NCBI GenBank assembly: GCA_902762955.1
Contig: CACWQH010000023.1
Coordinates: 1-39,496, forward strand
Source: an uncultured Lachnospiraceae bacterium
GTDB taxonomy: Bacteria; Bacillota; Clostridia; Lachnospirales; Lachnospiraceae
Length of the DNA stretch: 39,496 nt
Reading direction: 5' to 3'
The position numbers and the translations under genes were made by a program. Numbering within the stretch: position 1 is the stretch's first letter; each line of letters begins with the position of its first letter. The notes beneath the pieces are model-generated. The model was given only the letters and a program-made list of their open reading frames with translations, was not told the DNA's origin and ran no database searches. Shown piece by piece: positions 1 through 39,496 of the stretch.

Positions 1-644
1 ACACTCGACTCAAGAGGCTCAATATGTATATCGGATGCTCTCTGTCTTACACCGCCCTCGATAATCTGCTTAACCAAAAGAACGATAGGTGAATTTTCGA
101 TATCTTCATTTAAAGCTTCTTCTTCGGCCTCCGAAAGCATATCTGACTCTCGTTCCTTACGATACTGCTCTGCTGCCTCCATCGCCTGTGCATTACCAAA
201 ATACTTACCTATGGTTTCGTTCATATCATCTTCCATGGCAAGCATAGGCTCTACCTGAGTATTGGTTGCTATACCAATATCATCTATGGCATTTAAGTCC
301 ATAGGGTCAACCATCGCAACCTTCAATATATTTGGATTATTTTCATCATATCCGATTGGAATAGCTTTATATTTGTTAACGAGATTCTCAGGAACAAGTT
401 TGAGTATATCATCATCCAGCTTACATGCTTTAAGCTCTATGAAGTCTATACCCATCTGGGTTGTAAGCACTGTTATAAGAAGTTCCTGGCTTATGAAACC
501 CTGATTTACAAGAACAGTACCAAGCTTACCCCCATTTTCTTTCTGATAGGCAATCGCCTCATCCAGCTCTTCTGCTGTTATAGCACCGGCTTCAACAAGT
601 AAGTCACCTATACGTATCTTTTTTCTTCCGCTACTTAATCGCAT
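1..644 (-). CDS. PilB/GspE-type type IV pilus/type II secretion assembly ATPase, N-terminal part (cut by window edge)
   Basis: The reading frame opens at an ATG at 642-644 behind GGAAGGGG and stays open to the window start, giving about 214 residues. Residues about 5-70 (KIRIGDLLVEAGAITAEEL and following) have the pattern of the MshEN/T2SSE N-terminal domain, and the visible end reads ASDIHIEP, the usual start of the region leading into the ATPase core of PilB/GspE proteins. The Walker A, Asp box and Walker B lie outside the window, so catalytic competence cannot be judged. By family, this cytoplasmic hexamer powers pilus assembly or secretion. Assignment to PilB rather than GspE is not possible here; Clostridia usually have PilB. 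Confidence 0.85.
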   Translation of the reverse strand, partial: MRLSSGRKKIRIGDLLVEAGAITAEELDEAIAYQKENGGKLGTVLVNQGFISQELLITVLTTQMGIDFIELKACKLDDDILKLVPENLVNKYKAIPIGYDENNPNILKVAMVDPMDLNAIDDIGIATNTQVEPMLAMEDDMNETIGKYFGNAQAMEAAEQYRKERESDMLSEAEEEALNEDIENSPIVLLVKQIIEGGVRQRASDIHIEPLESS

Positions 645-747
645 CACATATCCCCTTCCATTATATTAAAATCAACTATTCTGATTATATCATAATAATT
701 CTTCAATGCAAAGAAAAAATTGCTTAATAAAATGTGTTTTTATAAAT

Positions 748-2529
748 TTACTGCAATCTATATATAAGTGTTGCTCTTCCAAATATAACATCGGTTCCGA
801 CGTACTCAGCTTTTCGATTAAATACCTTTTCATAATACCCCGTAACATCACTCAATCTCAACATACTATTGAGAGTCTCCTCAGAAGCACCGCTTTCTTT
901 GGCCAATTCATAATCTTCATCACTGGATAGAGCATTTATCGTAATAGCCAGATACAGCGGATGGTCATACACTTGTATATCACTGTCCAGATAATTATCT
1001 TCTATATCATAAAGTTCAGGATGTGTAAGATAATAATGCCCCTTATCCATTATTTTATCTGCTACGCAGACAATCAAAAACGGTTCATTAAAGAATAAAA
1101 CCACATTTGCATCTTCTTCAATTTTATCAATTGTGAGCATTGTTTTTTCATACTTAAAATAAAACGCATCACATCTGATTGCATATCCAACCGTCAAAAA
1201 AACAATCAAAATCAAGGAAGTTGCAATTTCTCTAAACTTATCTTTTTTAATAATCCACTTTATCGGATAATAAATCAATGAAAGTATGAAACATGCATAA
1301 AATGCGTAAATCAAAAACATATATCTTCTTGCATGAACACTCATTTCATAAATGCTTGTATAATATGAATTTATAAACAGTGTAAAATTAACAGCAACAA
1401 ACATTACAAAAAGGGGATACGGGAAATCTTTTCTTTTTTCCCACAATTTTTTTAAAATATCTTTACACTTTTGAATTAAATTTTTTAACCACATCTCATT
1501 TCTAAACACAAACATCATCGGAATACATAAAAACAGCAAACCGATAATCACTAATAATACATATAAACCGGTCATCTGAGGCCATACCGAATTATGAAAG
1601 CCGACTATATCCCTGTTAAGATACGACCAATAAATTTTAAACTGCCAGGACGCAGGGTATTTAACCAAAAGTTTTGCTCCGCCTTCGTTGCCTATAAATA
1701 TATGGAAATATGTAGGTAAGAAAATAATAAACGAAAGGCCTGTAAAGAATGCAATTCCGATACCGTATTTTATCAAAAGTTTCCAATTACCGCTAAACAG
1801 GTAAAACAAGCAATACGTCAATGTAATTGCAAACAAAGGGACAAGACTCATATGAACCGTAAGGCAACAAACAAGGCAGACAATGCCTGATTTCAATAAA
1901 TATTTCAAGTGAGCATTTTTATCTTTCCTGTTGTAATACAGTTGTGTAGAATAAAATAAAAACATCAAAAGAAAGGCCGAGCAAAGAGAATAGTTTCTTA
2001 AATAGATGGTATTATTTACAGCTGCCATAGTAAATCCATAAAACAATATACCCAACACAGAAAAAACTTTATCCTTAGTTATAAGCATAATTAGTCTGTA
2101 TAAAAAAATCTGTGCAAGAATAAAAGCAAATATATTTATGCAAAATGCAAACCAACCCGAAAATCTTCCCGGAAAAAGAGAAGAAATAAAATGAAGTATC
2201 ATAAAATAAAACGGAGGATGAATATCAGCCGCACAATTATCATACACCATCTTATAGTTAAATATTTCACTTTTATCAATTGTTATATAATCTTTAAGAA
2301 CAGCATCATCAACCCATTCATTCATATTTTTCATTTCTTTATTGTCATCTGACATATAAAGATGTGCTCCGTTACTGCTGTTTGCGAATCCGTAGGACCA
2401 TATTTCATCCGAATGAAAATCCTTCTTTTCAAAAGCAAAGTTCCAAATCATATATGAACATTGAACTAAAATAATTATCGCAATTACAATTACAAATTTA
2501 TTATCTTTTAATCTGCTTGTTACGTTCAT
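748..2529 (-). CDS. polytopic membrane glycosyltransferase, GT-C fold (GT39/PMT-like)
   Basis: A 593-residue protein with many hydrophobic segments. Near the N-terminus is a first membrane helix, then a loop with SDEIWSY (acidic pair D41-E42) and later DIHPPFYF (residues 102-109); a D-E pair in the first outside loop and HPP(F/L)Y are typical of GT39/PMT and ArnT-like lipid-linked sugar transferases. The C-terminal roughly 130 residues after the last helix look soluble and extracytoplasmic. The start is ATG with GAGGGATG upstream, about 50 nt below a good promoter. By family it would move a sugar from a polyprenyl-phosphate donor to an acceptor outside the membrane. Next to polyprenyl-P-sugar synthase and flippase genes it may act in the same glycan pathway, but it is transcribed separately. 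Substrate unknown. Confidence 0.75.
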   Translation of the reverse strand: MNVTSRLKDNKFVIVIAIIILVQCSYMIWNFAFEKKDFHSDEIWSYGFANSSNGAHLYMSDDNKEMKNMNEWVDDAVLKDYITIDKSEIFNYKMVYDNCAADIHPPFYFMILHFISSLFPGRFSGWFAFCINIFAFILAQIFLYRLIMLITKDKVFSVLGILFYGFTMAAVNNTIYLRNYSLCSAFLLMFLFYSTQLYYNRKDKNAHLKYLLKSGIVCLVCCLTVHMSLVPLFAITLTYCLFYLFSGNWKLLIKYGIGIAFFTGLSFIIFLPTYFHIFIGNEGGAKLLVKYPASWQFKIYWSYLNRDIVGFHNSVWPQMTGLYVLLVIIGLLFLCIPMMFVFRNEMWLKNLIQKCKDILKKLWEKRKDFPYPLFVMFVAVNFTLFINSYYTSIYEMSVHARRYMFLIYAFYACFILSLIYYPIKWIIKKDKFREIATSLILIVFLTVGYAIRCDAFYFKYEKTMLTIDKIEEDANVVLFFNEPFLIVCVADKIMDKGHYYLTHPELYDIEDNYLDSDIQVYDHPLYLAITINALSSDEDYELAKESGASEETLNSMLRLSDVTGYYEKVFNRKAEYVGTDVIFGRATLIYRLQ

Positions 2530-2575
2530 TAATCATCCCTCTGATTATTATCATTATATAGTAATTCAATTAAAG

Positions 2576-2604
2576 ATTATAACTAATTTTTATTAAAATA
2601 ACAA
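2576..2604 (-). promoter_or_regulatory. sigma-A-type promoter for the GT-C glycosyltransferase
   Basis: On the minus strand TTGTTA (2599-2604), a 17-base spacer and TATAAT (2576-2581) lie about 47 bases upstream of the start codon. Confidence 0.6.
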
Positions 2605-2697
2605 CGGAAAATATGTAATTCTTTTTTCCCTTGACTTTAAAATAAAAATATTGCAAAATATAACTCAACTATAATATTCATATTGAGAGATAAAAAA

Positions 2698-3663
2698 ATG
2701 AAAAAATTTAAAAATATTGATGAATTAATAACAGCATTAAAGGACGGTTCATTTGATGTCCCTGTTCATGTTGACAGAAAAAATAAAATGTTTATTCCTG
2801 TATTTAAAAAAATCATTTCTGATGAAAGAAAAACAGGCCGCGTTTTTTTTCTGAGTTATTTTTGTGCAGCATTTAAAATTCTTCGCAAGGGATATTGGCT
2901 TAACCATGTATATCCTAAAGAGCGCTGTGATAACTATGTAAAAGATACAAAAAGCGAACTCCTTTCACATGCAGATGATTATAAAAAAGCATATGAACTT
3001 CTTTGTGAGGATTCAAAAAAATTATATCTTGATCTTCTGTGTCTCAGATTAACGGGAGATTTTAATTACGTTATACCTCATTATAATCCAAATCCCCAAT
3101 ATCTTTCCGATAAACTATCCTGGAAGGACAGACCTAACATCGTTGATGCAGGTGGATATATAGGCGATACTCTTATATCCTTTATAGATGCCAATATAAT
3201 CCCCGGCTACTACAGAATATACGAATTAGATGATAAAAATTATATCAAGCTTTCCGGAAATGTTAAAAAAGCTCGTAAAATGGGGATAAAAGCTTCCGCT
3301 GTCAAAAAAGGGCTTTACTCAGATAATAAAACCTTATATTTTGTTGCCGATCGTGACAGTAGTCGTATTGTAGATTACAAAACAGATAACAATATAGATG
3401 TGGTAAAATTAGACAGTGATTTAAAATTTATTCCGGACTTCATAAAAATGGATATCGAGGGTTCAGAATTTGAAGCACTCAAAGGATGTGAAAAAATCAT
3501 CAAAAAATGTGCTCCTGTCTTAGCTATATGCATATATCATTTAAAAGACGATTTTAGAAGCATTCCTTTGCTGATAAAAGAGCTTAATCCGGAATACAAA
3601 AATTTTTGGATTGAACATTATCAACTCGGATATAACGAAACAGTTATGTACGTTTCAAAGTAA
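2698..3663 (+). CDS. FkbM-family SAM-dependent methyltransferase
   Basis: I choose the ATG at 2698 (321 residues), not the in-frame TTG at 2683, because GAGAGA at 2685-2690 is placed as the ribosome site for the ATG. A SAM-binding motif I (VDAGGYIGDT, about residues 149-158) and the FkbM signature IKMDIEGSEFEAL near residue 250 are intact. The N-terminal 140 residues are the extra domain found in long FkbM proteins of surface-polysaccharide loci. Family members O-methylate sugars or other small molecules. It is the only plus-strand gene among glycan genes and converges on the flippase gene, sharing a terminator with it. Its acceptor may be a sugar of the neighbouring glycan (inference). Confidence 0.8.
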   Translation: MKKFKNIDELITALKDGSFDVPVHVDRKNKMFIPVFKKIISDERKTGRVFFLSYFCAAFKILRKGYWLNHVYPKERCDNYVKDTKSELLSHADDYKKAYELLCEDSKKLYLDLLCLRLTGDFNYVIPHYNPNPQYLSDKLSWKDRPNIVDAGGYIGDTLISFIDANIIPGYYRIYELDDKNYIKLSGNVKKARKMGIKASAVKKGLYSDNKTLYFVADRDSSRIVDYKTDNNIDVVKLDSDLKFIPDFIKMDIEGSEFEALKGCEKIIKKCAPVLAICIYHLKDDFRSIPLLIKELNPEYKNFWIEHYQLGYNETVMYVSK

Positions 3664-3675
3664 ATTAATCATAGT

Positions 3676-3722
3676 AAAAACGGTCATGGAAATTTTATTA
3701 TTTTTTCCTGACCGTTTTTTTT
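3676..3722. terminator. intrinsic terminator shared by the convergent FkbM and flippase genes
   Basis: AAAAACGGTCA (3676-3686) pairs with TGACCGTTTTT (3709-3719), extended by GGAAA/TTTCC around one bulged T, with a T-run on the plus side and an A-run usable on the minus side. The right arm lies inside the last codons of the flippase gene (stop at 3698-3700). Confidence 0.8.
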
Positions 3723-5131
3723 GCTGTTTCCAACAAATACATATAATTTCTATCACGTAAAACCGCAGAAAGAATTACATACACAAGCATACCTGATAAT
3801 ATCTGGACAATGAGTATAGCTGCATTTTTTTCATTATAACCTATACTCCATACTATCAACGCCATTAAAAGCGACTTAACCAGCGATGGAAAGATATCTT
3901 TTATTTGCTCAAAAAAAGAGTAATCTATCAATTTTTTATTTGGATAGGCATTTATAAAGCAGCAAATAACAGAGGTAAGCAACGCTCCCAAAGCTATGGC
4001 AAAAACACTTATCCTTACGGATATAAGAAGAATCATCAGACATAATATATTTTTTATTATCTCCAGTTTTAAAACCCAATCGCTTCTTCCTATAGATCTT
4101 ACAGCCTCAAGATTTGCTGTGTGAATCGGCCAAAAGGCATATGTAACACAGGCAAGCTGTATATAAGGGACACACGGATTCCATTTTGAGGACAAAATAA
4201 CCTCTATAAAACATGGCGCAATTGCCGCCATCCCAAGCATAACCGGCCACATCACATAAGACGATACTCCCACTGCTTTCCTTGTCATTTCTTTTATTAT
4301 TGAAACATCTTCCTGTTCCTTTGAAAGCGCAGGAAAAAGGACACTGCTTATTGTAGTATTAATTCCTGATGTAAGCGCCTGTGGATACAAATTACCATTT
4401 GTATAATACGCCAATTGTTCCGCAGAATAAAACTTACCTATAAATACATTTCTAAGTTGTACAAACAAAATATCCAACACATCTGCAACAACCAGCTTCC
4501 ATCCATAGGATATAAGTGTCTTTACTCTGTCAAAAGAAAACCTTTTAACCGGTCTCCATCTGACAGTGATCCATAATACTACGGTGTCAATTAATGCATT
4601 GGTAAGATATTGGGCAACTATAGCCCACACTCCAAATCCATTAAGTGCCATTAATATACCGACAACTCCCGAGATAATCGTTCCAAAAAATGTCGACCAA
4701 AAAAATCTTTTAAAAAGCATATTTCTTGATACATATGCCTGCTGAACGGTATTTATCGCAGCAATAGGTATTCTGATGGCAAGAACTCTGATTACCTTAG
4801 TCAGAACTGCCTCACTGAAAAAATATGATATCATTGGTGATGCTGCAAAAATCAATGTATATAGTAATACCGAAAAAACGATATTAAAATAAAAAATGCT
4901 GGAAAAATCAACATTATCAGCATTTTTCTTTTGTATTAAAGAGTTACCCAATCCGGCAGTCGCAAAAGCCTCCGCAACACTTACAACAATAAGTGCAAGT
5001 GCCACCACACCATAATCTTTTGGAGAAAGAATTCTTGCGAGACAAAGTGTAACCACAAGTGTCACTCCCTGAGCCAAAAGCCTCTCTGCAAATTTCCACA
5101 TAAGATTTGAAATAATCTTATTTCCTTCCAT
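3698..5131 (-). CDS. Wzx-type polysaccharide/oligosaccharide flippase (MOP superfamily)
   Basis: A 477-residue integral membrane protein with about a dozen hydrophobic segments. The opening (SNLMWKFAERLLAQGVT, then LARILSPKDYGVVALA) is the classic N-terminus of the PST/Wzx flippases (LPS biosynthesis proteins), which move undecaprenyl-PP-linked oligosaccharides across the membrane. ATG start with GGAG upstream. It is the last gene of the minus-strand glycan run, after three glycosyltransferases, which fits a Wzx export step. No polymerase (Wzy) or ligase candidate was recognised in the window apart from the GT-C protein. The last seven codons encode KKTVRKK and double as one arm of the terminator. 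Confidence 0.88.
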   Translation of the reverse strand: MEGNKIISNLMWKFAERLLAQGVTLVVTLCLARILSPKDYGVVALALIVVSVAEAFATAGLGNSLIQKKNADNVDFSSIFYFNIVFSVLLYTLIFAASPMISYFFSEAVLTKVIRVLAIRIPIAAINTVQQAYVSRNMLFKRFFWSTFFGTIISGVVGILMALNGFGVWAIVAQYLTNALIDTVVLWITVRWRPVKRFSFDRVKTLISYGWKLVVADVLDILFVQLRNVFIGKFYSAEQLAYYTNGNLYPQALTSGINTTISSVLFPALSKEQEDVSIIKEMTRKAVGVSSYVMWPVMLGMAAIAPCFIEVILSSKWNPCVPYIQLACVTYAFWPIHTANLEAVRSIGRSDWVLKLEIIKNILCLMILLISVRISVFAIALGALLTSVICCFINAYPNKKLIDYSFFEQIKDIFPSLVKSLLMALIVWSIGYNEKNAAILIVQILSGMLVYVILSAVLRDRNYMYLLETAKKTVRKK

Positions 5132-5157
5132 ATTAGCTACTCCATCATATATACTGT

Positions 5158-5946
5158 CTATTTCGTATAAGTTTCATATGCTTTTTTATAAAACCTCATC
5201 AGAAACACGGTGAAAAAATGCGGCCAAAACTTATCAAACATTTCAATATCTTCGCGTATTCTTTCATTGTTGTCAATAAACGCTTTACTTGTTGCTTCAT
5301 CATGTATACGATAATATGCCAGTATTTTACTGTTATATAAAAAACCGCCTTTTGAATTTGCCAATTTATAAAATGTATCCCAGTCAATATTGAATTTCAA
5401 ATCAGATGTGAACACACTTTCCTTCAAGTTTTCCTTATCATATGTCACTGTAGGGCAACAGATACTGTTACCCAAAGACAGTGTAAGACGTTTAACAAAT
5501 CTATTATCAGAAAAAAGCTTAATCTTCATTGGTATTCTTAAAACCGCTCTGATAATACAATTGATATCCGTGGTAATCTTTGAGTCTTTTATCGGTCTGT
5601 AACCGCAATAATATATCAGCATTTTTTTATTATATTTTTTCAGTTTTTTGTACAACTCATAAGTATATCGTGAATTATAGCAATCATCCTGGTGTGCAAG
5701 TGTGACATACTTTGTATCAGCTGTATTATACGCAAAATTCCAATCATCTTTTATATTAGAAATTCCTGAATTCACATGTAGCTCAATATTATATTTTTCT
5801 GCAATATTTTTTATATAAGCATTGGGTGTGGATGTGCAAATAATAACCTTTGACTTCATCGTTTGATTCAAGATTGATTTTACACACATCTCAAGATACT
5901 TTGATTCTCCATAAGCACATATCGAAAAAGTATGTTCTTTAAACAT
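5158..5946 (-). CDS. family 2 glycosyltransferase (GT-A fold)
   Basis: A 262-residue protein. The N-terminus (TFSICAYGESKYLEMCVKSI) is the nucleotide-binding start of GT2 enzymes, and VTLAHQDDCY (residues 81-90) carries the acidic metal/nucleotide site QDD at 86-88. It continues with a GT2-like acceptor half ending in ILAYYRIHDEATSK. No membrane segment is evident, so a cytoplasmic, membrane-associated enzyme adding one sugar to a lipid-linked intermediate is expected. It lies 26 bases upstream of the flippase and follows the polyprenyl-P-sugar synthase closely. Sugar donor cannot be read from sequence. Confidence 0.8.
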   Translation of the reverse strand: MFKEHTFSICAYGESKYLEMCVKSILNQTMKSKVIICTSTPNAYIKNIAEKYNIELHVNSGISNIKDDWNFAYNTADTKYVTLAHQDDCYNSRYTYELYKKLKKYNKKMLIYYCGYRPIKDSKITTDINCIIRAVLRIPMKIKLFSDNRFVKRLTLSLGNSICCPTVTYDKENLKESVFTSDLKFNIDWDTFYKLANSKGGFLYNSKILAYYRIHDEATSKAFIDNNERIREDIEMFDKFWPHFFTVFLMRFYKKAYETYTK

Positions 5947-5965
5947 AATATAATTCTCTTTTCGT

Positions 5966-6913
5966 TTATTTAATCTTTTTATCTTCTATGATATATCTCG
6001 GTCTATGCTTAACTTCAAGATATATCTTTCCAATATACTCTCCAACTATTCCGATACTAAATATCATGAATCCGCCCAAAAAATACAATGCAACAACCAG
6101 AGTTGTCCAACCTGTTACAGTATGTCCGAGTAAATGCCCTATAATCGAATAAATTATAAGAATAAAACTTACAATAAAAATTATAATTCCCGATATGGTT
6201 ATAATTCTTATAGGTCTTATACTAAACGAGGTTATACCTTCAAACGCAAATTGAATCATCTTCTTTAAAGGATATTTCGTTTCTCCCGCTACCCTTTTTC
6301 CACGTTCATATTCAACCGTTCCACTTTTAAAACCAACAAGGGGTACTATACCACGTAAAAACAAATTCACTTCTTCAAATTCTTTGAGAGCTTCTACCGC
6401 ACGTTTGCTCATAAGCCTGTAATCAGCATGATTATAGACCATATCAACCCCCAGATTTCTCATAAGCTTATAAAACAGTACGGCTGAACTGCGTTTAAAA
6501 AAAGTATCCTTTTTCCTTGATTTTCTTACTCCGTAAACCACATCACAACCATCATTATATTTATTTACAAATTCATCCAAAACATCAACATCATCCTGAA
6601 GATCTGCATCCATTGTTATTATTATATCCGCATGTTCATTCGCCTCAAACATTCCGGCCAATAAAGCATTTTGATGTCCTTGATTTTTTGACAAATTAAT
6701 TCCTGAAGAAAAACTGCTTTTTTCATAGAATTCATTTATAAGCTCCCAGGTCTTATCCTTCGATCCGTCATTAACATATAGTATTCTGCTATCAGCGGAA
6801 ATCAAATTATTATCAACCATACTTTGTAATTTTTCATTTAATCTTTTGTCCGTTTCCCTTAAAACCTCTTCCTCGTTATAACACGGAACAACAACATACA
6901 GAACCGACAGCAA
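5966..6913 (-). CDS. polyprenyl-phosphate glycosyltransferase, DPM/GtrB-like GT2 with two C-terminal membrane helices
   Basis: I place the start at TTG 6911-6913, since GGAGG at 6922-6926 sits 8 bases upstream; the longer frame from TTG 6928 would run through its own ribosome site. The protein (about 315 residues) has VVVPCYNEE at the start, VNDGSKDKT, and MDADLQDD (about residues 101-108), all typical of Dpm1/GtrB/YkoT-type enzymes. Two hydrophobic segments (about 230-255 and 265-290) form the C-terminal hairpin. The family transfers a hexose from a nucleotide donor to polyprenyl phosphate, making the donor used by GT-C transferases such as the one at 748-2529 (inference for the pairing). 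Confidence 0.85.
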   Translation of the reverse strand: MLSVLYVVVPCYNEEEVLRETDKRLNEKLQSMVDNNLISADSRILYVNDGSKDKTWELINEFYEKSSFSSGINLSKNQGHQNALLAGMFEANEHADIIITMDADLQDDVDVLDEFVNKYNDGCDVVYGVRKSRKKDTFFKRSSAVLFYKLMRNLGVDMVYNHADYRLMSKRAVEALKEFEEVNLFLRGIVPLVGFKSGTVEYERGKRVAGETKYPLKKMIQFAFEGITSFSIRPIRIITISGIIIFIVSFILIIYSIIGHLLGHTVTGWTTLVVALYFLGGFMIFSIGIVGEYIGKIYLEVKHRPRYIIEDKKIK

Positions 6914-6936
6914 AATACTCACCTCCAAATCGATAA

Positions 6937-7908
6937 TTAAATATGAATACTGCCTGTTAACAAATCAATAACCTTTTCAGATGTTTTTTGGATACTATGT
7001 CGAACAAAGCAATATACTGACGATACTTTATATCTGTTAATCTTAATAATTTTTAAATAGGTTTTTAAATCTATACTTTTTTGCAAAAGATAAGAAGCAG
7101 TTGCAGCTTCAAAAAGCATAAACTCCGCACTCTTTTTTATTTCTTCATCCATATCATATTTGTACACATACCGCCTTAAATTATAAAAAGCCTTCATATA
7201 ATCATAATATTTTAATTCATTTGTTGCAGAAAAGCTGGAACCCTCATCAACTATATATCTGTATGCACCCATTTTTTCTTTTAAACAATATATTTTTCCC
7301 AAACTAAACAATGTCAACAACAGCATTCTGTCTCCGGGTCCGTATTTGTGTGCTTTGTACATATACTCATCTTTTATATGTTCTCTGATTTCTTTCATAT
7401 TTCTATAAAGCATCATAGATGTTTGTCCGGGAAGTATCCATTTTCTGTAATCTTTATGTGAATATATTCTTTTTTTACACTCCGGATATATTACATTTTT
7501 AAGAATTACTCCATTTTTGTCTACAGGATATAAGCCACATGTAACCGCAACATACTCAGGATTATTTTCAAGGAAATCCACCTGTTTTTGCAATTTTTTC
7601 TTATTAATCCAAAAATCATCCGTCTCAAGCAATGTAATATATTTCCCTTTTGCATTATCATATAATTCTATATTATTATCTAATGCGCCCCTATTTTTAT
7701 CTCTATAAAAAGGCTTTATTATATCAGGAAATTTCTTTACATATTTTTCTATTATATCTCTACTTTTGTCTGTAGAACAATCCTCCCCGATAAGTATCTC
7801 GTATTTAAAATTTACTTTTTGCATCAATACGCCATTAAGTGCTTTTCTTAAATACTTTTCATGATTGTAGGTAGAACAGCATATGCTTACCATTATTTCA
7901 TCATTCAC
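6937..7908 (-). CDS. family 2 glycosyltransferase
   Basis: A 323-residue GT2 protein: VSICCSTYNHEKYLRKAL at the N-terminus, GEDCSTDKSRD near residue 41-51, and ETDDFW (residues 95-100), the acidic site found in capsule and EPS GT2 enzymes. The C-terminal third is mostly helical without clear membrane spans. The start is a GTG at 7906-7908 with AAGGAG about 11 bases upstream; an ATG five codons further is the alternative. It lies between the DegT aminotransferase and the polyprenyl-P-sugar synthase. It may be the transferase for the modified amino sugar, by position only. Confidence 0.8.
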   Translation of the reverse strand: MNDEIMVSICCSTYNHEKYLRKALNGVLMQKVNFKYEILIGEDCSTDKSRDIIEKYVKKFPDIIKPFYRDKNRGALDNNIELYDNAKGKYITLLETDDFWINKKKLQKQVDFLENNPEYVAVTCGLYPVDKNGVILKNVIYPECKKRIYSHKDYRKWILPGQTSMMLYRNMKEIREHIKDEYMYKAHKYGPGDRMLLLTLFSLGKIYCLKEKMGAYRYIVDEGSSFSATNELKYYDYMKAFYNLRRYVYKYDMDEEIKKSAEFMLFEAATASYLLQKSIDLKTYLKIIKINRYKVSSVYCFVRHSIQKTSEKVIDLLTGSIHI

Positions 7909-7942
7909 AGTTTTATGTTCTCCTTTATATTAATCAATCCTC

Positions 7943-9046
7943 TCATTTTCCCAAAACAGCCGTCACAATTCTATCTATGGTTTCATCCTTCAAGCCTTCA
8001 TAAATCGGCAACAATAAAACTTTTTTTGCTATATCTCTTGCGGTATTTAAATTATTATATTTATACTTATTTTTGAAACATGCATGATCTGCTGTTATAG
8101 GATAGAAATATTTTCTTGTATATATATCCTTTTCCATCAGCTTGTTATACAGTTCATCTCTGCTTATATGATATTTATCTTCAAGCACGATTGGATAATA
8201 TGCATAATTTGATTCGGTGTTATCGTTAAATTTTAAAAGCCTTATACCCTCAACCTCTTTAAAAGCATTAGTGTATTTTTCACTTACTCTTTTCCTATCA
8301 TTTATTGCCGAATCTATATGTTTAAGATTACACAATCCCATTATTGCTTCAAATTCATTCATCTTTGCATTTGCTCCGACAGATACTACCAATTCTTCGC
8401 TTCGGATTCCAAAATTTTTTAAATTATAAAGTTTTTCATATACCTCATGATTTTTACTGCATACTGCCCCGCCTTCAATAGTATTAAAAACTTTGGTAGC
8501 ATGAAAACTAAATACAGAGATATCTCCAAAGCCTGCAACACTTTTCCCCTTAAACGTCTCTCCAAAAGCATGGCAGGCATCATATATAACCTTCAATCCA
8601 TATTTGTCTGCTATATTTTGAATAGCATCTATATTACATATATTGCCATAGACGTGGACAGGAAGAATTGCAACTGTTTTCGGAGTAATTAATTCCTCTA
8701 TCTTTGTTTCATCTATAGTACCATCCGACTCTTTTATATCGCAGAAAATCGGATTCAAGCGATTTCTCACTATAGCATGTGTTGTGGAAACAAAGGTAAA
8801 CGGAGTTGTAATAATCTCGCTTCCCTCAGGAAAATCAAAAGACTGAATGGCAAGTTCAAGTGCCATATGTCCGTTTACCGTAAGACTTACCTCCGGCACA
8901 TCCAAATAGTCTTTTAATCTCTCCTCAAGTTCTCTGTGGTACTGCCCCATATTGGTAAGCCAATGTGACTCCCACAACGGTTTTATTGCCTCACAATATT
9001 CTTTATAAGACGGCATTGAAGAACGTGTCACGTATATTTTTTCCAA
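7943..9046 (-). CDS. DegT/DnrJ/EryC1 PLP aminotransferase, VioA/FdtB-like sugar 4-aminotransferase
   Basis: The TTG start (9044-9046) is supported by AAGGAG with 8-base spacing. The 367-residue protein shows the family layout: LTVNGHMALELA for phosphate binding, YDACHAFGE (D156, H159 near the pyridine ring), and SFHATKVFNTIEGG with the Schiff-base lysine at K185. These enzymes convert a nucleotide 4-keto-6-deoxy sugar to the 4-amino sugar. Overall look is closest to the dTDP-Qui4N type (VioA/QdtB), which I infer from memory of the family. The nucleotide-sugar genes (rmlA, rmlB) that would feed it are not in the window. With the formyltransferase directly upstream, dTDP-4-amino-4,6-dideoxyhexose is the likely product. 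Confidence 0.85.
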   Translation of the reverse strand: MEKIYVTRSSMPSYKEYCEAIKPLWESHWLTNMGQYHRELEERLKDYLDVPEVSLTVNGHMALELAIQSFDFPEGSEIITTPFTFVSTTHAIVRNRLNPIFCDIKESDGTIDETKIEELITPKTVAILPVHVYGNICNIDAIQNIADKYGLKVIYDACHAFGETFKGKSVAGFGDISVFSFHATKVFNTIEGGAVCSKNHEVYEKLYNLKNFGIRSEELVVSVGANAKMNEFEAIMGLCNLKHIDSAINDRKRVSEKYTNAFKEVEGIRLLKFNDNTESNYAYYPIVLEDKYHISRDELYNKLMEKDIYTRKYFYPITADHACFKNKYKYNNLNTARDIAKKVLLLPIYEGLKDETIDRIVTAVLGK

Positions 9047-9111
9047 ATCTTATACTCCTTTTTCCTTAAAGTAATATCATGTATTTTACATATGCTATTA
9101 TCAATTCGTTT

Positions 9112-9963
9112 TTAAACAATTTCACGTAACGTACATTTTAAGCAATTCTCTTTATATTTAATAATTAATTCATTATCTTTTATTTCTTTTTCATCACATA
9201 TGTTTTTTTCCTCGTTCAGACTTTTTTTATAGTTGATAATCTCATAAACCTTTCCGTTATGATTCATTCTTGGCAGCCTCATAACACTTGTTCCCGAATA
9301 ATCCATCGAACGTAAAAAAGCATATATTTTTTTAAAATTCCAATTCAAGTCAATATATCCATCATTTGGCAATTCACTTTTCAAATATAATTTTGTTTTA
9401 GAATTTTGAGGTTCATATGTTGTATACGTCTCATTGATAAAGCATTTTAAATTATCTTCAAAAAGCCTGACGCCTTCTTGAAAACATCTTTGCATAAGTT
9501 TAATAGCGTTATCATCTTCGCCTATCATAATTTTCTTTTGAACTATTATCTTTCCGCAATCTATCTCACTGCTAACAATATGCCAGGTAACTCCGGTATA
9601 TTGTTCTTCATTATAAATCGCCCATGTAGGGGCGTTCATTCCACGATATTCCGGAAGATATGCTATATGAAGATTTAAAATCGTAAGATTGTTTTTTTCA
9701 CATACATCCGGCGGAAAAATATACGAATTGTGGACACTTATAATTAAAGTCTTTTCTTCAAGACTTAATAAAAAATCTCGTATGCTTCTCTTATCATAGC
9801 GTCTAAATGGTATATTTAATCTTTCACATAATTTTTCAGTAAAAGCAAATTTTTCGGAAACAACTTCTATGTACTCAACTTCAATATTGTTTTTTGAAAA
9901 AACGCGCAAGCAATCATCAGCGATTCTTCCATTGCCTATCAAATAAATATGTTTATAGAGCAT
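9112..9963 (-). CDS. Fmt-fold N-formyltransferase (sugar amine or aminoacyl-carrier substrate)
   Basis: 283 residues. The catalytic triad of 10-formyl-THF-dependent formyltransferases is visible: N97 and H99 in LNLHIAYLPEYRG, and D135 in SSEIDCGKI; GVTWH also matches the Fmt/ArnA/VioF pattern. The N-terminal part is Rossmann-like. A C-terminal region (YIDLNWNFKKIYAFLRSMDY) resembles the post-catalytic region of sugar formyltransferases (INWSKPAEEIHNFIRAL-type). ATG start behind GAGGT. Two roles fit the neighbours: formylation of a 4-amino-deoxy sugar made by the DegT enzyme (VioF/FdtF type), or formylation of an amino acid on the carrier protein (as the F domain of gramicidin synthetase does). 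The first is more common. Confidence 0.78.
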   Translation of the reverse strand: MLYKHIYLIGNGRIADDCLRVFSKNNIEVEYIEVVSEKFAFTEKLCERLNIPFRRYDKRSIRDFLLSLEEKTLIISVHNSYIFPPDVCEKNNLTILNLHIAYLPEYRGMNAPTWAIYNEEQYTGVTWHIVSSEIDCGKIIVQKKIMIGEDDNAIKLMQRCFQEGVRLFEDNLKCFINETYTTYEPQNSKTKLYLKSELPNDGYIDLNWNFKKIYAFLRSMDYSGTSVMRLPRMNHNGKVYEIINYKKSLNEEKNICDEKEIKDNELIIKYKENCLKCTLREIV

Positions 9964-10005
9964 TACATCTACCTCAATTATTTTACATAATCATATAATC
10001 AGATA

Positions 10006-11073
10006 TTAGAATTTTGATTCTATTATTTCGCAATAATCCAATTCACCAATATTCATAAACATAACTCCCCATGTCAGTCCCGATCCAAAAGCCGACAAAC
10101 AACACATGTTCTTTTTACTCAGCAATTCTTCTTTGCAATTGTAAATTGCAGTAAACGGTATTGAAGCTCCACTCAGATTTCCATAGTTTTCAACCAAATT
10201 CATAGGCAGTTTTTCTGTAGGAAGTCCTGACTTTTCGGCTAGTTTTTGAAGCATAAAACGATTAGGCTGATGAAGCAAAAACCAATCAAAGTCATCTATA
10301 TTTTTTCCTTCCCTTTCAAATACATCCTTAAACATCGGAGGGACTTCGGTCTGAACGAAATTAAACACTCCGCTGCCATCCATATGAAGATTATCCAGGC
10401 TTCTAAAATTCCCGTCTCCCTGGTCCTGCATTGCCCCCGTTTCAGGCGTACTTGGTTTTCTAAAAGCTCCTGCCGGAATTATCAAAGCATCTCCTCTTTT
10501 ACCATCCGTATGCATCTCATAATATATTTCATCCTCACCGCCGTTTTCCAGAATAGTTATCGAGCAGCCATCACCAATAAGCGGGAAATCATTCCTGTCT
10601 TGTTTTGAAACCTTATGGCTTAAAACATCGCCATTAATCAATACTATCTTTTTATCTTCCATATGTTCCAGAAGCATAAAGGATTGCATCAACCCTACCA
10701 GGAACCCGCTGCATCCTTGTGCTATATCAAAGCAAATGACATCTGTATCCAAATCACATTCAGCCTGTACAATATTACTGATATGAGGGACAAAATAATC
10801 CGGACACAAAGTGACAGTAACTACAGCACCTATCTCTTCTTTTTTTATCCATTCATTATCCAACATGTAATTTAAACCATACACCGCAAAATCTGATACG
10901 GTGGATGTTTCTTTAGCCAATCTGTGTTGGTTATATCCCATGATTTTCTTAAGTCTCATAGTCTGTTTTGCAGGGAACGAGTAATTATCTACTTCATCAT
11001 CAAAATTCCCTATCGTTTCAGGCAGAATTCCGAGCATGGAAGATACTCTTTTACCCTTAAATGATGTTATCAT
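10006..11073 (-). CDS. 3-oxoacyl-ACP synthase III-like ketosynthase (FabH family)
   Basis: 355 residues, slightly longer than housekeeping FabH. The active-site triad is complete: C121 in DIAQGCSGFLVG, H268 in FLLHQPNRF (usual HQAN is HQPN here), and N299 in NYGNLSGASIP. Fold landmarks such as GDGCSITIL are present. FabH enzymes condense a primer acyl thioester with malonyl-ACP. Its ATG overlaps the stop of the upstream carrier-protein gene (TAATG), so the two are translationally coupled, which points to use of that carrier. Placement among adenylating enzyme, reductase and FabD-like genes argues for a dedicated short-chain acyl line, not general fatty acid synthesis. Confidence 0.88.
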   Translation of the reverse strand: MITSFKGKRVSSMLGILPETIGNFDDEVDNYSFPAKQTMRLKKIMGYNQHRLAKETSTVSDFAVYGLNYMLDNEWIKKEEIGAVVTVTLCPDYFVPHISNIVQAECDLDTDVICFDIAQGCSGFLVGLMQSFMLLEHMEDKKIVLINGDVLSHKVSKQDRNDFPLIGDGCSITILENGGEDEIYYEMHTDGKRGDALIIPAGAFRKPSTPETGAMQDQGDGNFRSLDNLHMDGSGVFNFVQTEVPPMFKDVFEREGKNIDDFDWFLLHQPNRFMLQKLAEKSGLPTEKLPMNLVENYGNLSGASIPFTAIYNCKEELLSKKNMCCLSAFGSGLTWGVMFMNIGELDYCEIIESKF

Positions 11074-11306
11074 TATGATTTACCCCCAGACTTTTTAACC
11101 AACTCAACAATTACATCAACTGACGAAAAATTCTCAGGAACAATATCCAAACCATCAACCTTACACTCATATTTTTCCTCAAGCATAGATACAAGTGAAA
11201 TTATATCAAAAGAATCCAATAAACCATCCATTACAAAATCATCACTATCTTCAAAATCGAATTCAGGACGAAGTTCATTCAACATCTCCATAATCTGCTC
11301 GTTCAT
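11073..11306 (-). CDS. acyl/peptidyl carrier protein (DltC-like), partner of the adenylating enzyme
   Basis: The ATG at 11304-11306 is chosen (77 residues): GGAGG at 11316-11320 lies 9 bases upstream, overlapping the end of the adenylation gene, whose stop is only 4 bases before this start. The phosphopantetheine site is GLLDSFDII with Ser32; a DSF rather than DSL context with a short acidic body resembles DltC and stand-alone peptidyl carriers. Sandwiched between adenylating enzyme (upstream) and KAS III (1-bp overlap downstream), it is the likely carrier of the aminoacyl starter. That pairing is inferred from gene order. Confidence 0.85.
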   Translation of the reverse strand: MNEQIMEMLNELRPEFDFEDSDDFVMDGLLDSFDIISLVSMLEEKYECKVDGLDIVPENFSSVDVIVELVKKSGGKS

Positions 11307-11310
11307 TACT

Positions 11311-12822
11311 TTAACCTCCAATTTGTTCTTTTAGTTTTTTTCTATCTATTTTTCCGTTCATATTAATCGGCATTGATTCCAATCTATGATATATGTTTGG
11401 CAGCATATATTCCGGTAATAACGTATTCAAATACTTTCGCAAATCATCTTCTCCAATGGTACCAACATAGAAGAGGACCAGACAATCCTTTGAAGCATCA
11501 TGCAGACAGCAGTTACTCCTGATTTCCGAATTTGAGAACACTGCAGTTTCAATCTCACCAAGCTCTATTCTGTGTCCGGTGTGTTTTATCTGGCTATCAA
11601 TCCTTCCATCGTATATAATTTCTCCAATTTCGTTATAATGAACAATATCACCCGTACGATAAATCAACTCATGATAAAGATTGTTAAGCGGATTCTGCAC
11701 AAATGCTGCCGCTGTTTTTTCCGGATTATTATAGTAACCCATAGAAAGTGATGAACCTCTGACACACAACTCGCCCTTCTCATTTGTCTTCACAAGCTCA
11801 TTATTATCATTTAGAACCAACACGTCTGTATTCATGCAGGCATAACCAATCGGCACAGATTCATCATCTTTTATCTCACGGTCAACAATATAATATGTAC
11901 AGTCAACAGTAATCTCCGTCGGTCCGTAAAGATTGGCAAAAGTTGCATCCGGCAACCTCTTAATCCATGCATTAAGCTGCCTTGCCGGCATCACCTCACC
12001 GGCAAAAAGCACTTTTTTAAGGCAGTCAATCTCGCACTTATCCAACAAATCCAGATCAGCCACACGAGACAGGACTGTAGGTACCCAAAATATGGTGTTA
12101 ACCTTATGATCTCTTATATATTCAAGCAGTCTTATCGGAAACGAATACATCATCTGTGGTATTACATGAAGAGTAGCCCCGTTACGTAAAGTACTATAAA
12201 TATCCAATACAGAATTATCAAAGTAAAACGGTGCCTGATTTCCGATTATTGTGTTATGGTCAAAATGAAATGTCTCTCCCACCCACTCCGTATAGTCTAT
12301 CACGGAGCGATGCGTAATAATTACACCTTTCGGTATACCTGTTGATCCCGAGGTGAAAAGTACGTACAGAATATCAGTATCTATGATTCTACTCTCAGCC
12401 GTCTTTACAGCAGCTGTATCATCAGTCTCCAGATTTTTCTCAATCAAATCCTCATAGATAACATATTCTCCACCAATTTCAATTGCTTTTTTCTCATTTT
12501 TTTTATCGATAATAATCACCGAAGGCTCAAACGTTTCCAAAATCTTCTCAACTCTGTTCTTCGGCATCTTTGTATCAATAACCGTATAATAGTTTCCCGA
12601 TAAAGCTATTCCCATAAAAGCAGAAATGCTTCCGACACCTTTATCCATCATCACGGCAACAGGTTTCTTAAACAAATCTCTCGATACTAAATCAAATGCA
12701 ATATGCTCAGCTTCAACAAGTGTTTCAGAATATGTAAGAGTATTTTTTTGATCTACAAATGCCGGATAATCCGGATATTTCTCCACAGAATCTCTCAAAT
12801 ACTGTGTTACAATGTGCAGCAT
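11311..12822 (-). CDS. stand-alone amino-acid adenylation enzyme (DltA/NRPS A-domain family)
   Basis: 503 residues, the usual DltA length. Core motifs in order: A3 FTSGSTGIPKG (residues 156-166), A4 APFYFDNSVLDIY with D202 at the place that binds the substrate alpha-amine in A domains, A5 YGPTEIT (299-305), A7 YRTGD (388-392), A8 GRIDSQIKHTGHRIELGEIE (406-425), and A10 NMNGKID with catalytic Lys491. So it should activate an amino acid with ATP and load it on a carrier, most likely the one 4 bases downstream. There is no dltB or dltD nearby, so D-alanylation of teichoic acid is unlikely. Pocket positions read by eye (D-N-L / F / L-A / L-V-D) do not match a code I can name. ATG start with GGAGG. 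Confidence 0.87.
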   Translation of the reverse strand: MLHIVTQYLRDSVEKYPDYPAFVDQKNTLTYSETLVEAEHIAFDLVSRDLFKKPVAVMMDKGVGSISAFMGIALSGNYYTVIDTKMPKNRVEKILETFEPSVIIIDKKNEKKAIEIGGEYVIYEDLIEKNLETDDTAAVKTAESRIIDTDILYVLFTSGSTGIPKGVIITHRSVIDYTEWVGETFHFDHNTIIGNQAPFYFDNSVLDIYSTLRNGATLHVIPQMMYSFPIRLLEYIRDHKVNTIFWVPTVLSRVADLDLLDKCEIDCLKKVLFAGEVMPARQLNAWIKRLPDATFANLYGPTEITVDCTYYIVDREIKDDESVPIGYACMNTDVLVLNDNNELVKTNEKGELCVRGSSLSMGYYNNPEKTAAAFVQNPLNNLYHELIYRTGDIVHYNEIGEIIYDGRIDSQIKHTGHRIELGEIETAVFSNSEIRSNCCLHDASKDCLVLFYVGTIGEDDLRKYLNTLLPEYMLPNIYHRLESMPINMNGKIDRKKLKEQIGG

Positions 12823-12869
12823 TATTCTGCCCTCCTTTTATAATAGTCAAAGCTGTTATATTGATTTTT

Positions 12870-13613
12870 TTATTTGCTTCGCTCAGTAATATCTATTGTA
12901 CGCCCGCCATCAACAATTATTTGCTGTCCTGTAATCCATCCTGCTTTATCTGAAACAAGAAACTCAACTACAGGCACAATATCTTCAGGTTTACCTATTC
13001 CCAGCGGACTATTATATTCGAATTCTTCTTTGATTTTTTCATCGTTAAATATTTCTTTTGTCATTTCTGTAATCATTCCACCGGGAAGAACCGAGTTTAT
13101 CCTTACATCCGGAGCCAATTCAACGGAAAGATTTCTCATCAATCCATCCAATCCGGCTTTTGAGGAACCATAAACACTAAATGCCGATGCCCCCCGTTCA
13201 CTAATATTACTGGATATAAAGACAACAGATTTTAAATTCTTGGCATTAGCCTTTCTGGACACCAATACTTTAATAATCATTTGTGCCGAAAAAACATTAG
13301 TCGAAAATGTTTCATATATTATCTTAGCATCGACACTACGTATCGGCATCATTTTCATCAATCCGGCACAATGAACAAAGGATTTAACTGTAATATCTTT
13401 TCCTTTTAACCACTCAGTTAAATCCTTTTCAATTGTATCAACTTTCGTCAAATCATACTGCCAGATAAATGTCTTATTTAAACATTTTTCTTTCGTACTT
13501 TCTAAACGTTCTGTATCTCTGCCATTCAAAATCAAATTATAAGATTTTGATAAACTAATAGCCAACTCTCTTCCTAAACCGGAAGAAGCTCCTGTTACAA
13601 GAACACATTCCAT
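12870..13613 (-). CDS. short-chain dehydrogenase/reductase, FabG-like 3-oxoacyl-carrier reductase
   Basis: I place the start at ATG 13611-13613 (247 residues), since the protein then begins at the first beta strand of the Rossmann fold (MECVLVTGASSGLG). The NAD(P) motif TGASSGLG is at 7-14, the NNAG motif is HCAG at 81-84, and the catalytic set is N106, S135, Y148 and K152 (YGSSK). The end (WITGQQIIVDGG) is the standard classical-SDR terminus. In this operon it most likely reduces the beta-keto product of the KAS III enzyme to a beta-hydroxyacyl thioester, as VioR-like reductases do in viosamine acyl-group synthesis. A role in sugar reduction cannot be excluded. Confidence 0.85.
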   Translation of the reverse strand: MECVLVTGASSGLGRELAISLSKSYNLILNGRDTERLESTKEKCLNKTFIWQYDLTKVDTIEKDLTEWLKGKDITVKSFVHCAGLMKMMPIRSVDAKIIYETFSTNVFSAQMIIKVLVSRKANAKNLKSVVFISSNISERGASAFSVYGSSKAGLDGLMRNLSVELAPDVRINSVLPGGMITEMTKEIFNDEKIKEEFEYNSPLGIGKPEDIVPVVEFLVSDKAGWITGQQIIVDGGRTIDITERSK

Positions 13614-13687
13614 CTTAATCACCAACCATATCAATTATTGTGTAGTAATCAGCAATAAACCGATCTCAATATTTCGATTCAAATCTA

Positions 13688-13906
13688 TCACTCCATATAA
13701 TTAAGAATGTCCCCTATTGTCTTAAATCCCTTTATTTCTTCTGACGTAAGCACTTTTCCAAATTCTTCTTCCATCATAACAATCAAAGAAAGCTTAGTCA
13801 TAGAATCATACTCCTCAATGTCTTCAAGCTGCATATCGGCATTAAGGGCGCCTTCTTCAACATCAAATGTTTCTTCCAGTAATACTATCTTTTCTTTTTC
13901 TGACAT
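13688..13906 (-). CDS. acyl carrier protein, first of two in the operon
   Basis: Start ATG 13904-13906 is chosen over the in-frame ATG at 13936, because two AAGGAG-like sites lie between them and the nearer one serves this start. The 72-residue acidic protein has the carrier fold pattern with EEYDSMTKLSLI, where Ser35 is the phosphopantetheine attachment site (DSM in place of DSL). The end GFKTIGDILNYME is typical of ACP helix IV. Directly downstream of the FabD-like gene, it is the likely acceptor of the malonyl or methylmalonyl extender, separate from the DltC-like carrier (inference). Confidence 0.85.
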   Translation of the reverse strand: MSEKEKIVLLEETFDVEEGALNADMQLEDIEEYDSMTKLSLIVMMEEEFGKVLTSEEIKGFKTIGDILNYME

Positions 13907-13981
13907 GATTATTTCTCCTTTATTTCTCCTTTTCATATAATTACCGGTATAATTAATTATTGTGTCCGATAAAACTTATCC

Positions 13982-14848
13982 TTATATTGATATACACTTT
14001 GGTTTTATCGTAATTGCCTTATTCATCTTCCTAAGGACCTGTCCGCATCCACATTCATAAAACATTTCAACGCCCAAATCCTTCATGCATAAAATACTGT
14101 CATACCATCTGACTTGTCCTGTAATTTGTTTTATAAGATTATTCTTTATTTCATCTATATCTTTTGTTGGTTTTCCTGTTATATTTGAAACAACATATGC
14201 TTTTGGCGCATTAAATATAAGGGCATTTATTTCTCTCTCCATAATCTTAGCTGCCTCACTCATATGCGGACTATGGAAGGCAGCACTGACATTTAGTCTC
14301 TTTACCTTTACACTTTCGTCATTAAGATATTTTCTCTCAAACTCCTCTATTGCCTGAACACTTCCTGAAATAACTATCTGCATTTTTGTATTGAGATTTG
14401 CCATAACCGCATCTTCCGTCAATTGTTTTTCCAACACTTCTTCTTCAAGTCCCATAACAGCAGCCATAGTACCCTTTCCATTTTGCTCAGACATAACTCT
14501 TCCCCGCTTATCAACAAGTTTTAAGCCATTTTCAAAATCAAATACTCCTGCTGCATACAAAGCGCTATACTCTCCCAGACTATGTCCGGCAACGTATTCA
14601 TAATTTATCCCTTCCTGCCTTGCTTTTTCAAGATACATAGCGGAACAGGTATAGATAGCTGCCTGGGCAAATTTTGTATCAGTAAGTTTTTCTATAGGCC
14701 CGTTAAACATAAGTTCTTTTAAGTTATATCCAAGCACATCATTTGCAGTTTCAAGTATCTGCTTTGCAGCAATATTGGTTTCATATAATTCTTTACCCAT
14801 TCCGATTGCCTGTGAACCCTGTCCCGGAAACAAAAAAGCATTATTCAT
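13982..14848 (-). CDS. malonyl-CoA:ACP transacylase (FabD-like)
   Basis: 288 residues against about 305 for housekeeping FabD. FPGQGSQ at the N-terminus, nucleophile Ser90 in VAGHSLGEYSAL, the extender carboxylate-binding Arg115 in KRGRVM, and catalytic His192 in AAFHSPHM are all present, so a carboxylated acyl-CoA (malonyl or methylmalonyl) is the expected donor. Acceptor would be the carrier encoded 75 bases downstream. It is not in a fabHDGF cluster and lies between sugar acyltransferase-like genes and a reductase, so it probably belongs to the specialised acyl line. The protein could back up fatty acid synthesis as well. Confidence 0.9.
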   Translation of the reverse strand: MNNAFLFPGQGSQAIGMGKELYETNIAAKQILETANDVLGYNLKELMFNGPIEKLTDTKFAQAAIYTCSAMYLEKARQEGINYEYVAGHSLGEYSALYAAGVFDFENGLKLVDKRGRVMSEQNGKGTMAAVMGLEEEVLEKQLTEDAVMANLNTKMQIVISGSVQAIEEFERKYLNDESVKVKRLNVSAAFHSPHMSEAAKIMEREINALIFNAPKAYVVSNITGKPTKDIDEIKNNLIKQITGQVRWYDSILCMKDLGVEMFYECGCGQVLRKMNKAITIKPKCISI

Positions 14849-14873
14849 TTTTTACCTCTTCTAAATTTCACAA

Positions 14874-15524
14874 TTAATTTTCTATTGCTTTCATTCTCTT
14901 CGCAGGATTTCCAAGAACCGTTGTTCCTTTTTTTACGTTTGTAAAAACTATACTTCCCGCTGCAATTGTTGCATTTGAACCTATTTTACGATGAGGAACA
15001 ATAAACACATGTCCCCCGATATTTACCTCTGAGCCTATTTCACAATAACCACCAATATCGGTAGAGGTCATTATAGTTGTATAGTCACCTATACGAGTAT
15101 CATGTCCAATCATTATATTTCCGTTAAGCAATACTCCATCACCGATCTCACAATTAACAGAAACTGCAGTCTTAATACATATAATACAACCGGTTCCAAT
15201 AATTGTGTTTGTTCCAATCATAGCGTCAGGTGCAATAAGTGTTTCTATTTTTATTCCATTTTCCAGCAGTCTTTTCTGAATCTTTGCCTTAGCACCGGCA
15301 TTTCCTATTGCAACAGTGCATACGACATCGTCTTTATGTTTGTAAAGCCAGCTTTCATCTCCAAGCCAAGGATAATTATTGATCAACTGTCCTTCATAGA
15401 AATTATCTCCTTCAGAAACAAATCCTACAATTTCATAAACAGGTTTTTCTTTATTTATGTTTTCTATCAACTGAGCAACTTCCCTGCCAAGACCTCCGGC
15501 GCCGTATATCACTATCTTCTTCAT
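14874..15524 (-). CDS. NeuD/PglD-family left-handed beta-helix acyltransferase (active-site His present)
   Basis: 216 residues with two parts: an N-terminal Rossmann-like sugar-nucleotide-binding domain (MKKIVIYGAGGLGREVAQLI) and a hexapeptide-repeat beta-helix from about residue 95. The catalytic His of NeuD/PglD is H141 in NGNIMIGHDTRIGDY, and the C-terminus NVKKGTTVLGNPAKRMK is the usual cofactor-binding end. Family enzymes transfer acetyl from acetyl-CoA to a sugar hydroxyl or amine. In this operon the acyl donor could be the beta-hydroxyacyl or aminoacyl thioester on one of the carriers (inference). It lies 25 bases before fabD and follows its own paralogue. Confidence 0.85.
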   Translation of the reverse strand: MKKIVIYGAGGLGREVAQLIENINKEKPVYEIVGFVSEGDNFYEGQLINNYPWLGDESWLYKHKDDVVCTVAIGNAGAKAKIQKRLLENGIKIETLIAPDAMIGTNTIIGTGCIICIKTAVSVNCEIGDGVLLNGNIMIGHDTRIGDYTTIMTSTDIGGYCEIGSEVNIGGHVFIVPHRKIGSNATIAAGSIVFTNVKKGTTVLGNPAKRMKAIEN

Positions 15525-15551
15525 ATACCCTCCAACAATAACTCATAATTA

Positions 15552-16136
15552 TCATTTTAATGTGGTCCCAAAATCAACATTTTTATTATCTTCCAGTTTT
15601 AAATGCGGACCTATGATACATCCTGCGCCAAGGTTACATGCCTTTCCCACATCAACCCTTTCTCCGATCATTGTTCCAAACATAACCGAAACATATTTAC
15701 TTATATTACAATCATTGCATATTACTGCATGAATATACAGAAGTACGAAATCGTCTATCTTGGTATTTACTGAAACAGTCACATGCGGAAAAATGACTGA
15801 CCCTTTTCCGACAGGGCTGGTAGATGCTATAACTGCTGTAGGATGTATTATGGTTTCCCATGAATCAAAATCCGGATGTTCCTCGACAATCCTTCTTCTT
15901 GCATCCCCGTCCTGAATAGCTATAACAGCTGATACAGGTGTTTCTTTGGCAATTTTTTCCAAAGCACCAATATCACCAATCACCTTATACCCATAAAACT
16001 CTCCACCATCCTTATACTTATAGTCATCTAAAAAACCCAGCACAAGGTATGTCGGTTTAATCTTGTTTATATCCTCTATGAGCCACACAACCTCTCTTCC
16101 GAGATCACCGGCTCCTATTATCACGATATTTTTCAT
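15552..16136 (-). CDS. NeuD/PglD-like beta-helix protein lacking the catalytic His and the C-terminal coil
   Basis: I choose ATG 16134-16136 (194 residues; a GTG one codon upstream is possible) behind TAAGGAG, where the TAA is the stop of the upstream gene. It is a clear paralogue of the protein at 14874-15524 (shared IVIxGAGxLGREVxxLIExIN and ETxIxPxAxI blocks). Aligned by eye without gaps, the catalytic GHD becomes CND, with Asn141 where the partner has His141. The chain also ends after FGTTLK, about 25 residues before the NV..GTTVxGNPA coil that binds CoA in the family. It may be a non-catalytic subunit forming mixed trimers, or use another residue (a His at 136 is near). Confidence 0.8.
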   Translation of the reverse strand: MKNIVIIGAGDLGREVVWLIEDINKIKPTYLVLGFLDDYKYKDGGEFYGYKVIGDIGALEKIAKETPVSAVIAIQDGDARRRIVEEHPDFDSWETIIHPTAVIASTSPVGKGSVIFPHVTVSVNTKIDDFVLLYIHAVICNDCNISKYVSVMFGTMIGERVDVGKACNLGAGCIIGPHLKLEDNKNVDFGTTLK

Positions 16137-16147
16137 CACTTCACTCC

Positions 16148-17692
16148 TTAAAGTGGAATATTTCCATGAATATATGATAATTCACTTCGTTCCTTACTGC
16201 TTAAGCTTTCAAACGCTGAGCGAATCTTTCTTCGCGTTTCTTCCGGTGTAATCACTTCATCTATAATTCCAAGTTTTGCAGCCGAATACGGAGACATAAA
16301 TTTTTCGTTAAATTCCTTGATTTTTTCTTCTCTTGTCTTTTCTTTATCATCAGACTCATCAAGCTCATGTTTATACATGATATTGACTGCACTTTCCGCA
16401 CCGGTTACTGCGATCTGGGCAATTGGCCAGGCATAAACAATATCTGCCCCCATACCCTTACTATTCATAGCAATATAAGCACCGCCATATGCTTTACGAA
16501 GAATAAGACTAACCTTTGGAACGCTCGCTTCACAATAAGCATAAAGAAGCTTCGCTCCTCTTCGGATTATTCCGCCTTTTTCCATCTTCACACCGGGCAA
16601 AAATCCCGGAACATCAATCATTGTCAAAAGAGGAATTCCAAAACAATCACAACATCTTACAAATCTTGCTGCTTTTTCACCTGCATCTATATCAAGTGCT
16701 CCGGCAAGATGTATAGGATTTGATGCAACTATGCCCACCACTTCCGAGTCAATTCTGCAAAAGCCTATTACGATACTCCTTCCAAAATCTTTATGAATTT
16801 CAAAGAAACTGTCTTCATCTACCAAGGTACTTATAATCTTATGAACATCATATCCGGTCCTTTGATTATCTGATACAATATTCTGCAATTCCGAAGAATT
16901 ATCACGAGCCTTTCCTATGATTCTTACAGGCTTTTCTCTATAATTTTTCGGAAGATATGAAAGCAGTTTTTTTACTCCATCCAAACACTCGTATTCATTT
17001 TTATAGTTAAAATGTGCAACTCCGCTATATTTATTGTGAGTCTGGGCACCGCCAAGTTCCTCAGCGGATGTTTCCTCACCCATTATCGTCTTAACAACCA
17101 CCGGACCTGTCAGATACATTTGACTTGTCTTATCAACCATAAACACGAAATCACACAATGCAGGTCCATAACATGCTCCACCTGCACATGGTCCCATAAC
17201 TACAGCAATTTGCGGAATTTTCCCTGATGCTCTTGTATGTCTCAAAAACATATCTCCGTATCCGTCAAGACCGGTTATTCCTTCTTCCATCCTTGCTCCA
17301 CCGGAATCATTTATTGTAATAAACGGTGCCTTCGACTGAAAAGCCATATCCATTATTCTGACAATCTTTCTGCTATGATATTCTCCATACGTTCCACCCA
17401 TAACTGTAAAATCTTCCGCAGCTATATATACAGGTTCTCCATTAATTGTTCCAAAGCCCGTGACAACGCCATCTCCCGGTAATTTTTTCTTATCCATTCC
17501 GAAATCCGTGAAACGGGACTCTATCAAAGAACCAACTTCCTGAAAAGATCCATCATCAAACAAATAATCTATGCGTTCCCAAACAGATAGTTTACCTTTA
17601 TTATGCTGAATCTTTATTTTTTCGGCACCACCACCGGCTTTAGCCTTTTCTCTTTTTATATTTAATTCATCCAGATATTTTGAATCCCACAT
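16148..17692 (-). CDS. acyl-CoA carboxylase carboxyltransferase (PccB/MmdA family)
   Basis: ATG 17690-17692 is preferred (514 residues); a GTG two codons upstream is 4 bases from GGAG and less suitable. The crotonase-fold halves are both present: acyl-CoA oxyanion site NDSGGARMEEG and MGPCAGGACYGPAL in the N-half, and MIDVPGFLPG and RKAYGGAYIAMNSKGMGAD in the C-half. The family transfers carboxyl between carboxybiotin and acetyl- or propionyl-CoA, or forms part of Na+-pumping methylmalonyl-CoA decarboxylase. No biotin carboxylase, biotin carrier or membrane subunit gene is seen nearby. As first gene of the acyl/glycan operon it may supply malonyl- or methylmalonyl-CoA to the FabD-like enzyme (inference). 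Confidence 0.88.
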   Translation of the reverse strand: MWDSKYLDELNIKREKAKAGGGAEKIKIQHNKGKLSVWERIDYLFDDGSFQEVGSLIESRFTDFGMDKKKLPGDGVVTGFGTINGEPVYIAAEDFTVMGGTYGEYHSRKIVRIMDMAFQSKAPFITINDSGGARMEEGITGLDGYGDMFLRHTRASGKIPQIAVVMGPCAGGACYGPALCDFVFMVDKTSQMYLTGPVVVKTIMGEETSAEELGGAQTHNKYSGVAHFNYKNEYECLDGVKKLLSYLPKNYREKPVRIIGKARDNSSELQNIVSDNQRTGYDVHKIISTLVDEDSFFEIHKDFGRSIVIGFCRIDSEVVGIVASNPIHLAGALDIDAGEKAARFVRCCDCFGIPLLTMIDVPGFLPGVKMEKGGIIRRGAKLLYAYCEASVPKVSLILRKAYGGAYIAMNSKGMGADIVYAWPIAQIAVTGAESAVNIMYKHELDESDDKEKTREEKIKEFNEKFMSPYSAAKLGIIDEVITPEETRRKIRSAFESLSSKERSELSYIHGNIPL

Positions 17693-17748
17693 TAACACTT
17701 TTCTCCGTTATTTTTCCCAATATTCTTTATATAATAATTTCCTCAGAC

Positions 17749-17757
17749 ATTATAACA
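17749..17757 (-). promoter_or_regulatory. extended -10 promoter element for the acyl/glycan operon
   Basis: Minus-strand TGTTATAAT (TGn plus a perfect TATAAT) lies about 57 bases upstream of the carboxyltransferase start. No good -35 is present 17 bases upstream, which an extended -10 can tolerate. Confidence 0.45.
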
Positions 17758-17797
17758 TAAATATTATTTTTAATATACATTTTTTTCTTGGAAAAGC

Positions 17798-17824
17798 ACT
17801 TTTCTTTTTCAAAATCATATCATA
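17798..17824 (+). promoter_or_regulatory. candidate SigK/SigE-type promoter ahead of sigK
   Basis: AC at 17798-17799, 16 bases, then CATATCATA at 17816-17824, which fits the SigK -10 pattern CATAnnaTa known from Bacillus. It would give a short leader ending in the GAGG ribosome site at 17844-17847. Chance matches are possible in such AT-rich DNA. Confidence 0.4.
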
Positions 17825-17855
17825 TAGAAACAGGGATTTTCGCGAGGCGTATAAT

Positions 17856-18479
17856 TTGGATACTTTTAAACATCCCCTTTCACAAGAGGAAGAACGTCAT
17901 TATCTCCTTTTAAGCAAGCAGGGAGATATAGAAGCCAGAAATACGCTTGTAGAATATAATCTTAGACTTGTTGCACATATAGTGAAAAAATATCAGACTG
18001 CAGAAAGAAGCACCGAAGACCTGATTTCTATAGGTACTATAGGACTTATAAAAGCAGTCAACACCTATGATATAGATAAAGGAAACCGACTTGCCACATA
18101 TGCTTCAAGGTGTATCGAAAACGAACTACTTATGAGGCTCAGGCAAGAGCGCAAAGAATCAAGAGAAATCTCATTATATGAACCAATCGGAACAGACAAA
18201 GAGGGTAATGAGATAAGCCTTATGGACATAATTAAAAATGATGATGAAAATGTTTTAATAGATATAATCCACAATGATAATTTAAGCTATGTATCAAAGA
18301 TTTTTAATAAAGTATTAGATAAACGCGAACAGGAAATAATAGCTATGCGCTATGGCTTGGGCGGAAATGATGAGATGACACAAAAAGAAGTTGCAAAAAT
18401 GCTCGGCATCTCCAGATCATATGTTTCCCGTATAGAGAAAAAAGCGCTGCTAAAACTCAGGAGCGCTTTACTCTTATAA
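17856..18479 (+). CDS. sigK: RNA polymerase sigma factor, SigK-like, without a membrane pro-sequence
   Basis: 207 residues from a TTG at 17856 with GAGG 8 bases upstream. Region 2 reads RNTLVEYNLRLVAHIVKKYQ and EDLISIGTIGLIKAVNTY, then ATYASRCIENELLMRLR; the linker has PIGTDKEGNEISLMDII; region 4 ends in TQKEVAKMLGISRSYVSRIEKKAL. All match late mother-cell sigma factor SigK of sporulating Bacillota. In Bacillus SigK has about 20 extra hydrophobic N-terminal residues cleaved by SpoIVFB; here the protein starts right at the mature region (MDTFKHPLSQEEE), as reported for C. difficile. Its 3' end overlaps the trhP-like gene tail-to-tail by 23 bp. SigE is a less likely alternative. Confidence 0.8.
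   Translation: MDTFKHPLSQEEERHYLLLSKQGDIEARNTLVEYNLRLVAHIVKKYQTAERSTEDLISIGTIGLIKAVNTYDIDKGNRLATYASRCIENELLMRLRQERKESREISLYEPIGTDKEGNEISLMDIIKNDDENVLIDIIHNDNLSYVSKIFNKVLDKREQEIIAMRYGLGGNDEMTQKEVAKMLGISRSYVSRIEKKALLKLRSALLL
18438..18469 (-). terminator. terminator of the ireB-trhP operon embedded in coding sequence
   Basis: AAAGCGCT (18441-18448) pairs with AGCGCTTT (18462-18469). On the minus strand it is followed by six T's (A-run 18438-18443). The hairpin spans the last codons and stop of the U32 gene and the end of sigK. Confidence 0.7.
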
Positions 18480-19785
18480 TCATACCCGGCCTGATACCGT
18501 CTGTATCACTAAATTTTATATAAATAAGCTGTTTTGGATGAGGAGCTGATTCCATAGGATTCATCTTCTCATCATATATACCGCATACAGCAACATAGAT
18601 ATTACTTCCATCGAAGGCCATAACACTAACCTTTTCTCCAACTGAAAATTTATTTTTTTGATGAATCACAAAAAGTCCGGTATCACTGTTTAAGTCGGAG
18701 TCTCCGGTTAAGCCGTCTAAAGCGTCTGCAGATGATTCTTTGGTTATTACTTCTTCTATACAGCCAAGATAAATGTAATTATTAACATATGTATTGTTAT
18801 CATATATCTGAGTATTCTCATCAGGCTTATGAAAATAAAAGCCGGTTGTGAACTGTCTGTAGGTACATGCTGCTATTTCTTCCCTGTAATAGTCCATATT
18901 GGCTCTGTAAAGCTCTTCAGATTCAAAATAATCGTCTATAGCCTTCCTGTAGGTGCGGGTTACTGCAGCCACATAAAGTGCCGTTTTCATGCGTCCTTCC
19001 ACTTTAAACGAATCAATCCCGGCTGCTATCATTTCCGGAATATACTCTATCATACACAAATCCTTTGAATTAAAGATATATGTACCCCTGTCATCTTCTT
19101 CAACCGGAAGATATTCTCCCGGTCTTTTTTCTTCAACTATAGCATACTTCCATCTGCAAGGATGTGTACATGCACCCTTATTGGCATCTCTTCCTGTAAA
19201 ATAACTGGACAAAAGGCATCTTCCCGAATATGATATGCACATTGCACCATGCATAAATGCCTCTATCTCCATATCTTCAGGAATATTATCTCGTATCTTC
19301 TTAAGCTCTTTTAACGAAAGTTCACGGGCAGCTACCACTCTCTTTGCGCCCTGCTTGTACCAGAAATTATAGGTCATATAATTGGTATTGTTGGCCTGGG
19401 TGCTAATATGAATATCTATATCAGGTAAAATCTCTTTTGCAAGAGTAAATATTCCAAAATCGGATATAAGAAGTGCATCTATAGCTGTATCACCACTATC
19501 TAAGCCCTCGTTATGAAGGGTTTCAAAATACTCTCTGACGCCTTCTATATCATCATTATGCGCAAAAATATTGACAGTAACATACACTTTTTTTCCATGA
19601 GCATGGACGTATCTTACTGCTTCTTTCATCTCTTCAATTGAAAAATTGTCAGCCTTTGCTCTTAGTCCGAATTTCTGTCCACCCATATATACCGCATCGG
19701 CACCATAATCTATAGCTACCTTTAATGTGTCCATACCACCCGCAGGTATCAGAAGCTCAGGCTTTTTTATTACTATCTGCTCCAT
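18457..19785 (-). CDS. U32 family protein TrhP-like (tRNA U34 5-hydroxylation, YrrO-like)
   Basis: 442 residues. ELLIPAGGMDTLKVAIDYGADAVYMGG is the family N-terminus; EAFMHGAMCISYSGRCLLSSYFTGRDANKGACTHPCRW is the U32 signature with the conserved cysteines expected for a metal/Fe-S site; KVEGRMKTALYVAAVTRTYRKAIDDY follows. A C-terminal beta domain (about residues 340-442) completes the long YrrO/YegQ-type form. By family, TrhP uses prephenate to make 5-hydroxyuridine at tRNA wobble position 34, the substrate of TrmR, whose gene lies directly upstream. The old name peptidase U32 is probably misleading. ATG start. Last gene of the operon, convergent with sigK. Confidence 0.85.
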   Translation of the reverse strand: MEQIVIKKPELLIPAGGMDTLKVAIDYGADAVYMGGQKFGLRAKADNFSIEEMKEAVRYVHAHGKKVYVTVNIFAHNDDIEGVREYFETLHNEGLDSGDTAIDALLISDFGIFTLAKEILPDIDIHISTQANNTNYMTYNFWYKQGAKRVVAARELSLKELKKIRDNIPEDMEIEAFMHGAMCISYSGRCLLSSYFTGRDANKGACTHPCRWKYAIVEEKRPGEYLPVEEDDRGTYIFNSKDLCMIEYIPEMIAAGIDSFKVEGRMKTALYVAAVTRTYRKAIDDYFESEELYRANMDYYREEIAACTYRQFTTGFYFHKPDENTQIYDNNTYVNNYIYLGCIEEVITKESSADALDGLTGDSDLNSDTGLFVIHQKNKFSVGEKVSVMAFDGSNIYVAVCGIYDEKMNPMESAPHPKQLIYIKFSDTDGIRPGMIIRVKRS

Positions 19786-19870
19786 TTTTTTATCCTTATA
19801 TATTCTTTATATCATAGATTTATCAAGCATATAAACAAGCTATTATGTATTGTTTTAGTTTTAAATATAT

Positions 19871-20515
19871 TTATTTTTTTACAGTCACAGCCATACCGTC
19901 AGCTACAGAAAGTATAGCACTTTCAACTCTGTCATCATGAGTTATATTATAAAGATATTCGCGCATCCTGTCATGTATGGTTCTGTTTCTTTTTTCAACT
20001 GTATAATGCGATTCCAGTATCTCTCCGTCCTGAAGAATATTATCTGATATAATTACAGCACCGGGCTTTGCTATCCTTAAAACATCCTCATAATAGTTTA
20101 TATATTGTCCTTTTGCAGCATCAACAAACAAAAAGTCATATGAAGCATCGGGAAGCTCTTTTAATACAAATAGCGCATCTCCCTTTATTACTTCTATAAC
20201 ATTTTCTTTACCCAGCAGCTTTATATTGTCCCTTGCCGTGGCAACTCTTTGTTCATCAAGCTCTATGGTGGTTATGCGGCATTCTTCATCTGTATATTGA
20301 CTCATAAAAAGTGAAGAATAACCTACTGCTGTGCCTATCTCCAAAATATTTTTAGGTTTTTTTATCAAAAGCTGCGTTTTTAAAAGCTCCCTTGAAGCTT
20401 TTCTTATAACAGGCACTCCACGAACAACCGCCTCATTATATATCTCTTCAAGCGAGCCTTCATCATCTTTTATAAACGAATTAACAAATGAGGATATCCT
20501 TTCCATATCACCCAT
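19871..20515 (-). CDS. trmR: SAM-dependent O-methyltransferase, TrmR/YrrM-like (tRNA 5-hydroxyuridine methyltransferase)
   Basis: 214 residues, class I methyltransferase of the COMT-like (AdoMet_MTase family 3) group. Motif I ILEIGTAVGYSSLFM, the acidic residue in TIELDEQR, and FLFVDAAKGQYINYYED are visible, the last with the metal-ligand Asp. In Bacillus subtilis the neighbour pair yrrM-yrrN/O is TrmR with TrhP, which convert U34 to 5-methoxyuridine; the same order here (trmR then trhP) supports the call. The start ATG lies 2 bases after the stop of the MltG-like gene. Confidence 0.82.
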   Translation of the reverse strand: MGDMERISSFVNSFIKDDEGSLEEIYNEAVVRGVPVIRKASRELLKTQLLIKKPKNILEIGTAVGYSSLFMSQYTDEECRITTIELDEQRVATARDNIKLLGKENVIEVIKGDALFVLKELPDASYDFLFVDAAKGQYINYYEDVLRIAKPGAVIISDNILQDGEILESHYTVEKRNRTIHDRMREYLYNITHDDRVESAILSVADGMAVTVKK

Positions 20516-20517
20516 GG

Positions 20518-21039
20518 CTAATCCCCCTCTTCATCTTCTTCATTTATTCCACATATCAGGTTTATTATCTCACCATAGGTCATGGATGAAGATAAACCGT
20601 ATTTTCCTGCCTTTATCTTTCCACCAAGATTTTTGATTCTTACCTTTGCCCAGAATACATATTTATCTTCTATAATGTCATTATCCTCAAGAGCCTTACC
20701 AATCTGCAGTGTAGACGAGTCGGCAGGTATCTCAATAACAGCATATTCTCTTCCGGCAGGATCCTTGGCAACATCGCCAAATACACTGTATGCAAAGTTA
20801 AATGAATACGAAAACAATCTTGCTATAAAGAACACAATGACAATATTTATAAACAAACTTAACATAAATCCGGAGGAATGCTTAAGACCTTTTCTTATTA
20901 TCTCATCCCATCTGGTCTTTTTCTTTTTAGTCTGTTTTTTTTGCGAATTATTTACATTGTTTGCTTTATTATTTGGTTTAGCATTTGTATTTGGTTTATT
21001 TTGTGATTTATTATTTACCTGTACATTATTATCACTCAT
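20518..21039 (-). CDS. MltG/YceG-like membrane protein lacking the transglycosylase domain
   Basis: 173 residues: a polar N-terminal tail rich in Asn, Gln and Lys (1-45), one membrane helix (about 57-77), then an external domain YAVIEIPADSSTLQIGKALEDNDIIEDKYVFW...IKAGKYGLSSSMTYGEIINLICG. That last part is the LysM-like subdomain at the start of MltG; full MltG is about 340 residues and continues with the catalytic domain holding the essential Glu, which is absent. The position between ylbF and trmR is where yrrL (mltG) lies in Bacillus. The ATG overlaps the ylbF stop by 8 bases. It probably binds glycan or a partner rather than cutting. Confidence 0.75.
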   Translation of the reverse strand: MSDNNVQVNNKSQNKPNTNAKPNNKANNVNNSQKKQTKKKKTRWDEIIRKGLKHSSGFMLSLFINIVIVFFIARLFSYSFNFAYSVFGDVAKDPAGREYAVIEIPADSSTLQIGKALEDNDIIEDKYVFWAKVRIKNLGGKIKAGKYGLSSSMTYGEIINLICGINEEDEEGD

Positions 21040-21367
21040 CTAAGTACTCCAGCTCCAATCCTTCTGATATAGATATATATACCTGCTGCATAAGTCTGCA
21101 TATTTTCTGCTCCGCCCGTAAAAAATCTCCTACCAGTGCATTGTGCAGCAAATCATCATATTCTTTAACCAATGACGTTACAGCATCATAGGCGTCCGAA
21201 ACAGGGTTGTTTTGCAAGCTTTCATTTCTGTTTTTGAACTCCTTAAGCCTTATGCATAAATCGTCATGCTCATATAATGCAGCCTTTGTTTCAAGATATA
21301 TCTTATATTCCTCGGACTGCTTTATTTTTTCATTTAGCTCTTTGCTTTGTCTGATAACATCTCTCAT
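21032..21367 (-). CDS. YlbF/YmcA family protein
   Basis: 111 residues, all-helical, Glu/Lys-rich: LNEKIKQSEEYKIYLETKAAL...RLKEFKNRNESLQN, a pattern typical of YlbF/YmcA (DUF964). In Bacillus, YlbF with YmcA and YaaT forms the Y-complex, which carries Fe-S clusters and directs RNase Y processing. No CCxxH-type cysteine cluster is visible; a lone Cys lies in EHDDLCIRLK and another in EQKICRLM. The gene lies between RNase J and the MltG-like gene, suggesting a link to RNA decay. ATG behind GAGGT. Confidence 0.75.
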   Translation of the reverse strand: MRDVIRQSKELNEKIKQSEEYKIYLETKAALYEHDDLCIRLKEFKNRNESLQNNPVSDAYDAVTSLVKEYDDLLHNALVGDFLRAEQKICRLMQQVYISISEGLELEYLDE

Positions 21368-21382
21368 AGCTTAACCTCGATT

Positions 21383-23050
21383 TTATTTTACCTCTGTTAT
21401 TATAGGCAAAATCATAGGACTTCGCTTGGTTCTCTTCCATAAAAACTCACTAACGGAATCCTTGATACTGGTCTTAATTTTATTCCAATCGGAAACACCC
21501 TTGGCAAGGCACATATCAAGCGCCTCCTGTATAACCTCGCGGCAATCGTCCATAAGAGTTTCCGACTCTCTTACATATACAAAACCTCGGGAAACTATAT
21601 CCGGTCCTGCGAGAAGCTGGTTTGATTCTCTTTCAAGCGTAACAACAACTATCAAAAGACCATTTTGAGATAAATGCTGTCTGTCTCGAAGAACTATATT
21701 TCCTACATCTCCTACTCCAAGTCCGTCTACCAGTATACCCTGTGCAGGGACTCTTCCTGTCACCTTAAATGTATCGTCATCTATCTCAAGAACATCTCCT
21801 GTGGTCAGAATCTTTACATTTTCTTTAGGCACTCCCATCTCTACAGCAAGCTCAGCATGACGCTTTAAGTGTCTGTACTCGCCATGTACAGGAATTGCGT
21901 ATTTTGGCTTTGTAAGGGCATACATAAGCTTCAATTCTTCCTGGCAGGCATGTCCTGATACATGAGTATCCTGGAATATAACATGTGCACCCTTCATCTC
22001 AAGCTCATTTATTACCTTAAATACTGCCTTTTCATTGCCCGGTATAGGATTTGAAGAAAATATAACAACATCTCCCGGTTTAATGGTTACTTTATTGTGA
22101 ATAGACGCAGCTATCCTTGATAAAGCCGCCATATTTTCTCCCTGGCTGCCGGTTGTGATAAGTACCAGCTGTTCATCAGGATAATCCTTTATCCTGTCTA
22201 TCTCAATAAGTGTATTTTCAGGTATATTAATATATCCAAGCTCAGAAGCCGTATTGATTATATTTACCATGCTTCTGCCTTCTATAACAACCTTTCTGCC
22301 ATACTTATATGCCGAATTAATTATCTGCTGAACTCTGTCAACATTGGATGCAAAGGTTGCAATTATTATTCTGTGATCCCTGTTATCATTGAACAGGTTA
22401 TCAAATGTCTTACCTACTGTTTTCTCAGACTGTGTATAACCCGGTCTTTCAACATTTGTCGAGTCTGCCATAAGCGCAAGCACGCCTTTTTTACCCAGCT
22501 CGCCAAATCTCGGTAAATCTATGGTTTCACCGAATACAGGAGTAAAATCAACCTTAAAATCACCAGTATGGACTATTATACCTGCCGGTGTATATATTGC
22601 AAGTGCCGCAGCATCAGCAATTGAATGATTTGTTCTTATAAATTCGATTCTAAAGCAACCAAGATTTATAATCTGTCCGTGAGAAACTACCTTTCTTCTG
22701 ACATTATTTAAATTATTATGTTCTTCAAGCTTATGCTCAATAAGTGCCATAGTAAGCTTAGTTGCATATATTGGCATATTTATCTCATTTTCCACATAGG
22801 GAATCGCACCGATATGGTCCTCATGTCCGTGTGTAACCACAAGACCTTTAACCTTATCGGCATTTTCCTTCAGATAAGTTACATCAGGAATAACAAGATC
22901 AATTCCCAACATCTCATCTTCAGGGAAGGACAAACCGCAATCTATAACGATTATACTGTCCTCATACTCTATTGCGGTAATATTCATTCCTATCTGTTCA
23001 AGTCCGCCCAAAGGAATTATCTTTACCGGCTTATTGTCATCTGGTTTCAA
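21383..23050 (-). CDS. rnj: ribonuclease J
   Basis: 555 residues, standard RNase J length. The metallo-beta-lactamase motif VVTHGHEDHIGA puts metal ligands at H74, H76, D78 and H79; MADSTNVERPGYTQSE and TTGSQGENMAALSRIA are RNase J (beta-CASP) signatures, and VHGEYRHLKRHAELA and SGHACQEELKLM complete the site. The enzyme is a 5'-3' exonuclease and endonuclease in mRNA decay and rRNA maturation. Start is TTG at 23048-23050, with GGAGG inside the last codons of the DUF1292 gene and only 2 bases between stop and start, so translation is coupled. Confidence 0.93.
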   Translation of the reverse strand: MKPDDNKPVKIIPLGGLEQIGMNITAIEYEDSIIVIDCGLSFPEDEMLGIDLVIPDVTYLKENADKVKGLVVTHGHEDHIGAIPYVENEINMPIYATKLTMALIEHKLEEHNNLNNVRRKVVSHGQIINLGCFRIEFIRTNHSIADAAALAIYTPAGIIVHTGDFKVDFTPVFGETIDLPRFGELGKKGVLALMADSTNVERPGYTQSEKTVGKTFDNLFNDNRDHRIIIATFASNVDRVQQIINSAYKYGRKVVIEGRSMVNIINTASELGYINIPENTLIEIDRIKDYPDEQLVLITTGSQGENMAALSRIAASIHNKVTIKPGDVVIFSSNPIPGNEKAVFKVINELEMKGAHVIFQDTHVSGHACQEELKLMYALTKPKYAIPVHGEYRHLKRHAELAVEMGVPKENVKILTTGDVLEIDDDTFKVTGRVPAQGILVDGLGVGDVGNIVLRDRQHLSQNGLLIVVVTLERESNQLLAGPDIVSRGFVYVRESETLMDDCREVIQEALDMCLAKGVSDWNKIKTSIKDSVSEFLWKRTKRSPMILPIITEVK

Positions 23051-23052
23051 AA

Positions 23053-23328
23053 CTATACCTCCAAATCAATATCATCTAACAGCTCGTCAAACACCTTGAC
23101 AACTGCCTTTAATTCATTTTCGTCCTCAATCACGCCGTAGGTTGCTATCTCTTCATCATCAGGATTCACAATTTTTTCTTCCTTTAGAATAAGAAAGCTT
23201 CCCTCCTCACTTTCCATATCATCTGTTACTAATATATAATTGGTGCCTGCAATCATCGTCTGCTCAAGCACAAAAAAATCTACATCTCCATCTTCAGTTT
23301 CAAAAACAAGCTTTTCGTTTTTTTCCAT
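23053..23328 (-). CDS. DUF1292 family protein (YrzB-like)
   Basis: 91 residues, very acidic. The core LVFETEDGDVDFFVLEQTMIAGTNYILVTD matches DUF1292 proteins, which follow ruvX (yrrK) in most Bacillota. Function is unknown in the family. ATG with GAGGAT. It sits between ruvX and RNase J and its last codons contain the ribosome site for RNase J. Confidence 0.8.
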   Translation of the reverse strand: MEKNEKLVFETEDGDVDFFVLEQTMIAGTNYILVTDDMESEEGSFLILKEEKIVNPDDEEIATYGVIEDENELKAVVKVFDELLDDIDLEV

Positions 23329-23406
23329 AATTTTATCCTCATATTTTGATTTATATTTTCAAATTAATGTTATCGCGGTAATTATTTTACTAATCCTTGA
23401 TGTATT

Positions 23407-23835
23407 TTATTTGCTGTTATTTTCCCTGTCAAGATATGCCTGTAGTATAATGGCTGCCGCCATCTTATCTATGTATTCTTTTCTCCTGCTTATAGCCACA
23501 TCTGTTTCTTCAAGTATTCTGTCCGCTTCTACTGTTGTAAGCCTCTCATCCTCAAAAATAACGGATAATCCCGTTCTTCTTTCAAGATTTGCGGCAAATT
23601 CTCTCGTTGCCGCAGCTCTTTCCCCTTCGGTATTATTCATATTTTTTGGAAGTCCCAAAACTATTTTTTCACATCCGTACTCTGCAATAATACTCTCTAT
23701 CTGTGCATATGTCTGTCTAAGCTTGTCCGCATGCTTTCTCTCAATGGTAAGAAGTGGCTGTGCGATAAGCCCGGTTTCATCGCTTATTGAGACCCCTACA
23801 GTCTTTGTTCCGTAATCTAAACCTATTATTCTCAA
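23407..23835 (-). CDS. ruvX: RuvX/YqgF family RNase H-fold nuclease (pre-16S rRNA maturation)
   Basis: I place the start at TTG 23833-23835 (142 residues), giving the standard N-terminus (L/M)RIIGLDYGTKTVGVSISD, with GGAG 6 bases upstream; a longer TTG start at 23853 would include that site. Catalytic acidic positions are D in GLDYG, E in VIFEDERLTTVEA, and D near DKMAAAIILQAYL. KIVLGLPKNMNNTEGERA is the family signature. The family is implicated in 5'-end processing of 16S rRNA. It follows ireB as in Bacillus (yrzL-yrrK). Confidence 0.9.
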   Translation of the reverse strand: MRIIGLDYGTKTVGVSISDETGLIAQPLLTIERKHADKLRQTYAQIESIIAEYGCEKIVLGLPKNMNNTEGERAAATREFAANLERRTGLSVIFEDERLTTVEADRILEETDVAISRRKEYIDKMAAAIILQAYLDRENNSK

Positions 23836-23892
23836 GCAATTCTCCAATCCCAAAAGTAAAGCTCAAAAACTTGTCTAACAAGCAATATTGCT

Positions 23893-24159
23893 TTACTTAA
23901 GTCTTGTATCAATATAATTTTCAAGAAGTACTTCTATGATTTCATCACGTTCAGCCTTCATAATAAGACTTCTTGCATTTTTATAGCTGGTAATGTAAGT
24001 AGGATCACCACTCATAACATATCCAACTATCTGACTTACAGGATTATATCCTTTTTCAGACAAAGCATCATAAACTTGTGCCAGTATGTCCGGCACCTCT
24101 ATGGTACTTTCCTTAATAATATCAATATCCTGTGTATTCTGTGTATTTAAATTATTCAT
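23893..24159 (-). CDS. ireB: IreB family regulatory phosphoprotein (UPF0297)
   Basis: 88 residues. VYDALSEKGYNPVSQIVGYVMSGDPTYITSYKNARSLI and VLLENYIDTRLK are the family hallmarks. In Enterococcus, IreB is phosphorylated on N-terminal Thr by the PASTA kinase IreK and controls cell-wall-antibiotic tolerance. The N-terminus here has several Thr (MNNLNTQNTQDIDIIKESTI), so an equivalent site is plausible. First gene of the operon, with its own sigma-A promoter. Confidence 0.9.
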   Translation of the reverse strand: MNNLNTQNTQDIDIIKESTIEVPDILAQVYDALSEKGYNPVSQIVGYVMSGDPTYITSYKNARSLIMKAERDEIIEVLLENYIDTRLK

Positions 24160-24217
24160 CCAACCACGTCCTTTATATTATGTATCCTGTTTATCAGTAT
24201 TTTACCCAATTATTAGT

Positions 24218-24246
24218 ATTGTAACCTATTTATTTTAAAATATCAA
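24218..24246 (-). promoter_or_regulatory. sigma-A promoter of the ireB operon
   Basis: Minus strand TTGATA (24241-24246), 17-base spacer, TACAAT (24218-24223), about 59 bases upstream of the ireB ATG. Confidence 0.65.
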
Positions 24247-24260
24247 CTCATTTATTATTA

Positions 24261-24289
24261 TTGACACCTTATATATTTTGAAATAAAAT
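24261..24289 (+). promoter_or_regulatory. sigma-A promoter of the GT87-like gene
   Basis: TTGACA (24261-24266), 17-base spacer, TAAAAT (24284-24289). It is divergent from the ireB promoter, with the two -35 boxes only 14 bases apart, so polymerase binding at the two sites may interfere. Confidence 0.65.
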
Positions 24290-24351
24290 ATTATCAATAT
24301 CACACAAACGATATTAATCATACTTTTATTACGGAAAGCGAGTGTAAATCA

Positions 24352-25698
24352 ATGAGTAAACCAGTAACTAAAAAATTAACCAATGCGCAAAAGGGCAAAA
24401 TAACCTTTTGTATATTTTTTATATCCCTTTCACTGACTCAACTTGTAATGTATATATCGGTCATAGCCTCTAACGGCTTTTCAATGAACTCAATTGTATT
24501 CAGCTATTATACTGATACATATATGGATTTCTTCAACCCATTAAAAGTCTCACTGTTAAAAGAGCCCTACGGTTCATCAAATTTAGGTGAATATTCATTT
24601 TATTCGCCCCTTTATATTTTATTATTTAGGTTTATGTCATATTTTGCAAACGGAGATGTATACGATTATGACAAATCATATCTTGCACATTTCCATGAAA
24701 CCAACTTAGTATACGTATTTTTTGCAGCCATTACAACTGCTGCACTTTCAATAGTAATCTATAATATTAAAAAAGGCAATGCAATTACAAAAGTATGGTT
24801 TTTATTCCTATGCCTTTTCTCTGCTCCAATGATTTATAATTTTGAACGAGGAAATATAATTATTATAGCTTTGTTTTTCCTGTTTCTGTTTGTTCTTAAT
24901 TATAACAGTGAAAAAGCTTATGAAAGGCATCTCTCCTTAATTGCACTTGCTCTCGCTGTGGCAATAAAGCCATATGCAATTATATTTGTAGTATTACTTC
25001 TTAGGGAAAAACGATGGAAAGACAGTCTGTTTTCTCTTATATACAGTGTGTTATTATATATTGTTCCATCCTTTTTCGTCGGAGGATTATCAGTTATAGG
25101 TAATATATTTAAGAAAATTCCGGATGTCATTAATATGATTCAGGATGGAGGAGCAGCATATAGAACGGATATATTTGCCGGACTTGATATACTTTCTATG
25201 TCGCTTGGTTATAACACAATGTCAAACAGCAGTCCTGTAAAATATATCATATGGGCAATACTTGTTATATCACTTATTGTATGTGGATTTATCAGCAAAT
25301 CAAAGTGGAAACGTGTTCTGGCACTCACACTTGTTGTTATCGCCGGACCGTTTGCCGAACTTGAAACATCACTTATATTATTATTTATGCCTCTCATTCT
25401 GTGCCTTGACAGCGATGAAGAAAGAAAAGCTATGGATATGGTTCACGTATTTTTATTTGTTTTAGTTATGGCACCGCTTGCAATTACAGATTGTATCATA
25501 AGCTTTGAACAAAACACAGGTCACGAAATATACCTTCATTCATATCTTGTATCCATTGCTATAATGTTATTTATCTTTATGCTGTTTATTGAAACAATAA
25601 CCATGCCACTAGCCGGTATAGAGTTAAATGATCCTAAACCGGAAGATGACAAGACCAAAGAAAAAGCAAAAAAGAAAGAAAAGAATGCCAAAGGATAA
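24352..25698 (+). CDS. GT87/DUF2029-like polytopic membrane glycosyltransferase
   Basis: 448 residues with about ten membrane segments and a charged Lys-rich cytoplasmic tail at the C-terminus. The pattern FERGNIIIIALFFLFLF followed by LALAVAIKPYAIIFVVLLLREKRW is the signature region of GT87 (DUF2029, PimE-like) GT-C transferases, which use polyprenyl-phosphate sugars. Acidic residues in the first outside loop (TDTYMDFFNPLK) may be the catalytic site. ATG with a weak ribosome site. Single-gene unit from a good promoter, convergent with rpoC. Acceptor unknown. Confidence 0.75.
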   Translation: MSKPVTKKLTNAQKGKITFCIFFISLSLTQLVMYISVIASNGFSMNSIVFSYYTDTYMDFFNPLKVSLLKEPYGSSNLGEYSFYSPLYILLFRFMSYFANGDVYDYDKSYLAHFHETNLVYVFFAAITTAALSIVIYNIKKGNAITKVWFLFLCLFSAPMIYNFERGNIIIIALFFLFLFVLNYNSEKAYERHLSLIALALAVAIKPYAIIFVVLLLREKRWKDSLFSLIYSVLLYIVPSFFVGGLSVIGNIFKKIPDVINMIQDGGAAYRTDIFAGLDILSMSLGYNTMSNSSPVKYIIWAILVISLIVCGFISKSKWKRVLALTLVVIAGPFAELETSLILLFMPLILCLDSDEERKAMDMVHVFLFVLVMAPLAITDCIISFEQNTGHEIYLHSYLVSIAIMLFIFMLFIETITMPLAGIELNDPKPEDDKTKEKAKKKEKNAKG

Positions 25699-25742
25699 AT
25701 AAATTGTATATTAAAATAACAATTATTAACTTAGATAAATAT

Positions 25743-25773
25743 AATGGCGTGTAGGTCTATCCCACACGCCATT
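25743..25773. terminator. hairpin between the GT87-like gene and rpoC, probable bidirectional terminator
   Basis: AATGGCGTGT (25743-25752) pairs with ACACGCCATT (25764-25773), a perfect 10-bp stem with further G-C pairing inside. Flanking U-tracts are interrupted on both strands, so efficiency may be moderate. Confidence 0.6.
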
Positions 25774-25810
25774 TATTATGTTTATTATTTGAGTGTCCTT
25801 AAGAGTTATC

Positions 25811-28800
25811 TTACTCTTCATCATCAGAATCATCAGTTGATGCTACAGTTACTTCATCTTCTGTTTCCTCTGACGAATCATCATATTCAACGTACTCTTC
25901 ATTTTCATCATACTCAAACTCATCGTCTACATCAGCAAATGCTTCTTCTCTTCTGCCTGTATCAAGCTGAACGCTTCTATATCTCTTCATACCTGTTCCG
26001 GCAGGAATAAGCTTACCGATAAGAACATTTTCCTTAAGACCGATAAGAGGATCAACCTTGCCCTTTATAGCGGCATCGGTAAGAACCTTTGTAGTCTCCT
26101 GGAAGGATGCAGCTGAAAGGAATGAATTGGTTGCAAGTGAAGCCTTGGTTATACCAAGCATTATCTGTGTACCAACAGCAGGTTTCTTGCCTTCTTCCTC
26201 AAGCATTTCGTTGATCTCTGCATAATCAAGAACATCAACAAATGTACCAGGAAGATATTCAGTATCTCCACTTTCCTCTATTCTAACCTTCTTAAGCATC
26301 TGTCTTACAATTACTTCGATATGCTTATCGTTGATATCAACACCCTGAAGTCTGTAAACCTTCTGAACCTCACGAATCATGTAATCCTGAACTGAACGGA
26401 TACCCTTGATCTTAAGGATATCATGTGGATTAACAGATCCTTCTGTAAGCTCATCACCGGCTTCAAGTATCTGACCGTCTACAACCTTAGTTCTTGAACC
26501 ATAAGGAATAAGATATGCCTTTGACTCACCTGTCTCCTTATTGGTTATAACAACCTCACGTTTCTTCTTGGTCTCTCTGATTTCAACCTCACCGCCAAAT
26601 TCAGCTATGATAGCAAGTCCCTTTGGCTTTCTTGCCTCAAAGAGTTCCTCTACTCTAGGAAGACCCTGAGTGATATCGTCACCGGCAACACCACCTGTAT
26701 GGAAGGTACGCATTGTAAGCTGTGTACCAGGTTCACCGATTGACTGTGCAGCTATGATACCAACTGCCTCACCAACCTGTACCGGCTGTCCTGTTGCCAT
26801 GTTGGCACCATAACACTTTGAACAAATTCCAAGATGTGACTTACAAGTAAGAATAGTTCTAATCTTAAGCTTAGCATCTCTTCTTACCTTTCCTTCCTCT
26901 GCATTGAAGAAGGCTACACCATCCTCATCAACACCATTTTTGATAATATTGGCAGCTCTCTTAGGAGTAATCATATGATTCTTCTTAACAATCATATTGC
27001 CATCCTTATCAAATACGCTTTCTGCTGCATAACGGCCTGTTATTCTATCTTCAAACTTCTCTATAACTTCATTTCCATTATAGATAGCTCTTACATACAT
27101 ACCCGGCTTCTCATCTGTTTCCTCGCAGCAATCAACCTCTCTGATGATAAGATCCTGTGATACATCAACAAGACGACGTGTAAGGTAACCTGAGTCTGCT
27201 GTACGAAGTGCTGTATCGGAAAGACCTTTACGCGCACCATGTGCTGAAATGAAGTATTCCAAAACGTCAAGACCTTCACGGAAGTTTGACTTGATTGGAA
27301 GCTCGATTGTACGACCTGTAGTATCTGCCATAAGTCCACGCATACCTGCGAGCTGCTTAATCTGCTGGTCAGAACCACGGGCACCGGAATCAGCCATCAT
27401 GTAAATATTGTTATATTTATCAAGGCCATCAAGAAGTGCCTTTGTAAGCTTCTTATCGGCTTCCTCCCAAACCTTAACAACTGCCTTATATCTTTCTTCA
27501 TCAGTCAAAAGACCTCTTGAATATGTCTTATTGAGTCTGTCTACAACTTTCTGTGCTTCTTCAAGAATTTCCTTCTTGGCTGCAGGTACTGTCATATCCG
27601 ATATGGAAACCGTAATAGCTCCTCTTGTTGAGAACTTATATCCCATAGCCTTGATATCATCAAGTACTTCGGCAGTCTTGGTCGCACCGTGAATATTGAT
27701 ACACTTATCAAGAATCTTCTTTAAGTCCTTCTTACCAACATGGAAGTTAATCTCAGGTTCAAGAATACTATCAGGATTACTTCTGTCCACAAATCCAAGA
27801 TCCTGAGGAATAATCTCATTGAATATGAGTCTTCCGAGTGTACAATCTATAAGTTTAGTTATCTTTTCGCCTTCCGGTGTAACTATGGATCTTTCAACCT
27901 TTATCTTCTGGTGTAATGTTATCTTACCATTTTCATATGCCAAAAGTGCACGGTTTGTACTCTTGAACATAGGTCCGATAAAGTTTCTTGCTGTACTTAC
28001 AATATCCTTATAAAATACTGTCTGCTTATCCTTGGACATCTTTGAAACAACCTTGACCTTAACGAAATCATTAAGTTCAACAGTTCCCTCTTCACAATCC
28101 TTGATAAGACTCTTTATATTCTTGCTTTCATCTTTTGACTTATATTCTTTAACTATATTGGCGTCTTTTAATTCTTCCTCTGAAAGCTCTGCATACTTTT
28201 CCATTGTAAGATAGTAGATACCAAGTACCATATCCTGTGAAGGAACGGCAACAGGACCACCATCTGAAGGCTTAAGCAGGTTATTAGGTGAGAGCAAAAG
28301 GAATCTGCACTCAGCCTGTGCTTCAACCGAAAGAGGAAGATGGACTGCCATCTGGTCACCATCAAAGTCGGCGTTATAAGCAGTACATACAAGTGGATGA
28401 AGCTTTATAGCCTTACCTTCTACAAGGATAGGCTCAAATGCCTGTATACCAAGTCTGTGAAGTGTAGGAGCACGGTTAAGCATAACCGGATGCTCTTTAA
28501 TAACCTTTTCAAGCACATCCCAAACCTCCGGCTCAAGTCTTTCAACCTTCTTCTTAGCCGCCTTAATATTGTTGGCCTTGTCTGTACTTACAAGTTCTTT
28601 CATAACAAACGGCTTAAATAACTCAATTGCCATCTCCTTAGGGAGACCACACTGATATATCTTAAGCTCCGGTCCTACTACGATAACTGAACGTCCTGAA
28701 TAGTCAACACGCTTACCGAGGAGGTTCTGACGGAAACGACCCTGCTTACCTTTAAGCATGTCTGAAAGTGACTTAAGAGCTCTGTTGCCCGGTCCTGTTA

Positions 28801-29740
28801 CAGGACGACCACGTCTGCCGTTATCTATAAGTGCATCTACTGCCTCCTGAAGCATTCTCTTTTCATTACGGACAATGATATCCGGTGCTCCAAGCTCCAG
28901 AAGTCTTCTAAGTCTGTTGTTACGATTTATAATTCTTCTATATAAGTCATTAAGATCTGATGTTGCAAATCTACCGCCATCAAGCTGAACCATAGGTCTG
29001 ATATCAGGCGGAATTACAGGAATTACGTCAAGTATCATCCACTCAGGCTTATTGTTTGAGCTTCTGAAGGCTTCAATAACCTCAAGTCTCTTGATAATTC
29101 TTGCCCTCTTCTGTCCTGATGCTCCGTCAAGTTCTTCTCTTAAATCCTTTGATTCCTTATCAAGATCTACAGCTGCAAGAAGCTCCTTTATAGCCTCAGC
29201 TCCCATGCCAACACGGAACTTATTGCCATAATCCTCTTCTGCTTTTCTGAATTCCTGTTCATTTAATATAGCCTTATATTCAAGAGGAGTTTCTCCCGGA
29301 TCAAGAACTATATATGAAGCAAAATAAAGTACTTTTTCCAAATGTCTTGGAGATATATCAAGCATAAGGCCCATACGGCTCGGTATACCCTTGAAATACC
29401 AAATGTGTGATACAGGTGCGGCAAGCTCGATATGACCCATACGTTCACGTCTTACTGCTGCCTTGGTAACCTCAACTCCACATCTGTCGCAGACAACGCC
29501 TCTAAATCTTATCTTTTTATATTTACCACAATGACATTCCCAATCCTTACTCGGTCCAAATATTCTTTCGCAGAATAATCCATCCTTTTCAGGCTTTAAG
29601 GTTCTGTAATTTATAGTCTCAGGCTTTAACACCTCACCTCTTGACCATTCTCTGATTTTCTCAGGAGATGCAAGTCCAATCTTAATCGCATCAAAGTTAA
29701 TGTCCTGATCCTGATTCATATCATTATTAAATGCTGACAT
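25811..29740 (-). CDS. rpoC: DNA-directed RNA polymerase subunit beta'
   Basis: 1309 residues. The N-terminal zinc ribbon has C69, C71, C84 and C87; the catalytic loop [12 protein letters not shown] binds Mg2+ with its three Asp; trigger-loop/bridge sequences ([28 protein letters not shown]) and the second zinc site ([13 protein letters not shown]) are present. The protein is about 100 residues longer than B. subtilis beta'; much of this is an acidic tail of about 45 residues with runs of Asp/Glu ending DDSDDEE. ATG with AAGGAG. It lies 18 bases after rpoB. The hairpin at 25743-25773 ends the operon. Confidence 0.98.
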
Positions 29741-29758
29741 CTTACCAATCTCCTTTCC

Positions 29759-32700
29759 TTAAAAATCATCATCTTCATCATCACTGTCATAACCATCATC
29801 ATAAGAATAATCGTCCTCGTCTTCTCCAAGAGAAGTAAGCTCGTCATTCTCATCAATTCCGCTATAACCCTGCGACTCTAAATCTTCTTCATAACCTCTG
29901 CTGTCACCCTCAATTACGGAACGGATATTGTCATCTCCGTAATCATAGCTCTCACCAAGCTCAACTTCGGTTCCATCGTCTGTAAGAACCTTAACATCGA
30001 GAGCAAGTGACTGGAATTCCTTAAGAAGTACCTTGAAGGACTCCGGAATACCAGGAGAAGGTATATTGTCACCCTTAATAATTGCTTCGTAGGTCTTAAC
30101 ACGTCCTGTTATATCATCAGACTTAACGGTAAGTATTTCCTGAAGAGTATATGATGCTCCATATGCTTCAAGAGCCCAAACCTCCATCTCACCAAATCTC
30201 TGTCCACCGAACTGCGCCTTACCACCAAGCGGCTGCTGTGTAACCATTCCGTAAGGACCGGTTGAACGTGCATGAATCTTATCATCTACAAGGTGATGAA
30301 GCTTCAGATAGTGCATAAATCCGATAGTTACAGGAGAATCAAATTCCTCACCGGTTCTACCGTCACGAAGTCTTACCTTACCTGTTCTGTTAATAGGAAC
30401 ACCCTTCCACTCTTCTCTATGGTCTCTGTGCTCATAAAGATAATCCATAACTTCTTTTTCAGTATCATTCTTATACTTCTCGTAGAAGGTTTCCCAATCT
30501 TCATTTACATAATCATTTGCCATATCAAGAGCACTCATGATATCATGCTCATTTGCACCATCAAATACAGGTGTTGAAACCTTGAAACCAAGTGCATTTG
30601 CAGCAAGACCAAGGTGAAGCTCAAGTACCTGTCCGATATTCATACGAGAAGGAACGCCCAAAGGATTAAGTACTATATCAAGCGGACGACCGTTTGGTAA
30701 AAATGGCATATCCTCTACAGGAAGGATACGAGAGATAACACCCTTGTTACCATGACGACCTGCCATCTTATCACCAACAGAAATCTTTCTCTTCTGTGCA
30801 ATATATACTCTAACGGATTTGTTTACTCCAGGCGGGAGCTCGTCTCCGTTCTCTCTTGTAAATACCTTGGTATCCATAACCACACCATATGCACCATGCG
30901 GTACACGAAGTGAAGTATCTCTTACTTCTCTGGCCTTTTCACCAAAGATTGCTCTAAGAAGTCTTTCCTCTGCAGTAAGCTCGGTTTCACCCTTAGGAGT
31001 TACCTTACCAACAAGGATATCACCTGCACGTACCTCAGCACCAATTCTGATGATACCATTTTCATCAAGATCCTTTAATGCATCTCCTGCAAGTCCTGCA
31101 AGGTCTCTTGTAATCTCTTCACGTCCAAGCTTTGTATCTCTTGCCTCAACCTCATATTCTTCAATATGAACAGAAGTGTATATATCCTCCTGAACAAGTC
31201 TCTCACTAAGAAGTACCGCATCCTCGTAGTTATAACCTTCCCAGGTCATAAATCCGATAAGAGGATTCTTACCAAGTGCTATCTCACCGCCTGCAGTTGA
31301 AGCACCATCAGCAATAACCATACCCTTCTTAACCTTATCTCCACGCTTAACGATAGGTCTCTGGTTCATACAGTTACCCTGGTTACTTCTTGCAAACTTA
31401 ATTACACTATATTCATCCTTTGAGCCATCATCACATTTAACAACAATCTTCTCGCTGGATGAAATCTCAACAACACCATCATTCTTAGCAACTATGCAGA
31501 CACCTGAGTCTACAGCTGCCTTAGCTTCCATACCTGTACCTACTATAGGTGCCTCAGTATTAAGAAGCGGTACGGCCTGACGCTGCATGTTAGAGCCCAT
31601 AAGTGCACGGTTAGCATCGTCATTCTCAAGGAAAGGTATCATCGATGTAGCAACAGAGAATACCATCTTAGGTGATACGTCCATAAGATCAACCTTAGTC
31701 TTTGGAAACTCTGTTGTATCTTCTCTAAAACGTCCTGAAACGTTGTTATTTACAAAATGTCCTTCATTATCAAGCGGCTCATTTGCCTGTGCAACTCTGT
31801 AATTATCTTCTTCATCGGCTGTAAGATATACAACCTCATCAGTTACAATAGGATTAGCTGCATCGGTTTTATCCACCTTTCTGTAAGGTGCCTCAACAAA
31901 TCCATACTCATTAATTCTTGCATAGGTTGCAAGTGAGTTAATAAGACCGATGTTAGGACCTTCAGGTGTCTCGATAGGACACATTCTTCCGTAATGTGTA
32001 TAGTGAACATCTCTAACCTCGAATCCGGCTCTGTCTCTTGAAAGACCACCCGGACCAAGAGCTGAAAGACGTCTCTTGTGTGTCAACTCTGAAAGAGGGT
32101 TATTCTGATCCATGAACTGTGAAAGCTGTGAACTTCCGAAGAATTCCTTAACAGCTGCAGTTACAGGCTTGATATTGATAAGTGACTGAGGTGTAATGCT
32201 ATCAATATCTTGGGTTGTCATTCTTTCTCTAACTACTCTTTCAAGTCTTGATAAACCTATTCTGTACTGGTTCTGTAAAAGCTCACCAACCGCTCTGATA
32301 CGTCTGTTTCCTAAGTGGTCGATGTCATCCTGATTACCGATACCATATTCAAGATGAATATTATAATTAATAGAAGCCAAAATATCTTCCTTAGTAATAT
32401 GCTTAGGAATAAGCTCACTGACGGAAGCTGCAACGGCTTTCTTTAATTCCTCTTCATCCTCGTACTCCTCTAAAAGTTTTTCGAGCACAGGATAATAAAC
32501 GTCCTCAGTTATGCCTGCTTCCTTTGGATCAAAGCCTACATATCCGGACATATCAACTACCATATTGGAAAGAACCTTAACATTCTTATCCTCTGTCTGT
32601 ATCCACACAAAAGGAACCGCAGCATCCTGAATCTGCTTAGCATCCTCACGTGTAAGCACAGTTCCTGCAGCAAACATTACCTCACCTGTACTTGGATCGG

Positions 32701-33601
32701 TAACATCCTCTGAAAGAACATGATTTGCTATTCTATTTCTAAGGGCGAGTTTTTTATTAAATTTGTATCTACCTACTTTTGCCAGATCATATCTTCTTGC
32801 ATCAAAAAACATGCTGTTGATAAGGCTTTCTGCGTTAGAAACAACCTCCGGTTCACCGGGTCTAATCTTCTTATAAAGTTCAATCACGCCACCTTCATAA
32901 TCAGTTGACGGATCCTTTTCAAGACTGGCAAGAATCTTTGGTTCATCACCGAACAAATCCAATATCTCCTGATTTGTTCCTATTCCAAGTGCTCTGATAA
33001 GTACAGTTACAGGTACCTTTCTGGTTCTATCAACACGAACAGAAAATACATCATTGGTATCTGTCTCATACTCTAACCATGCACCACGATTAGGTATTAC
33101 TGTTGATGAATATAAGGTTTTACCAAACTTATCATGTCCTATAGCGTAATATATACCAGGAGAACGAACCAACTGGCTTACTATTACTCTTTCTGCTCCA
33201 TTGATAACAAATGTACCTGTCTCGGTCATAAGCGGTAAATCACCCATAAATATATCATACTGAGCAACCTCTCTTGTTTCATTGTAACGAAGGCGTACAT
33301 TCACCTTGAGTGGAGCTGCATAAGTTGCATCTCTTTCCTTACACTCTTCAATGGAATACTTGATATCATCCTTACAAAGCTGGAAATCAACGAATTCCAG
33401 GCTTAATTGTCCATTGTAGTCTGATATCGGAGAAATATCTCTGAAAACTTCTCTTAAGCCTTCATCTAAGAACCATTGGTATGAATCCTTCTGCACCTCT
33501 ATGAGGTTTGGCATATCCAATACTTCCTTCTCGGTAGAAAAGCTCATTCGCATTCCTCTTCCTGAATTTACAGGACGCATTCTGTACTTTTTCATTGACA
33601 C
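29759..33601 (-). CDS. rpoB: DNA-directed RNA polymerase subunit beta
   Basis: 1280 residues from the GTG at 33601 (an ATG two codons later at 33595 is equally usable; AAGGGGTG lies upstream). The rifampicin region ([33 protein letters not shown]) has the sensitive-type residues D, H and S in their usual places. [35 protein letters not shown] and the C-terminal clamp [27 protein letters not shown] are intact. The chain ends in about 50 very acidic residues (ending [10 protein letters not shown]), beyond the usual C-terminus. rpoB has its own consensus promoter and a 5' UTR hairpin, so it is not dependent on rplJL readthrough. Confidence 0.98.
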
Positions 33602-33622
33602 ATTTCACCCCTTGAATTTATT

Positions 33623-33643
33623 TTATGGCAAACCTTGCCATAA
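33623..33643 (-). promoter_or_regulatory. stem-loop at the 5' end of the rpoB transcript
   Basis: TTATGGCAA (33623-33631) and TTGCCATAA (33635-33643) form a perfect 9-bp stem with a 3-base loop. It begins about 10 bases after the predicted start site and could protect the mRNA 5' end. Confidence 0.5.
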
Positions 33644-33658
33644 TAATGACATTTTATT

Positions 33659-33687
33659 ACTTTACCACAAATAAAATACTCTGTCAA
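33659..33687 (-). promoter_or_regulatory. sigma-A promoter of rpoBC
   Basis: Minus strand TTGACA (33682-33687), 17-base spacer, TAAAGT (33659-33664). It lies between the large palindrome and rpoB, about 60 bases upstream of the start codon. Confidence 0.75.
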
Positions 33688-33720
33688 ATATTTTTTTCAC
33701 TTTTTCACTTTTTTTCACAT

Positions 33721-33934
33721 ATGAGTCAGATACGAGGTAGAAGTACTATAAAGAGCTATCCATCAATTTGCTAAATCAGTAAACTCGAATTATTTACAGA
33801 TGCTAAAAATCGAAAACTCGCTTTGCTCAAACAGTTCGATTTTTTTTACGCATCTGCAAATAATTCTCGTTTCTGATTTAACGCAAATCGGGATAAATGC
33901 TCTTTATAGTACTTCTACCTCGTATCTGACTCAT
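33721..33934. repeat. 214-bp near-perfect palindromic element (MITE-like long hairpin)
   Basis: The outer 36 bases, 33721-33756, are an exact reverse complement of 33899-33934. Inward the two arms stay complementary with small indels (for example CAGATGC/GCATCTG and AAATCGAA/TTCGATTT) down to a loop of about 20 bases near 33815-33834. The arms are about 97 bases each. No ORF, transposase or clear target-site duplication is visible (flanks CACAT and GTATT). It lies after the rplL terminator and before the rpoB promoter. Confidence 0.9.
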
Positions 33935-33953
33935 GTATTCTTTTATTATTTAA

Positions 33954-33991
33954 AAAAGATGTGCCAATGATATTTTATTGACACATCTTTT
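33954..33991 (-). terminator. intrinsic terminator after rplL
   Basis: AAAAGATGTG (33954-33963) pairs with CACATCTTTT (33982-33991), with inner CAAT/ATTG pairs; the minus strand then runs into a T-rich tract (TTTTTTAAATAA). It lies 24 bases past the rplL stop and probably ends most rplJL transcripts before rpoB. Confidence 0.75.
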
Positions 33992-34014
33992 ATATACATC
34001 ATATTGGACACAAA

Positions 34015-34389
34015 TTACTTAAGTGTAACTTTAGCGCCTTCTGCCTCAAGCTTAGTCTTGATGTCCTCAGCCTCTTCCTTAGAAGCGCCTTCCTTAAGAA
34101 CCTTAGGAGCGCCATCAACAACGTCCTTAGCTTCCTTAAGTCCAAGACCCGTACAATCTCTAACAACCTTAATAACCTTAACCTTGTTAGGACCTACTTC
34201 AGTAAGCTCTACATCGAATGAATCCTTCTCTTCTGCTCCGCCTGCTGCGCCATCTGCTGCTCCAGCTGCTGCAACTACAACACCTGCTGCTGCTGATACA
34301 CCATACTTCTCTTCTACTGCCTTTACAAGATCATTAAGCTCAAGAACTGAGAGCTTATCAATTTCTGCAACTAATTCTTCAATAGTCAT
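34015..34389 (-). CDS. rplL: 50S ribosomal protein L7/L12
   Basis: 124 residues. The N-terminal dimerisation part ([31 protein letters not shown]), the Ala/Gly-rich hinge (residues about 34-52) and the C-terminal factor-binding domain ([40 protein letters not shown]) are complete. It is the multi-copy stalk protein that recruits translational GTPases. ATG with AGGAGG. It follows rplJ after an unusual 162-base gap holding tandem repeats and is ended by a strong hairpin. Confidence 0.97.
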
Positions 34390-34483
34390 TTTTAATTTCC
34401 TCCTAAATTTTCTAATTAATTAAATACTTAAATCTGTTAATTTCAATTTAATGATTTTTGAATTTTTAACTTCATTTTTAAAA

Positions 34484-34570
34484 AGCCTTGCTTTTATTTC
34501 AAGAAGCTTATGCTCTTATTCCAAAAAGCTTATGCTTTTATTTCAAGAAGCTTATGCTTCTTTTGCTTCT
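34484..34570 (-). repeat. 22-bp tandem repeat between rplJ and rplL, starting in the rplJ 3' end
   Basis: Four copies starting at 34484, 34505, 34527 and 34549 (periods 21, 22, 22). Two copies share AGCTTATGCTTTTATTTC. The rightmost copy lies partly in the last codons of rplJ (AKEA-stop). Each unit has an AAGC...GCTT mini-palindrome around the TAA. Confidence 0.85.
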
Positions 34571-35040
34571 GCAACCTGCTTAATAACACGAGCAAAGTTT
34601 GTGATAGGTGACTGAATACTTCCAAGGAACTTAGATAAAAGTTCTTCTCTTGAAGGTATAGTAGCTATCTTTGTTATACCTGCTGCATCATAGTAGGTTC
34701 CTTCAACAATACCTGACTTGATTTCAAGAGCAGGATTCTCCTTTGCGAACTTAGCAAGTACTCTTGCTGCAGCTGTAGCATCTGTCTTTGAAACTGCAAC
34801 TGCTGTTGGTCCTTCAAGGTCTTCCTTAATTGAATCAAAATCTGTACCATCGATAGCAAGCTTAACCATTGTATTCTTGTATACCTTGTAGATTACGCCT
34901 GCTTCTCTTAATGTCTTACGGAGTTTAGTATCCTGTTCAACAGTAAGTCCACGGTAATCAACTAATACAACTGTCTTTGCATCATTGAGACTTTCTTTGA
35001 TTTCCTCAACTATAGGCTGTTTTAATTCTACCTTTGCCAA
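34552..35040 (-). CDS. rplJ: 50S ribosomal protein L10
   Basis: 162 residues from a TTG start (35038-35040) behind AGGAGG. AKVELKQPIVEEIKESLNDAKTVVLVDYRGLTVEQDTKLRKTLREAGVIYKVYKNTM is the typical L10 N-terminal domain; the C-terminal helix that binds L7/L12 dimers (SREELLSKFLGSIQSPITNFARVIKQVAEAKEA) is present. Preceded by an L10 leader and attenuator, indicating autoregulation by the L10-L12 complex. The A/T-rich promoter lies directly upstream of the leader; rplK-rplA are not next to it. Confidence 0.97.
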   Translation of the reverse strand: MAKVELKQPIVEEIKESLNDAKTVVLVDYRGLTVEQDTKLRKTLREAGVIYKVYKNTMVKLAIDGTDFDSIKEDLEGPTAVAVSKTDATAAARVLAKFAKENPALEIKSGIVEGTYYDAAGITKIATIPSREELLSKFLGSIQSPITNFARVIKQVAEAKEA

Positions 35041-35092
35041 AGTTTTGCACCTCCTATTTTATTTATAATGAAGCTGCAAATATATACGAAAG

Positions 35093-35122
35093 AAAAAACT
35101 CTCGCGCTACGCAGCACGAGAG
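35093..35122 (-). terminator. attenuator hairpin between the L10 leader and rplJ
   Basis: CTCTCG...CGAGAG stem (35099-35122) with inner CTACG/CGTAG-type pairs and a T6 run on the minus strand (A-run 35093-35098). It fits a terminator controlled by L10-L12 binding to the leader. Confidence 0.75.
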
Positions 35123-35217
35123 TAAAAATACGCTAAATCTTTTGACTTTACGATTCTTCCTCGGTAGGCGTTTACTCCTTATGCCTTGCGGCACCTACTG
35201 TCTACGGCAGCTCATCG
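35123..35217 (-). ncRNA. ribosomal protein L10 leader (L10-L12 binding, cis-regulatory)
   Basis: On the minus strand the leader starts near the predicted +1 and contains GCCGTAGACAGTAGGTGCC followed by CCTACCGAGGAAGAA, the conserved core of L10 leaders (kink-turn side with AGUAGGUGCC and CCUACCGAGG). The AGTAGG and CCTACC segments pair. Boundaries are approximate. Confidence 0.85.
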
Positions 35218-35223
35218 AGTGAC

Positions 35224-35252
35224 ATAGTACCATAGAGAATAATCGTTGTCAA
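35224..35252 (-). promoter_or_regulatory. sigma-A promoter of rplJL
   Basis: Minus strand TTGACA (35247-35252), 17-base spacer, TACTAT (35224-35229). A-rich AAAAAATAAT lies just upstream of the -35, like an UP element. Confidence 0.75.
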
Positions 35253-35253
35253 G

Positions 35254-35376
35254 GATTATTTTTTGTTCAGACTGATTATTTTTTGTTCAGACTGGTTATT
35301 ATTTAGACTGATTATTTTTTCAGACTAATTATTTTTGCTCAAATTGATTATTATTTGAACCGATTAATTATTTTCC
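35254..35376. repeat. degenerate 16-20 bp tandem repeats with phased A/T tracts
   Basis: About seven units of the type GATTATTTTTTGTTCAGACT. The first two (35254-35273 and 35274-35293) are identical 20-mers; later ones are 16, 17, 19 and 16 bases, and the last runs into the 3' end of the amidase gene (stop 35368-35370). The T-tracts recur about every one and a half to two helical turns, upstream of the rplJ promoter. Confidence 0.85.
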
Positions 35377-36381
35377 GATTACAATAAGTGTCTCATAACC
35401 TCTGTCCCGAAGCTCGCGTGCCGCAATAAGTGCCTCCTCTATCGTTTCATAGCTTCCGGTTCTTACCTGAAACAAATCTTCATCCTCAAATACAGTTACA
35501 GGATAACCTGTATTTATAAGATTATTCATTTGATAATTAGCCGAGCCTAAGGTTCTGTATATACCGACGAGGAGTTGATAATTGCCATTTATGTCGTTTT
35601 CACCGGTTGGCACATCCTTTATATATCCCTCATAGTTTGAGTTGTCTGTAGGTTCATCGTTATCAGGTGAGCTGTCTTCCGGTGAATCGTCAACTATCGA
35701 ATCCTCTTCAGTTGAGTCATTGACAATTGAATTATCTCTAATTAAATTATCTCTTTCTAAATCATCGGTAGACGAGGTGTCTATTTCACCACCATCCATT
35801 GTATTTATAACATTTACCGTATTATTCTGTGCTTCGCTTTTCAAGCCGGCTGCTTTTATGACATCATCTATTCCGGTTGCGATTGCATTGGCAGTTTCAT
35901 CAAACTGACTGTCAAACCTGGCATTATCCTCATCATTATTTATAAATCCGGTTTCAACAAGTATTGCAGGCATCTTGGTACGTCTTAGAACTGCAAGGTT
36001 CGGTCTTTCCACAACATTTATATTTCTATACCCAACCTTTTCGAGCTCATTATTGACACTTCTTGCCAGATCTGCCTTAAGCCCTACATCCTCATATACA
36101 AGTGTCTGTACTCCTTTATAGGTGTTTGGTGTCGGAGATGAATTACGATGTATCGATACAAATAAATCAGCATTACTGTCATTTCCTATCCTTGCCTTTT
36201 GAACAGGTGAATCATATACATCTGTTGTTCTGGTATACTCAACGTCATATCCTTTTTCAGAAAGCAACTCACCAACTGCAAGAGCAAGCCGAAGTGTATC
36301 ATCCTTCTCAAGTCTTCCGTTATAGGAAGCTCCACCGTCATATCCGCCATGTCCGGCATCCACCATTATTTTATAAGCCAT
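35368..36381 (-). CDS. N-acetylmuramoyl-L-alanine amidase (Amidase_3) with C-terminal SPOR domain, CwlC-like, no signal peptide
   Basis: 337 residues. Amidase_3 domain about 1-180: zinc ligands H11 (DAGHGG), E25 (GRLEKD) and H78 (SIHRNSS), catalytic E143 (LVETGF). A Ser/Asp-rich acidic linker (about 200-260) with repeated DNSIV/DDS elements leads to a SPOR domain (NYQLLVGIYRTLGSANYQM...VRTGSYETIEEALIAARELRDRGYETLIVIGK). The protein begins MAYKIMVDAGHGG with no signal peptide or membrane anchor, like CwlC of Bacillus, a mother-cell amidase released by lysis late in sporulation. The presence of sigK in the window agrees with that. ATG with AGGTAG. Confidence 0.88.
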   Translation of the reverse strand: MAYKIMVDAGHGGYDGGASYNGRLEKDDTLRLALAVGELLSEKGYDVEYTRTTDVYDSPVQKARIGNDSNADLFVSIHRNSSPTPNTYKGVQTLVYEDVGLKADLARSVNNELEKVGYRNINVVERPNLAVLRRTKMPAILVETGFINNDEDNARFDSQFDETANAIATGIDDVIKAAGLKSEAQNNTVNVINTMDGGEIDTSSTDDLERDNLIRDNSIVNDSTEEDSIVDDSPEDSSPDNDEPTDNSNYEGYIKDVPTGENDINGNYQLLVGIYRTLGSANYQMNNLINTGYPVTVFEDEDLFQVRTGSYETIEEALIAARELRDRGYETLIVIGK

Positions 36382-36426
36382 AAATCTACCTATATAATAA
36401 TCTTTTTTACATTATATTATTAACCG

Positions 36427-36483
36427 TCAAAAAAGATGTGTAAAAAATATAATATCAAAAAAGGATGTGCAAAAAATATAATA
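36427..36483. repeat. tandem duplication of a 28/29-bp unit upstream of the amidase gene
   Basis: 36427-36454 and 36455-36483 are adjacent copies with two differences (an extra G, and T to C) around GATGTG and AAAAAATATAATA. They lie between the nuclease terminator and the amidase start, possibly as part of its promoter region. Confidence 0.75.
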
Positions 36484-36494
36484 TACTTAATATG

Positions 36495-36529
36495 AAAAAA
36501 ACGAGAGAGCCTTTATTAAAAGCTCTCTC
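36495..36529 (-). terminator. intrinsic terminator after the nuclease gene
   Basis: GAGAGAGC (36503-36510) pairs with GCTCTCTC (36522-36529); on the minus strand the stem is followed by seven T's. It lies 8 bases past the nuclease stop. Confidence 0.85.
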
Positions 36530-36537
36530 AATCCTTT

Positions 36538-37392
36538 TTATTCTGCTTCCAGCCGGCTTTCTCCGGTGCTGTAATCTATTTCGATACCCGGCTGAACATT
36601 ATATACAAATACATTGAAATAAACACCCATTCCATTATCCTCAACCGAGCACGCCTCCATAAGAACACCCGTGGCAATAAGATTATCACCCTTATATACA
36701 GGAGTGACTCTGTACATTACATGATTTCCGGTCATCTCAACATATCTTGCCACCATGTTTTCAAACGGCAACATACCTTCTGTATTGAAGTATTCTGTTC
36801 CGGTTATAAAATTTCTTTTATCCGAGTTTTCTCCTGTAAGCTGATAGTCTATAAGGTGGCATCTGTAATATAGGTAGCTTTCATTTATCACATCGTCATA
36901 TTTTACCATATGCCATCCGGATGGTTTTATATCTCCTATCTCTCCACGTTCTTCGGTAGGGATAATATCAATTCCTATGCAGGCATTTGCTTCACCGCAA
37001 CGTCCTAACTCATCCAGCTCGCTTAAATTTTCAAAAGATTCGGTCTTTAACTCATCCTCTGTGAAAAAAGGAGCATTAAAGTTAACCTGAGCATATGGTT
37101 CATCGATATATTCCGGTATTTCTTCACCTCTTATAACTATTCCGGCTGTTGATACATTTTCTTCAGAAAAAGCGACTTGAGAGCTTTCTGTATCATTTTC
37201 ATCACCCTCTGAATCCGAAACCGTTTTATCAACATCAGTGTCAGAAGCAGGCGTAACCGACTCTGTATCATTTGCCCCTCTTTTTATGACAAGCTGGTCC
37301 TCATCCTTTCTCTTTCCGGATACAACTATAAATATTATATATGCTGCTATTACCAATATTATAATAGGTAGTATTATTTTGATTTTTTTCAT
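36538..37392 (-). CDS. membrane-anchored DNA/RNA non-specific endonuclease (EndA-like)
   Basis: 284 residues: short cytoplasmic end, membrane helix (about 5-25), an acidic low-complexity linker (about 38-80), then a nuclease domain. PSGWHMVKYDDVINESYLYYRCHLIDYQLTGENSDKRNFITGTEYFN is the family core; His179 in RCH is the general base and Asn194 a candidate metal ligand; DRGH of Serratia nuclease is YRCH here, a variant common in Clostridia. In streptococci EndA-type nucleases act at the cell surface in DNA uptake or degradation. ATG with GGAG. Single-gene unit with clear promoter and terminator. Confidence 0.85.
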   Translation of the reverse strand: MKKIKIILPIIILVIAAYIIFIVVSGKRKDEDQLVIKRGANDTESVTPASDTDVDKTVSDSEGDENDTESSQVAFSEENVSTAGIVIRGEEIPEYIDEPYAQVNFNAPFFTEDELKTESFENLSELDELGRCGEANACIGIDIIPTEERGEIGDIKPSGWHMVKYDDVINESYLYYRCHLIDYQLTGENSDKRNFITGTEYFNTEGMLPFENMVARYVEMTGNHVMYRVTPVYKGDNLIATGVLMEACSVEDNGMGVYFNVFVYNVQPGIEIDYSTGESRLEAE

Positions 37393-37443
37393 TTTACTTC
37401 TCCAAACAGATTAATAATAAAGCACGAAATCACTACATCTGGT

Positions 37444-37473
37444 ATTATAAACCTTACCATATACAAAATGCAA
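37444..37473 (-). promoter_or_regulatory. sigma-A promoter of the nuclease gene
   Basis: Minus strand TTGCAT (37468-37473), 18-base spacer, TATAAT (37444-37449), about 52 bases upstream of the start. Confidence 0.6.
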
Positions 37474-37509
37474 GGGTAATAAGAAAAAACATTTTACCAT
37501 TTTCATGCC

Positions 37510-37538
37510 TTGTAGCATTTACAAAAATATGGTATACT
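37510..37538 (+). promoter_or_regulatory. sigma-A promoter of the GH13 gene
   Basis: TTGTAG (37510-37515), 17-base spacer, TATACT (37533-37538). It predicts a leader of about 97 bases containing the palindrome at 37543-37556 and a GAAA-loop hairpin. Confidence 0.55.
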
Positions 37539-37542
37539 TCAC

Positions 37543-37556
37543 AAGTCTTAAGACTT
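37543..37556. promoter_or_regulatory. 14-bp perfect palindrome at the GH13 start site, candidate operator
   Basis: AAGTCTTAAGACTT is fully self-complementary and covers the predicted +1. A repressor dimer bound here would block transcription; the regulator is not in the window and the sequence is not the common LacI-family operator. Confidence 0.45.
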
Positions 37557-37586
37557 ATTAAACAGTTGGACAGACTCAGGCACATT

Positions 37587-37604
37587 TGCTTTAGAAATAA
37601 AGCA
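37587..37604 (+). promoter_or_regulatory. GAAA-tetraloop hairpin in the GH13 leader
   Basis: TGCTTTA, GAAA, TAAAGCA form a perfect 7-bp stem closed by a GNRA loop, 37 bases before the start codon. Role unknown. Confidence 0.45.
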
Positions 37605-37641
37605 TAAGCAAAATTATACAAACAGTTAGGAGGACGCTTAT

Positions 37642-38952
37642 ATGTGGGCTTATGAAAGTGTATTTTACCAGATTTATCCTTTGGGATTTTGTGGTGCACC
37701 ATTTGAAAATGATGGGGTTCTCACTCACAGAATCGAAAAGGTAAATGACTGGATACCTCATATGAAAAAGCTTGGTATCAACGCAATCTATTTTTCCCCT
37801 GTATTTGAGTCGGATACTCACGGCTACAATACAAGAGACTATTCAAAAATCGACACCCGTCTCGGAACCAACGAAGATTTCAAGGAGCTTTGTAACAATC
37901 TTCATGAAAACGGAATAAAGGTAGTTCTTGACGGTGTATTTAACCATGTAGGCAGAGGCTTTTGGGCATTTCAGGATGTCTTAGAAAAAAGATGGGACAG
38001 TCCATACAAGGATTGGTTTCATATAAGCTTTGATGGAAATTCCAATTACAATGACGGTCTCTGGTACGAAGGCTGGGAAGGAAATTATGACCTTGTAAAG
38101 CTAAACTTAAGAAATGAAGCTGTCATCCAGCATATTTTTGAAAATGTAAAGAAATGGATCGAAGAATTTGACATCGACGGATTAAGACTTGATGTGGCGT
38201 ACTGCCTTGACCATGATTTTATCAGAAGACTCCGCAGCCACTGTGACGGACTCAAGGATGAGTTCTTATTACTTGGAGAATTATTACACGGAGACTACAA
38301 CGTATTTGTAAACGACTCCATGCTTCACAGTGCCACAAACTATATGTGCTACAAGGGTCTTTACTCAAGCTTTAATTCCATGAATATGTTTGAAATCATA
38401 CATAGTCTTCTTCAACAATTCGGACCGGAAGAATGGACCAGATATAAAGGAAAGCATTTCCTTTCCTTCGTGGATAACCACGATGTAACAAGGGTTGCCA
38501 GCATCCTTACCAACAAGAATCATCTTCCGCTCATTTACGCCCTCGCATTTGGTATGCCGGGCTTCCCATGTGTTTACTACGGAAGTGAATGGGGTGCGGA
38601 AGGCAGAAAAGAAGAAGGCGATCCATCCCTTAGAAGAAGCTACGATGCTCCTGAATGGAACGAACTAACCGACTGGATAGCAAAGCTTGCCGAAGCAAAG
38701 AAAAAAAGCCATGCACTCAACTACGGCGGCTTCCGTTCAGTAGTCCTCACCAACCACCAGTGCATCTTCGAAAGAAAGACCGATGACGAACGTGTTCTCG
38801 TAGCCATCAACGCAAGCGATGCCCCATACACCGCACACTTCGATGCAGGCTGCGGAATGGCTGTCGACCTAATCACAGGCGAACCTCACGACTTCGGAGG
38901 CGGCTCCGAACTTCCACCTTACAGTGCCGCTTTCTGGAAGATGGAGCGCTAA
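37642..38952 (+). CDS. GH13 alpha-amylase-family enzyme, intracellular
   Basis: 436 residues from ATG with AGGAGG 9 bases upstream. Starts directly at the barrel (SVFYQIYPLGFCGAP) with no signal peptide and no N-terminal starch-binding domain. GH13 regions: I DGVFNH (97-102), II LRLDVAY with nucleophile D184, III LLGELLHGD with acid/base E213, IV FVDNHD with D278. A short C-terminal beta domain closes the protein. It probably hydrolyses imported maltodextrins in the cytoplasm; exact specificity (neopullulanase, cyclomaltodextrinase, maltogenic amylase) cannot be read. The 3' half is richer in G/C and in C-ending codons than other genes here, suggesting strong expression. Confidence 0.9.
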   Translation: MWAYESVFYQIYPLGFCGAPFENDGVLTHRIEKVNDWIPHMKKLGINAIYFSPVFESDTHGYNTRDYSKIDTRLGTNEDFKELCNNLHENGIKVVLDGVFNHVGRGFWAFQDVLEKRWDSPYKDWFHISFDGNSNYNDGLWYEGWEGNYDLVKLNLRNEAVIQHIFENVKKWIEEFDIDGLRLDVAYCLDHDFIRRLRSHCDGLKDEFLLLGELLHGDYNVFVNDSMLHSATNYMCYKGLYSSFNSMNMFEIIHSLLQQFGPEEWTRYKGKHFLSFVDNHDVTRVASILTNKNHLPLIYALAFGMPGFPCVYYGSEWGAEGRKEEGDPSLRRSYDAPEWNELTDWIAKLAEAKKKSHALNYGGFRSVVLTNHQCIFERKTDDERVLVAINASDAPYTAHFDAGCGMAVDLITGEPHDFGGGSELPPYSAAFWKMER

Positions 38953-38976
38953 ATTCCGGTTTGTCGGGCAAGGGGA

Positions 38977-39143
38977 GTCGATTATAGAGGATGGTATGCA
39001 CGAGGCTGGCTATAAGCAAAGGTACACGCATAGCACGTTCGCACTCTTTGAAACCTGTAGGAGTACTAAGCTCATAAGTTTCAAACGGCTATGCTTAGCA
39101 CCTTGCTTATAGCCAGCCTCGTACATACCGCTCTATAATCGAC
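38977..39143. repeat. 167-bp palindromic element (long hairpin) after the GH13 gene
   Basis: Outer arms 38977-39034 and 39087-39143 are reverse complements over about 57 bases with few mismatches (shared core CGAGGCTGGCTATAAGCA). An inner TTTGAAAC/GTTTCAAA stem closes on a loop of about 23 bases. It starts 25 bases after the GH13 stop and has no coding capacity of its own. Structurally like the element at 33721-33934 but of different sequence. Confidence 0.85.
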
Positions 39144-39326
39144 ACGCTTCGCGTGATGATATACTTGATAATTAACTATTATAGAATATTTGATATTTGA
39201 TATTTAATAATAGTTAATATTATTTAATATTTAACTATTATTTAAAGCTGACCTTTTTTATACTTATTATATCGTTAATGTCGGTTAGGGCACTTGGTTT
39301 ACATAAGATTATATCAAAGTAATAAA
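39144..39326. other. AT-rich intergenic stretch with short repeats
   Basis: No gene seen. 39160-39245 is nearly all A/T with TTAACTATTAT and ATAATAGTTAA in both orientations and TTGATAT/TTTAATAT repeats; a small CGCTTCGCG hairpin touches its left edge. Confidence 0.6.
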
Positions 39327-39496
39327 AGAAGACAAGCAGGTAACAAAAGCAGTAAAAAAGGAGAATTTGTTACCAGCTTAAATAAAACCAAAGCATCAAA
39401 AGAAGACAAACTGGTAACAAAAGTGGCAAAAAAGCAAGTTTTGTTACCTGCTTAAAGAAAATCCAAGCATCAAGAGAAGACAAACTGGTAACAAAA
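39327..39496. repeat. 74-bp tandem repeat with internal stem, running off the window
   Basis: AGAAGACAA recurs at 39327, 39401 and 39475, an exact 74-base period (two full units plus 22 bases). Each full unit holds GGTAACAAA and, about 20 bases on, TTTGTTACC, forming a stem. 74 is not a multiple of three and no frame stays open, so this is not a protein repeat. Confidence 0.85.

What the first reader, a model, noticed from the sequence alone, without database searches (positions are those of the whole stretch)
9112..17692. Dedicated FAS/NRPS-like acyl assembly line inside a surface-glycan operon
One minus-strand run encodes carboxyltransferase, two beta-helix acyltransferase-like proteins, FabD, two carrier proteins, SDR reductase, amino-acid adenylating enzyme, KAS III and formyltransferase, followed by a sugar aminotransferase, three glycosyltransferases and a flippase. 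Most of these catalytic sites are intact. Known parallels: viosamine genes for Pseudomonas syringae flagellin (KAS III-, reductase- and carrier-like genes making a 3-hydroxybutanoyl amide on Qui4N) and anthrose. Adding an amino-acid adenylation enzyme plus a second carrier to such a set is, to my knowledge, not a standard described pathway. Proposed logic: aminoacyl-carrier starter, (methyl)malonyl extender, one condensation, ketoreduction, then transfer to an amino sugar.
Basis: partly seen in the sequence, partly recalled or inferred. Interest (0 to 1): 0.85.

Follow-up and report, generated by a model that had tools for sequence, protein, structure and literature searches.

The report
Amino-acid-primed acyl builder for surface sugars
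A bacterium carries, beside its type IV pilus genes, a compact set of enzymes that probably loads an amino acid on a carrier protein, lengthens it like a tiny fatty acid and hangs it on a surface sugar; the amino-acid-loading and joining enzymes recur together in other bacteria.

Summary
The gene set is real and ordered as described. Its plan is that of the Pseudomonas viosamine island (aminotransferase, KAS III, reductase, carrier, NeuD-type acyltransferase) plus an amino-acid adenylating enzyme, a second carrier, FabD, a carboxyltransferase and a formyltransferase. The KAS III belongs to a well-supported subfamily, "KAS3B" (100/100). All 15 KAS3B loci found carry an adenylating enzyme and a PCP-like carrier; 0 of 7 loci with only other glycan-type KAS III carry both (controls not random). 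Three of the 15 were found after the pattern was noticed. Cys-His-Asn is kept in 15 of 15. Best reading: aminoacyl-PCP primes one condensation with malonyl-ACP; the SDR reduces; NeuD2 moves the product to a 4-amino sugar. Corrections: NeuD1 lost its catalytic His; the formyltransferase's target is undecided; clorobiocin's CloN genes already show much of the logic. The cluster is a variable 17-kb island between pilB and a sigma-factor gene. The chemistry is untested. New variant of a known kind.

The parts
3..647 (-). pilB N-terminal part (type IV pilus assembly ATPase), left flank of the island; runs off the contig
   Evidence: 98% identical over 214 aa to the pilB-position protein of same-genus genome G023; the homologue in G026 is T2SSE/MshEN by Pfam
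748..2529 (-). 593-aa membrane protein, probably a polyprenyl-phosphate-sugar-dependent GT-C (inference)
   Evidence: no Pfam or NCBIfam match; sequence read; homologues beside the sigma gene in G004 (50%) and G024 (36%)
2683..3663 (+). FkbM-type methyltransferase, opposite strand inside the island
   Evidence: PF05050
3698..5131 (-). MOP/Wzx-type flippase
   Evidence: PF13440 305 bits; NCBIfam O-glycosylation flippase 256 bits, below cut-off 720
5158..5946 (-). GT2 glycosyltransferase
   Evidence: PF00535
5966..6928 (-). GtrB/PgfS/ArnC-like GT2, probable polyprenyl-phosphate sugar transferase
   Evidence: PgfS 238.6 and ArnC-type PRK10714 142.9 bits, both below cut-offs
6937..7908 (-). GT2 glycosyltransferase
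   Evidence: PF00535; TuaG-like, below cut-off
7943..9046 (-). DegT-family sugar aminotransferase, probably forming a 4-amino-6-deoxy sugar
   Evidence: PF01041 332 bits; DesI 273.5 and PseC 223.2 bits, below cut-offs; FHATKVFN
9112..9963 (-). formyltransferase (FMT); subfamily otherwise seen only in two other KAS3B loci
   Evidence: PF00551; N97/H99/D135 invariant with L048 and L044 homologues; in 325 order genomes only the window and G161 (both in the profile's seed) exceed 400 bits, next best 126
10006..11073 (-). KAS III of subfamily KAS3B, putative condensing enzyme using aminoacyl-PCP
   Evidence: ACP_syn_III; C121/H268/N299; clade 100/100
11073..11321 (-). PCP-like carrier (aminoacyl carrier); ORF as listed, first ATG at 11306
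   Evidence: PP-binding 20.2 bits, just below cut-off; OlsHI-ACP-like and DltC-like weak hits; LLDSF; overlaps KAS III by one base; ATG position
11311..12822 (-). stand-alone amino-acid adenylating enzyme
   Evidence: TIGR01733 343.3 bits, cut-off 317.4; pocket letters D-N-L-F-L-A-L-V-D-K, same in 4 other full A enzymes and one partial, of 17 compared
12870..13634 (-). SDR ketoreductase
   Evidence: PF13561; clade 100/100 with SDRs of L021, L026, L043, all KAS3B loci
13688..13936 (-). ACP-like carrier (malonyl/product carrier)
   Evidence: PP-binding 28.4 bits; YDSM
13982..14848 (-). FabD-type malonyl transferase; the only FabD match in the assembly
   Evidence: TIGR00128 298 bits; own-genome search
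14874..15524 (-). NeuD2, VioB/PglD-type sugar N-acyltransferase, GHD kept
   Evidence: TIGR03570 173.9 bits above cut-off; closest solved VioB 7txp
15552..16139 (-). NeuD1, degenerate PglD/VioB-like protein (His lost, short C-terminus)
   Evidence: CND instead of GHD, also in the L054 homologue but not in L023
16148..17698 (-). acyl-CoA carboxylase carboxyltransferase (PccB type), malonyl or methylmalonyl supply
   Evidence: PF01039 585 bits; solved propionyl-CoA carboxylase beta 594.7 bits; 84% identical homologue in L054 beside a NeuD1 homologue
17856..18479 (+). sigma-70-type factor gene (sigK-like by my reading), right flank of the island
   Evidence: Sigma70_r2 and r4; matched in 23 of 26 genus genomes, up to 95% identical; close to pilB in relatives

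Best explanation
A dedicated, dissociated NRPS/type-II-FAS hybrid makes one amino-acid-derived acyl group for an amino sugar of a surface glycan. Steps: (1) the A enzyme loads an amino acid on the PCP (inferred from family; the pairing is shown by co-occurrence in 15 of 15 loci). (2) The carboxyltransferase, with biotin carboxylase and BCCP encoded elsewhere, makes malonyl-CoA, and FabD loads it on the ACP (inferred). (3) KAS3B takes the aminoacyl group from the PCP onto its Cys and condenses it with malonyl-ACP (inferred from triad, subfamily and co-occurrence). (4) The SDR reduces the keto group to a beta-hydroxy-gamma-amino acyl-ACP (inferred). (5) NeuD2 transfers it to the 4-amino group made by DegT (inferred from the viosamine precedent). 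(6) The formyltransferase caps an amine, either that of the aminoacyl chain, which would stop ring closure, or that of a sugar (undecided). (7) The glycosyltransferases, the PgfS/ArnC-like enzyme and the flippase build and export the glycan, perhaps onto pili, since the island abuts pilB.
For: A + PCP in 15 of 15 KAS3B loci against 0 of 7 loci with only other glycan-type KAS III (Fisher 6e-6; control loci not randomly drawn; 6 of the 15 loci gave seeds to the A profile). Linkage survives rearrangement: PCP touches KAS3B in 11 loci and lies 1.6-6.5 kb off in L022, L026, L042, L043, with KAS3B pairs 39-80% identical. Three loci were out of sample. In 7 loci a KAS3A gene is also present, so KAS3B is not the only priming enzyme there; in the window it is the only KAS III match in the assembly. 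Cys-His-Asn in 15 of 15, as in the 5 usable FabH rows; the KSIII-type transferases ChlB3 and CerJ use Cys-His-Asp (PMC9573744, passages). Malonyl supply: PccB-type carboxyltransferase in the window and, of another kind, AccDA-type in L042 and L065; in L065 it lies one gene from KAS3B, the only KAS III scored there. SDR in 13 of 15 loci; the window SDR clades only with SDRs of KAS3B loci. Minimal cassettes A-PCP-KAS3B-ACP-NeuD in L046 and L047 suggest the chain of transfer. Pocket letters are identical among class I A enzymes 47-61% identical to the window's. Odds raised from 0.5 to 0.55 when one search showed the two further carboxyltransferases.
Against: L046 (a 6.8-kb contig) and L047 show no SDR, FabD or carboxyltransferase, nor does the rest of the L047 contig downstream, so the module can exist without the reduction and perhaps without condensation. 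FabD was scored in 2 of 15 loci, a carboxyltransferase of either kind seen in 3 of 15. DegT in only 6 of 15, though several contigs are short. The amino acid is not predicted. Co-occurrence could be co-inheritance of an operon. The passage on ChlB3 that I used also says His and Asp residues serve Claisen-like condensation in KSIII enzymes, and DpsC condenses with Ser-His-His, so the triad argument is modest. No structure prediction was possible. A free aminoacyl thioester may cyclise, so a cap is assumed.
Confidence: 0.55

Rival explanations
1. KAS3B is a carrier-to-carrier shuttle, as reported for CloN2: it moves an unextended aminoacyl group from PCP to ACP, and the NeuD enzyme then puts it on the sugar.
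For: Same part list as clorobiocin: CloN4 activates proline on CloN5, CloN2 transfers to second carrier CloN1, CloN7 acylates a deoxysugar (PMC11218499, passages). Minimal cassettes L046/L047 show no reductase or malonyl genes.
Against: KAS3B keeps the FabH-type triad in 15 of 15 where two transferases have Cys-His-Asp; the window operon supplies malonyl and a reductase with no other KAS III in the assembly; L065 likewise has carboxyltransferase, SDR and ACP with KAS3B alone.
Confidence: 0.17
2. KAS3B makes a C-N bond: an acyl-S-KAS intermediate is attacked by the amine of aminoacyl-PCP, giving an N-acyl-aminoacyl group (such as 3-hydroxybutanoyl-alanyl, recalled as a known polysaccharide substituent).
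For: KSIII-like acyltransferases that form C-N bonds are stated to exist (PMC9573744, passage).
Against: FabH-type triad intact; a GNAT-like protein X (11 of 15 loci) or FMT (3 of 15, one of them with X too) already offers an amine-capping enzyme.
Confidence: 0.12
3. Two separate pathways share the operon: an ordinary viosamine-type 3-hydroxybutanoyl pathway (KAS III, ACP, SDR, NeuD2) and an independent aminoacyl or formyl modification (A, PCP, FMT, NeuD1).
For: The viosamine island has exactly the first set (PMC3927599, passages). Two NeuD-like genes are present.
Against: The KAS III is not of the KAS3A group but of KAS3B, tied to A + PCP in 15 of 15 even where a KAS3A is present as well. NeuD1 lost its His, leaving one competent NeuD.
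Confidence: 0.1

Closest known systems
Pseudomonas syringae viosamine island (vioA, vioS, vioR, acp, vioB; PMC3927599, passages seen)
   Same: Sugar aminotransferase, KAS III, ketoreductase, one ACP and a NeuD-type N-acyltransferase in one glycan island; product an N-(3-hydroxy-1-oxobutyl) viosamine on flagellin, supported by mutants and MS
   Different: Seven ORFs listed, with no adenylating enzyme, PCP, FabD, carboxyltransferase or formyltransferase; its KAS III was not available for my tree
Clorobiocin CloN4/CloN5/CloN2/CloN1/CloN7 (PMC11218499, passages seen)
   Same: Amino acid activated on one carrier, passed by CloN2 (a KAS III homologue by recall) to a second carrier, then transferred to a deoxysugar
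   Different: Antibiotic, not surface glycan; proline is oxidised to a pyrrole; no malonyl, reductase or condensation named; attached to a hydroxyl
FAS-like genes in flagellin glycosylation islands of Enterobacteriaceae and Aeromonas (PMC4875605, PMC7874193; passages seen)
   Same: Carrier, reductase and AMP-forming ligase in flagellar glycan loci
   Different: LuxE/LuxC, fatty-acid ligases or an 'AMP-dependent synthetase'; no amino-acid adenylation or KAS III named in the passages seen
Linear gramicidin synthetase LgrA formylation-adenylation module
   Same: A formyltransferase-like domain with an amino-acid adenylation domain; both window proteins hit LgrA
   Different: Window enzymes are separate proteins; the FMT profile scores higher against solved sugar formyltransferases (102 bits) than LgrA (58 bits)
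Campylobacter jejuni Cj1299-Cj1308 region
   Same: acpP2 and Cj1308 are listed as putative acyl carrier proteins (PMC6338021, passage); FabH2 and an amino-acid-activating enzyme there are recalled, not checked
   Different: Not compared by sequence here; function not established in what I saw

Membership tests
viosamine-type N-acylation island | DegT aminotransferase, KAS III, ketoreductase, ACP and NeuD-type transferase together | tested here: met
viosamine-type N-acylation island | KAS III of the same group as VioS | tested here: inconclusive
   KAS3B clade 100/100 apart from 17 other glycan-type KAS III rows, but VioS itself was not in the tree
viosamine-type N-acylation island | product is a 3-hydroxybutanoyl amide of a 4-amino sugar | not testable with these tools
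   needs MS/NMR
FabH (housekeeping KAS III) | Cys-His-Asn triad | tested here: met
   15 of 15 KAS3B; 5 of 5 usable FabH rows
FabH (housekeeping KAS III) | score above the curated FabH cut-off and clade with FabH | tested here: not met
   TIGR00747 141 bits against 292; separate clade
DltA D-alanine ligase | score above TIGR01734 cut-off | tested here: not met
   322.6 bits against 559.85
amino-acid adenylation (TIGR01733) | score above cut-off | tested here: met
   window 343.3 against 317.4; of five other KAS3B-locus A enzymes checked, two are above and three just below (297-314)
multimodular NRPS | peptide condensation (C) domain | tested here: not met
   no condensation-domain match in the ten operon proteins scanned
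CloN-type sugar acylation | A enzyme, PCP, KAS III, second carrier and sugar acyltransferase in one cluster | tested here: met
   barest form in L046
CloN-type sugar acylation | KAS III shuttles without condensation | not testable with these tools
   triad and carboxyltransferases argue otherwise
NeuD/PglD/VioB N-acyltransferase | catalytic His of the GHD motif (role recalled) | tested here: inconclusive
   NeuD2 met, NeuD1 not met
flagellin glycosylation island | adjacent to flagellin genes | tested here: not met
   window abuts pilB; L045 does lie near a flagellin gene

The most novel reading that the evidence does not exclude
A recurring 'type II' aminoacyl-primed ketide module that builds beta-hydroxy-gamma-amino (statine-like) acyl amides, or their lactams, on surface sugars of pili, flagella and wall glycans: a class of bacterial glycan substituent whose building route has not been described, with swappable amino-acid specificity, capping enzyme (GNAT-like X or formyltransferase) and transferase (NeuD or AT3 type).
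Probability: 0.4. Interest if true: 0.82.

Novelty: new variant of a known kind. Interest (0 to 1): 0.62.

Why it matters
Bacterial surface sugars carry many odd N-acyl groups, and for many the building route is not known to me. If this module works as proposed, it joins amino-acid activation to one round of fatty-acid-type chain building for glycan decoration, gives a sequence signature (KAS3B with HQPN, plus A and PCP) to look for such decorations in genomes, and supplies small separate enzymes that take amino acids as primers for KAS III.

Tried and rejected
Housekeeping use of the genes: considered because the assembly (88.9% complete) has no other FabD match, KAS III match or KAS I/II match. 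Rejected as the main reading because KAS3B and the adenylating enzyme are not FAS enzymes; most likely the FAS locus is missing from the assembly, but loss in the organism is not excluded.

Formyltransferase target: the profile search against solved structures favours sugar enzymes (GDP-perosamine type 102 bits, LgrA 58), while in 325 genomes the next relatives after the two KAS3B loci are formylation domains at the start of two NRPS-like ORFs (126 and 123 bits) and one stand-alone enzyme (119 bits). Left undecided.

Amino acid prediction: pocket letters were read by motif matching from recalled GrsA positions; they fit no code I recall, so no amino acid is claimed.

Acyl slot: AT3-type in 8 and NeuD-type in 4 of 15 loci, never both (P 0.026), 3 with neither. 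Suggestive only.

Promoter-like sites were fewer than in shuffles (33 against 44.6); terminator-like sites 10 against 4.6, all 10 inside genes. The longest inverted repeat (33 nt, 24 matches, AT-rich) has one arm in each gap flanking the island; 2 of 300 plain shuffles of the two gaps reach 24. Picked after the fact, so only noted. Rfam: only the L10 leader.

Rows dropped: 4 of 9 FabH rows (L008, L011, L013, L018) were cut short by my start-finding script and left out of the trees. The partial KAS3A at the edge of L026 was not used in the trees. Control loci are 7: L023 plus the loci of the six genomes listed below 300 bits; not a random draw. One control (L053) has a PCP-like carrier without the A enzyme. 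Genomes with KAS3B above 300 bits: 6 of 392 order, 5 of 398 phylum; at E <= 1e-80, 6 of 397 family, 5 of 391 class. These draws overlap and all include G000 and G026. L025 and L026 came from genome contigs; the Synergistaceae label of L026 may be a binning error.

Literature: searches (open-access library only) listed nothing that I recognised as an A + PCP + KAS III module in a glycan locus; this is from listings and passages, not whole papers.

Full report
What is there. The window is one contig (G000:C23) of an assembly of 2.65 Mb, 88.9% complete, low in G+C. From 17698 leftwards one minus-strand run encodes carboxyltransferase, NeuD1, NeuD2, FabD, ACP, SDR, amino-acid adenylating enzyme, PCP, KAS III, formyltransferase, DegT, three GT2 glycosyltransferases and a flippase. 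Genes are close: the PCP stop overlaps the KAS III start by one base. The motifs I looked for are present in all but NeuD1, which reads CND where NeuD2 reads GHD, and which ends early.

Where it sits. The first 647 bases of the window hold the start of pilB, 98% identical to that of a same-genus genome. I fetched the matching site from eight same-genus genomes. In five, pilB lies 62 to 2003 bases from the sigma gene; in the window the gap is 17208 bases. In G004 the site holds the glycosyltransferase and flippase half without the acyl genes; G021 holds other genes there; in G024 the fetched stretch starts with other genes and does not reach pilB. G026, the one other genus member with a close (74%) KAS3B, has its cluster between pilB and the U32 gene. 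The cluster is thus a variable island beside a type IV pilus operon. That hints at a pilus or surface glycan, but position is not proof of target.

Is the combination more than chance? I defined KAS3B as the relatives of the window's KAS III scoring far above other KAS III proteins and gathered 15 loci: the window, G026 and G013, ten further genomes from order, phylum, family and class draws, and two loci from genome contigs. KAS3B forms one clade, support 100/100, apart from 17 other glycan-type KAS III rows (KAS3A) and 5 FabH rows. It has a private motif, HQPN in place of HQA[NQ]. All 15 loci carry an adenylating enzyme scoring at least 250 bits against my profile (seeded from six of them) and a PCP-like carrier; none of the seven loci with KAS3A only has such an adenylating enzyme, and one of the seven (L053) has a PCP-like carrier (Fisher 6e-6 for the pair). 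The AMP-binding proteins of L051, L053 and L054 score at most 175 bits against TIGR01733, whose cut-off is 317; five A enzymes of other KAS3B loci scored 297 to 345, two above and three just below that cut-off. The first 12 loci suggested the rule; the last three (L065, L066, L067) were found afterwards and all fit. The order of the genes differs among loci, and in L042 the pair lies 6.5 kb from KAS3B, so inheritance of one frozen operon does not by itself explain the link.

What KAS3B may do. Its Cys, His and Asn are kept in 15 of 15, as in the five usable FabH rows. In the passages I saw, the KSIII-type acyltransferases ChlB3 and CerJ use a Cys-His-Asp triad and DpsC a Ser-His-His one (PMC9573744). 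This favours a condensing enzyme over a mere transferase but does not prove it: DpsC condenses with another triad, and the same paper gives Asp a role in condensation. The reductase speaks the same way: an SDR is in 13 of 15 loci, and the window SDR forms a clade (100/100) with SDRs of L021, L026 and L043. Those three loci each have a KAS3A (partial in L026) with another SDR besides, as if each KAS had its own reductase. Malonyl supply points the same way. In the window, KAS3B is the only KAS III match in the assembly and the operon brings a FabD, the only match in the assembly, and a PccB-type carboxyltransferase. L042 and L065 carry a different, AccDA-type carboxyltransferase (ACCA 378 and 361 bits); in L065 it is separated from KAS3B only by X, and no other KAS III was scored there. 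In the window's genome the needed biotin carboxylase and a BCCP-like gene are encoded elsewhere. Two cassettes near the base of the KAS3B clade in a midpoint-rooted tree, L046 and L047, are just A, PCP, KAS3B, ACP and NeuD in order: they suggest the chain of hand-over, and they are also the best argument for the shuttle rival, since no reductase or malonyl gene was found with them (L046 is a 6.8-kb contig; the rest of the L047 contig was checked).

The amine problem. A free aminoacyl chain after condensation could close to a lactam (chemical inference). Eleven of 15 loci carry a conserved protein X, and none of the 7 KAS3A-only loci does. Five of its 11 scanned members match the GNAT family PF00583 at E up to 1, best 5e-12. 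The window has no X, and a formyltransferase follows KAS3B directly; L048 has a formyltransferase of the same subfamily between A and PCP, and L044 has both X and one. This suggests a capping slot filled by X or by the formyltransferase, though L046 and L047 have neither. Against it, the formyltransferase neighbours DegT in the window and resembles sugar enzymes best among solved structures, and the trio DegT, formyltransferase and ArnC-like GT2 recalls the arn pathway. I leave its target open.

Which amino acid. Pocket letters fall into a class shared by the window, L046, L022, one enzyme of L026, one of L048 and, as far as readable, L047 (D-N-L-F-L-A-L-V-D-K), a second class in seven loci (D-I-F-F-W-A-L-L-D-K) with two near variants, and two odd ones, 17 enzymes in all. 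Identity of the letters among class I enzymes that are only 47 to 61% identical to the window's suggests one conserved substrate, but I cannot name it.

Comparison with what is known. The Pseudomonas viosamine island has the aminotransferase, KAS III, reductase, ACP and NeuD-type transferase, and mutants with MS tie it to N-(3-hydroxy-1-oxobutyl) viosamine (PMC3927599, passages). The window works like it, with an aminoacyl primer system added and a separate KAS III subfamily (VioS itself was not in my tree). The clorobiocin CloN genes already show amino acid, first carrier, CloN2, second carrier, sugar transferase (PMC11218499, passages). FAS-like genes in flagellin glycosylation islands are described (PMC4875605, PMC7874193, passages). 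So each piece has a precedent; the joining of amino-acid activation, condensation and surface glycan, as a recurring module, I did not find in my searches (listed under Tried and rejected).

Verdict. The co-occurrence is strong; the chemistry is inference. I rate it a new variant of a known kind with fair interest because the question is directly testable with six small proteins.

Noticed in passing
G000:C5:43567-43890 (L056:487-2451 +): Biotin carboxylase whose 654-aa frame continues into what reads like a cytidylate-kinase-type domain (my reading, no search); an unusual fusion in the same genome.
   Followed up: no
whole assembly G000: No KAS I/II match, no second FabD and no second KAS III match in the assembly: the FAS locus is either in the missing tenth or lost.
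   Followed up: partly
window 711-743 and 17757-17789: AT-rich imperfect inverted repeat (24 of 33) with one arm in each gap flanking the island; 2 of 300 plain shuffles of the gaps reach it. Perhaps chance, perhaps a trace of how the island moves.
   Followed up: partly
window 35083-35225 (-): Ribosomal protein L10 leader, 75.8 bits.
   Followed up: no
window 24352-25698 (+): GT87-like membrane glycosyltransferase on the opposite strand between housekeeping genes.
   Followed up: no
L047:394-3669: Adenylation gene of a KAS3B cassette is interrupted by a transposase-like gene (873-2474, minus strand), so this copy is probably dead.
   Followed up: no
L052:561-12379 (-): Glycan locus with biotin-carboxylase-like, biotin-carrier-like, carboxyltransferase, FkbH-like, MaoC-like, FabD and KAS III genes (several by reading): looks like another polyketide-like sugar-acyl assembly line, without A or PCP.
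   Followed up: partly
L021, L022, L025, L026, L042-L045, L065-L067 (11 loci): Conserved GNAT-like protein X, weakly matched by Pfam in part of its members, found in 11 of 15 KAS3B loci and in none of the 7 KAS3A-only loci.
   Followed up: partly
L072 and L073 (G133, G174): NRPS-like ORFs of 5758 and 5381 aa that begin with a formyltransferase-like domain.
   Followed up: no
window 15552-16139 and L054:16679-17329: NeuD1 pair that lost the catalytic His yet stays beside carboxyltransferases 84% identical to each other: a possible non-catalytic role.
   Followed up: partly
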